A stretch of 45,817 nt of DNA, from assembly GCA_002280515.1 (NCBI GenBank), contig NCEA01000013.1, forward strand, positions 69,194 through 115,010. The letters are read 5' to 3'. The DNA is from Rhodobacterales bacterium 32-67-9. Lineage in GTDB: Bacteria > Pseudomonadota > Alphaproteobacteria > Rhodobacterales > Rhodobacteraceae. The notes below the pieces were generated by a model. The model made no database searches and had not been told where the DNA came from. It saw nothing but the letters and a program-made list of their open reading frames with translations. Below are positions 1-45,817 of this stretch, piece by piece. The position numbers were made by a program, and so were the translations under genes. Position 1 is the first letter of the stretch. Each line of letters opens with the position of its first letter.

Positions 1-543
1 CAGCGCGGGCGGCTGGCCGGAGAGTCGGGCGCCAACGATAACCTGCGCGCGCGCCGCTACATCGCGAAATACACGATCAATCCGGCCATCGCGCACGGGG
101 TCTCCGCCCATACCGGCTCGGTCGAGGAGGGCAAGCGCGCCGATCTGGTGCTCTGGTCGCCCGCCTTCTTCGGTGCCAAGCCCGAGATGGTACTACTGGG
201 CGGGGTTATCGTGGTTGCGCAGATGGGCGATCCCAACGCCTCGATCCCGACGCCGCAGCCGGTCTACACGCGGCCGATGTTCGGTGCCTATGGCCGCTCG
301 GTCGAACGCAACGCGGTGACCTTCGTCTCCGGGGTGGCGGATGTCTCGCGACTGGGGCTGGCGAAGCAGGTGCTGGCGGTCGAAAACACCCGCGGCATCG
401 GCAAGGCCGACATGCGCCTCAACGACGCGACACCTGCCATCGAGGTCGATCCCGAGACCTATGAGGTTCGCGCCGACGGCGAGTTGCTGACCTGCGAACC
501 GGCCGCCGAACTGCCGCTCGCCCAACGCTATTTTCTGTATTGA
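1..543 (+). CDS. ureC: Urease alpha subunit, C-terminal part
   Basis: This is the last 180 residues of the catalytic subunit of urease, the nickel enzyme that hydrolyses urea to ammonia and carbamate in the cytoplasm. The 5' part lies outside the window. The reading frame is open from base 1. Recognisable C-terminal urease stretches include [15 protein letters not shown], the [12 protein letters not shown] motif and the final AQRYFLY. The active-site nickel ligands sit further upstream and cannot be checked here. The stop is 9 bp before the ureE start, so it belongs to the ureEFG operon that follows. Confidence 0.97.
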
Positions 544-552
544 GGACCCGAG

Positions 553-1074
553 ATGACCGTTCTGCCCGCCGCCCGCTCAATCCGCCGCAATGGCACGCTT
601 GCCGCGCAGCCCGAGGTGACGATCACGCTCGACTACGAGGCGCGGATGCTGCGCCGCAAGCGGCTGGTGACGGATGACGGGGTCGCGATCTTCGTGGACC
701 TGGCAGAGACCGTGAGCCTTGATGAAGGCGATTGCCTCGTTCTGGAGGATGGCCGGCTTGTCGGTGTCGTCGCGGCGCGCGAGCCTGTGCTTGCGGTGAC
801 GGGAGACCTGCCGCGCCTGGCCTGGCATATCGGCAACCGCCACACACCCTGCCAGATCGCGGCCGACCGTCTTTTGATCCGCGAGGACCACGTGCTGGAG
901 GCGATGCTGCGACAGCTTGGCGCCCGGGTGGAGCGAGCGACGTTGTCCTTCAGCCCCGAGGGCGGCGCCTATGGTCACGGCAGGACGATGGGGCACGATC
1001 ACGGGCCGGCGCATGTGCATGATCACAGCCAAGGGCAAAGTCATGGGCACAGCCACGGGCACGGGTCGGCCTGA
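553..1074 (+). CDS. ureE: Urease accessory protein UreE (nickel chaperone)
   Basis: UreE is a 173-residue metallochaperone that delivers Ni2+ to the urease activation complex. The N-terminal half has the usual UreE beta domain (for example the LTLDYEAR-like segment near residue 24). The metal-binding domain follows and ends near CQIAADRLLIREDHVLEAML. The C-terminus carries a histidine-rich tail with 10 His in the last 35 or so residues, a common nickel-storage feature. It lies 9 bp after ureC and 1 bp before ureF, consistent with translational coupling within one operon. Confidence 0.96.
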   Translation: MTVLPAARSIRRNGTLAAQPEVTITLDYEARMLRRKRLVTDDGVAIFVDLAETVSLDEGDCLVLEDGRLVGVVAAREPVLAVTGDLPRLAWHIGNRHTPCQIAADRLLIREDHVLEAMLRQLGARVERATLSFSPEGGAYGHGRTMGHDHGPAHVHDHSQGQSHGHSHGHGSA

Positions 1075-1075
1075 C

Positions 1076-1717
1076 ATGTCCGATCCCGTCGCCCGGCTGT
1101 CGCTGATCCAGTGGCTGTCGCCGGCCTTTCCGACCGGGGGGTTCGCTTACTCGCACGGGCTCGAATGGGCGATCTCCGCCGGTCAGGTGACAACGGCGCG
1201 GGCGCTGGCGGAATGGCTGGCGGATATTCTCGACTGCGGCGCGGGCTGGCAAGACGCAGTGCTCCTGTCGCTGTCGCTGCGTCCGGGGGCCGATCACGCC
1301 GCCCTCGACGATCTTGCCCGCGCGCTCCAACCCTCGGCGGAGCGGCTGGCCGAAACGCTCGATCAGGGTCGGGCTTTCGCCGTGACGGTCGCCGCGCTGA
1401 CCGGGCACGACCTGCCGACCCGGGCGCTGCCCGTCGCGGTCGGCGCGGCGGCGCGGCCGCTCGGCCTCGACCCTTCTGAGGTCATCGGCCATTATCTGCA
1501 CACCTTCGTTGGCAATCTCGTCTCGGTCGCCACGCGCTTCGTGCCGCTTGGTCAGACCGAAGGGCAGGCAGTGCTGCATGGGTTGCACAGTCAGATCGTC
1601 AGCCTCGCCCGGCGGGCGGCCACAGCCGAGGAAGGCGATCTCGGTAACGCGGCGCTTGGCGCCGACCTCGCCGCCTTCCGGCACGAGACCATGGAGACAA
1701 GGATATTCCGGACATGA
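1076..1717 (+). CDS. ureF: Urease accessory protein UreF
   Basis: UreF (213 residues) works with UreD/UreH and UreG to carbamylate the active-site lysine and insert nickel into apo-urease. The start at [13 protein letters not shown] is chosen because the hallmark N-terminal stretch [18 protein letters not shown] follows at once and the ATG lies directly after the ureE stop. The open frame extends further upstream, but that part is only a shadow of the ureE His tail. The protein is mostly helical with the usual length. Its stop overlaps the ureG start (ATGA), which suggests coupled translation. Confidence 0.96.
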
Positions 1718-2331
1718 ACATGAACGGCCCCCTGCGCGTCGGTATCGGCGGCCCGGTCGGCGCCGGCAAGACCAGCTTGACCGAAGAGCTTGCCCGTGCG
1801 CTCGCGCCGCGCTGTTCGATGGCGGTGATCACCAACGACATCTACACGCGCGAGGATGCCGATTACCTCGTGCGCGCGCAGGTGCTGCCCGAGGCGCGTA
1901 TAAGGGGCGTCGAGACCGGCGGCTGCCCGCATACCGCGATCCGCGAGGATGCCTCGATCAACCTCGCCGCCGTCGCCGACCTGCGGACGGCCTTCCCCGA
2001 CCTCGACCTGATCCTGATCGAGAGCGGGGGCGACAACCTCGCCGCGACCTTCAGCCCAGAGCTTGCCGACCTCACGATCTATGTCATCGACACGGCCGCC
2101 GGGCAGGACATCCCGAGGAAACGCGGGCCCGGCCTCACGCGCTCCGACCTTCTCGTCGTCAACAAGACCGATCTTGCGCCCCATGTCGGCGTCGACCTGG
2201 CCTTGCTGGAGAGCGACACCAAGGCCGCCCGCGGTGCGCGCCCCTTCGTCCTGGCCGAGGTCCGGCGTGGGGTCGGGATCGCCGAGGTGATCGGCTTTCT
2301 GGAGAGAGAAGGCGGACTGACGCTGCGCTGA
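1714..2331 (+). CDS. ureG: Urease accessory GTPase UreG
   Basis: UreG (205 residues) is the SIMIBI-class GTPase that powers nickel insertion into urease. It has the P-loop [11 protein letters not shown] (residues 12-22), the metal-binding Cys-Pro-His motif at residues 71-73, the [11 protein letters not shown] segment, and the [10 protein letters not shown] guanine-specificity region. It starts within the ureF stop codon (4-bp overlap) and is the last gene of the urease operon. The next gene, urtA, is 426 bp away and probably has its own promoter. Confidence 0.97.
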
Positions 2332-2757
2332 GGGGGGCGCTCTGGCCGTTGCGCGTGGGTTTCCGGCTGGTCGGACCCGGGCCGAATCGTCGGTGCATCC
2401 CCGGTTGGGCGGTTCGGCCATGGCGAGAGCGGGACGTGGCGGCAGACGGGCGCTGCACAGAATTCGGGCAGCGTCCCGGTTTTCGCAAATACATTGCGCT
2501 GCGCCGCAGAAAGTGCGCCGGAATCGTCACCGCAACGTTGCGATCCGGGGGCGCGCGCAAATGATCGGCATGTGCCCAATTCTTGGGCCGAACCGAACGC
2601 CGCGCGGGGCGCAATCCTGGCAGATCAACTTCCCCGCGCGACGGCAGCAACATGGCTGCGGCCCTGTCGTAGCGGCTCCGACGGCACTTGCCCATCCGGC
2701 AAATGCGCGCGGGCGCCGGTCGCGGACGCTGTGGCGCAGAACAGGGGAATAGGACGA
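2332..2757 (+). promoter_or_regulatory. ureG-urtA intergenic control region with two dyads
   Basis: This 426-bp stretch has no convincing gene; open frames that cross it have no family-like sequence. It must hold the urtA promoter. Two inverted repeats stand out: a perfect 12-bp palindrome CGCAACGTTGCG at 2531-2542 and GCCCAA-N3-TTGGGC at 2574-2588. They are 43 bp apart (start to start) and could be regulator-binding sites for nitrogen-dependent control. I could not place a clear -24/-12 or -35/-10 pair. Confidence 0.45.
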
Positions 2758-4044
2758 ATGATCAGAAAACTCTCGGTGCCCACACTCCCGGCCGTGGCGC
2801 TTCTGGCCGCCGCCGGCGCGGCTTTGGCGCAGGACTGCCCGATCAAGGTGGGGGTTCTGCACTCGCTCTCCGGCACGATGGCGATCTCGGAGACCACGCT
2901 CAAGGACACGATGTTGATGCTCGTGGCCGAACAGAATGCCAAGGGCGGACTTCTCGGCTGTGACCTGGAAGCGGTCGTGGTCGACCCGGCCTCGGACTGG
3001 CCGCTCTTTGCTGAGAAGGCGCGCGAGCTTCTCACCGTGCATGAGGTCGACGTGATCTTCGGCAACTGGACCAGCGTCAGCCGCAAGTCGGTCCTGCCGG
3101 TGATTGAGGAACTGAACGGGCTTCTCTTCTACCCGGTCCAGTACGAGGGCGAGGAATCGTCGAAGAACGTCTTTTATACCGGCGCCGCGCCGAACCAGCA
3201 GGCGATCCCGGCCGTGGATTATTTCATCGAGGAACTCGGGGTCGAGAAATTCGCGCTTCTTGGCACCGACTACGTATATCCGCGCACCACCAACAACATC
3301 CTGCAATCGTACCTGCAGCAGAAGGGCATCGCGGCGGAGGATATCTTCGTCAACTACACGCCCTTCGGCCATTCCGACTGGGCGACCATTGTCGCCGATG
3401 TGAAGGCGCTCGGCGCCGACGGCAAGCAGGTTGGGGTGATCTCCACCATCAACGGCGACGCCAATATCGGCTTCTACAAGGAGCTTGCCGCCGCCGGAGT
3501 TTCGGCCGACGACATCCCGGTCGTGGCATTTTCGGTCGGGGAAGAGGAACTGTCGGGTCTGGATACCTCGAACCTCGTCGGCCACCTTGCGGCCTGGAAC
3601 TACTTCATGTCCGCCGAAACCCCGGAAAACACCGCCTTCATCGCGGCTTGGCACAAGTATATCGGAGACGAAAAGCGCGTCACCAACGACCCGATGGAGG
3701 CGCATTACATCGGCTTCAACATGTGGGTGAACGCGGTGACCTCGGCGGGATCGACCGATGTCGATGCGGTGCGCACAGCGATGTATGGCCAGACCTTCCC
3801 GAACCTGACCGGCGGCACCGCCGAGATGCTGACCAACCATCACCTCAAGAAGCCGGTGCTCATCGGCGAGATCCGCGCCGACGGCCAGTTCGACATCATT
3901 AGCAAGACCGAACCGGTGCCGGGTGACGCCTGGACCGACTTCCTGCCGGACTCCGCGGTTCTGACTTCGGACTGGAAGGACCTCGGCTGCGGTATGTTCA
4001 ACACCGAGACGAAGACCTGCGTGCAGATCAAGTCGAACTACTGA
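2758..4044 (+). CDS. urtA: Urea ABC transporter substrate-binding protein UrtA
   Basis: UrtA (428 residues) is the periplasmic urea receptor of the UrtABCDE importer. The ATG at 2758 is chosen because it is followed by a cleavable signal peptide ending at ALAQD and preceded by a purine-rich GGGGAATAGGA. An upstream in-frame extension would destroy the signal. The mature start KVGVLHSLSGTMAISE and the block GNWTSVSRKSVLPVIEE are characteristic of UrtA/FmdD-type type I binding folds. It is the first gene of the urt operon, downstream of the urease genes. A stem-loop follows the stop. Confidence 0.96.
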   Translation: MIRKLSVPTLPAVALLAAAGAALAQDCPIKVGVLHSLSGTMAISETTLKDTMLMLVAEQNAKGGLLGCDLEAVVVDPASDWPLFAEKARELLTVHEVDVIFGNWTSVSRKSVLPVIEELNGLLFYPVQYEGEESSKNVFYTGAAPNQQAIPAVDYFIEELGVEKFALLGTDYVYPRTTNNILQSYLQQKGIAAEDIFVNYTPFGHSDWATIVADVKALGADGKQVGVISTINGDANIGFYKELAAAGVSADDIPVVAFSVGEEELSGLDTSNLVGHLAAWNYFMSAETPENTAFIAAWHKYIGDEKRVTNDPMEAHYIGFNMWVNAVTSAGSTDVDAVRTAMYGQTFPNLTGGTAEMLTNHHLKKPVLIGEIRADGQFDIISKTEPVPGDAWTDFLPDSAVLTSDWKDLGCGMFNTETKTCVQIKSNY

Positions 4045-4053
4045 CGACCCCGG

Positions 4054-4085
4054 CGGCGCGGGGATCGTCCCCCGCGCCGTTCTTT
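4054..4085 (+). terminator. Stem-loop between urtA and urtB
   Basis: A 10-bp perfect stem CGGCGCGGGG/CCCCGCGCCG (4054-4063 with 4070-4079) has a 6-nt loop and is followed by TTCTTT. It looks like a weak intrinsic terminator or mRNA-stabilising hairpin. In its position just after the binding-protein gene it would keep urtA mRNA more abundant than urtBCDE mRNA. Confidence 0.6.
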
Positions 4086-4100
4086 CCCGGACAGGATTTC

Positions 4101-6050
4101 ATGATGCTTCGCGCCGTCCTCCTCGCGCTCGCGGCCCTCGTGTGGTTGCCCGCTGCCGCCGTTGCAGAGGATCTCCAGACCCTGCTTCAGGCCCACAAGG
4201 CCGAGATCGAGGCCCCGTCGCGCCGTTCGGTGGGCGAGGTTCTCGACAGGCTCGTCGCCTCCGGCTTGCCGGGAGTGCCGCTGTTCCTCGAACGCTGGCA
4301 GGACAAGCGCGTTTTCCTGCGTGCCTCGGACGGGCTCTTCTACTATGCGACGCCGGAGGGCGACGGCTACCTGCTGACCGCGGTCAGCGACGACAGGGCG
4401 GCGGGCACCGCATCGCGCGCCGAGATGACGGAGCTGCGCCCGAACGGCGGGGTGCGCAAGGCGATCGCCGATGCACTGGTGGAGTTCCAGCTGTCCGATC
4501 CCGACATCGGTCGGCGCCGGAGCGCCGTCGACGCCATCGCCCGCAGCGGATCGGCCAATCAGCTCGCTCCCTTGCGGGCCTCGATCCCGACGGAACCGAA
4601 CCCGGCCCTGAAAGCCGCGAAGGAGCGGCTCGCCGACATTCTCGCCGCCCGCTTCGCCCCGACCGCCGATGCGCGGGTGGAGGCCATCGCGAACCTCGGC
4701 GACGACGTCTCGGTCGATGTGCGCGCGGTCCTGAACCAGATCCTCGCCACCACAACGGGTGTCGCGCGGGTGCTGCCCGAGGGCGCCAACATCGCGCGTG
4801 TGCTGACACCCGGGTCCGAAGCGCTGCCCGTCGGCACCGCCTACGGCTTGCTGGTCGAGGCCGGCCTTGTCCCGCCGGTCGTTGGCCGAGATGACATCAA
4901 GGCGGCGCTTGTCGCCCATATCGAGGGCGGTCGGGTCGGGGGCGTGGCGGTCGAAGACCTCGGAAGCGACGCCGCCCGCCTCTTCGCCTATGCCGCTTTG
5001 GCCGACGCGGGCGTCGTGCCGCCGACCCTGGCGCCGAACGAACAGGACGCCGCGCTCGCCGCGCATGTCTTCTACGAGGAATATGTCGAGCCCGATCCGG
5101 CCATCTCCGATGCCGCAGGCGACGCCCTGCGCGCCATCGAGACGCGGGTCGGCGCCTACCAGGTCGCCGACATCATCCTCGACGCGCTGTCGCTCGCCTC
5201 GATCTACTTTCTCGCCGCCATCGGTCTTGCGATCACCTTCGGGGTGATGGGTGTCATCAACATGGCGCATGGCGAGTTCATCATGATGGGCGCCTATACC
5301 GGCTATGTCGTCCAACAATTCGTGCCGGGCTACACGCTTTCGATCCTCGTGGCGCTGCCCGCCGCCTTCGCCGTCACCTTCACGGCCGGTGTGGCGATGG
5401 AGCGGCTGGTGATCCGCCACCTGTACCACCGGCCGCTGGAGACGCTTCTCGCGACCTTCGGCATTTCCATCGGGCTGCAACAACTGGCCAAGAACATCTT
5501 CGGCACCCAGGCCCGGCCGCTGACCTCGCCGGCGTGGCTCGACGGGGCGCTGAGCATCAACGATGTCGTCTCGATCAGCTATATCCGCATTGCGATCTTC
5601 GGGCTGGCGCTGATGTTTCTCGGCCTCATCCTCTTCATCCTGAAGCGCACGCGGCTCGGGCTCGAGATGCGGGCTGTGACGCAGAACCCCGGCATGGCGG
5701 CCTCGGTCGGGATCAACCCGGACCGGATCAACATGCTGACCTTCGGCCTCGGCTCCGGCATCGCCGGGATCGCCGGTGTGGCGATCGGCCTCTATGCCAA
5801 GGTCACGTCGGAAATGGGCGCCGACTATATCGTGCAAAGCTTCATGACCGTGGTTGTCGGAGGGGTCGGGAATGTCTGGGGGGCACTCGCCGGGGCAGCG
5901 CTGATCGGCTTCCTCCAGAAGCTGATCGAATGGGTGAACCCGTCGAACACGCTGGCCGCGCAGACCTACATGATCCTTTTCATCATTCTTTTCATCCAGT
6001 TCCGGCCGAAGGGCATTGTTGCCCTCAAGGGCCGTGCCGCGGGAGACTGA
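4101..6050 (+). CDS. urtB: Urea ABC transporter permease UrtB
   Basis: UrtB (649 residues) is one of the two membrane subunits of the urea importer, related to LivH. The N-terminus is a signal sequence (MMLRAVLLALAALVWLPAAAVA). About 300 residues of alpha-helical, HEAT-like extracytoplasmic sequence follow, as is typical of proteobacterial UrtB. The LivH-like membrane domain begins near residue 355 (DIILDALSLASIYFLAAIGLAITFG, split here by description) and includes GVMGVINMAHGEFIMMGAYT. The protein is somewhat longer than many UrtBs because of the N-terminal domain. It lies 56 bp after urtA and 4 bp before urtC. Confidence 0.95.
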   Translation: MMLRAVLLALAALVWLPAAAVAEDLQTLLQAHKAEIEAPSRRSVGEVLDRLVASGLPGVPLFLERWQDKRVFLRASDGLFYYATPEGDGYLLTAVSDDRAAGTASRAEMTELRPNGGVRKAIADALVEFQLSDPDIGRRRSAVDAIARSGSANQLAPLRASIPTEPNPALKAAKERLADILAARFAPTADARVEAIANLGDDVSVDVRAVLNQILATTTGVARVLPEGANIARVLTPGSEALPVGTAYGLLVEAGLVPPVVGRDDIKAALVAHIEGGRVGGVAVEDLGSDAARLFAYAALADAGVVPPTLAPNEQDAALAAHVFYEEYVEPDPAISDAAGDALRAIETRVGAYQVADIILDALSLASIYFLAAIGLAITFGVMGVINMAHGEFIMMGAYTGYVVQQFVPGYTLSILVALPAAFAVTFTAGVAMERLVIRHLYHRPLETLLATFGISIGLQQLAKNIFGTQARPLTSPAWLDGALSINDVVSISYIRIAIFGLALMFLGLILFILKRTRLGLEMRAVTQNPGMAASVGINPDRINMLTFGLGSGIAGIAGVAIGLYAKVTSEMGADYIVQSFMTVVVGGVGNVWGALAGAALIGFLQKLIEWVNPSNTLAAQTYMILFIILFIQFRPKGIVALKGRAAGD

Positions 6051-6054
6051 GCCG

Positions 6055-7275
6055 ATGCGACGCACCTTTCTCTCCGCCAATCCGTCGGTCCTGTGGTTCC
6101 TGCTCGCCCTGGCGCTCGTGACGCTTGGCGTGACCGTGATGGCCGAGGCCGGGACGATCTCCACCTCCTTCGTCAAGACCCTGGGCAAGACGCTCTGCCT
6201 TTGCCTGATCGCGGTCGCGATGGATGTGGTCTGGGGCTATTGCGGCATCCTCTCGCTTGGCCATTTCGCCTTCTTCGGGATTGGTGGCTATGCCATCGGC
6301 ATGTGGCTGATGTATGCCCGCACGGAGGAGATCGTCGCCCTGTCGCTCGCCGCGCAGGCGCTGCCTCCGACCGCAGAAGAGATCCGGAGCGCCATTGGCA
6401 CGCAGATCTTCGGCGTCGTCGGATCTTCGGAATTCCCCTTGATCTGGGCCCTTGCCGACCGGCCCTGGCTGCAACTCCCGATGATCGTGCTGCTGCCCGG
6501 CCTTCTGGCGCTTGTCTTCGGCTGGCTCGCGTTCCGCAGCCGGGTTACCGGCGTCTACCTCTCGATCCTGACGCAGGCGATGACGCTGGCGCTGTCGCTC
6601 TATCTCTTCCAGAACGACAGCGGTCTCAGGGGCAACAACGGCCTGTCGGGGTTGCAGAACATCCCGGGCCTCAAGGGCGTCGGACAGGACCGGATTTCGA
6701 TCTGGTTCTTCTGGGGATCCGCGGCCGCGCTTGCCGTGGGCTATGTCTTCTTCGCCTGGATCGTCTCGGGCAAGATGGGCAGCGTCATCCGCGCGATCCG
6801 AGACGACGAGGCGCGGGTGCGGTTCCTCGGTTACCATGTCGAGAGCTTCAAGCTCTTCGTTTTCACGGTCACCGCGATGGTCGCGGGCGTCGCCGGCGCG
6901 CTCTACTACCCGCAGGCGGGCATTATCAATCCGGCCGAGATCGCGCCGATCGCCTCGATCTACCTTGCAGTCTGGGTCGCCATCGGCGGGCGTGGACGAC
7001 TTTATGGCGCGGTGATCGGCGCTGCCTTCGTGTCGCTCCTGTCGTCGTGGTTCACTGGCGGCGGGGCGCCCCCGGTGCCGATCGGGTTCTACACGATCCA
7101 CTGGACGGACTGGTGGCTGGTGCTGCTCGGCCTCTCCTTCGTCGCCGTCACGCTCTTTTTCCCGAAGGGGATCGGTGGCCTCTTCGACCTCGTCCAGCCC
7201 CGCCCCGTGGCCGACCGGCAGGGCGACTACGGCCCCGATGCCGGCGCCTGGCGGCGCGAGGAGGGCGAGCCATGA
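6055..7275 (+). CDS. urtC: Urea ABC transporter permease UrtC
   Basis: UrtC (406 residues) is the second, LivM-like membrane subunit of the urea importer. The ATG at 6055 is chosen because it falls 4 bp after the urtB stop; an earlier in-frame start would overlap urtB. The protein has many hydrophobic segments, the motif VVWGYCGILSLGHFAFFGIGGYA near residues 60-82, and the LivM-like core RAIRDDEARVRFLGYHV before the last helices. It ends with a charged tail and overlaps urtD by an ATGA junction. Confidence 0.95.
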   Translation: MRRTFLSANPSVLWFLLALALVTLGVTVMAEAGTISTSFVKTLGKTLCLCLIAVAMDVVWGYCGILSLGHFAFFGIGGYAIGMWLMYARTEEIVALSLAAQALPPTAEEIRSAIGTQIFGVVGSSEFPLIWALADRPWLQLPMIVLLPGLLALVFGWLAFRSRVTGVYLSILTQAMTLALSLYLFQNDSGLRGNNGLSGLQNIPGLKGVGQDRISIWFFWGSAAALAVGYVFFAWIVSGKMGSVIRAIRDDEARVRFLGYHVESFKLFVFTVTAMVAGVAGALYYPQAGIINPAEIAPIASIYLAVWVAIGGRGRLYGAVIGAAFVSLLSSWFTGGGAPPVPIGFYTIHWTDWWLVLLGLSFVAVTLFFPKGIGGLFDLVQPRPVADRQGDYGPDAGAWRREEGEP

Positions 7276-8012
7276 CCACACTTCTCGAGGTTTCGGGCGT
7301 CTCGGTCAGCTTCGACGGCTTTCGCGCCATCAACAACCTGTCGCTGACCATCGGAGAGCCGGAACTGCGCGCCGTGATCGGCCCGAACGGGGCTGGCAAG
7401 ACCACCTTCATGGACATCATCACCGGCAAGACGCGGCCGGACGAGGGCCATGTCCTCTGGGGGGAACTCAGCACCTCGCTCGTCGGGAAAAGCGAAAGCG
7501 CCATCGCCCGGCTCGGCATCGGCCGCAAGTTCCAGCGGCCCACGGTGTTCGAGGCGCAGACGGTGCGTGAGAACCTGGCGCTTGCGCTGAGGAACCGGCC
7601 CGGACCCTTTGACGTGCTCGTCTACCGCAAGACCGGGCAGGGCGCGGCGCGGATCGGGGAAATCGCCGAGGAAATAGGCCTGTCCGACAGCCTGACGCGT
7701 GCCGCCGGCGAACTCAGCCACGGCCAGAAGCAATGGCTCGAGATCGGCATGCTGCTGGCGCAGGACCCGCGGCTGCTTCTCGTCGATGAACCCGCTGCCG
7801 GGATGACGCCGGCGGAGCGGGAGCATACGACCGACCTTCTGAAACGCGCCGCCGAGACGCGGGCGGTGATCGTCGTGGAGCACGACATGGACTTCGTGCG
7901 CCGTCTCGATTGCCGCGTCACCGTGCTGCACGAGGGTTCGGTCCTCGCCGAAGGCAGCCTTGCCCATGTCACGCAGAACCAGGACGTCATCGACGTCTAT
8001 CTTGGACGGTAG
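7272..8012 (+). CDS. urtD: Urea ABC transporter ATPase UrtD
   Basis: UrtD (246 residues) is the LivG-like ATP-binding subunit of the urea importer. It shows Walker A (GPNGAGKTTFMD), the ABC signature LSHGQKQWLEIGMLL, Walker B (LLLVDEPAAGMT) and the switch His in VVEHDMDFVRRL. The ATG at 7272 overlaps the urtC stop and gives the expected N-terminus; the open frame upstream is a shadow of urtC. urtE starts 3 bp after the stop. Confidence 0.96.
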   Translation: MTTLLEVSGVSVSFDGFRAINNLSLTIGEPELRAVIGPNGAGKTTFMDIITGKTRPDEGHVLWGELSTSLVGKSESAIARLGIGRKFQRPTVFEAQTVRENLALALRNRPGPFDVLVYRKTGQGAARIGEIAEEIGLSDSLTRAAGELSHGQKQWLEIGMLLAQDPRLLLVDEPAAGMTPAEREHTTDLLKRAAETRAVIVVEHDMDFVRRLDCRVTVLHEGSVLAEGSLAHVTQNQDVIDVYLGR

Positions 8013-8015
8013 GCC

Positions 8016-8711
8016 ATGCTGGAAATCAGGGGACTGACACTGAAATACGGCCAGAGCCAGATCCTGCGGGGGATCGACCTCACCGCGCGGGCAGGCGAGG
8101 TGACGGTGGTGATGGGCACCAACGGCGTGGGCAAGACCAGCCTTCTGAAGGCAATCGCCGGACGACACCCTTACGGGAAGGGCACGATCATGCTCGACGG
8201 CAAGCCGCTCGATCATCTCTCGGCCCATGCTGCCGCGCAGGCGGGAATCGCCTATGTGCCGCAGGGGAGGGAGATCTTTCCGCTGCTGACGGTGGCCGAG
8301 AACCTCGAATGCGGCTTCGCCGGTCTGCCGCGCGCCGACCGGACCATGCCGGAACGCATCTTCGAGCTTTTCCCGGTCCTGCATGAGATGCGCCACCGCC
8401 GGGGCGGGGACCTTTCCGGTGGGCAGCAACAGCAACTTGCCATCGCCCGCGCCCTGATCCTTCGGCCAAAGCTCCTGCTGCTCGATGAGCCGACCGAAGG
8501 CATCCAGCCCAACATCATCCAGCAGATCGGCCGCGTCATCGCGCGGCTGCGCGAGGAGGGCGGGATGGCGATCCTGCTGGTGGAGCAGTACTTCGACTTC
8601 GCCTATGACCTCGCCGACGAATTCTTCGCCATGCAGCCCGGCCGCGTCTCGCTCAACGTCCGTAAGGCAGAGGCGCGGCGCGAAGACCTGCTCGGCCATG
8701 TGTCGATCTGA
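8016..8711 (+). CDS. urtE: Urea ABC transporter ATPase UrtE
   Basis: UrtE (231 residues) is the LivF-like ATPase that pairs with UrtD. Walker A is GTNGVGKTSLL, the signature is LSGGQQQQLAIARAL, and Walker B is LLLLDEPTEGIQPNI, whose EGIQP is typical of UrtE/LivF. It is the last gene of the urt operon. Only 72 bp separate it from the lacI-type gene, in the same direction. Confidence 0.96.
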   Translation: MLEIRGLTLKYGQSQILRGIDLTARAGEVTVVMGTNGVGKTSLLKAIAGRHPYGKGTIMLDGKPLDHLSAHAAAQAGIAYVPQGREIFPLLTVAENLECGFAGLPRADRTMPERIFELFPVLHEMRHRRGGDLSGGQQQQLAIARALILRPKLLLLDEPTEGIQPNIIQQIGRVIARLREEGGMAILLVEQYFDFAYDLADEFFAMQPGRVSLNVRKAEARREDLLGHVSI

Positions 8712-8733
8712 CCCGCCGGTGCTTTCGGCATTC

Positions 8734-8749
8734 TGATTGACGTACCTCA
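8734..8749 (+). promoter_or_regulatory. Degenerate LacI-type operator before lacI
   Basis: The 16-mer TGATTGACGTACCTCA matches the operator seen upstream of the binding-protein gene (TGAGGTGCGTACCTCA at 11994) at 11 of 16 positions. The right half-site CGTACCTCA is perfect. It lies 35 bp before the lacI start and could mediate autoregulation. This is an inference from the shared half-site. Confidence 0.5.
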
Positions 8750-8783
8750 GAAACCTGCCCTACCGTGCGTCAGGAGATCACGC

Positions 8784-9812
8784 ATGGGCAAGCCGACCGT
8801 CCACGACATCGCCAAGGAAGCCGGCGTCAGCCTTGCCACGGTGGACCGGGTCCTGAACGCGCGGCCCGGCGTGCGCGACAAGACGGTGGAGCGTGTGCAG
8901 GCCGCCGTGCAGCGGCTCGGCTATGTGCGCGACACCTTCGCCGCGAACCTCGCCCGCCAGCGCCAGTACCGGTTCGCCTTCGTGCTGCCCGAGGGCGAAA
9001 GCCAGTTTGTCGGCACCCTGAAGGACGCACTTCTCGAAGCGACCGAGGCGCAGATGGCCGAGCGGGTTTCGGTTCGCGTGGTGCCGGTGCCCTCCTACGA
9101 TCCGCATTCGGTGGTTCGGGCGCTCAATGCCCTTCCGGTTCCGCTCCTCGACGGGGTCGCGATCATGACGCCCGAGACACCGCAGGTCCGCGACGCGGTG
9201 GCGCGGCTCAAGGCGGCGGGTGTGCCGGTGGTGGCGCTCGTCTCCGACCTGCCGAATTCCGGGCGCGACCATTTCGTCGGCATCAACAACCTGTCTGCCG
9301 GCAGCACCGCTGGAGTGCTCATGGGCCGGTTCATCGGCGCCGCGCAGGGCAAGGTGATGGTCGTCACCAATTCCATCCTCGCCCGCGACAGCATCGAGCG
9401 GCGGCTTGGATTCGATGCGGTCATGGCCGAATCCTTTCCCGGTCTCACGGTGCTGCCCTCGATCGAATCGCGCGATGATCCCGAACGGATGGTCGCGGTC
9501 ATCCGTCATGCCGTCACCGCTCATCCCGACCTCGCCGGGGTCTATTCGATGGGGTCGGGGAACCGGGGGCTATTGCAGGCCCTGCGCGAGACCGGCCGGA
9601 TCGGGGATCTGACCGTCATCGCCCACGAACTCACGCCTCTGACCCGGGTCGCGCTTCAGGAGCGGGAGATTGACGCGGTGATCACCCAGAATGTCGGCCA
9701 TCTCGTCCGCAGTGCCCTGCGGGTCCTGCGCGCCAAATGCGACGGTGTCGGCATCTTCGAGGCGCAGGAACGTATCCGCATCGACATCGTCATCCGCGAA
9801 AACCTGCCCTGA
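8784..9812 (+). CDS. LacI-family transcriptional regulator
   Basis: This is a 342-residue repressor-type regulator. The N-terminal helix-turn-helix is clear: TVHDIAKEAGVSLATVDRVLN (residues 5-25, with the hinge region following). The rest is a type I periplasmic-binding-like domain (RYRFAFVLPEG and onwards) that should sense a sugar or its phosphate. It heads the catabolic block that follows. The paired operators at 11963-12009 and the half-site in front of its own gene fit a LacI-type dimer. The effector cannot be told from sequence. Confidence 0.9.
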   Translation: MGKPTVHDIAKEAGVSLATVDRVLNARPGVRDKTVERVQAAVQRLGYVRDTFAANLARQRQYRFAFVLPEGESQFVGTLKDALLEATEAQMAERVSVRVVPVPSYDPHSVVRALNALPVPLLDGVAIMTPETPQVRDAVARLKAAGVPVVALVSDLPNSGRDHFVGINNLSAGSTAGVLMGRFIGAAQGKVMVVTNSILARDSIERRLGFDAVMAESFPGLTVLPSIESRDDPERMVAVIRHAVTAHPDLAGVYSMGSGNRGLLQALRETGRIGDLTVIAHELTPLTRVALQEREIDAVITQNVGHLVRSALRVLRAKCDGVGIFEAQERIRIDIVIRENLP

Positions 9813-9839
9813 CCTCAGGGCAACCGAGGGAGGAATGCC

Positions 9840-10707
9840 ATGAGGACGATCAAGGGGCCGGCGCTGTTCCTGGCGCAGTTCGCAGGCGATGAGGCGCCGT
9901 TCAGTGACTGGGCGTCGATTACGAAATGGGCCGCCGACTGCGGCTATGTCGGAGTTCAGGTGCCAAGCTGGGACGCCCGGCTCTTCGACCTCGCCAAGGC
10001 CGCGACGTCTAAGGACTATTGCGACACGTTCAGGGGCGTGGCGGCCGAAAACGGCGTTGCGGTGACGGAGCTGTCAACCCACCTCCAGGGCCAGCTCGTC
10101 GCCGTGCATCCGGCTTACGAAGAGGCGTTCGACGGCTTCGCCACGCCGGGTGTTCGGGGCAACCCGACGGCTCGGCAGCACTGGGCGGTGGAGCAGGTCA
10201 AGATGGCGCTGACGGCCAGCCGCAACCTTGGCATCACCGCCCATGCGACCTTCTCCGGTGCGCTCGCCTGGCCCTTCGTCTATCCTTGGCCGCAGCGCCC
10301 GGCGGGGCTGATCGAGGCGGCGTTCGACGAACTGGCGAAGCGTTGGCGGCCGATCCTCGACCATGCGGGCGAGATGGGCGTGGATGTCTGCTACGAGATT
10401 CATCCCGGCGAGGATCTGCATGATGGCGTGAGTTACGAGATGTTCCTCGATCGCGTCGTTCCGCTCTCTCGGTGACGGGCACGTCGATTTCGGTGCGGTC
10501 TTTTCCAAGCTCACCCAGTACGATTTCGACGGCTGGGCGGTGGTCGAATGGGAATGCGCGATGAAGCATCCCGAGGATGGCGCCCGCGAGGGTGCGGCCT
10601 TCGTGCGGGACCATATCATCCGCGTGACGGAACGCGCCTTCGACGATTTCGCGGGGAGCGGTGCGGACGACGCGGCGAACCGGCGTATGCTGGGGATCGG
10701 GGGCTGA
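9840..10707 (+). pseudogene. Sugar phosphate isomerase/epimerase, broken by an internal deletion
   Basis: From 9840 the frame encodes 211 residues of a TIM-barrel sugar phosphate isomerase/epimerase (AP endonuclease 2-like fold), including the metal-binding stretch CYEIHPGEDLHDG. It goes out of frame just after EMFLDRV and stops at 10475. The C-terminal part resumes at once in the +1 frame as FRSLGDGHVDFGAVFSKL and runs to a TGA at 10705, 1 bp before the next gene. In the family about 70 residues normally lie between these two blocks, carrying further metal ligands (recalled, not aligned). The simplest reading is an internal deletion whose length is not a multiple of three. A good AGGGAGGA ribosome site precedes the ATG. 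The lesion could be an assembly error. Confidence 0.82.
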
Positions 10708-10708
10708 C

Positions 10709-11884
10709 ATGGCGATCGAGGGAAAATCCGAGGATCACGGACGCCGCATCCGGCTCGGCATGGTCGGTGGCGGGCGGGATGCTTTTATCGGTGCCGTGCA
10801 CCGCATCGCCGCGCGGCTTGACGATCAGTTCGAGCTGGTTGCAGGGTGTTTCAGTTCAACGGCCGAGAAATCGCAGGCGTCCGGTTCCGATCTCGGCCTA
10901 CCGCCCGACCGGGTCTACGACGATTTCGCGGCGATGGCTCGGCATGAGGCGCGGCTGAAGGACGGCATCGAGGCGGTCGCGATCGTCACGCCGAACCACG
11001 TTCACTTCGCCGCCGCCAAACCTTTCCTGCAACGCGGCATCCACGTGATCTGCGACAAGCCCCTGACCGCAACTCTACCCGAGGCGCGGAAACTCGCCGT
11101 CCTTGCGGAGAAGTCCGACGCGCTTTTCGTGCTGACCCACAACTACACCGGCTACCCCATGGTCCGGCAGGCGCACGAGATGGTGGCCTCGGGCGCCCTG
11201 GGTGAGATCCGCGTGGTGCAGGTCGAATATCCCCAGGATTGGCTCACCGAGGCAACGGAGGCGACGGGCCAGAAGCAGGCGGCATGGCGGACCGACCCTG
11301 CGCAATCCGGAGCTGGGGGCTGCATCGGAGATATTGGCACCCATGCGTTCAACCTTGCCTCTTTCGTGACCGGGCTGACGCTCGAAGCGCTGGCCGCCGA
11401 TCTTCACCGCTTCGTCGCTGGCCGCCGCCTTGATGACAATTCGCATGTGATGCTGCGCTTCGAGGGCGGCGCGAAGGGCATGCTCTGGTCAAGCCAGGTG
11501 GCGCCTGGAAACGAGAACGCGCTGAAGCTTCGGGTCTACGGCACTACCGGCGGGATTGAATGGTCACAGGAAGAACCGAACACGCTTTGGCATTCGCCGT
11601 TCGGCGAACCCCGGCGGCGGCTGACCCGTGCCGGCGCCGGCACTGGCCCCGCGGCGGCACGAATGAGCCGGATACCGCCCGGCCATCCCGAGGGTTATCT
11701 CGAAGGCTTCGCCAATATCTACGCCGAGGCGGCCCGGGCGATTCGCGCCCGCCGGGCCGGAGAGGCCATGCCGGCGGAGGTCGTCTTTCCGACCGTCCGG
11801 GACGGGTTGATCGGCGTTGCCTTCGTCGATGCCTGCGTTCGCTCCTCCGCCCGCAACTCTGCCTGGGTCCGGCTCGCCTTGTGA
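10709..11884 (+). CDS. Gfo/Idh/MocA-family NAD(P)-dependent oxidoreductase
   Basis: This 391-residue protein is of the glucose-fructose oxidoreductase/inositol dehydrogenase type. It has an N-terminal Rossmann fold (RLGMVGGGRDAFIGAVH), the conserved EKP-like motif written here as CDKPLTATLPEA, and the GGCIGDIGTHAFNLASFV segment in the substrate domain. The start at 10709 is 1 bp after the stop of the broken isomerase gene, suggesting coupled expression. It probably oxidises a sugar, polyol or their derivatives imported by the adjacent transporter. Substrate unknown. Confidence 0.85.
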   Translation: MAIEGKSEDHGRRIRLGMVGGGRDAFIGAVHRIAARLDDQFELVAGCFSSTAEKSQASGSDLGLPPDRVYDDFAAMARHEARLKDGIEAVAIVTPNHVHFAAAKPFLQRGIHVICDKPLTATLPEARKLAVLAEKSDALFVLTHNYTGYPMVRQAHEMVASGALGEIRVVQVEYPQDWLTEATEATGQKQAAWRTDPAQSGAGGCIGDIGTHAFNLASFVTGLTLEALAADLHRFVAGRRLDDNSHVMLRFEGGAKGMLWSSQVAPGNENALKLRVYGTTGGIEWSQEEPNTLWHSPFGEPRRRLTRAGAGTGPAAARMSRIPPGHPEGYLEGFANIYAEAARAIRARRAGEAMPAEVVFPTVRDGLIGVAFVDACVRSSARNSAWVRLAL

Positions 11885-11962
11885 ATTCAATGCCTTGCCG
11901 GGACCACGTCGGTTCTGCGGAGCGGAGGCAGTGGCCATATTGGTCAATGCGGCAGGGGGTTC

Positions 11963-12009
11963 TGAGGTACGCACCTCAAGTATTTTCTTTACTTGAGGTG
12001 CGTACCTCA
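11963..12009 (+). promoter_or_regulatory. Paired LacI-type operators in a 20-bp inverted repeat
   Basis: Two near-palindromes, TGAGGTACGCACCTCA (11963-11978) and TGAGGTGCGTACCTCA (11994-12009), are exact reverse complements. With flanks they form a perfect 20-bp inverted repeat (11963-11982 and 11990-12009) around a 7-bp TTTTCTT centre. Their centres are 31 bp apart, about three helical turns. Each has the central CG and dyad typical of LacI operators. A possible promoter TTTACT (11988-11993)-N18-TACGCT (12012-12017) would place the second operator between -35 and -10, as for direct repression. The promoter itself is a weak match. Confidence 0.75.
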
Positions 12010-12089
12010 ACTACGCTTTGCAGCATGCCCCAACCGGTGCGGGATACGGCAGTCTGCCGATCGGGGTTGCTAAAGGGAGGAATGGACCA

Positions 12090-13409
12090 ATGAAGACCAA
12101 GGGACTCTTGGCGGCCACCACCGTGGTCGCGATGTCGGGCTTCGCGGTGACCGGCGCTCAGGCGGAAGACCTGACGCTGTGCTGGGCGGCCTGGGACCCG
12201 GCCAATGCGCTCGTCGAACTTTCCAAGGAATTCGAGGCGCAGTCCGGCAACACGATGCATTTCGAGTTCGTGCCCTGGCCGAACTTCGCCGACCGGATGC
12301 TGAACGAGCTGAATTCCGGCGGCAAGCTCTGCGATCTCCTGATCGGCGACAGCCAGTGGATCGGCGGTGGCGCCGAGAACGGCCATTATGTCAAGCTCAA
12401 CGAGTTCTTCGACGCCGAAGGCATCAGCATGGACGATTTCGCGCCCGCGACGGTCTATGCCTATTCGACCTGGCCGAAGGGGACGCCGAACTACTACGCG
12501 CTGCCGGCGATGGGCGATGCGAACGGCTGGTTCTACCGCCGCGACTGGTTCGAGAACCCCGAGATCATGGCCGCCTACAAGGAGGCCACGGGGCAGGACC
12601 TGCGCGAGCCGGAGACCCAGAAGGAACTTCTTCAGATCGCGCAGTTCTTCCAGGGCCGCGAGATCGACGGCCAGACCCGCTACGGCGCGGCGATCTTTAC
12701 CGAGCGCGGCTCCGAAGGCATCACGATGGGGGCGACCGGCGCGCTCTATGCCTGGGGCTTCAAGTACGAGAACACGCCCGGTTCATACGACATGGAAGGT
12801 GCCGTGAACTCGCCAGAGGCCGTGGAAGCTCTTGAATTCTATAAGGAATTCTACAAGACCGCGACGCCGCCGGGCTATACCGACAGCTACATGGAACAAG
12901 GCCTCGACGCCTTCAAGTCGGGGCAGGTGGCGATGGCGATGAACTGGTTCGCCTTCTTCCCCGGCCTTTATGCCGACCCCGATGTCGGCGGCGACAAGAT
13001 CGGTTTCTTCCCAAATCCGGGCCAGAACGTCGAGGCCTCGACCTTGGGAGGGCAGGGCATTTCCGTCGTCTCCTATTCCGACCACAAGGAGGCGGCCCTC
13101 GACTACGTCAAGTGGTTCGCCCAGCCCGAGGTTCAGGCGAAATGGTGGAAGCTCGGCGGCTATTCCTGCCGTAACTCGGTGCTGAACGACCCCACCTTCA
13201 AGGACAGCCAGCCCTTCGCGGCCGACTTTCTGAGCGCGATGGGCAATGTGCAGGACTTCTGGCAGGAACCGGCCTATGCTGAACTCCTGCTCGCCATGCA
13301 GAAGCGGCTCCACGACTACGTGGTCGCCGATCAGGGCACCGCGCAGGAGGCGCTCGACCTTCTGATCGCGGACTGGACCGAGACCTTCGAGGACGAAGGC
13401 AAGCTCTGA
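12090..13409 (+). CDS. ABC transporter substrate-binding protein (family 1, carbohydrate)
   Basis: This is a 439-residue periplasmic sugar-binding protein. The ATG at 12090 is chosen because AAAGGGAGG precedes it and a signal peptide follows (MKTKGLLAATTVVAMSGFAV, cut after AQA). The mature part has the UgpB/MalE-like pattern with DLLIGDSQWIGGG and YALPAMGDANGWFYRRDWF. It opens the import part of the operon directly after the paired operators, and a GC-rich stem-loop follows its stop. The ligand is probably a small sugar or polyol, judging from the kinase and oxidoreductase around it. Confidence 0.88.
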   Translation: MKTKGLLAATTVVAMSGFAVTGAQAEDLTLCWAAWDPANALVELSKEFEAQSGNTMHFEFVPWPNFADRMLNELNSGGKLCDLLIGDSQWIGGGAENGHYVKLNEFFDAEGISMDDFAPATVYAYSTWPKGTPNYYALPAMGDANGWFYRRDWFENPEIMAAYKEATGQDLREPETQKELLQIAQFFQGREIDGQTRYGAAIFTERGSEGITMGATGALYAWGFKYENTPGSYDMEGAVNSPEAVEALEFYKEFYKTATPPGYTDSYMEQGLDAFKSGQVAMAMNWFAFFPGLYADPDVGGDKIGFFPNPGQNVEASTLGGQGISVVSYSDHKEAALDYVKWFAQPEVQAKWWKLGGYSCRNSVLNDPTFKDSQPFAADFLSAMGNVQDFWQEPAYAELLLAMQKRLHDYVVADQGTAQEALDLLIADWTETFEDEGKL

Positions 13410-13417
13410 CACCCTTC

Positions 13418-13442
13418 GGACCCGCCCCGAGCGGGCGGGTCC
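13418..13442 (+). terminator. Stem-loop after the binding-protein gene
   Basis: The perfect 10-bp stem GGACCCGCCC/GGGCGGGTCC (13418-13427 with 13433-13442) has a 5-nt loop and no T-run. It more likely stabilises the binding-protein mRNA 3' end or causes partial attenuation than full termination, because the permease gene follows 67 bp later. Confidence 0.55.
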
Positions 13443-13509
13443 CTGAACCGCGAGGGGCCGGGCCGTGGTCGGTCCTCTCGCATTCGCCACGCTGTCGCGG
13501 GGAACCCTC

Positions 13510-14457
13510 ATGTCCGACACTCCGATAGAGCGCGTCGCCAAGGCAACGCCGCCCACCGTCGGGCGGTGGATCCGGGGCCTCTCCGACCGGACGATCGCCT
13601 GGCTTTTCGTCGCGCCGACGATCTTCCTTCTGCTGGCGATCAACATCTTTCCGCTGATCTGGACGGTGAACCTCAGCTTCACGAATTTCCGCGCCAACCG
13701 GCCGAACAAGGAAATCGAGTATATCGGGCTGCAGAATTACGAGCGCATCCTGACCGATGGCGACATCTGGCTGACGATGCAGGCCACGGCGCATTTCCTG
13801 TTCTGGACACTCTTCTTCCAGGTGCTGATCGGCTTCACTCTCGCCTGGCTTATCAACCGGAAGTTCAGGGGCAACGATCTCTGGACCACGATCATCGTGC
13901 TGCCGATGATGCTGTCGCCCGCTGTCGTGGGCAATTTCTGGACCTTCCTCTATCAGCCGCAGATCGGGCTTTTCAACTACGTGGTGGAGTTCTTTACCGG
14001 CACCCCGGCCTCGTCCTTCCAGATGATCGGCGACGTGTCGCTGGCACCCTGGTCGATCGTCATTGTCGACACCTGGATGTGGACGCCGTTCGTGATGCTG
14101 ATCTGCCTTGCCGGCCTGAGGTCGATCCCTGATTATATCTACGAGGCCGCCGCGATCGACCGAGCCTCGAAGTGGCGGCAGTTCTGGACGATCACCCTCC
14201 CGATGGTGCTGCCGTTCCTGATGCTCGCGGTCCTCTTCCGCGGCATCGAGAACTTCAAGATGTTCGACCTCGTCGTGCAGCTGACCGGCGGCGGGCCGGG
14301 ATCGGTGACCGAACTCACCTCGATCAACCTCAAGCGCGAGGCGTTCGAGAAGTGGCGCACCGGCTATGCCTCGGCCTATGCGATCATCCTGTTCGTCACG
14401 GTCTTCGGCCTTGCCTCGATCTACGTGAAGGCACTGAACAAGGTGAAAGAGAGATGA
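13510..14457 (+). CDS. Sugar ABC transporter permease (MalF-like)
   Basis: This is a 315-residue inner-membrane subunit of the importer. It has about six hydrophobic helices (for example AWLFVAPTIFLLLAINIFPL near residues 32-51) and the EAA loop YEAAAIDRASKWRQFWTITL, which contacts an ATPase. The start at MSDTPIERV is preferred to an ATG 45 bp upstream because a GGGGAA ribosome site is close to it. It overlaps the next permease gene by ATGA. Confidence 0.9.
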   Translation: MSDTPIERVAKATPPTVGRWIRGLSDRTIAWLFVAPTIFLLLAINIFPLIWTVNLSFTNFRANRPNKEIEYIGLQNYERILTDGDIWLTMQATAHFLFWTLFFQVLIGFTLAWLINRKFRGNDLWTTIIVLPMMLSPAVVGNFWTFLYQPQIGLFNYVVEFFTGTPASSFQMIGDVSLAPWSIVIVDTWMWTPFVMLICLAGLRSIPDYIYEAAAIDRASKWRQFWTITLPMVLPFLMLAVLFRGIENFKMFDLVVQLTGGGPGSVTELTSINLKREAFEKWRTGYASAYAIILFVTVFGLASIYVKALNKVKER

Positions 14458-15395
14458 GCGACTATTCCGTTACCGAACCCTCTCTCCGGCAGAAATGGGT
14501 CGCCGGCGCCCTTGTCGTCACCTATGCGCTGATCACGATACTGCCGCTGATCTGGATCCTGACCACCGGCTTCAAAACCCCGACCGACGCGATTTCCTAT
14601 CCGCCGAAGGTGATCTTCGAACCCTCGCTCGAAGGCTATGTGAACCTCTTCACCACCCGCACCCGCGTGTCGCCCGAGGCGCTCGCCGCCCTGCCGCCGC
14701 CCGAAACCTGGTACGAGGAGATCGTCCGCAACCGCGACATGGTGATCGCGGGGCCAAGCCGGTACGGCGAACGGTTCCTCAACTCGATCATCATCGGCTT
14801 CGGCTCGACCTTCCTCTCGATCTTCCTCGGCACGCTGGCGGCCTATGCGTTCTCTCGCTTCAAGGTGCCTCTGAAGGACGACCTGCTCTTCTTCATCCTC
14901 TCGACAAGGATGATGCCGCCCATCGCCGTTGCGATCCCGATCTTCCTGATGTTCCGAACGCTCGGGCTGTCGGACACCCATCTCGGGATGATCCTGCTCT
15001 ACACGGCGGTGAACATCTCGCTCGCCGTCTGGCTCCTCAAGGGGTTCATCGACGAGATCCCGCGCGAGTATGAGGAGGCGGCGCTGATCGACGGCTATAC
15101 GAGGTTTCAGGCGTTCCGGAAGGTCGTGCTGCCGCAGGCTGCGACGGGCATCGCATCGACCGCGATCTTCTGCCTGATCTTCGCCTGGAACGAATACGCC
15201 TTCGCGGTGCTTCTCACCTCCGGCACCGCGCAGACCGCACCGCCCTTCATTCCGACGATCATCGGCGTCGGCGGCCAGGACTGGCCCGCCGTCGCGGCCG
15301 GCGCCAGCCTCTTCCTGCTGCCGGTGATGATCTTCACCATCCTGCTCAGGAAGCACCTCCTGCGCGGCATCACCTTCGGAGCGGTGCGGAAATGA
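14454..15395 (+). CDS. Sugar ABC transporter permease (MalG-like)
   Basis: This is the 313-residue second membrane subunit of the importer. It has about six membrane segments and the EAA loop YEEAALIDGYTRFQAFRKVV followed by LPQA. It starts in the stop codon of the first permease gene and in turn overlaps the small membrane-protein gene (ATGA at 15392), so the three are probably translated in a coupled way. Confidence 0.91.
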   Translation: MSDYSVTEPSLRQKWVAGALVVTYALITILPLIWILTTGFKTPTDAISYPPKVIFEPSLEGYVNLFTTRTRVSPEALAALPPPETWYEEIVRNRDMVIAGPSRYGERFLNSIIIGFGSTFLSIFLGTLAAYAFSRFKVPLKDDLLFFILSTRMMPPIAVAIPIFLMFRTLGLSDTHLGMILLYTAVNISLAVWLLKGFIDEIPREYEEAALIDGYTRFQAFRKVVLPQAATGIASTAIFCLIFAWNEYAFAVLLTSGTAQTAPPFIPTIIGVGGQDWPAVAAGASLFLLPVMIFTILLRKHLLRGITFGAVRK

Positions 15396-15580
15396 GCGAG
15401 TTCATCCACGGTCTTCTTCACCTCCGCCGCGGCGCGTGGGAGCTGGTCGCCTCTCTGCTGATCGCCCTCGGTGTAGTGATGCTGATGCAGCCCTATCTGC
15501 TCTGGCTCTACACCTGGTCCTTCATCGTGACGCTGGTCGGCACCGTCATGTTCATCATCGTCAGTCATTTCCCGGAGTGA
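15392..15580 (+). CDS. Small two-helix membrane protein of the ABC transporter locus
   Basis: This gene encodes a 62-residue protein with two predicted membrane helices (roughly residues 16-34 and 38-57) and short polar ends. It is overlapped by the upstream permease stop (ATGA) and ends 2 bp before the first ATPase gene, so it is clearly part of the transporter operon. Its position recalls the small GlpU/DUF2160-type proteins of glycerol-type ABC importers, but it is shorter and I cannot confirm homology. Its function may be accessory to the permease pair. Confidence 0.75.
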   Translation: MSEFIHGLLHLRRGAWELVASLLIALGVVMLMQPYLLWLYTWSFIVTLVGTVMFIIVSHFPE

Positions 15581-15582
15581 GC

Positions 15583-16680
15583 ATGGCCGAGATCGTCATC
15601 AACAACCTCCGCAAGGAATTCGGCAGTTTCACCGCCGTCCGGTCCTCGTCCTTCAAGATCGAGGATGGCGAGTTCTTCATGCTCCTCGGCCCCTCGGGCT
15701 GCGGCAAGACGACGACGCTTCGCATGATCGCCGGGCTTGAACTGCCGACCAGCGGAGAAATCTACATCGACGGCGAGGAGGTGAGCCGCAAGCCCGCCTC
15801 GGAGCGCGACATCGCCTTCGTCTTCCAGATGTTCGCCCTCTACCCGCACATGAACGTGCGGAAGAACATTTCATACCCGTTGATAAGCCAGGGAATGCCG
15901 CGCGCGGCGGTGCGGGCGAAGGTGGCCGAGGTCGCGAGGATCCTCGGGATCGAGGGCATCCTCGACCGTCCGGTGGGCGGCCTTTCGGGCGGCGACCGTC
16001 AGCGCGTGGCCCTGGGCCGCGCCATCGTTCGCGATCCGAAGGCCTTCATGATGGACGAACCGCTCGGCGCGCTCGATGCCGAGTTCCGCGAGCATATGGC
16101 CGAGGAGTTGCGCGCGCTGCACGACCGGATGGGGGCGACGACGGTCTATGTCACGCATGATCAGCTTGAGGCGATGCAGATGGGTGACAAGATCGTCGTT
16201 ATGAATCATGGGGTTATCGAACAGTTCGGCGCGCCGCAGGACATTTACGACAAGCCCGCGACGATGTTCGTCGCCGATTTCATCGGCTCGCCCGCGATGA
16301 ATTTCCTGCATTTCCACGGTGCGGTGGAACAGGGCGCGACGTCGGTCAAGCTGCACCATCAGGCACTGCCGATGCCCGAGGCGCGCGAACCCTTCGACGG
16401 CGATCTCGTCTACGGGATCCGTCCCGAACATGTGCGCCTTTCGGATGCCGCGCCCTATCGTGGAAAGGTTCTGGCGGCGGAGTATCTCGGTACCACCCAG
16501 ATCGTCACGCTCGACACGCCGAACGGCACGCTGAAAGCGCGCATCGCCTCCGACCAGCCGGCAAGGGCGGGTGAGGCGGTCGGGCTCGATTTCAACGGCG
16601 CGACGGTGACGCTCTTTGACAACCAGAGCGGCCGGGCGCTGCGTTCCGACCTCAACGAGGGGGTGCTGTCGCATGGCTGA
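15583..16680 (+). CDS. Sugar ABC transporter ATPase (UgpC/MalK-like), first copy
   Basis: This is a 365-residue ATP-binding subunit. Walker A is GPSGCGKTTTLRM, the signature LSGGDRQRVALGRAI, Walker B FMMDEPLGALDAEF, and the switch region VTHDQLEAMQMGDK. The C-terminal part is a MalK-like TOBE regulatory domain (DLVYGIRPEHVRLSDA). It follows the small membrane-protein gene by 2 bp and overlaps the second ATPase gene by 8 bp. Two ATPase genes in a row suggest a heterodimeric motor. Confidence 0.92.
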   Translation: MAEIVINNLRKEFGSFTAVRSSSFKIEDGEFFMLLGPSGCGKTTTLRMIAGLELPTSGEIYIDGEEVSRKPASERDIAFVFQMFALYPHMNVRKNISYPLISQGMPRAAVRAKVAEVARILGIEGILDRPVGGLSGGDRQRVALGRAIVRDPKAFMMDEPLGALDAEFREHMAEELRALHDRMGATTVYVTHDQLEAMQMGDKIVVMNHGVIEQFGAPQDIYDKPATMFVADFIGSPAMNFLHFHGAVEQGATSVKLHHQALPMPEAREPFDGDLVYGIRPEHVRLSDAAPYRGKVLAAEYLGTTQIVTLDTPNGTLKARIASDQPARAGEAVGLDFNGATVTLFDNQSGRALRSDLNEGVLSHG

Positions 16681-17668
16681 AGTTGCCCTCCACGGCATTT
16701 CGAAACGCTTCGGCCGCGAGATCGCGGTCCACGACGTGACGATGACCATCCCCGACGGCGCCTTTGTCGTGCTGCTTGGACCCACCGGCGCCGGCAAGAC
16801 CACTACATTGCGCCTCATTTCCGGGCTCGAACGGCCGGACAAGGGCGAGATTCTCATCGACGGCCGCCCGGTCGTCGACGAGACGCCGGCGCAGCGCAAC
16901 GTGGCGATGGTCTTTCAGCAATACTCGCTCTACCCGCACATGACGGTGCGCGAGAACCTCGCCTTCCCGCTCCGCTCGCCGATCCTGAAAACGCCCGAGG
17001 AGGTGATCGCCCGCAAGGTCTCCGAGGTCGCCGAGGTGCTGCGTATCTCCCACAAGCTCGACAACCGCGCGACGGCGCTGTCAGGCGGCGAGATGCAGCG
17101 TGTCTCGATCGGCCGGGCGCTCGTCCGCGATCCGGCGGTCCACCTGATGGACGAGCCTTTGAGTTCGCTCGACGCCAAGCTCCGCGCCGAGCTCAGGATC
17201 GAGTTGAAGCGCATCCAGGCCGACCTTGGGGCCACGCTTCTCTACGTGACTCATGACCAGATCGAGGCGATGACGATGGCGACCCATGTCGGCGTGCTCG
17301 ATCACGGTCGGCTGGCGCAGTTCGGTTCGCCGCGCGAGATCTACGAAAATCCCGTCAGCCTCTATGCCGCGGGCCGGCTCGGCTTGCCGCGCATCAACGC
17401 GTTGCCCGCCAGGCTCTTTCCCGGGGCGCATTCGGGGGCGGCGACCATCGGGCTTCGTCCCGAACATATCGCACAAGGCCAGGGCAGGCCGGCGAAGGTC
17501 ATGCGGGTCGAGCATCTGGGCGACCAGACCCGGCTGCATCTGAGGCTTGATGGCCACGACATCGTCACCCTGACCGATGCGCGCAGCGGCATCGAGCCGG
17601 GCGACAGTGTTGCGATCGAACCGCGCAATCCGCTCTTTTTCGCTGCTAACGGCGCCCGCATCGCCTGA
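16673..17668 (+). CDS. Sugar ABC transporter ATPase (UgpC/MalK-like), second copy
   Basis: This is a 331-residue ATPase. It carries Walker A GPTGAGKTTTLRL, signature LSGGEMQRVSIGRAL, Walker B LMDEPLSSLDAKL, switch VTHDQIEAMTMATH, and a short TOBE tail. The start at 16673 overlaps the end of the first ATPase gene. It is related to, but clearly different from, its neighbour, as in the GlpS/GlpT pairs of glycerol importers. The kinase gene starts 11 bp downstream. Confidence 0.92.
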   Translation: MAEVALHGISKRFGREIAVHDVTMTIPDGAFVVLLGPTGAGKTTTLRLISGLERPDKGEILIDGRPVVDETPAQRNVAMVFQQYSLYPHMTVRENLAFPLRSPILKTPEEVIARKVSEVAEVLRISHKLDNRATALSGGEMQRVSIGRALVRDPAVHLMDEPLSSLDAKLRAELRIELKRIQADLGATLLYVTHDQIEAMTMATHVGVLDHGRLAQFGSPREIYENPVSLYAAGRLGLPRINALPARLFPGAHSGAATIGLRPEHIAQGQGRPAKVMRVEHLGDQTRLHLRLDGHDIVTLTDARSGIEPGDSVAIEPRNPLFFAANGARIA

Positions 17669-17679
17669 GGAGACGTGCC

Positions 17680-19302
17680 ATGAAGCAATTCATCAACACC
17701 AAAGAAACGCTGGTCACCGAGGCGATCGACGGCACGCTCCGGACGGCGGAGGGGAGGCTCGCGCGGCTCGACGGCTATCCGCATATCAAGGTCGTCGTGC
17801 GCGCCGACTGGGACAAGTCGAAGGTCGCGCTGGTCTCCGGCGGCGGCTCGGGGCACGAACCGTCGCATGCGGGCTTCGTCGGGCAGGGGATGCTGACGGC
17901 GGCGGTCTGTGGCGATGTCTTCGCCTCGCCCTCGGTCGACGCGGTGCTTGCCGGCATCCTCGCCGTGACCGGCAAGGCCGGCTGCCTGCTGATCGTCAAG
18001 AACTATACCGGCGACCGGCTGAACTTCGGGCTTGCCGCCGAACGGGCGCGGGCCTTCGGGCTCAAGGTCAACATGGTGATCGTCGATGACGATGTGGCCT
18101 TGCCGGACCTGCCGCAGGCGCGGGGCGTCGCGGGCACTCTCTTCGTCCACAAGATCGCCGGTGCGCTCGCGGATCAAGGCGCAGTTCTCGACGCCGTGAC
18201 GCGGGCGGCGCAGCGGGTGATCGCCGGTGTCGTCTCCATCGGCATGTCGCTCGATACCTGCACGGTGCCCGGCTCGCCCAAGGAGGACCGGATCGAGCCG
18301 GGCAAGGCCGAGCTTGGTCTTGGCATCCACGGTGAGGCAGGGATCGAGCAGGTCGATTTCCGCTCCGCCCGCGAGGCGATGGAGATGGTCGTGGACCGGC
18401 TCGCGCCGAATATCGCGCCGGGTCCGCACGCGGCTCTTCTGAACAATCTCGGCGGCGCGACACCCCTTGAGATGGCGGTGCTCGCCGAAGAACTGGTGAC
18501 GTCGCGGATCGGCGAGCAGATCCGCTGGCTGGTGGGGCCGGCGCCGCTGATGACGTCACTCGACATGCAGGGCTTTTCGGTATCGCTCCTGCCGGTCGGC
18601 AAGGCGGACGAGGCGGCCTTGTCCGCGCCCGTCGCGCCCTGGGCCTGGCCCGGCTGCCTCGCCGTCGGGTCGGTCGCGGTGCTGCCCTTGCCGGACGGGC
18701 TGGCGCCGATCCAGCCGCTGCCTTCGAAGAACGCGGCGACGCGGGCCTTCATCGAGCGTTGTTGCCGGATCCTCATCGCGGCCGAGACCGACCTCAACGC
18801 GCTCGACGCCAAATCCGGCGATGGCGATACCGGCAGCACGCTTGCCTCCGCCGCACGCGCGCTCATCGACGCGCTCGACCGGTTGCCGCTCGCCGACCTC
18901 ACCCAGCTTTATCGCGCCATCGGGCAGGAACTCAGCCAGACGATGGGTGGCTCATCTGGGGTGCTGCTCGCGATCTTCTTTGCGGCGGCGGGCGATGCCT
19001 CGGCCAGCGGCGAGGAGGCGCTGGGCGCGCTGAAATCCGGCCTCGACCGGGTCCAGCAGGTCGGCGGGGCGCGGCCCGGCGACCGGACGATGATCGACGC
19101 GCTCTTCCCGGCGCTGGAGGCGCTACAAGCCGGCTTGCCGGCCGCGGCGGAGGCGGCGCGCGCGGGCGCGGACCTGACCGCAACGATCACCCGGGCCAAG
19201 GCGGGGCGAGCGAGCTATATCGCCGCGTCGAAGCTTGCCGGGCATAACGATCCGGGCGCCGAGGCGGTGGCGCGGCTATTCGAGAAGCTCGCCGAGGGCT
19301 GA
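17680..19302 (+). CDS. ATP-dependent dihydroxyacetone-type kinase (DhaK-DhaL fusion)
   Basis: This is a 540-residue single-chain kinase that phosphorylates dihydroxyacetone or a related small ketose such as erythrulose. The N-terminal DhaK domain shows SGGGSGHEPSHAGFVG and the His that binds the keto group covalently, in LGIHGEAGIEQ (near residue 219). The C-terminal DhaL domain has the Mg-ATP motif DAKSGDGDTGSTL and TMGGSSGVLL. No phosphotransferase partner (DhaM) is present, fitting ATP use. It ends the LacI-controlled operon and meets the SMP-30 gene head to tail, 3 bp apart. Its true substrate is probably the product of the oxidoreductase or isomerase pathway. Confidence 0.9.
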   Translation: MKQFINTKETLVTEAIDGTLRTAEGRLARLDGYPHIKVVVRADWDKSKVALVSGGGSGHEPSHAGFVGQGMLTAAVCGDVFASPSVDAVLAGILAVTGKAGCLLIVKNYTGDRLNFGLAAERARAFGLKVNMVIVDDDVALPDLPQARGVAGTLFVHKIAGALADQGAVLDAVTRAAQRVIAGVVSIGMSLDTCTVPGSPKEDRIEPGKAELGLGIHGEAGIEQVDFRSAREAMEMVVDRLAPNIAPGPHAALLNNLGGATPLEMAVLAEELVTSRIGEQIRWLVGPAPLMTSLDMQGFSVSLLPVGKADEAALSAPVAPWAWPGCLAVGSVAVLPLPDGLAPIQPLPSKNAATRAFIERCCRILIAAETDLNALDAKSGDGDTGSTLASAARALIDALDRLPLADLTQLYRAIGQELSQTMGGSSGVLLAIFFAAAGDASASGEEALGALKSGLDRVQQVGGARPGDRTMIDALFPALEALQAGLPAAAEAARAGADLTATITRAKAGRASYIAASKLAGHNDPGAEAVARLFEKLAEG

Positions 19303-19311
19303 AGCTCAGCC
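19297..19311. terminator. Small dyad at the convergent kinase and lactonase stops
   Basis: GGCTGA-AGC-TCAGCC is a 6-bp dyad that contains the stop codons of both converging genes (TGA at 19300-19302 and, on the other strand, 19306-19308). It may help end transcription from both sides, but it is short and lacks T-runs. Confidence 0.3.
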
Positions 19312-20169
19312 GAGCCGCACGCGCGGATCCGCCCGCCCGGTGACGCCGGGTTCGGCAACGAAGGTCTGTCCAGCCAGCGGATCGGCGGCGAGGGCCTCCG
19401 CGTCCATCCCCTGGCGCGCGGTGGTGAGGTAGAGCCGGTCAAGCATCGGACCGCCGAAGGCCGGGCAGGACACCTGCCGCGCCGGAACCGCGATGGCCCG
19501 GTCGAACCGGCCGTCGGCGGTGTAGCGCGCGACCCGCCTGGCACCCCACTGGGCGTTCCAGAGACAGCCTTCGTTGTCGATGACGGCCCCGTCCGGGTGA
19601 AGCCCCTCCGATCTCAGGTCGACGAAGACCTCCGGCGCGCCGGTGGGCCAGCCTTCGGTATCGAGCGCCTGAACCATGATCCGCTGCACTGCCGTATCGG
19701 CGAAATAGGCGCTCCGCCCGTCCTTCGCGAAAGAGATCGCGTTGGGGATGGTGATGGCGGGGTAGAGCAGTTCCACCCGGCCCCGGTAGAAGCGGTAGAT
19801 GGCACCCGCGCCTGGCTCCGCCTTTTTGCCCATCGTGCCGATCCAGAAACCGCCGAACGGGTCGGCGCGGCCGTCGTTCGACCGGGTTTCGGGCTTGTCG
19901 GCTTCGAGGGGCGCGATCGGGTCGCGGCGACCGGTGACGAGATCGAAGGCAAAGAGGCCGATTTCGGAGGCGAAGAGCAGGGTGTCGCGGTCGATCCAGC
20001 CCGCCGCCGAGGCGCACTCGCCCATCGCCCAGTCGCGCGGGCCGCCCTCGTCGCGGGACAGGAGCCGGTGGCCGATAATGTCGAACCAGAAAAGCTGGGC
20101 GCGTTCGGGATGCCAGAAGATGCCTTCGCCAAGTTCGCAAGGCCGGTTGTCGTAAACCTCCGTCGTCAT
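19306..20169 (-). CDS. SMP-30/gluconolaconase-family sugar lactonase
   Basis: This 287-residue beta-propeller lactonase probably hydrolyses L-arabino- or D-galactonolactone made by the neighbouring dehydrogenase. Metal-site signatures are visible: Glu15 in CELGEGIFWHPE, Asn and Asp in RSNDGRADPFGGFWIG, and the later DGAVIDNEGCLWNA. It is the last gene of the arabinose/galactose operon. Its start overlaps the dgoA stop by 4 bp. Confidence 0.88.
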   Translation of the reverse strand: MTTEVYDNRPCELGEGIFWHPERAQLFWFDIIGHRLLSRDEGGPRDWAMGECASAAGWIDRDTLLFASEIGLFAFDLVTGRRDPIAPLEADKPETRSNDGRADPFGGFWIGTMGKKAEPGAGAIYRFYRGRVELLYPAITIPNAISFAKDGRSAYFADTAVQRIMVQALDTEGWPTGAPEVFVDLRSEGLHPDGAVIDNEGCLWNAQWGARRVARYTADGRFDRAIAVPARQVSCPAFGGPMLDRLYLTTARQGMDAEALAADPLAGQTFVAEPGVTGRADPRVRLG

Positions 20170-20777
20170 GACGCGAAGGCCCGGTCATAGGCCGCGACGA
20201 TGCCGGCGGCCTTTCTTGCGACCTCTGCGGCGTTGTCTCCCGGCCGGTAAAGCGCCGTGCCGAGGCCGAAGCCCCTGGCTCCCGCTGCCCGCCAGTCGGC
20301 CATGTTCGCGGCGCTTACGCCGCCGACGGCAAGCACATTCGTATCTGGCGGCAGGACCGCGCCAAGCGCCCTGAGCCCGGCCGGCCCGACGAGTTCGGCC
20401 GGAAAGATCTTCAGCCCGTCCGCCCCGGCGCGCAGGGCGGCGAAGCAGTCCGTCGGCGTCATCACGCCGGGGTAGGAGAGAAGGCCCGCCGCCTTTGTTG
20501 CCGAGATGACCTCGGGGTTGCAGTCGGGCGAGACAACCAGCGCGCCACCCGCCTCCTTCACCCGCCGGACATCCGCGGTCGAAAGCACGGTCCCCGCACC
20601 GATCAGCGCCGCGTCGCCGAAGCGGCGGGCCATCCGTTCGATGCTGACGAAAGGTTCGGGCGAATTGAGCGGCACCTCGACCTTGGGGATTCCGGCGGCA
20701 ATCAGCGCCCCGGTGACGGCCTCCGCCTCGTCCGGCCGGATACCGCGCAGGATCGCGACGATGTTGCGTGTCGTCAT
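20166..20777 (-). CDS. dgoA: 2-dehydro-3-deoxy-6-phosphogalactonate aldolase
   Basis: This is a 203-residue class I aldolase of the KDPG/KDPGal family, which splits the phosphorylated keto-deoxy acid to pyruvate and glyceraldehyde 3-phosphate. Visible family marks are the Glu in KVEVPLNSPEPF, the GVMTPTD loop, and the Schiff-base lysine in ADGLKIFPAEL. The ATG at 20777 overlaps the dgoK stop by 4 bp; the long open frame upstream is a shadow of dgoK. Context with DgoK decides KDPGal rather than KDPG. Confidence 0.9.
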   Translation of the reverse strand: MTTRNIVAILRGIRPDEAEAVTGALIAAGIPKVEVPLNSPEPFVSIERMARRFGDAALIGAGTVLSTADVRRVKEAGGALVVSPDCNPEVISATKAAGLLSYPGVMTPTDCFAALRAGADGLKIFPAELVGPAGLRALGAVLPPDTNVLAVGGVSAANMADWRAAGARGFGLGTALYRPGDNAAEVARKAAGIVAAYDRAFAS

Positions 20778-21697
20778 GGACGGCCCCTTTCCACAAGCGT
20801 AGCCCGGGCGGCGCGCAGCCCGGCCAGCGTGATCTCGGTCGCGTCGGCCTTGCGGGGGGCGGCACCCTGCGCCCTCAGCGCCTCGGCGTAACGGTTGGAA
20901 AGCGAACCTTCGCCAATCAGGACGATGTCCTGCCCAAGCCAGTAAGGCCGGCTCGCCGCAAGGTCCAATCCGATGAGAAGGCCCGACAGCCGCGCCCGCG
21001 CGCTTTCCGGCGCGAGACCGGACAGCAGCGCCTCGGCCCGAAGCCCGAAGAGCCGGGCGGCGAACCTCTGCGGGGCCGATATGGCGTCGGCCACGGCCTC
21101 GGCGAAGGCCTCTGCGTCCCAGCCCGTATTGCCGACCGAGTGACGCAATACCGATTGGCCGGAAAGCAGCGCGAAAAGCTCGCCCGTCATGCAGGTCTGG
21201 AACCCGACGACCTCGCCGGCGCTGAGACGGGCCCACTTGGTATGGGTTCCGGGCAGGCAGGCGATCCCGTCGAAGCCGGGTGCCACGGCAAGAAGGCCGG
21301 CGATCTGCGTCTCCTCCCCGCGCATCACGTCGGCGGGTCTGGCCTGGCTGAGACCGGGGACGATGGTAACCTGTAGCCTCGGGTCCGTGCCGGCGAAGCT
21401 CAGCATCTCTGGCCCGAGCGGCGGGCACGGCACCGGCCGGTAGGGCGCCTCGCGCCAGCCCTGCCGGGCGCCGGCCATGCCGCAGATCACCACCGGAACC
21501 GGCGCGGGGCCGGACAGCCAGGGCGCCACCAGCCGCAAAAATGCAGCCTCGAACGCCTCGGGCGCGAGGCGGGACATGCCGTCCTCCGACCGGGCTTCGG
21601 CCAGGGGTCGGCCATCCGGCGCCATTGCCCAGACCCTGAGGCTGCTGGTGCCCCAGTCGACGGCGATCCAGTCGGGCTGGGGCGCGTCGCCGCTCAC
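20774..21697 (-). CDS. dgoK: 2-dehydro-3-deoxygalactonokinase
   Basis: DgoK (307 residues) phosphorylates 2-dehydro-3-deoxy-D-galactonate at C6 with ATP, feeding the aldolase DgoA. The ASKHA-type N-terminal phosphate loop is DWGTSSLRVW. Further DgoK-like stretches are CGMAGARQGWREAPY and LPGTHTKWARL. It sits between the aldehyde dehydrogenase (4-bp overlap at its start) and dgoA (4-bp overlap at its end). Confidence 0.92.
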   Translation of the reverse strand: MSGDAPQPDWIAVDWGTSSLRVWAMAPDGRPLAEARSEDGMSRLAPEAFEAAFLRLVAPWLSGPAPVPVVICGMAGARQGWREAPYRPVPCPPLGPEMLSFAGTDPRLQVTIVPGLSQARPADVMRGEETQIAGLLAVAPGFDGIACLPGTHTKWARLSAGEVVGFQTCMTGELFALLSGQSVLRHSVGNTGWDAEAFAEAVADAISAPQRFAARLFGLRAEALLSGLAPESARARLSGLLIGLDLAASRPYWLGQDIVLIGEGSLSNRYAEALRAQGAAPRKADATEITLAGLRAARATLVERGRP

Positions 21698-23223
21698 CCG
21701 CGCAGGTCCTCGGGCAGGAGAGCGTCCGGCATGTTCTGGTAGCAGACCGGGCGCAGGAAGCGGCGGATGGACAACGTGCCGACCGAGGTCGCGCCGAAAT
21801 TGGTCGAAGCCGGGTAGGGGCCGCCATGCACCATCGCGTCCGCGACCTCGACACCGGTCGGAAAGCCGTTGGCCAGCACCCGGCCGGCCTTGCGTTCAAG
21901 CACCGGCATCAGCCGCCGGCCGAGCGCCGTGTCGCCCGCGTCAAGGTGCAGCGTGCAGGTGAGCTGGCCCTGCAGGCTTTGCGCGATCTCCTCCATCTCG
22001 TCCGCGTCGGCGGCACGCACGATCAGGCCGAGGGGTCCGAAGACCTCTTCGCCGAGCGCGTGGTTGGCGAGCCATTCAAGGCCGGTCGTGGCGTAAAGGT
22101 AGGGCGTGGCATTGCGGCGGTCGCACATCGAGGTCAAGACCTCCTGCACACCCGTGCTGCCGGCTATCCGGTCTCGGCCCTGCCGGTAGGCGGAGGCGAT
22201 GCCGTCGGTCAGCATGACCTGCGCCCCGACGGGTTTCAGAGCCTCGGTCGCGGCGCGGGTGAAGGCGTCGGCGTCGGGGCCGTCGAGGACCACCGCGATG
22301 CCGGGGTTGGTGCAGAACTGCCCGGCGCCCATGGTCAGCGATCCGGCCCAGCCCTTCGCGATCTCGGCGCCGCGCGCCTTCAGCGCCTCGGGCAGGAGGA
22401 ACATCGGATTGACGCTGCCCAGCTCGCCGAAGAACGGGATCGGGTCGGGCCGCCGGGCGCAGAGGTCGAAAAGGGCGCGGCCCCCGGCGAGCGAGCCGGT
22501 GAAGCCGACCGCGCGAATGCGCGGGTCGGTCACCAGCGCCTCGCCCACGTCGCGCCGGCCGCCCTGGATGAGGGAGAAGACGCCCGGATGGATGTTGCAG
22601 GACATGATCGCCGCATGGACCGCTTCGGCGACGATCTCGCCGGTGCCGGGGTGGGCCGAATGGCCCTTGACCACAACCGGACAGCCGGCGGCGAGTGCCG
22701 CGGCCGTGTCGCCGCCCGCCGTGGAAAAGGCAAGCGGGAAGTTCGAGGCGCCGAATACCGCGACCGGGCCGATCGGGCGCTGGATCATCCGCAGGTCGGG
22801 GCGGGGCAGGGGCGCGCGGTCGGGCAGCGCCGGATCGTGCCGGCGGTCGAGGTAGTCGCCCTCGAGGATATGGCTCGCGAAAAGCCTGAGCTGCCCGGTC
22901 GTCCGCCCGCGCTCGCCCTGAAGGCGCGCCTCGGGAAGGCCGGTTTCCTCCGTCCCGATCCTGGTGATCGCCCAGGCCCGCGCCTCGATCTCGTCGGCGA
23001 TGGCATTGAGAAATGCGGCGCGTTCGGCGCGGGTGGTGGAACCGTAGGACCAGAACGCCGCCTCGGCCGCCGCGCAGGCCGTGGCGACGAGCGCGGGCGT
23101 GCCCACGGCGAAGGCGCGCGCGGGTCCGTGGGCGGGGGAAGACGCGAAGGACTCCCCGCCACCGGTCCATTCGCCCGCGATCAGGTGCTGTCCGCGAAGG
23201 GCGAGGTCGGTCGTGTCAGGCAT
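21694..23223 (-). CDS. 2-oxoglutarate semialdehyde dehydrogenase (NADP-type)
   Basis: This 509-residue aldehyde dehydrogenase is of the type that oxidises 2,5-dioxopentanoate to 2-oxoglutarate. The catalytic Cys lies in GAGQFCTNPG and the general-base Glu in FFGELGSVNP; the NAD(P) region includes VFGASNFPLAFSTAGGD. The ATG at 23223 is chosen because it begins MPDTTDLALRGQHLIAGEW, the usual N-terminus; the longer frame upstream is a shadow. It provides the last step of the non-phosphorylating L-arabinose route. Confidence 0.87.
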   Translation of the reverse strand: MPDTTDLALRGQHLIAGEWTGGGESFASSPAHGPARAFAVGTPALVATACAAAEAAFWSYGSTTRAERAAFLNAIADEIEARAWAITRIGTEETGLPEARLQGERGRTTGQLRLFASHILEGDYLDRRHDPALPDRAPLPRPDLRMIQRPIGPVAVFGASNFPLAFSTAGGDTAAALAAGCPVVVKGHSAHPGTGEIVAEAVHAAIMSCNIHPGVFSLIQGGRRDVGEALVTDPRIRAVGFTGSLAGGRALFDLCARRPDPIPFFGELGSVNPMFLLPEALKARGAEIAKGWAGSLTMGAGQFCTNPGIAVVLDGPDADAFTRAATEALKPVGAQVMLTDGIASAYRQGRDRIAGSTGVQEVLTSMCDRRNATPYLYATTGLEWLANHALGEEVFGPLGLIVRAADADEMEEIAQSLQGQLTCTLHLDAGDTALGRRLMPVLERKAGRVLANGFPTGVEVADAMVHGGPYPASTNFGATSVGTLSIRRFLRPVCYQNMPDALLPEDLRG

Positions 23224-23237
23224 GGGATAGGGTCCGT

Positions 23238-24173
23238 TCAGTCGTGGAAAGGGTCGGTGACAATGCGTTCGCCAAGTGTAAAGGCATCCGCCACGAGTGT
23301 CATGGGGGCAAGGTCCATGTCGATCCCACCGGATGCGACAAGGGCGGCCATCCTCGCATAAAGCCTGGGATATTCGCCACCAAGCGGGGCGCCTTCGGCC
23401 GCCGCGACCGGCTGTTCCGCCCCGTCGATCGATAGCCGCGCGCCGCCATCGGCGAGGAGAAGCGCGCCCTCGTCGGTGGCGATGTCGATGGTCCAGGTCT
23501 GGTCGCCCTCCTGGCGCCAGTCGAAGACCGCCGAGACGTCGGCGCCACCGGGATGGACGAAGGCGAGGTCGGCCGCGATCGGCGTCTGGCGGTTCGCGGG
23601 GAAGGCCAGCCGCGCACGGGTGAGGTGCACGGGATCGGGCAGGATCTCGGTCAGGATCGACAGGGCGTTGATGCCGGGATCGAAGACGCCGAGCCCGCCG
23701 GGCTGCCAGATCCAGTCCTGACCGGGGTGCCAGCGCCGCACGTCTTCCTTCCAGTTGACCGTCACGCGGCGGATCGCCTTGCCGGCAAGCCAGGCCTTTG
23801 CCGGCGCCACCTGCGCCGCTTCGCGCGAATGCCACGTGGCGAAAAGCGACAAGCCCCTGGCGCGGGCCATCGCGGTGAGCGCATGGCATTCCGACAGCGT
23901 CGCACCGGGCGGCTTTTCCAGCATCACGTGCCGGCCCGCCGCGAGCGCCGCCGCCGCATAGGCGAAGCGCGGCACCGGCGGCAGGCAGAGCGAGACGACG
24001 GGAATGTCGGGCCGCGCGGCGAGCATCGTGGCGAGGTCGGCGAAGGTCTCCACCCCGTCCACGGCGCCGTGGCGCGAGACGGCGGCGGCAAGTTCCCAGT
24101 CGGGCGAGGCGGCGACTGCTGGAATATGCTGGTCGCGGGCGATCTTGCCGATGCCGACGAGGGCAATTTTCAT
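23238..24173 (-). CDS. D-galactose / L-arabinose 1-dehydrogenase (Gfo/Idh/MocA family)
   Basis: This is a 311-residue NAD(P)-dependent sugar dehydrogenase. It has the Rossmann start MKIALVGIGKIARDQHIPA and the EKP motif in HVMLEKPPGATLSE, then DVRRWHPGQDWIWQPGGLGV, which resembles D-galactose 1-dehydrogenase. It would oxidise D-galactose or L-arabinose to the lactone. The ATG at 24173 overlaps the last base of the dehydratase stop (TGATG). Confidence 0.85.
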   Translation of the reverse strand: MKIALVGIGKIARDQHIPAVAASPDWELAAAVSRHGAVDGVETFADLATMLAARPDIPVVSLCLPPVPRFAYAAAALAAGRHVMLEKPPGATLSECHALTAMARARGLSLFATWHSREAAQVAPAKAWLAGKAIRRVTVNWKEDVRRWHPGQDWIWQPGGLGVFDPGINALSILTEILPDPVHLTRARLAFPANRQTPIAADLAFVHPGGADVSAVFDWRQEGDQTWTIDIATDEGALLLADGGARLSIDGAEQPVAAAEGAPLGGEYPRLYARMAALVASGGIDMDLAPMTLVADAFTLGERIVTDPFHD

Positions 24174-25915
24174 CAGTGCGAGTCCCTTCCTACCGGTGCG
24201 CCCCGGCATCCTTTCAGGAAATCGAGGTCGGCGCCGGTATCGGCCCCTTCGACATGCGCGTGATGCAGCCAGGCATAGCCCGATGCCGGCTTGTCCGGCG
24301 GCGGCGTCCAGTCGGCGAGCCGCGCGGCCAGTTCCGCTTCGGGGATGTCGAGATGCAGGCGCCGGTTCGGCACGTCCAACTCGATCATGTCGCCGTCACG
24401 CACCACGGCCAGCGGCCCGCCGGCGGCGGCTTCGGGCGAGGTATGGAGGACCACTGTGCCATAGGCGGTGCCCGACATGCGCGCGTCGGAGATGCGGACC
24501 ATGTCGGTGATGCCCTTCCTCAACACCTTCGGCGGCAGTCCCATGTTGCCGACCTCGGCCATGCCGGGATAGCCCTTCGGCCCGCAGTTCTTCAGCACCA
24601 TCACGCAGGTCTCGTCGATGTCGAGCGCCTCGTCGTTGATCTTGCGCTTGTAGTCGTCGATGTCCTCGAAGACGACGGCGCGGCCGCGATGCGTCAGAAG
24701 ATGCGCGCTGGCGGCGGAGGGTTTCAGCACCGCCCCCTTCGGCGCGAGGTTGCCTTTCAGGACGGCAATCCCGCCGTGCTGTGTCAGCGCCTTTTCAACC
24801 GGCAGGATCACGTCCTCGTTGTGGTTGACGACGTCCTTCACCTGATCCCACATCGTCTCGCCCGCGACGGTCAGGGCGTCCTTGTTGAGAAGCCCCGCCT
24901 CGCCCAGCCTCTTAAGAACGACCGGCAAGCCGCCGGCGTAGAAGAACTCCTCCATCAGGTACTTGCCCGAGGGCATCAGGTTGACGATGGTCGCCACGTC
25001 GCGGCCCAAGGCGTCCCAGTCGTCGAGCGTCAGGTCGACGCCGACCCGGCCGGCGATGGCCAGAAGGTGGACGACGGCATTGGTGGAGCCGCCGATGGCG
25101 CCGTTGGTACGGATGGCATTCTCGAAAGCCGCCCTTGTCATCACGTCCGAGGGCTTCAGGTCGTCCTTGACCATCTGCACGATGCGCCGGCCTGTAAGCT
25201 GCGCCATCACCCGGCGCCGGCTGTCCACCGCCGGGATCGCCGCGTTGCCCGACAACGCCATGCCGAGCGCTTCGGCCATGCTCGCCATGGTGGAGGCGGT
25301 TCCCATCGTGTTGCACGACCCGGGCGACCGGGACATCGACGCCTCGGCCTCAAGAAAGTCTGCGGCGGTCATCTCGCCCGCCTTCACCGCCTCCGAGAAC
25401 TTCCAGAGATGCGTGCCGGAGCCGACGCGCTCGCCCCGGAAATATCCGTTCAGCATCGGCCCGCCGGTGACGACGATTGACGGCAGGTCGGTGGAGGCCG
25501 CCGCCATCAGGAGCGAGGGCGTGGTCTTGTCGCAGCCGACCATGAGGACGCAACCATCCATCGGCTGGCCGCGCATCGCCTCCTCGACCGCCATCGCGGC
25601 GAGGTTGCGGAACATCATCGCGGTCGGGCGGAAACCGCTTTCCGAGGTCGAAAAGACCGGAACTTCGACGGGCAGGCCGCCGGCTTCGTAGATGCCGTGC
25701 TTCACGCGCTGGGCAAGGTCATTCAGATGCGCGTTGCATGGGGTCAGCTCCGACCAGGTGTTGAGGATGCCGATGACCGGGCGGCCATCGAACAGGTCGT
25801 GCGGCAGGCCCTGGTTCTTCATCCAGCCGCGATGATAGATCGCGTCGCGCGAGGTGCCGCCGAACCATTTCTGGGAGCGGAGTTTCCGGGGCCATTTCGC
25901 CGGTTTGAAAGTCAT
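24173..25915 (-). CDS. araC: L-arabinonate (D-galactonate) dehydratase, IlvD/Edd family
   Basis: This 580-residue [2Fe-2S] dehydratase converts L-arabinonate, and likely D-galactonate, to the 2-keto-3-deoxy acid. The three predicted cluster cysteines are Cys60 (TPCNAH), Cys128 (GCDKTTP) and Cys201 (GSCNTMGTAS), at nearly the same positions as in characterised rhizobial L-arabinonate dehydratase (positions recalled). The C-terminal domain has the MSGTAYGTVVLH segment. It sits between GguC and the dehydrogenase, as expected for a sugar-acid operon. Confidence 0.88.
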   Translation of the reverse strand: MTFKPAKWPRKLRSQKWFGGTSRDAIYHRGWMKNQGLPHDLFDGRPVIGILNTWSELTPCNAHLNDLAQRVKHGIYEAGGLPVEVPVFSTSESGFRPTAMMFRNLAAMAVEEAMRGQPMDGCVLMVGCDKTTPSLLMAAASTDLPSIVVTGGPMLNGYFRGERVGSGTHLWKFSEAVKAGEMTAADFLEAEASMSRSPGSCNTMGTASTMASMAEALGMALSGNAAIPAVDSRRRVMAQLTGRRIVQMVKDDLKPSDVMTRAAFENAIRTNGAIGGSTNAVVHLLAIAGRVGVDLTLDDWDALGRDVATIVNLMPSGKYLMEEFFYAGGLPVVLKRLGEAGLLNKDALTVAGETMWDQVKDVVNHNEDVILPVEKALTQHGGIAVLKGNLAPKGAVLKPSAASAHLLTHRGRAVVFEDIDDYKRKINDEALDIDETCVMVLKNCGPKGYPGMAEVGNMGLPPKVLRKGITDMVRISDARMSGTAYGTVVLHTSPEAAAGGPLAVVRDGDMIELDVPNRRLHLDIPEAELAARLADWTPPPDKPASGYAWLHHAHVEGADTGADLDFLKGCRGAPVGRDSH

Positions 25916-25924
25916 CGGATATCC

Positions 25925-26914
25925 TCAGAGCGGTTGCACGGCGACCGCGCGGCTGTTCGGCGCGGCGACGGCAAGAGGGTTGCGGAGCGGCAGGCCGAAA
26001 CCGGGCGCCTCGATCTCGAACACGTCCCCCGGCTCGGCGCGGATACCGTCGGCGAATGACAGCGTCGCGGTGCCGAAGAAGTGGACGTGCAGATCGCCGG
26101 GCTGGCGGAAAAGGCCGTATTTGAAATGGTGGTGTTCGAGGTTGGCGAGGCTGTGCGACATGTTCGCCTCGCCCGAGAGGAACGGTTTTTCCCAGATGAC
26201 ATTGCCGCCGCGCCGGATGCGGCTCTGGCCCCGGATGTCGGCGGGAAGGTCGCCGACCAGCAGTTCGGGCCCGTAGGAGGCGGGGCGAAGCTTCGAATGG
26301 GCGAGCCAGAGGTAATTGCCGCGCTCCGTGACATGGTCGGAGAACTCGTTGCCAAGCGCGAAGCCCAAGCGGAAGGGCGTGCCGTCGGGGCCGATGAGGT
26401 AGAGGCCGGCGATTTCCGGCTCCTCTCCCGCATCCTTGGCGAAACCGGGCGAGAGGAGGGGCTGGCCGGGGGCGGTGGCGGCGTGGCCGTTGCCCTTGTA
26501 GAACCATTCCGGCTCTGCCCCGACGGTGCCCGCCGCTGGCCTGCCTCCGTCGAGGCCCATGCGGAACATCTTCATGCTGTCGGTCATCTCGACCGGGTCG
26601 GCCTTGGCATGCATCGCATCGCGGGTCGCGGCACTGCCGAGATGGGTGAGGCCGGTCCCGGTCAGATGGAGATGCGCGGGGTCGGGGTGATCGACGGGCA
26701 ACAGCATCCGCCCCTCGGCGTAAGCCGCCGCAAGATCAACCTGCGCGCCGATCCCCTGCGACGCCACCGCGTCGGCGAGGCTTTCGCCGCGCCCGATGGC
26801 GCCTTGGGCCAACGCCAGCACGCTGTCGGCGCCATCGACAAGGTGGGTGCCGCCGGCATTTCGGCAGGCGACGGCGCGCCGGCCGTCCGGAAGGATGATC
26901 TGTGAGAGGAGCAT
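25925..26914 (-). CDS. gguC: GguC / AraD1-type 2-keto-3-deoxy-L-arabinonate dehydratase (FAH fold)
   Basis: This is a 329-residue member of the fumarylacetoacetate hydrolase fold. Such proteins downstream of GguAB act as 2-keto-3-deoxy-L-arabinonate dehydratases, producing the semialdehyde oxidised by the neighbouring dehydrogenase. Family features include GTVGAEPEWFYKGNG, the metal-binding EPEIAGLYLIG, and LGNEFSDHVTE. It is 4 bp downstream of the permease gene and 9 bp upstream of the dehydratase gene. Confidence 0.87.
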   Translation of the reverse strand: MLLSQIILPDGRRAVACRNAGGTHLVDGADSVLALAQGAIGRGESLADAVASQGIGAQVDLAAAYAEGRMLLPVDHPDPAHLHLTGTGLTHLGSAATRDAMHAKADPVEMTDSMKMFRMGLDGGRPAAGTVGAEPEWFYKGNGHAATAPGQPLLSPGFAKDAGEEPEIAGLYLIGPDGTPFRLGFALGNEFSDHVTERGNYLWLAHSKLRPASYGPELLVGDLPADIRGQSRIRRGGNVIWEKPFLSGEANMSHSLANLEHHHFKYGLFRQPGDLHVHFFGTATLSFADGIRAEPGDVFEIEAPGFGLPLRNPLAVAAPNSRAVAVQPL

Positions 26915-26918
26915 CGGG

Positions 26919-28115
26919 TCAGGCCTGCTTGTGCTTGTTGTAGACGTCGAAGAACACGGCGGCGAGCAGGACGAGGCCCTTGATCACCTGCTGGTAGTCG
27001 ATGCCGATCCCCATGATCGACATGCCGTTGTTCATCACCCCCATGATGAAGGCGCCGACGACCGCGCCGACGATCTTGCCGACCCCGCCCGACATCGACG
27101 CACCGCCTATGAAGACCGCCGCGATCACGTCAAGCTCCACCGCGAAGCCGGCCTTCGGCGTCGCCGTGTTGAGTCGCGCGGCGAAGATGAGGCCGGCAAG
27201 GGCGGCCAGCATCCCCATGTTGACGAAGGCGAGGAAGGTGAGACGCTCGGTCTTGATCCCCGACAGTTTCGCCGCCTTCTCGTTGCCGCCAAGCGCGTAG
27301 ATGCGCCGGCCAAGCGTCGTGTTCTCGGTCAGGAAGGCATAGACGATGGTCAGGACCGCCATCGAGATCAGCACGTTCGGCAGGCCCCGGAAGGTGGAGA
27401 GCTTGTAGGTCACGAACAGAAGCGCGCCGGCGACGATCAGGTTGCGGGTGACGAAAAAGGCGGCCGGCTCGTCCTCGATCCCGTACTGGCGGTTGCGGGC
27501 CCGCGCCTTCAGCCCCATCCAGACGATCGCGGCGACGGCGAGCGCACCGGCGGCCAGCGCCGTTCCGTTCGGCTTGCCGATACCGAAGATGTCAGGAACG
27601 AAACCGGTGGAGAGTAGCTGGAAGCTTTTCGGAAATGGTCCGACCGACTGGCCCTCAAGAAGCCAGAGCGACAGGCCGCGGAAGACGAGCATCCCGGCGA
27701 GCGTCACGATGAATGAGGGGATCTTCCAGTAGGCGACCCAGTAACCCTGCGCCGCGCCAATGACGATGCCGACGACGAGGCAGGCCGGGATCGTCAGCGC
27801 CACGGGCCAGCCCCATTCGACGATCATCACCGCCGCCAGTGCGCCGACGAAACCCATCACCGAGCCGACCGAGAGGTCGATGTTGCCCGAGACGATGACC
27901 ACCAGCATGCCAAGCGCCATGATGATGATGTAGCTGTTCTGCAGGAAGAGGTTGGTGATGTTCACCGGCTTCAAGAGCGTTCCCTCCGTCACGATCTGGA
28001 AGAAAACCATGATCGCGATCAGCGCGAAAAGAAGCCCGTATTCCCTGAGATGGCTCAGGAGATATCTTCCGATTCCTCCAGCCGTTGTGCCGTCGCCGCG
28101 ATCCGCAAGATCCAT
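26919..28115 (-). CDS. gguB: Sugar ABC transporter permease GguB
   Basis: This 398-residue permease of the XylH/MmsB type forms the membrane channel of the ChvE-GguAB monosaccharide importer. Many helices are visible; IIIMALGMLVVIVSGNIDLS and later NMGMLAALAGLIFAARLNTA are characteristic. The ATG at 28115 follows AGGAGGGGACAGG and gives MDLADRGD; a longer frame upstream is a shadow of gguA. The gene lies 11 bp after gguA. Confidence 0.93.
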   Translation of the reverse strand: MDLADRGDGTTAGGIGRYLLSHLREYGLLFALIAIMVFFQIVTEGTLLKPVNITNLFLQNSYIIIMALGMLVVIVSGNIDLSVGSVMGFVGALAAVMIVEWGWPVALTIPACLVVGIVIGAAQGYWVAYWKIPSFIVTLAGMLVFRGLSLWLLEGQSVGPFPKSFQLLSTGFVPDIFGIGKPNGTALAAGALAVAAIVWMGLKARARNRQYGIEDEPAAFFVTRNLIVAGALLFVTYKLSTFRGLPNVLISMAVLTIVYAFLTENTTLGRRIYALGGNEKAAKLSGIKTERLTFLAFVNMGMLAALAGLIFAARLNTATPKAGFAVELDVIAAVFIGGASMSGGVGKIVGAVVGAFIMGVMNNGMSIMGIGIDYQQVIKGLVLLAAVFFDVYNKHKQA

Positions 28116-28126
28116 CCTGTCCCCTC

Positions 28127-29647
28127 CTAATCCGTCACGATGAGCGACATGATCCGCTCCTGGCTCGCCTCGGCGGCCGTCAGCTCGCCCACCAGCGCGC
28201 CTTCGTTCATCACGTAGATGCGGTCGCACATGCCCAGAAGCTCGGGCATCTCGGACGAGATCATGATCACGCCCTTGCCCTCTGCGCTCAGGCCGTTGAT
28301 GATGCCGTAGATCTCGAATTTCGCGCCCACGTCGATACCGCGCGTCGGCTCGTCGAGGATCAGCACCTCCGGCCCAGCGAAGAGCCATTTCGACAGCACG
28401 ACCTTCTGCTGGTTGCCGCCCGACAGGTTCATCACCTTCTGGAACACGCTCGGCGTGCGAATGTTCATCGCGGCGCGGTATTTCTCGGCGACCTGGGTTT
28501 CCCTGGCTTCGGTGATGACGCCGTTCGACGACACCGCCGGCAGGTTCGTCAGCGTGATGTTGCGCTGGATCGTCTCGTCAAGGATGAGGCCCAGCGACTT
28601 GCGGTCCTCGGTGACGTAGGCGAGGCCGGCGGCGATGGCCTTCGGCACCGTCGAGACGTCGACGGTTCGCCCGTGGATCGCCACCTCGCCCGAGATGTTG
28701 CGGCCGTAGCTGCGCCCGAAGAGGCTCATCGCAAGCTCGGTCCGGCCCGAGCCCATCAGCCCGGCGATGCCCACGACCTCGCCCTTGCGGACGGTCAGGT
28801 TGGCCGATTTGATCACCTGCCGTCCGGCATGTTCGGGGTGCCAGACATTCCAGTCGCGCAGGTCGAGGATCACCTCGCCGGCGCGGCGGTCGCGTTCGGG
28901 ATAGCGGTGCGCCATGTCGCGGCCGACCATGTCGCGCACGATGCGGGCCTCGGTGATGTCCTCGGTCCGCGCATCCATGGTCGAGACGGTCGTGCCGTCG
29001 CGGATCACCGTCACCGTGTCGGCGACGCGGCGCACCTCGTTCAGCTTGTGGCTGATGATGATCGAGGTGACGCCGTGGGCCTTCAGGTCGAGTAGCAGGT
29101 CGAGCAACGCCTGGCTGTCGGCTTCGGACAGGGCGGCGGTCGGCTCGTCGAGGATCAGGAGCCGCACGTCCTTCGACAGCGCCTTCGCGATCTCCACGAG
29201 CTGCTGCTTGCCGACCCCGAGGCTGTCGACGAGCGTCGCCGGTGTTTCCGAAAGCCCGACCTTCTTCAGCAGATCCTCGGTGCGGCGGAAGGTGTCGCGC
29301 CAGTCGATGATGCCGCCCTTCGCACGTTCGTTGCCGAGAAAGAGGTTCTCGGCGATCGACAGGAGCGGCACCAGCGCGAGTTCCTGGTGAATGATGATGA
29401 TGCCCTTCGCCTCGCTGTCGGCGATGCCGGCAAAGGCGATGGGTCGGCCGTCGTAAAGGATGTCGCCGTCGTAGCTGCCGGCGGGATAGACGCCCGAGAG
29501 CACCTTCATCAGCGTCGACTTTCCGGCGCCGTTCTCGCCGACAAGCGCGTGGATCTCGCCCTCTCGGACCGAAAGGCTCACGCGGTCGAGCGCCTTGACG
29601 CCGGGAAACGTCTTGGTGATGGCGCGCATCTCCAACAGTGGCGTCAT
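28127..29647 (-). CDS. gguA: Sugar ABC transporter ATPase GguA
   Basis: This is a 506-residue protein with two fused ATPase domains, typical of monosaccharide importers (RbsA/XylG/MglA type). The first half has Walker [17 protein letters not shown] and signature [15 protein letters not shown]; Walker B is [13 protein letters not shown]. The second half has [16 protein letters not shown] and [15 protein letters not shown]. The ATG at 29647 begins [17 protein letters not shown] and is preferred to an earlier in-frame start. A strong stem-loop separates it from chvE. Confidence 0.94.
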
Positions 29648-29671
29648 TGTCCTGCCTCGAGCTTTCGGGAA

Positions 29672-29703
29672 AGGGCCGCCCGACCCGTGATGCGGGCGGC
29701 CCT
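29672..29703 (-). terminator. Stem-loop between chvE and gguA
   Basis: The perfect 11-bp inverted repeat AGGGCCGCCCG/CGGGCGGCCCT (29672-29682 with 29693-29703) has a 10-nt loop. It lies just after the chvE stop and likely attenuates transcription or protects chvE mRNA, giving excess binding protein over ATPase and permease. Confidence 0.65.
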
Positions 29704-29727
29704 CCTGTCGCAAACGCGGGGTTGCGC

Positions 29728-30783
29728 TTACTGGATCTGGTCCTTGGTATAGTAACCGGACCCGATCAGGATTTCTTCCCAGTTCGACGCATCGACCGAA
29801 ACCGGTTCGAGCAGGTAGGACGGCACGACCTTCACGCCGTTGTCATAGGTCGAGGTGTCGTTGATCTCGGGCTCGCCGCCCTTCAGCATCGCATCGACCA
29901 TGCCGACGGTCACGCGCGCCAGTTCGCGGGTGTCCTTGAAGACGGTCGAATACTGTTCGCCGGCAAGGATCGACTTGACCGACGGCACTTCGGCGTCCTG
30001 CCCCGAGACGATCGGCATCTTTAGGTCGCCCGAGCCGTAGCCGACGCCCTTCAGGGACGACAGGATGCCGATGGACAGTCCGTCATAGGGGCTGAGCACG
30101 CCCTGCACCTGCTTGTCGGTGTAGTTGGCCGAAAGAAGGTTATCCATCCGCGCCTGCGCCACCGCGCCGTCCCAGCGCAGGGTGCCGACGGTGTCCATGC
30201 CCATCTGCCCCGAACCGATGACGACGGTGCCGGCGTCGATCATGGGCTGAAGCACGCTCATCGCGCCGTCGTAGAAGAAATAGGCGTTGTTGTCGTCGGG
30301 CGAGCCGCCGAAAAGCTCGACGTTGTACGGCCCGTCGCCGAACCTCTCCTTCAGCCCGTTCACGAGGCTGGTGGCCTGCTGGACGCCAACCTTGAAGTTG
30401 TCGAAGGTGGCGTAGTAGTCGACATTGCCGCTGTCGCGGATCAGCCGGTCATAGGCGATGACCTTGATGCCCGAGGCGGCGGCGTTTTCCAGCGCGTTCG
30501 AGAGCGTGGTGCCGTCGATGGCGGCGATCACCAGCACGTCGACGCCCTTGGTGATCATGTTCTCGATCTGGGCAAGCTGGTTCGGAATGTCGTCTTCGGC
30601 ATACTGAAGATCGGTCTCGTAACCGGCGGCGGAGAACTGCTCCACCATCGAGTTTCCGTCCGAGATCCAGCGGGCCGAGGATTTCGTCGGCATCGAAATG
30701 CCAACCGTGCCCTCTGCGGCGGCCTCGAAGGCGAATACCGAGGCGCACATCGCCATTGCGATGGCGAAAGGTCTGAATGTCAT
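29728..30783 (-). CDS. chvE: Monosaccharide-binding protein ChvE
   Basis: This is a 351-residue periplasmic receptor for L-arabinose, D-galactose and related sugars. The signal peptide is [19 protein letters not shown] with cleavage near AAAEG. The mature chain has the type I fold with [25 protein letters not shown]-like [16 protein letters not shown], and [16 protein letters not shown]. It opens the operon and is transcribed away from the LysR gene. Confidence 0.93.
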
Positions 30784-30933
30784 GGCTCTCTCCCTGAATG
30801 GAGGCCCGCCATGTTTGGTCAGGCCCCGCTCCTCCTGTTGGCAAGTCGATTCGACTGTGAAGGATTTCTAGATTGCATCGACATATCCGTAAAATTACAT
30901 TGAGGCTTACTTAGATAACATAAGTGGTATGCA
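30784..30933. promoter_or_regulatory. chvE-lysR divergent promoter region with LysR-type box
   Basis: This 150-bp AT-richer spacer has an inverted repeat ACTTA-N7-TAAGT at 30909-30925 that fits the T-N11-A LysR-box pattern. A possible chvE promoter on the - strand is TTTACG (30888-30893)-N17-TAGAAA (30865-30870). The box would then be centred about 60 bp upstream of chvE's start site, the usual LysR activator position, and next to the lysR start for autoregulation. The promoter is a weak match. Confidence 0.55.
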
Positions 30934-31863
30934 ATGCAGCCGGAATTGAGCCTCAGGCCCGCCCAGTTGCGGCTGGTGGCCGAGATCGCCGAACACGGCC
31001 AGCTTCAACTTGCCGCCGCGGAGATCGCGGTGACCCAGCCGGCCGCGTCGCGGATGCTGTCGGAGATTGAACGGGTGGTTGGCACGGCGCTCTTCCTGCG
31101 CCACCCGAAAGGGATGGAGCCGACTGCGGTCGGCCATGCGGTTGCCAAGCGAGCGCGGGCGATGCTGCGCGAGATGCGGGACCTTGGCCACGAAGTGCAG
31201 ATCCTGCGCGCCGGGCGCGGCGGCTCGGTCCATGTCGGAGCGGTCACCGGTCCGGCGGTCGGCTACCTCGTCCCGGCGATCCAGAGCATCAAGGCAAACG
31301 CCCCCGAAGCTGACATCACCGTCGATGTCGCTCCCTCGCGCCAGCTTCTGCGCGACCTTGCCTCGGGCCGGCTCGACTTCGCGCTGGCGCGGTTCCTGCC
31401 GGATTTCGACAGCCGCGACTTCGATGTCGAACCGGTGCGGGACGAAAAGGTCTCGCTCCTGGTGCGGTGCGATCATCCGCTGTCTTCGGCGCTATCGGTC
31501 GCGCTCGCCGATCTTGCCGGGTTCGAGTGGGTGATGCAGGAAAGCGGCGCGCCGATCCGCGAGGCGATGAACAACGCCTTCGGATCGTCCGGGCTGCGGG
31601 CGCCGGGCAACATCGTCAACAGCTCTTCACTTCTGCTGATGATCGCCTATCTCTCGCGCACCGAGGCGATCGCCCCGGTCTCGGAAGAGGTCGTGCAACT
31701 GCTGGTCGGCGAACCGGTCAATGCCGGGTTCACGACGCTGAGCCTCGACCAGCAGATCCGGGTGTCGCCCTATTTCCTGCTCAGCCTGCGCGACCGGCCG
31801 CTGTCGCCGCTGGCGCAACGGCTGAAGGATGTCGTGCTTCTGGAATCGCGCGGGCCGCGCTAA
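30934..31863 (+). CDS. gbpR: LysR-family regulator, GbpR-like
   Basis: This 309-residue regulator has an N-terminal winged helix-turn-helix (LQLAAAEIAVTQPAASRMLSE, near residues 24-44) and a C-terminal inducer-binding domain. The divergent position next to chvE matches GbpR, which controls the ChvE-type galactose/arabinose uptake operon in rhizobia. It ends 8 bp before the convergent alginate-lyase-like gene. Confidence 0.85.
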   Translation: MQPELSLRPAQLRLVAEIAEHGQLQLAAAEIAVTQPAASRMLSEIERVVGTALFLRHPKGMEPTAVGHAVAKRARAMLREMRDLGHEVQILRAGRGGSVHVGAVTGPAVGYLVPAIQSIKANAPEADITVDVAPSRQLLRDLASGRLDFALARFLPDFDSRDFDVEPVRDEKVSLLVRCDHPLSSALSVALADLAGFEWVMQESGAPIREAMNNAFGSSGLRAPGNIVNSSSLLLMIAYLSRTEAIAPVSEEVVQLLVGEPVNAGFTTLSLDQQIRVSPYFLLSLRDRPLSPLAQRLKDVVLLESRGPR

Positions 31864-31871
31864 CCCGTCGG

Positions 31872-32915
31872 CTAACGCCGCCACAGCGCCGTCTGATTGC
31901 CGCCGAGCTTGGTGTAGATCAGCGGCCGCAGATCCGCCGCCAGCGCCTCAAGCACATCCGATCTACGCAGGATCTGATATTGCTCGATCCACGCGAGCTG
32001 GAACGCTGTCAGCTGCTCGGACCCGTCGAAGAGGCTCTGCTCGACGCCGGTGATCGCCCGCGTCCGGGCACCGTCAGAGAGGTCCGAGACGGCAAAGTCG
32101 ACGATCCGGTGAATGGCGCCGCCGCAGTGCCGGCTCGCGGGAATGCCCTGCCGCTCCAGAAGGACCACGGCGGTCACAAGGGGCGCGATGGCGTGCAACT
32201 GGTAGTGCAGCGCGAACGCCCCGCGGCTCATCTCCTGCGGCAGGCTGCCGTCAGGATTGGCCGAACAGAGAACCTCGGTGATCCCGGCATCGGCCCAGTC
32301 GCGCAAGTCCGCGCTGTCGGTCTGCACCGACACGGCGGCGGCGGCGAGTCCGGCCCAGGCGCGCAGGTTTCCCCTTTGTGCGCCCGACGGTGCTTCGGGC
32401 CAGAACGCCATCTGCGCCCGCATGCGGCGGTCTAGCCAGTCGAGGATCCCGGCACGGCTCGGATTGTCGGGGGCGTAGGGCAGGGTTTGCCACAGGATCA
32501 GCGCGAAGGCCGCGTAGCGCGATCCGATCGTCAGCCGGACCGTCTCGGTCCCGAGATCGGAGAGCGCATCGGCTTCGGCCCAGCCTCCAAGTTGTTCGAG
32601 GACGCAGGTGGCGGCCCGTTGCCGGTCCCTGACGCGGCCCGAATAAAGGGCCTCGGTCCGGTCGGCGAGCTGATCGATGAAGCGATCGAGCGGTTTCAAT
32701 GCGTCTTCGGCTTCGGCCTCGCGGGCGGGGTCTACGGTCGCACGGGACGCGTCATCTTCGGCATAGCGGCTGGCGAAGGACAGCGAGATGATCGGGGAAG
32801 GAGCGGTGCCGCAGGTCGCGTCATCCTGCGCCAGGGCCATGCCGGCCATGAAGGCCGCCGCCGGCAGTCCGGCCATCAAATGCGCGGCCCTCGCAATGAG
32901 GTGGCGGCAAATCAT
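31872..32915 (-). CDS. algL: AlgL-like alginate lyase family protein, catalytic His missing
   Basis: This is a 347-residue periplasmic protein of the PL5 alginate lyase (AlgL) family. The signal peptide ends near residue 29 (ALA-QDD). In active AlgL, catalysis uses an Asn-His pair in the motif NNHxYW plus an Arg and a Tyr seven residues apart. Here Arg231 and Tyr238 are kept (MSRGAFALHYQ), but the Asn-His pair reads Asn183-Leu184 in RGNLRAWAGL. The catalytic His therefore seems lost. The ATG at 32915 overlaps the stop of the AlgK-like gene (ATGA). It may have kept only the protective or scaffold role of AlgL. The alignment is from memory. Confidence 0.8.
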   Translation of the reverse strand: MICRHLIARAAHLMAGLPAAAFMAGMALAQDDATCGTAPSPIISLSFASRYAEDDASRATVDPAREAEAEDALKPLDRFIDQLADRTEALYSGRVRDRQRAATCVLEQLGGWAEADALSDLGTETVRLTIGSRYAAFALILWQTLPYAPDNPSRAGILDWLDRRMRAQMAFWPEAPSGAQRGNLRAWAGLAAAAVSVQTDSADLRDWADAGITEVLCSANPDGSLPQEMSRGAFALHYQLHAIAPLVTAVVLLERQGIPASRHCGGAIHRIVDFAVSDLSDGARTRAITGVEQSLFDGSEQLTAFQLAWIEQYQILRRSDVLEALAADLRPLIYTKLGGNQTALWRR

Positions 32916-35653
32916 TTCCGCACCGTCGCGGCCAGAAGCGTCATCATGTCCCTTGCCCCTGGATTGCCGAGGTTTTCGGCCTCTTGCAGCCAGGTGCCGG
33001 CATATTGCGGATCGGCCGGGATGCCGAGGCCAAAGGCCAGCGCGAAGGCGTATTCGACCATCGCATCGCTGTGCCCGGCTTCGGCCGCCCGCAGCAGCCA
33101 CTGGGCCGAGGCGTTCAGATCGGCGTCGCCGGACGCATCGGTCCGCAGCAGCATCCCAAGCTCGAACTGCGCCGCGCTGTCGCCGGCGTCCGTGACGCGG
33201 TCCGCGATGATGCCGATATCGACGCGCGCCGCGATCGCCGCCCGCAGCCGGCGATCGGCGCGCCGGTACTGCGCGAGCACCCAGGAGAGGGCGGCGGGAT
33301 CGCCCGCCCTGAGGATGGTTTCGAGATGCCCTGCCGCAGTGTCGGGATCATAGCCAGGATCATCCGGATCGGTCAGTTGCAGAAACAGCCGCCGCGCGGC
33401 GTCCACGTCGCTCCTGGCCAGCGACACGGCGCCGAGCGTCGCCACCGGGACCGGCTTGCCCCGGTCGAAATCGGATATCTGCCGGTCGGACAGGCCAAGC
33501 TTCGCCAGGACGTGCCCGGTTTCCATCGCCAGCCCGACCCGGAGCCAGTGCAGGGCTTGATCGGGCCGGTTTCGGGCCGCATAGGTATCGGCAAGCTCGG
33601 CGGTATCCTTTGTGCCGCAGGTCATGATCGAAATCGCGCGGTCCATGTAATCGTCGAACCTGTCGTCCGGAACATAGGGCGCGGCATACATCAGCGCGAG
33701 GAAATCGCCCCGCGCCCCGATCGTCTCGGCATAGGTCTGGTAGACCGCTTCGCCATCCCTGCCGGTCAGGCGTTGCAGGAGCCGGATCGCCGCGCCTTCG
33801 CCGCGCTCCGCCGACTGGGTCAGAAGTGCTTCGATCTCTTCCGCGACCTCCGGATAGCGCCCTGCATGTTCGACCAGCACCACGGCGAGGTCGAGAGAGA
33901 TTGACGGGCCGATATCGAGATAGGCGCGGCGAAAGACCTCGATCGCACTATTGCGCTCGCCGCTTGTCAGGGCGAGTTCGAATTCCTGTTTCACGTAGTC
34001 CTCGAGCGCCTGATCGCTCCGGCTGACCCGGTCGGCCCAGAACCGCAAGGCTGCATCCGACGCGACCGGATCGGACTGGATGAGTTGCAACTGGTCCGCC
34101 GTCGAACTTCCGTGGCCGAGAAGCGCGAGGCTTTGAATCTTGGCGATCGCCTCGGGTTCCATCGCGGTGTCGTACTTGGCGAGGTCGGTGGGCGACACGC
34201 CGACCGGCGCAATGTCGGCCGCGCGGTAGTTGCCGGCCCAGAACCGCGCCTCTGACAGCATTGGCGCTGCGGGCAATTGGCAGCGATAGAGCGCGTCGAG
34301 AGCGTCCATCGCCTCGCCCTTTCCAAGCCGCGACACCGCGTCGATCAACAAAGTCTCGGCGCGGCTCGCCTTTGCCGCCTCGTCGCGGTAGCGCAGCAGG
34401 ATTTCCGCCAGGAGCAGGATCGCTTCCGGGTCGTCGCGCGCTGCGGCGCGTTCCAGAAGGGCCGTCGCCTCGTCCTCGGCTGCCCATCGTCCCCGATGCT
34501 GGAGGATTTCCTGCGCAAGCTGTGTCAGGACCGAGGCCGGCGCCCCCGGCAGAGCCGCGATTTCGCGCAGATAGAGAAGGCGGTCGTTCTCCGCGGCCGA
34601 CAGTTCGCCCGTCAGGCGGGCTTCCAGTTGGAGATAGGGCACCGCCGTCCGCCGGCGCACCGCGCCGACACGGTTGAAGTTGTGGCCGAGAATCCTGCGG
34701 ATTTCTGCCTCCGTCGCGGCGCCGCTGTCGACCACGGCCGAAACCGCCTCCGGTCCGACCGCATAGCCGTTCCTGACGGCGAGCCGGAGGTAGTGCAGCA
34801 ACGCCGCGTTGTCCTTGTCCGGCGCGGTCGCGGCGAGGTGGTGTTCCACCACCCGCCACGCGGCCTCGGCCCCGCCCATGTCGGCCGCGAACTTGCGCCA
34901 GGCATAGGCGAGGTCCGGGTTCGGCGTCAGGATGTCGCCATCCTCGTATTCTCGGGCCATCCGTTCGGCACGGTCGCAGATCCCCCTGTTCATCTGCCCG
35001 ACCATGCCGCCGAAGGCGAGCGTCGCGGTTTCGTCGATGGAAAGGTCCCATGTCTCGACACTCTCGCCGGCGAGCATGAGGCGCAGCACCTCCATCAGGG
35101 CGTCCGCGTTGCCGGCAAAGGCGGCCGTCGTGATCAGGCTCTGCGCGAGTTCGGGGTTCTGCGCGACACCGATACCGCCCTGGTAAAGCCGCGCCAACCG
35201 GACCCTCTGACTGTTCGAAAGCTCGTCGGCCCGGCGGGCGAGGCCGTCGATCGCCCCGAGGTCTTGCAATGCAACGAGGCGACCGGCGGCGATGTAAAGG
35301 TCGATGCGGGCGAAGGCCTCCTCGACGCCCGCGAAACCGGGGTCAAGCTCAGCCCGACGGGTGATGAGGAGCATGATGAAGTCGAACCAGCGGTCCGCAT
35401 CGTCATTGGTGAACTGCCGGATGTCGCGGATCAGGTAGCCGACAAAGGCCGCCTCCTGCACTGCGCTTGCCTGCTGCTCCCCGTCTTGCGCGCCGTCCTG
35501 TATCTCCGTCGCCTCGCGCTCTTCCGGCTCGGCGTTGCAGACGTCGCTGCCCGGAAGGACAGGCGGCATGAAGTTGAGCGTCAGCCGTTCCGCCTGTGCC
35601 GGCTGCGTCGCAAGCAGCGTGGCGCAGATCGCCAAGAGGAGGAGGTTTCGCAT
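32912..35653 (-). CDS. AlgK-like periplasmic Sel1/TPR repeat protein
   Basis: This is a 913-residue protein with a signal peptide (MRNLLLLAICATLLATQPAQA) and helical repeats throughout. Clear Sel1-type repeats occur near the start (RLYQGGIGVAQNPELAQSLI) and end (WLLRAAEAGHSDAMVEYAFA, then FGLGIPADPQYAGTWLQEA). In the alginate order it takes the place of AlgK, the scaffold that links the periplasmic complex to the exit pore. It is about twice AlgK's length and lacks a lipoprotein Cys after the signal. The start at 35653 follows an AGGATAGG site just after the AlgX stop; a start at 35671 is possible. Specific homology to AlgK is inferred from repeats and context. Confidence 0.75.
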   Translation of the reverse strand: MRNLLLLAICATLLATQPAQAERLTLNFMPPVLPGSDVCNAEPEEREATEIQDGAQDGEQQASAVQEAAFVGYLIRDIRQFTNDDADRWFDFIMLLITRRAELDPGFAGVEEAFARIDLYIAAGRLVALQDLGAIDGLARRADELSNSQRVRLARLYQGGIGVAQNPELAQSLITTAAFAGNADALMEVLRLMLAGESVETWDLSIDETATLAFGGMVGQMNRGICDRAERMAREYEDGDILTPNPDLAYAWRKFAADMGGAEAAWRVVEHHLAATAPDKDNAALLHYLRLAVRNGYAVGPEAVSAVVDSGAATEAEIRRILGHNFNRVGAVRRRTAVPYLQLEARLTGELSAAENDRLLYLREIAALPGAPASVLTQLAQEILQHRGRWAAEDEATALLERAAARDDPEAILLLAEILLRYRDEAAKASRAETLLIDAVSRLGKGEAMDALDALYRCQLPAAPMLSEARFWAGNYRAADIAPVGVSPTDLAKYDTAMEPEAIAKIQSLALLGHGSSTADQLQLIQSDPVASDAALRFWADRVSRSDQALEDYVKQEFELALTSGERNSAIEVFRRAYLDIGPSISLDLAVVLVEHAGRYPEVAEEIEALLTQSAERGEGAAIRLLQRLTGRDGEAVYQTYAETIGARGDFLALMYAAPYVPDDRFDDYMDRAISIMTCGTKDTAELADTYAARNRPDQALHWLRVGLAMETGHVLAKLGLSDRQISDFDRGKPVPVATLGAVSLARSDVDAARRLFLQLTDPDDPGYDPDTAAGHLETILRAGDPAALSWVLAQYRRADRRLRAAIAARVDIGIIADRVTDAGDSAAQFELGMLLRTDASGDADLNASAQWLLRAAEAGHSDAMVEYAFALAFGLGIPADPQYAGTWLQEAENLGNPGARDMMTLLAATVRK

Positions 35654-35658
35654 GCGGC

Positions 35659-36981
35659 CTATCCTCGACACAGGGAGACGCGGGGAAGGTCGTCCGGATC
35701 GACCTCGGCCTCAATCTCGACATGGGCGATGCCGTCGGGCCAGAGGCCGGTCAGCGGCATGTAGAACCGGCCGGTCAGCGGCTGGCCCTCGGCCCGCACG
35801 ACCGGCCGCGTCCGCTCCTGCCCGGTCTTCGAGAAGAAATGAAATTCGGCGCGGGCCGGTAACGTGGCACGCGTGTCGAAGAGAAGGTTCAGCGCAGGCT
35901 CCTGCGGCTGGCCGGACAGATCGACGGTAATGCGGTTCTCTCCGGCCGGCGCCACGGCCAGGTCCGCGACGCAGTCGTTGCGCGCGGCGGCGACAAGTTC
36001 GCGGAACGGCTGGTCGCCATGCAGACCCAGGTTGAGCCAGACCGGCACCTCCCAAACCAGCGTGTCGGGCGGGGTCTGGCGGAAGGCGTCAGAGGTCAGA
36101 TAGGCCGAAAGTGCCGCGACCGGATCGTGGGGAACGCTGCCCATGGTGACCTCGCGCCCGGACAGTTCCGAGAGAAAGCCGGCGAAGTTGAGCGCCGGAT
36201 CACCGGTCATCTCGGTGCCCGCGACGATCACGGGCGCCGCGCTTTCGGTCACCTCGGGGGGCTGTCGGGTGGTCTTGAACCCCATCGTCGTGACCTCGGG
36301 CAAGGATGTCAGGCAGTGCATCTGCAGGTGCAGCCGATCCAGCGACGGCAAGATCGTGGTGCCTGTCGGGTCGGTCCTGTATTCGGCCGGCGCCGGGCCA
36401 TCGCGCAACTGGTCGGCGATCCCGCTCGCCAGCGCAAAGAGACCGGTATTGGTCAGCCGGGGGTCGGCCCCGAAGAACACCGACTCTCCCGAGACCGCCG
36501 TGCTCAAGGCGCGCCGCGCGTCGACGGTTTTAACGCCCGCCGCCCTGAGGCGCGCCAGCGTATCTTGGTAGATCGCGAGCGCGAGAGCCGGGTCGTAGCC
36601 ATAGGCGACACTGTCGGGGCCGAGATACTGCGGCATCGCCAGTGCCTTGGTCGGCACCGGAACCACGATGAACGTCGTGCCCCGCTCCGCGAGGATGTGC
36701 GACAGGGTGCCGATGGCGGTGACCACCTCGTCGGAAAAGCGGTTGTAGGTCAGAAGGTCCGGGTCGACCCGGAAGAAGACCCCCTGACGGCCCTCGACCG
36801 AGGGCGTCGGCGCGGCGGACAGGTCGCGGCAGCCATAAAGCGTTTGTGCGGCGAGGGGCGCGGGCGCCATGGTGGCAATGGCAAGGCCGACGACCCAAGC
36901 CGCAGATGTCGGCGCGGCCGCTCGCAGCAGGGAGCGCACCGTGCGACCTGCCCGTAACCACGCAGTGCTGCTTGGTGTCAT
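35659..36981 (-). CDS. algX: AlgX-like protein with degenerate acetyltransferase site
   Basis: This 440-residue protein matches AlgX over the SGNH-like domain and C-terminal carbohydrate-binding region: DPALNFAGFLSEL, then YLTSDAFRQTPPDTLVWEVP, then the Cys-containing end. AlgX acetylates alginate with Asp174-His176 (DxHW motif) and Ser269 (GTS). Here the motif reads Asp173-Pro-Arg175-Leu, and GTS has become Gly255-Thr256-Glu257, so Ser and His are both lost while the overall fold seems kept. The start MTPSSTAWLRAG (36981) leads into a signal segment ending near PLAAQ. The missing acetyl supply genes (algI, algJ, algF) fit loss of activity. Confidence 0.82.
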   Translation of the reverse strand: MTPSSTAWLRAGRTVRSLLRAAAPTSAAWVVGLAIATMAPAPLAAQTLYGCRDLSAAPTPSVEGRQGVFFRVDPDLLTYNRFSDEVVTAIGTLSHILAERGTTFIVVPVPTKALAMPQYLGPDSVAYGYDPALALAIYQDTLARLRAAGVKTVDARRALSTAVSGESVFFGADPRLTNTGLFALASGIADQLRDGPAPAEYRTDPTGTTILPSLDRLHLQMHCLTSLPEVTTMGFKTTRQPPEVTESAAPVIVAGTEMTGDPALNFAGFLSELSGREVTMGSVPHDPVAALSAYLTSDAFRQTPPDTLVWEVPVWLNLGLHGDQPFRELVAAARNDCVADLAVAPAGENRITVDLSGQPQEPALNLLFDTRATLPARAEFHFFSKTGQERTRPVVRAEGQPLTGRFYMPLTGLWPDGIAHVEIEAEVDPDDLPRVSLCRG

Positions 36982-37101
36982 CGGCACGTTTCCATTGCCC
37001 GTATGCGCGGCGTCTGCGCCGTCGTTTTCTGCCTTGTGCGGTTTTACAGCATGGACCGGCGCTTCGCCAAGCACTTCGCGCCCGGCGGTGCGGCGGCAGC
37101 G

Positions 37102-38625
37102 CTAGAGCGCGCAGGCCGGCGGGGCGAGGCGGTCGGTCGGACTCGCGCCGCCGGCGTCGAGCAGGATCGGCGTCTGCCCTCTCAGATCCGCGATGATGGC
37201 CCGGAACTGCTGTGTGATGTCACCGTCCAGAAGCCGGGGAAACTGATTGGACAGGTCATTGCCCTTCAGCGTTATCGCCGCGCCCGCCGCCGTGGCCAGC
37301 CCGGAGCCGTTTTCGCGCAGCAGGTTGTCGGTGATATAGGTTACCTCGCCCTTTTTCTGGCCAGACACCCACACGCCGGCATTCTTGTTGCCGATGATCT
37401 TGTTGCGATGCACGAAGGCGTCGGTACTGTTGCGCACCTCGACGCCCTTCTGCCGGTCGTCGAGGATCACGTTCTCCTCGACCCGGCCACAGGTAACGCC
37501 CTGCAACTTCACCCCGCCACCGTTGCGCCGCCAAATCAGGTTGCCGTTGACCGAGACATTGTCGCTTCCCGAAGATATCAGGAGCCCGGCGCGCGACCCT
37601 TCGAGGATGATGTTGCCGGTGACCCGCGTCCCGCCCGATCCGTTCGAGACCCGGACGGCATTCGTCGGCGAATTCCCGGTGAAGAGGTTGCCGGCGACGA
37701 CGGCGTTCGGCGCGTGCGACAGCAGCAGGGGATTGCGCCGCATGTCGAAGAACCGGTTGTCGCGCAATATCGCGTTCGGCACGCCGACGACGGTCACGGT
37801 GACCATGTCCTCGAAGCGCGTGTTTTCGATCACGGTCCCCCTGGCGGGCCGCATCGTCGGATAGGCCACGATCGACAGCCCCGAGAACTTCTCGGTGCTG
37901 CCGAAGCCGAGATGCTTCAGCGTCGCTTCGGAGAAATGGACCGAACCGGACCCGACGGAAGCGATGAAGGGCGCGAATTCCTCGTTCGCGCCGCTCGGCT
38001 CGGCGGTCGCCGAAATCTCGGCGCCGAAGATTTCGATCCGGCCGTAGCTGACGATGAACGCGCCGTCGCTGCGGCTGAGCTTCAGCACGTCGCCAGGGCC
38101 GAGGCGCAGGGTCGCATCCGCGCCGATGACCAGCGGGACGCGCAAGAGGTCGGCGCCGGAGTCGATCTCACGCCCGACGAAGCGGTTGGTCATAAGGCTT
38201 CGCAGCTGCGAAAGCGTCAGGACACCGGATTCGACCTCGATCGCGTCGGTGCCGTTGACTGCGCTGGCCTGAAGGACCGCGAGGTTGCTCTTGCCCCCGT
38301 AGACCTGCGACAGGGACGCGAGGGCAAAACGGCTGTCGGTCCAGCCGATCTTTGCGGGCTCGTCGGGGGCGGCATATTCGGCCGTCGAATGCCAGGGCTC
38401 GCGCAGGACATGCCCGGCCAGCCCCACGGCCAGCGTGCTGACCGGCAGGGACCGCGCCCCGTCGTCGGTCTTGAGCGCCTTCGACAGCGCCGTGAGTTCG
38501 GCGCGCAGCTCCATCAGCTTCCAGTCGGGTGCCGCCGCCGCCGACCCCGCAAAGAGGAAAAGACCGAGGCCGGCGGCCACGGTCGTTTTCCAGATTGCGG
38601 CGATGCGTCGGCCTACATCAGCCAT
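37102..38625 (-). CDS. algG: AlgG-like right-handed beta-helix protein without the DPHD motif
   Basis: This is a 507-residue periplasmic protein with a signal peptide (cut near AAAAPDW) and a beta-helix of repeated NxxF/N-x-I turns, as in mannuronan C5-epimerase AlgG. In AlgG the catalytic His lies in a DPHD motif. In my alignment the corresponding residues 300-303 read LLLS, and no DPHD occurs anywhere in the protein; a His at 304 is two residues off register. It is therefore probably not an active epimerase. The start overlaps the end of the algA-like gene by 8 bp, and 120 bp separate it from algX. Confidence 0.77.
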   Translation of the reverse strand: MADVGRRIAAIWKTTVAAGLGLFLFAGSAAAAPDWKLMELRAELTALSKALKTDDGARSLPVSTLAVGLAGHVLREPWHSTAEYAAPDEPAKIGWTDSRFALASLSQVYGGKSNLAVLQASAVNGTDAIEVESGVLTLSQLRSLMTNRFVGREIDSGADLLRVPLVIGADATLRLGPGDVLKLSRSDGAFIVSYGRIEIFGAEISATAEPSGANEEFAPFIASVGSGSVHFSEATLKHLGFGSTEKFSGLSIVAYPTMRPARGTVIENTRFEDMVTVTVVGVPNAILRDNRFFDMRRNPLLLSHAPNAVVAGNLFTGNSPTNAVRVSNGSGGTRVTGNIILEGSRAGLLISSGSDNVSVNGNLIWRRNGGGVKLQGVTCGRVEENVILDDRQKGVEVRNSTDAFVHRNKIIGNKNAGVWVSGQKKGEVTYITDNLLRENGSGLATAAGAAITLKGNDLSNQFPRLLDGDITQQFRAIIADLRGQTPILLDAGGASPTDRLAPPACAL

Positions 38626-40036
38626 GGCTCGTCATGGACAGGGACTTCGGCGACTCGACCGGGATATCGAAGGTCATGAACAGAAGCTCCGTCTCGATAT
38701 CGGCGCAGTTGGTGATGCGGATCGGACCATCCGGGTCGGAATAGATCCGGCCGCCTTCGCGAACGGTCTTCTGCCAGGTCGGGCCTTGCGCATGAACCAT
38801 GCCCTTCACCACGATGACTTGGCGGCCATGCCCGGATTCGAGGTCGATGCAGGCGCCGATCGGGATCTGGCTGGTGCCAAGCTGGAAGCAGTCGGTCTGG
38901 TGGATCTGCTCCAGCCCGCGCGGCATCGAGAACGGCACCATCGTCGGCGCCGCGCCGGCGTAATGTTCGGCTTCGGGGCGCCCGCGCGCCTTGAGATTGT
39001 CGACCACGTCCTTGACGCTCTGCGATGTGGAGCGGCGGGTGACGAGAACCGCGTCGGTGGTGTCGACGACGATGATATCCGACAGGCCGACGATGCTGAC
39101 CAGCCGGGTTTCTGAGCGGACCATCGTGTTCTTGCTGTCCACCACGATGACGTCGCCTTGCAGCACGTTGCCGTTGCTGTCGGGCTTGGAGACGTCGAAC
39201 ATCGCCGACCAGCTTCCGACATCGCTCCAGATCACGTTCAGGGGAACCGTAGCGATCCGGTCAGTTTTCTCGAAGACCGCCTTTTCGGTGGGCTCGGCCT
39301 TCGTCTGGCTGAAGGCGTCGGCCTCGAGGTAAAGCGCCTCGGGGAAGGGGCTCGCCCCCATGACCGAACGTTTCACCGCGACGGCGGTCTCGGGGTCGAG
39401 CTTCTGGTATTCCTCGATGATCGTTCGGGCCGAGAACATCGAGATACCGGATGCCCAGAGCGCCGACTTGCCGTCAACAAGCTCCTTCGCCTTGGCCAGT
39501 GGCGGCTTCTCGATGAAGCTCTCGACGCTGTGCAGGCCGGGGAAGTCGGCGAGCTCGGCGCCCTTGGAAATGTAGCCGAACCCGGTTTCCGGTCCGCGCG
39601 GTTCTATCCCGAAGGTGATGATCCGGCCTGCGGCGGCGGCATCGATCTGGCGGATGATCGTCTCGTTGATCTCACCTTCGATGACGTGATCGGCGGGGAT
39701 GACCAGGATGATCGCATTGGGGTCGCGCCCGAAGAGCGTCTGCGACGCGGCGAGGACGGCCGGTCCGGTATTGCGGCCCATCGGTTCGCAGATGATGCGC
39801 GATCCCGACTGGATTTCGCGCAACTGGCTGACGACCGTACCGCGGTGACGCAGATTGGTCACGATGACCGGGTCGTGGAAATACTCGCCGCGATGGCGCT
39901 GGATCGCGGACTGGAAGAAGGTCAGCGAATCCTTGCCGCCGATCTTCTGGAACTGTTTCGGGCTGCGGGTGCGCGAAATGGGCCAGAGCCGGGTTCCGCT
40001 TCCTCCGCAAAGGATCAGTGGATAAATCTTTCTCAC
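38618..40036 (-). CDS. algA: Mannose-1-phosphate guanylyltransferase, AlgA-like with degenerate isomerase half
   Basis: This 472-residue protein should make GDP-mannose from GTP and mannose 1-phosphate. The nucleotidyltransferase half is intact: LCGGSGTRLWPISR (residues 9-22), IPADHVI (113-119), FIEKP (174-178) and WSDVGSW. AlgA also has a C-terminal cupin with phosphomannose isomerase activity and a metal-binding HHH-x-EHW motif. Here the cupin-like tail reads IDLESGHGRQVIVVKG without that motif, so isomerase activity is doubtful. The GTG at 40036 (MRKIYPL) is chosen over an upstream TTG because AGAGAGG precedes it. Confidence 0.84.
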   Translation of the reverse strand: MRKIYPLILCGGSGTRLWPISRTRSPKQFQKIGGKDSLTFFQSAIQRHRGEYFHDPVIVTNLRHRGTVVSQLREIQSGSRIICEPMGRNTGPAVLAASQTLFGRDPNAIILVIPADHVIEGEINETIIRQIDAAAAGRIITFGIEPRGPETGFGYISKGAELADFPGLHSVESFIEKPPLAKAKELVDGKSALWASGISMFSARTIIEEYQKLDPETAVAVKRSVMGASPFPEALYLEADAFSQTKAEPTEKAVFEKTDRIATVPLNVIWSDVGSWSAMFDVSKPDSNGNVLQGDVIVVDSKNTMVRSETRLVSIVGLSDIIVVDTTDAVLVTRRSTSQSVKDVVDNLKARGRPEAEHYAGAAPTMVPFSMPRGLEQIHQTDCFQLGTSQIPIGACIDLESGHGRQVIVVKGMVHAQGPTWQKTVREGGRIYSDPDGPIRITNCADIETELLFMTFDIPVESPKSLSMTSHG

Positions 40037-40056
40037 GTCACGCCGCCTCTCTGCCC

Positions 40057-41109
40057 CTAGTTCCAAAGGAAGGATTTCGTCAGCCGCACCTGCGCGAACT
40101 TGCCGATATCCTCCTCCGTCAGAGCCCCCTCGGGTGCGATCAACTGGACCGGGACGAAGAGCTCTCCGCTCATGGCCGCGGTGTTGGCGGACTTGCCTGC
40201 CACCGCTTCGACCGGGATGGACCTGCCGTCTGCCAGATCCAGGTAGACCCGATCGCCCTTCATCGCCCGTGCCAACCCTTCCACACTCATCAAGGCCTGA
40301 ACACTGAGGTCAAAGTTATTAACCAAAATTGTCAATATTACGTCGGTTGGAAGGACTGTAAGACCCTCCGCAACCCCTTGATTTACAATGGCTTCACAGT
40401 CGCATGGCATCTGGAAATTCAAAACATCGCCACTATTTGCGTTAACGGAAAAAAGCACCTCGCCCTTCTTTGCTTCGGGGTTGAGGTAGGACACCTGACC
40501 GGCCGTCGTCGCCTGCATAGGCTGGCCGGCGCGTTCGATCAGGACCGGGTGCATCTCGTAGCCGGTCGTGTAGCGGACATAGAGCGCGCTCGCCGCGGCA
40601 AGTGCGAGGACCCCCGAGAGGAGGGCCACCGCGATACTGCGGTAGCGTTCGGTCCATTTCTGCTCGACGACCTTCTTCTCTTCCTTGGGCTTGACCGGGC
40701 CGGAATAGCTCATCACCGCGCCGAGGGTCACGAAGTCCCCGGCGATGAAACTGTTGAGCACGAACCGCAACTGCGCGACGTGATCGCCGGTCGGGTCGGC
40801 GAATTTCAGGACCAGTTCGTCCCGCTCCTCTCCGACGACGACCACCTCGGGATAGATCGAGAGCGAAAAGTTCTGGAACTCGAACTGCAGCCGGACGGCG
40901 TGGCGCGTGCCCTTGACGAGGAATATCTCGTCCTGCGCCGCAAGCTGGATCGTCGTCAGCGAGATCTTCCTGCCGGCGAACTTCTGCCCGTAGACATGCA
41001 GCGTGAAGGGCAGCGACACCGACGGGTGTTCGTTCTCGAAGCCGAACTCGTAGGGCACCGGCACGCTGCCGCCGCCGAGGTTCAGGTCTCTCAGTTCCGC
41101 CGTGATCAT
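40057..41109 (-). CDS. alg44: Alg44-like co-polymerase with degenerate PilZ domain
   Basis: This 350-residue protein matches Alg44 in layout: an N-terminal PilZ-like region (about residues 30-137), one membrane helix (158-178), and a periplasmic HlyD-like part. Alg44 activates Alg8 by binding cyclic di-GMP through RxxxR and DxSxxG. Neither motif is visible; the second reads KISLTT. Either control by cyclic di-GMP is lost or another ligand is used. Bases 40321-40440 are unusually AT-rich (53 of 120 G+C). The ATG at 41109 is used; a GTG at 41115 is possible. Confidence 0.77.
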   Translation of the reverse strand: MITAELRDLNLGGGSVPVPYEFGFENEHPSVSLPFTLHVYGQKFAGRKISLTTIQLAAQDEIFLVKGTRHAVRLQFEFQNFSLSIYPEVVVVGEERDELVLKFADPTGDHVAQLRFVLNSFIAGDFVTLGAVMSYSGPVKPKEEKKVVEQKWTERYRSIAVALLSGVLALAAASALYVRYTTGYEMHPVLIERAGQPMQATTAGQVSYLNPEAKKGEVLFSVNANSGDVLNFQMPCDCEAIVNQGVAEGLTVLPTDVILTILVNNFDLSVQALMSVEGLARAMKGDRVYLDLADGRSIPVEAVAGKSANTAAMSGELFVPVQLIAPEGALTEEDIGKFAQVRLTKSFLWN

Positions 41110-41125
41110 GCCCACCGCGATCGCC

Positions 41126-42604
41126 TCAGATTATGCTCAGGTACATGACCGCAAGCGTCAGCCAGCAGATCGTCAATGCGTGATGTGCCGCCGATTCCGC
41201 GGCTTTCAGCCGATCGAACAGCCCCGCCGTCGCCCCGCCGCCGGTCGAGGCCTGGCGGGTCCATTTCTGCTTGTCGAGGCGGAAGAGGACGAAGGTCTTG
41301 ATCGCCGCGCCGACGATCTGGGAGAAGTAGAGGATCGGCGGATGCGTGACCGGGAACCAGACACCGTTGAAGAGCGCGATGAAGGCGCAGAAGATGTAGC
41401 GCGTGGCCAGCACCCAGCCAATGTAGAGCGGGACCACGTAGGGCGTGACGAACAGCGCCGTCACGAGGACCGAGATCGGACCGACGAGCGTCGTGAACAT
41501 GCTGACCCGCTGGTCGAGGATCGACCACCAGGTGAAGAACCCCATCGTCCTCGGGCTGAGCCGCAGGGCGCGTCCGTTCGTGCGCATCATGTTGCCGAAC
41601 CAGCGTACCATCAGCGTCTTGGCGCTGTCGTAGAACGTCGCGCGCGGTTGGGTCTCGACCGAGGCCGACATCATGTCGGGCAGGTAGAGCATCTTGTAGC
41701 CGTTGCGCAGCAGCCAGAACCAGGTCGACTTGTCGTCGCCGGTCAGGAAGGTGACGCGGCCGAGACGCCAGTGGTTGAGATAGTCGTGCCCGACGCCCTT
41801 CACGAACCCCGGATCGGTGGCGAGGCAGGCGCGGAAGACCGACATGCGGCCCGTCAATGTCAGCACCCGCTGCGACAGGCCCATCGAGCACATCATCATC
41901 TGGCGCTGGTTGAAGCGCAGGACGAACCAGTCCTTGAAGAGGTTGTCCTTGTCGACGAGCGCCGCCTCGTGCGTGGTCAGCGCCCCGACATGGGGATCGT
42001 TGAACCACGGTGCGGATTGTTCGACCACGTCGAGCGGCACGACCGTGTCGCCGTCGACGAAGATCATGATGTCGTGTGGCGTGGGCGAGAAGCTCGCGAG
42101 AATACGCAGCGCCCGCGCCATCGCGTCGCGCTTGCCGTTGGACTTGATACGGTCCATCACCAACTTCACCGACGACATGTCGATCGGCATCGTGGCGTAG
42201 ATCTCGCGGATCAGCCGCTCGTCCGCGCCATCGACGACGGAGGACACGATGGTCGCTCCGTCCCGCGCCGCCGCCGCCGCGCGAAACAGCCGGCGGTAGA
42301 CCATCAGCGTCGTGTCTTGGTCGACCATGTAGGAGGTCACCATGAAGAAGGCGTGCCGGCGCCGGCCGCTTTCGCGGTCGGCCTTGAACGCGGCGGCCTT
42401 GCGGCGCGGATAGACGAACCGCCGGAAGAGGATCGCCCGGCAGAGGTTCAGCATCGCCCAGGAATAGCGCCAGGCACCAAGGAAGCCGATCACGATGATC
42501 GCGTGCTTCGCCGCCCTCGGGTCGCCGACGAACGCCGCCGGCACCACCAGGGTGAGAAGCGCGATGACCGCGAAATAGGCGATGTGGGTGAGGGCACGGA
42601 CCAC
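41126..42604 (-). CDS. alg8: Alg8-like polymannuronate synthase (GT2)
   Basis: This 492-residue inner-membrane glycosyltransferase should polymerise GDP-mannuronate. It has N-terminal helices, the DGD site (184-186), TGDDKSTWFW (288-297) and RWFGNMMRTNGRAL (334-347), close to P. aeruginosa Alg8, and C-terminal helices. The catalytic motifs look intact, so the machine probably still makes polymer. The start is a GTG at 42604, 7 bp after the algD stop; the ribosome site is weak. algD and alg44 flank it as in pseudomonads. Confidence 0.9.
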   Translation of the reverse strand: MVRALTHIAYFAVIALLTLVVPAAFVGDPRAAKHAIIVIGFLGAWRYSWAMLNLCRAILFRRFVYPRRKAAAFKADRESGRRRHAFFMVTSYMVDQDTTLMVYRRLFRAAAAARDGATIVSSVVDGADERLIREIYATMPIDMSSVKLVMDRIKSNGKRDAMARALRILASFSPTPHDIMIFVDGDTVVPLDVVEQSAPWFNDPHVGALTTHEAALVDKDNLFKDWFVLRFNQRQMMMCSMGLSQRVLTLTGRMSVFRACLATDPGFVKGVGHDYLNHWRLGRVTFLTGDDKSTWFWLLRNGYKMLYLPDMMSASVETQPRATFYDSAKTLMVRWFGNMMRTNGRALRLSPRTMGFFTWWSILDQRVSMFTTLVGPISVLVTALFVTPYVVPLYIGWVLATRYIFCAFIALFNGVWFPVTHPPILYFSQIVGAAIKTFVLFRLDKQKWTRQASTGGGATAGLFDRLKAAESAAHHALTICWLTLAVMYLSII

Positions 42605-42611
42605 GGCAGGA

Positions 42612-43928
42612 TTACCAGCAGATACCGGCGTAGGTTCCGTTGCTGACCATGTCGCGGTGCAGGCGGGTGAGGTCGACGACAGGCCGCTTCCCGGCTGCGG
42701 CCTTCAGCTTGTCGACCGCCTCCTTGTAGTAGTTGCCGACCAGAACCGCGCCCGACCCTTCGATCAGCCGGTCGAGGTCATCGACCATCCGCTCCTTCAG
42801 GTCGGGAATGCCGTCGTTGCCGCGTCCGGCGCCGGGGGTGCCGGCGTCGAACGCCTCCTGCACGAAGGGGTCGTAGATGTCGACCTCGATCCCCTTGGTG
42901 ATCAGCCGCGCTGCGAGTGCGACGAGCGGGCTTTCCCTCAGATCGTCGGTGCCGGGTTTGAAGCTGATGCCGACAAAGCCGATCCGCTTCGCGCCCGATG
43001 CCTCGACCATTCGCTCGGCCCGCGCGATCTGGGCATCGTTCGCCTCAAGCACCGCCTCGAGCATATGCGCTTTGGTGTCGGTGCTCCGCGCGAGGAAGCG
43101 CAGCGCCCGCACGTCCTTCGGCAGGCACGATCCGCCGAAGGCGAAGCCGGGCCGCATGAAGTAGGGCGACATCGCGACCTTGTCGTCAGAACAGAGGATC
43201 TCCATCACCGTCTGGCCGTCGATGCCGGAGGCCTTGGCGATGTTGCCGATCTCGTTGGCGAAGGTCACCTTGACCGCGCGCCAGGCGTTGGAGGTGTATT
43301 TCACCAGTTCGGCGGTGCCGATGTCGACCTTGTGGATCTTGCAGGGCAGCGCTTCGTTGAGCGCGGTCAGCACGTCTTCGGTCGGCTTGTCCATCGTGCC
43401 GAAGACGATCAGGCCGGGGTCGTAGTAATCCCGGATCGCCGTGCTTTCGCGCAGGAATTCCGGATAGTAACCAAGCCCGAAGCCTTCGCCGGCGGTCTTG
43501 CCCGATGTCTCTTCGAGCGCCGGGATGCAGCAACGCATCGTGCTGCCCGGCACGATGGTGGAGCGCATGACGACCGAGTGATAGCCCGGCTTGTCTTTGA
43601 GCGCCGCGCCGATGTTCCGACAGACCGCCTCGACATAGGTCAGTCCGACCGATCCGTCAGGGGCGGAGGGCGTTCCGACGCAGATGAACGAGGCGTCGGT
43701 GTTCCTGATGGCGAAACCGGTATCCGACGTCGCGGTCAGCTTGCCCGCCGCCACAACTTCTCGAACCAGTTCGTCGATGCCTTCCTCGACGATCGGCGAG
43801 ACGCCGTCATTGATCGACTTGACCTTTCCGGGGTCGATGTCGACGGCAATCACGTCGTGGCCGTCCCTGGCCAGACAGGCCGCCGAAACGACGCCAACAT
43901 AACCGATACCGAATACGCTGATCTTCAT
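42612..43928 (-). CDS. algD: GDP-mannose 6-dehydrogenase AlgD
   Basis: AlgD (438 residues) oxidises GDP-mannose to GDP-mannuronate, the committed step of alginate synthesis. The N-terminal Rossmann motif is FGIGYVGVVSAACL; the catalytic Cys268 lies in GGSCLPKDVRAL at the same number as in P. aeruginosa AlgD. NPEFLREST is conserved in the form YYPEFLREST, and the protein ends GICW as AlgD does. This separates it from UDP-glucose dehydrogenases. The ATG at 43928 is preferred to an earlier in-frame start that runs into the promoter region. It is the first gene of the operon. Confidence 0.94.
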   Translation of the reverse strand: MKISVFGIGYVGVVSAACLARDGHDVIAVDIDPGKVKSINDGVSPIVEEGIDELVREVVAAGKLTATSDTGFAIRNTDASFICVGTPSAPDGSVGLTYVEAVCRNIGAALKDKPGYHSVVMRSTIVPGSTMRCCIPALEETSGKTAGEGFGLGYYPEFLRESTAIRDYYDPGLIVFGTMDKPTEDVLTALNEALPCKIHKVDIGTAELVKYTSNAWRAVKVTFANEIGNIAKASGIDGQTVMEILCSDDKVAMSPYFMRPGFAFGGSCLPKDVRALRFLARSTDTKAHMLEAVLEANDAQIARAERMVEASGAKRIGFVGISFKPGTDDLRESPLVALAARLITKGIEVDIYDPFVQEAFDAGTPGAGRGNDGIPDLKERMVDDLDRLIEGSGAVLVGNYYKEAVDKLKAAAGKRPVVDLTRLHRDMVSNGTYAGICW

Positions 43929-44201
43929 GTTTGTTACCCCAGCAAACTTTTGTCTGAGGAGCCGTATCGCGGACGATTTGGTGGAATTTTTGTCTAAATT
44001 GAGGACGACACGGGTCAAATTGTCTCTACTGTCGCGGCAAACGTAACGATCCTCGAGCTGCGGCAGGCGGTGTAGCGTGGCCGAATTCGCACCCGTTACC
44101 TTGAATCTATGGGATAATCACCTTGCGTGACCTGGGCCATTTCGTCCCCGCAGCGAATTGTGTCGCCATTTGGATCGGCACCGGGGAACGCGCCGCGCTT
44201 G
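43929..44201 (-). promoter_or_regulatory. algD promoter region with TTGTCT repeats
   Basis: This 273-bp AT-richer spacer has a plausible sigma70-like promoter on the - strand: TTGACC (44013-44018)-N16-TAGACA (43991-43996), about 55 nt before algD. Three direct repeats of TTGTCT (+ strand reading) end at 43955, 43995 and 44025, so they are 40 and 30 bp apart, on one helical face. They flank the promoter and could bind a regulator. No gene is seen in the spacer. Confidence 0.5.
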
Positions 44202-45161
44202 CTACTTCAGACGAAGCGGCCGGGGTGCCCCCGATTTCGGTGCCGACAACCGGCCGGCAGAGCCGCCGTCGCGCGCTTTGTCGGCCGCCGGGCGCAGATG
44301 CGTCGCGACCCGGCCGATGCGCTCCAGCATGGGCTCGTCCCGCGCCATGAACGCGATGTCGAGCGCGATCTTCCTGCCGGAATAGGTTGCCAGGGCTGAA
44401 TTCACGGCGGCGGTCACCGCGCCCTGATCGCCGTCGTCGACGGCCGAGAACGCCACCAGAAATCCCGACTGCCCGTCATCGTATTCGGCACGCAGCAACA
44501 GCGCCCTGTCGTAAAGCTCTGCCACCGCTCCGAGCTTCTCGGTCAGCGCCAGTTGCAGCGTGTCGGGGAAGGAGTGCGGCGTAAGCAGCGCCTTGAACCG
44601 CCCCGGAGCCGCAGCCGGTGTCTTGACCTGTGCCGCGTCTTCCAGCGTGTCGCAGATCCAGTCGATGGCATCGCCGGGGATCAGCATCGCCGACGGCGCT
44701 TCGCCCATGTTGAGCGCGATCCCGATGTCGCGGCCGCGCATGAGGTTGAACACGTCGCGGCCAGTGGCGCGGGAGGTTGGCGCGTCGTAGCCCGTCAGTT
44801 CCATGACGCGTTCCGCCAGGTCGAAGACCAGCACGAATTGCCCGCCCTCGATCGGGATGATCTTCGGTTCCGGAACCTCGTCCTCGCCGGTCACATCGAG
44901 GAGGATGAAGAGATCGGACGCGGCCAGAACCTGATAGAAGCGAAGAAGCTCGGCCTCTCCGCCGCTCATCATCCCCGAATAGGCGCGATCAATGGCCGTC
45001 ACTTCCTTGTCCGTCATCTCGGGTTTGTCGGCATCATCCGCTGGTACGCCCGCGACGGTGTCGACAAGGGACGGCTCCGTTTCCAGCTCGTACTGGACCT
45101 TTCGCCGCGACCGGAAGGCCACCTTGTCACCGTTCGGAAGCCGAATTCGCACCTGCCTCAT
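44202..45161 (-). CDS. SseB-family protein
   Basis: This 319-residue cytoplasmic protein has an SseB N-terminal-like domain (LRFYQVLAASDLFILLD then IIPIEGGQFVLVFDLAERV, GRDVFNLMRGRDIGIALNM) and an SseB C-terminal-like domain (GAVAELYDRALLLRAEYDDG). SseB proteins are named from a type III secretion helper, but chromosomal homologues in this group have no known role. An N-terminal stretch of about 50 residues (MRQVRIRLPNGDKVAFRSRR) is unusual. AAGGAA precedes the ATG. It reads towards algD, but the 273-bp gap with a promoter suggests separate transcription. Confidence 0.8.
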   Translation of the reverse strand: MRQVRIRLPNGDKVAFRSRRKVQYELETEPSLVDTVAGVPADDADKPEMTDKEVTAIDRAYSGMMSGGEAELLRFYQVLAASDLFILLDVTGEDEVPEPKIIPIEGGQFVLVFDLAERVMELTGYDAPTSRATGRDVFNLMRGRDIGIALNMGEAPSAMLIPGDAIDWICDTLEDAAQVKTPAAAPGRFKALLTPHSFPDTLQLALTEKLGAVAELYDRALLLRAEYDDGQSGFLVAFSAVDDGDQGAVTAAVNSALATYSGRKIALDIAFMARDEPMLERIGRVATHLRPAADKARDGGSAGRLSAPKSGAPRPLRLK

Positions 45162-45447
45162 CGCGGTTCCTTAACGTCTCAACCAGTCTGCAACTCGATG
45201 AACGATGGAAGTATTCCAAGGATTACGCGGTTCGCACCAAAACTGTGAACCAAGAGTGCGCTACAACCACACGGTATTGCCAGTCCTGCCACCAACTTAC
45301 AATATATCCCGTGGTGTCACCTCCCGTTTTCTCGTGAAAGCTGTGGTAGCCCTGCCAAGGCCGTCTGTGCTTTCCGCCGTGTCACCGCGAACCGGGCGTC
45401 GCACAAAGGAAGCCGTTAGCGGGACAATCTGGCTTATGGAGGGGGGA
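45162..45447. other. Noncoding stretch upstream of sseB-like gene
   Basis: I see no gene with family-like sequence in this 286-bp stretch. Open frames that cross it have no recognisable sequence and run through the tRNA-like repeat beside it. It is less GC-rich than the genes to the left and probably holds the promoter of the SseB-family gene. Confidence 0.5.
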
Positions 45448-45473
45448 TGGTGCTGCGAGAGAGGATTGAACTC
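45448..45473 (-). other. 3' fragment of a tRNA (Thr-like), probable attachment site
   Basis: On the - strand this 26-bp block reads as a tRNA 3' end: part of a T stem, loop TTCAATC, stem CTCTC, acceptor strand TCGCAGC, then A and CCA. The matching 5' half is absent; similarity to a tRNA stops inside the T stem. The sequence matches what I recall of a GGT-anticodon tRNA-Thr in related bacteria. Such fragments mark the far end of elements integrated in tRNA genes. The orientation implies the element lies to the right. Confidence 0.65.
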
Positions 45474-45697
45474 GGTGAGGTTATCATTTCGTCATTGATT
45501 TTATTAAGAAAACAGGCGGCGGTGTCAATGCCTGTGTACCTCCCTTGTGTACAAGGGCGCTGGCCAGTCTGCTTCGGCACACAGAACACGGCCCCTGTGT
45601 AAGTCGCCCCTATAAGTTGAGCGCGACCGCCCATAGCGGAAAGGGGGTCAGCGGGGCTGCCACGACGCAGACGTGCGGGCTGCGGGGTGATCCATGT
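45474..45697. other. Probable left end of an integrated element, no gene seen
   Basis: This stretch starts AT-rich (45481-45520). It carries three TGTGTA-type repeats (45533, 45546, 45596) and a dyad CCCTTGT-GT-ACAAGGG (45542-45557). These could be recombinase or regulator sites next to the attachment site. No convincing coding sequence is present. Confidence 0.35.
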
Positions 45698-45817
45698 CTA
45701 GCAGGCCGCTGAAATAACCCCGCCTCGACAGCGGTTTGAGAACATGATTCACCCTCGGCACGATAACGGCGGGGGTGAAGATGCGCGGGACGGAAGAGAC
45801 GAGCGGGTCGTTGTTCA
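45698..45817 (+). mobile_element. Left end of an IS5-like insertion sequence (cut by window)
   Basis: CTAG at 45698-45701 (a YTAR site, as duplicated by IS5-group elements) is followed by AGGCCGCTGAAATAACCCC-like sequence resembling IS terminal repeats. The transposase then starts at 45781. The exact end of the element cannot be fixed because the right end is outside the window. Confidence 0.5.
45781..45817 (+). CDS. IS5-like transposase, first 12 codons only
   Basis: ATG at 45781 is preceded by GGGGGTGA and encodes MRGTEETSGSLF before the window ends. Transposases of a common alphaproteobacterial IS5-like group begin MRG-x-x-E-x-x-GSLF, so this is very probably the start of one. Catalytic residues are outside the window. 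Confidence 0.6.
   Translation, partial: MRGTEETSGSLF

Follow-up and report, generated by a model that had tools for sequence, protein, structure and literature searches.

An eight-gene alginate-type operon in a Rhodobacterales genome

The window, a 45,817-nucleotide stretch of contig NCEA01000013.1 from Rhodobacterales bacterium 32-67-9, contains eight minus-strand genes in the order algD-8-44-A-G-X-K-L, and all eight reading frames are open. First in the operon, here as in the nearest relatives, is algD (42612..43928, -), which encodes a full-length GDP-mannose 6-dehydrogenase; its frame opens at 44018, homology begins at Met 43928, and the product matches 1mfz with 417 bits as against 234 bits for the next best, UDP-glucose dehydrogenases. 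It is followed by alg8 (41126..42604, -), a GT2 polymannuronate synthase-like gene assigned from its Pfam match and its relatives, and by an alg44-like gene (40057..41115, -) whose product joins a PilZ fold to a transmembrane helix and a periplasmic adaptor-like domain. A GT2 Alg8 is thereby paired with an Alg44-type PilZ/periplasmic partner, a combination expected of an alginate operon. Further along lie an algA-like GDP-mannose pyrophosphorylase gene (38618..40066, -), little conserved in its C-terminal isomerase half; an algG-like gene for a right-handed beta-helix without the DPHD motif (37102..38625, -); and an algX-like gene for an SGNH-family protein with replaced active-site residues (35659..37074, -), which reads D-P-R instead of D-x-H (His to Arg; 36457..36465, -) and G-T-E instead of G-T-S (catalytic Ser to Glu; 36211..36219, -). 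The series closes with an algK-like gene (32912..35671, -), predicted from a Sel1 match and a structure model to encode a 919-aa Sel1/TPR superhelix with no beta-barrel, and an algL-like gene for a PL5 protein (31872..32915, -), whose frame opens at 33101 and likely starts at 32915, in an ATGA overlap with the algK stop. In algL, a Leu codon (32364..32366, -) takes the place of the active-site His, which is His202 in P. aeruginosa.

In Pseudomonas and Azotobacter the corresponding operon runs algD-8-44-K-E-G-X-L-I-J-F-A. The window shares with it homologues of AlgD, 8, 44, A, G, X and L, a Sel1/TPR K that may correspond to AlgK and likely the same precursor, but has no algE, algI, algJ or algF, has replaced active-site residues in AlgX, AlgG and AlgL, carries an Alg44 without c-di-GMP motifs, and encodes a K roughly double the size of AlgK. 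A sequence-only reading of the window had reported both the gene order and the four absences. The order is real, and profile searches of the host's own genome (3.72 Mb in 60 contigs, 93.6% complete) bear out the absences: there were no matches to the AlgE profile PF13372, to the AlgI (MBOAT) profile or to the AlgF profile, and no AlgJ emerged, the sole ALGX-family match being the operon's own algX.

Three architectures and a probable single loss of acetylation genes

Among 394 genomes drawn from the host's family, 31 encode a relative of Alg8 that is about 55% identical or closer. A contig scan gave 177 relatives, of which the best 80 were used (53-96% identical), and 30 further regions were added, 22 of them carrying the operon family. 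By gene content these loci fall into three main types. Type III is laid out D-8-44-A-G-I-J-T-X-F-K-L, type II D-8-44-A-G-T-X-K-L, without I, J and F, and type I D-8-44-A-G-X-K-L, from which T is gone as well. With duplicates included there were 5 loci of type I, 35 of type II and 57 of type III, the last including some that end before K or L owing to the length fetched; 8 loci were of other content, and six too short for typing were excluded from the type counts. In a type III locus, L128, Pfam identifies I, J and F as MBOAT, ALGX and AlgF, respectively. Gene T (about 250-270 aa; for example L128:10243-11034, +, and L118:11455-12204, -) is common to types II and III, gave no Pfam match in the two copies tested, and appears as the last part lost on the way to type I.

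The type I layout of the window recurs in L037 (MAG WOFB24), L117, L038 (Boseongicola aestuarii) and L061 (Halovulum marinum), and the named type I and II loci belong to Paracoccaceae or Roseobacteraceae, except for a few with unranked titles. In an Alg8 tree of 95 rows, built by a quick search with an outgroup of five rows (L138-L142) and subject to a long-branch warning, types I and II together form one clade within type III (SH-aLRT 100), so that acetylating and non-acetylating operons are separated by one change and type I arises twice. Because types I and II are nested in this way, the acetylation genes were probably lost once and T twice. For the tree, as for the AlgX and Alg44 counts below, 13 duplicate loci were dropped; duplicates were kept for AlgG (97 rows) and AlgJ (56 rows), and L144-L146 were left out of the analyses. 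The reduced layout persists in 35 distinct type I/II loci, which are not 35 confirmations of any reading since on the tree I, J, F and the AlgX triad disappear in one event. The earlier interpretation of the window is supported only in part: the gene absences stand, while the eight-gene set turns out to be the end of a stepwise reduction.

In three named genomes a type II cluster coexists with one of type III (L044/L082, L049/L086 and L060/L100), and in each the type III copy has neither algD nor algA. In another locus, L043 (Pseudophaeobacter leonis), alg44, algA and K appear as split reading frames, reflecting either decay or sequencing error.

Loss of the AlgX triad together with I, J and F

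Acetylation by P. aeruginosa AlgX needs D174, H176 and S269, as reported in PMC4148444. The equivalent Asp/His/Ser triad stands intact in 45 of 46 type III rows; the remaining row, L109, is truncated. Not one of the 35 type I/II rows has the full triad. In the window these positions hold D, R and E, so the catalytic residues of an O-acetyltransferase are not in place. Among type I/II proteins the Asp is always kept (35/35), and the His is replaced by Arg in 33 rows, by Lys in one and by Gln in one; the Ser column is mostly Glu and otherwise variable (E, A, D, G, K, R, T, S). Two of the 35, L038 and L062, have Ser in the aligned column without the His. Of the 56 type III AlgJ rows, by comparison, with duplicates counted, 55 retain DxHW and 54 retain GTSxS. 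The genomes with two clusters provide an internal control, as acetylating and non-acetylating clusters there occupy one genome: the AlgX site is replaced in each type II copy and the triad is kept in each type III copy. The earlier proposal of an alginate backbone without acetylation is strengthened, since the active site of AlgX has been lost along with the acetylation genes.

Searching for AlgX across the class gave matches in 7 of 385 genomes. The three best of the more distant alphaproteobacterial AlgX proteins examined (L155, L156 and L157) all keep D, H and S; L158-L163 were covered by motif scan only, on one strand for L158-L161 and L163 and on both for L162. Among these hits, three of them examined closely, there was no sign that I, J and F had been lost a second time independently, an event that could have served to test the link with AlgX.

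Changes common to all types in AlgG, AlgL and Alg44

Catalytic residues are also missing from AlgG and AlgL, and this loss in the retained AlgX, AlgG and AlgL was missed by the sequence-only reading. The DPH motif is absent from AlgG in the window and in 97/97 rows, duplicates included, leaving these proteins without the DPHD signature of the epimerase, and when a 30-sequence profile is aligned to 4ozz (138 bits) non-catalytic residues fall on DPHD. Positions conserved to at least 85% are occupied mainly by Asn, Gly and hydrophobic residues; His, Arg, Lys, Glu and Tyr are not among them, and a single Asp lies outside the matched core. A review (PMC4444821) describes the His of DPHD as the probable proton abstractor, and its reference list includes a 2003 title stating that the AlgG protein, and not its activity, is required for polymer formation.

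In AlgL, the active-site His is Leu in 44/44 aligned rows, so the His/Arg/Tyr set of a PL5 lyase is incomplete, with the Arg and Tyr equivalents kept in 98% of rows and an N-L-R-A-W motif present in all 44. P. aeruginosa AlgL H202A is reported to lack activity in vitro and to behave as wild type in vivo (PMC8829089), and for this reason AlgL here may still cleave weakly and is more aptly described as attenuated than as inactive.

The PilZ fold of Alg44 is present. Motifs by which PilZ domains bind c-di-GMP are RxxxR and [DN]xSxxG, and these occur in 1/81 and 0/81 rows, respectively, with the 13 duplicate loci dropped. All of the AlgG, AlgL and Alg44 changes are found in types I, II and III alike; with type III included, they do not track the loss of acetylation.

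One might argue that these proteins are still enzymes with reassigned sites, with AlgL working by another mechanism through N-L-R-A-W, the Asp/Arg pair of AlgX serving another activity and AlgG binding or modifying polymer differently. The invariance of N-L-R-A-W beside the conserved Arg and Tyr of the old AlgL site would fit this, as would the recurrence of the same residue, Arg, in place of the AlgX His. However, the Ser position of type I/II AlgX is variable, and the strongly conserved columns of AlgG offer no His, Arg, Lys, Glu or Tyr and only that one Asp outside the core. On balance, we regard reassigned sites as unlikely.

Selection on the eight genes

All eight genes are under purifying selection, with weaker constraint on AlgX. 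Compared with L037 and L117, their dN/dS values range from 0.045 to 0.341, the value for AlgL against L117 being rough, as a long reading frame overlapping K was used. AlgX has the highest value against L037 (0.341), the second highest against L117 (0.306), and, at 0.280, the highest of the computable genes against L038, a comparison that gave no value for AlgL because synonymous sites were saturated. The high values for AlgX also fit relaxed constraint. I, J, F and the AlgX triad have gone together, yet AlgX, AlgG, K and AlgL have been kept under purifying selection.

The route through the outer membrane

The absence of AlgE, which the earlier reading had treated as a feature of this operon, is supported for both operon and genome but is not special to it, since the acetylating type III clusters whose layout was mapped have none either: the gaps between their genes hold I, J, T and F. 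Across the 35 genomes searched with PF13372, 32 of which carry the operon family, three gave matches and two of these were above the cut-off. The latter, G323 (contigs C17 and C20) and G373 (C281), are type II genomes with the match on contigs other than that of the operon. Judged by PF13372, a profile that a divergent barrel could escape, the whole alphaproteobacterial operon family seems to lack AlgE, so that the polymer's way out of the cell calls for an explanation.

Several candidate exits were considered and set aside. An unlinked AlgE in the host's own genome finds no support, PF13372 having no match there. A pore hidden in K was rejected on the model of the 919-aa protein, which is all helical, with no strand of at least 3 residues (mean pLDDT 80.5). 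The genome does contain two Poly_export (Wza-like) genes, on contigs C23 and C32, which show only that another export system exists. Finally, clustering of flanking reading frames from 35 loci gave no downstream family common to most, and with that the idea of a conserved flanking exporter was dropped.

A proposed polymer-guiding line without modification

According to PMC9734138, deletion of AlgI, AlgJ or AlgF in Pseudomonas leaves secretion intact and deletion of AlgX does not. The parts gone from types I and II are those that serve acetylation only, and the parts kept are those needed for secretion; this parallel leads us to think it fairly probable that the operon is an alginate-family, synthase-dependent exopolysaccharide line from which modification has been removed, with mannuronan as its product. 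With the decorating parts missing or stripped of active-site residues, what is left of the set may serve chiefly to lead an undecorated polymer out of the cell. AlgA and AlgD would supply GDP-mannuronate, and Alg8 with Alg44 would polymerise it and pass the chain through the inner membrane. In the periplasm, the beta-helical AlgG, the SGNH-like AlgX, the long Sel1 protein K and AlgL would form a guiding and housekeeping scaffold that also keeps the periplasm clear. The polymannuronate so made would be unacetylated and, as AlgG lacks the DPHD motif, probably unepimerised, and it would exit through an unlinked outer-membrane pore. Scaffold role, enzyme activities, product and exit route are all inferred here.

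A polymer that is not alginate-like, made by an Alg8 that uses another sugar nucleotide in a different polysaccharide system of common ancestry, strikes us as improbable. The type III clusters without AlgD and AlgA (L082, L086 and L100, in genomes that also have a type II cluster) show that the link of these two enzymes to the operon is not absolute, and a divergent polysaccharide lyase of family PF14099 is a frequent companion of type II clusters; nevertheless, AlgD in the window is a full-length GDP-mannose dehydrogenase by a wide difference in score and stands first in the operon. That the operon is a decaying relic, on its way out after losing its pore and acetylation genes, would accord with the failure of PF13372 to find a pore in the genome, the high dN/dS of AlgX among the eight and the split frames of L043, but it was rejected on the dN/dS values against two relatives, with eight open frames in the window and the persistence of the layout in distinct loci counting against it as well, and we give it scarcely any credence.

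Returning to the guiding line without modification, its meaning lies in a separation of functions. In Pseudomonas it takes mutation to separate the secretory from the enzymatic roles of AlgX, AlgG and AlgL, and here evolution seems to have separated them. The operon series puts the scaffold question within reach of a test and leads one to expect mannuronan producers in nature. More tentatively, and with some doubt on our part, these bacteria may be such producers, possessing a complete periplasmic export line in which AlgG, AlgX and AlgL are kept without their usual catalysis, with no AlgE and no c-di-GMP control by way of Alg44. In that case, polymer guiding would be the core function of all three, and another outer-membrane route for alginate-type polymers would exist. 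The 2015 review PMC4444821 states that no mannuronan-producing organism had been identified in nature; were the product pure mannuronan, the operon would thus provide a natural source of a polymer with no known natural maker as of that review. Its laboratory mannuronan strains with mutant AlgG are similar in keeping AlgG without epimerase activity and in making mannuronan, but they are laboratory mutants rather than natural organisms.

Comparison with known operons

Among the closest counterparts are the type III clusters, for example those of Loktanella (L073), Yoonia (L065), Cypionkella (L099), Rhizobium (L096) and Roseibium (L116). These share the core order, an Alg8 that is 53-61% identical in the named loci, the same AlgG, AlgL and Alg44 changes and the lack of algE between genes, and differ in having algI, algJ, T and algF and in keeping the AlgX triad. 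Alginate operons that have lost transport or modification loci are already known: PMC7112194 describes "atypical alginate operons" with loss of outer-membrane transport or modification loci. The likeness lies in those losses; the accessible text of that paper is confined to the loss of genes in bacteria from environmental or deep-sea sources and contains neither a Rhodobacterales alginate series nor active-site loss. The reduction series and the active-site loss are a variant on that theme, and among the open-licence papers searched we found none on this alphaproteobacterial series or its active-site loss.

Flanking genes

Upstream of algD the window encodes a 319-aa protein (44202-45161, -) with no Pfam or NCBIfam match, and look-alikes, as judged by eye, occupy the same place in L117 and L038. 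On the other side, adjoining the operon at 24173-31863, lie a LysR regulator, sugar-type ABC transporter genes and an IlvD/Edd dehydratase, which are probably a separate sugar-acid catabolic cluster. In many type II clusters, and likewise in L061, the gene immediately upstream of algD encodes the divergent PF14099 polysaccharide lyase (for example L044:7456-8391, -, and L050:7373-8308, -); its flank cluster comprises 14 loci, including one pair of duplicates, with Pfam tested on two, and PF14099 has no match in the window's genome. In type III, a LuxR/GerE-type regulator is found upstream of algD (for example L064:7617-8315, +), in a flank cluster of 10 loci with Pfam tested on one, and in one of these loci the gene lies downstream.
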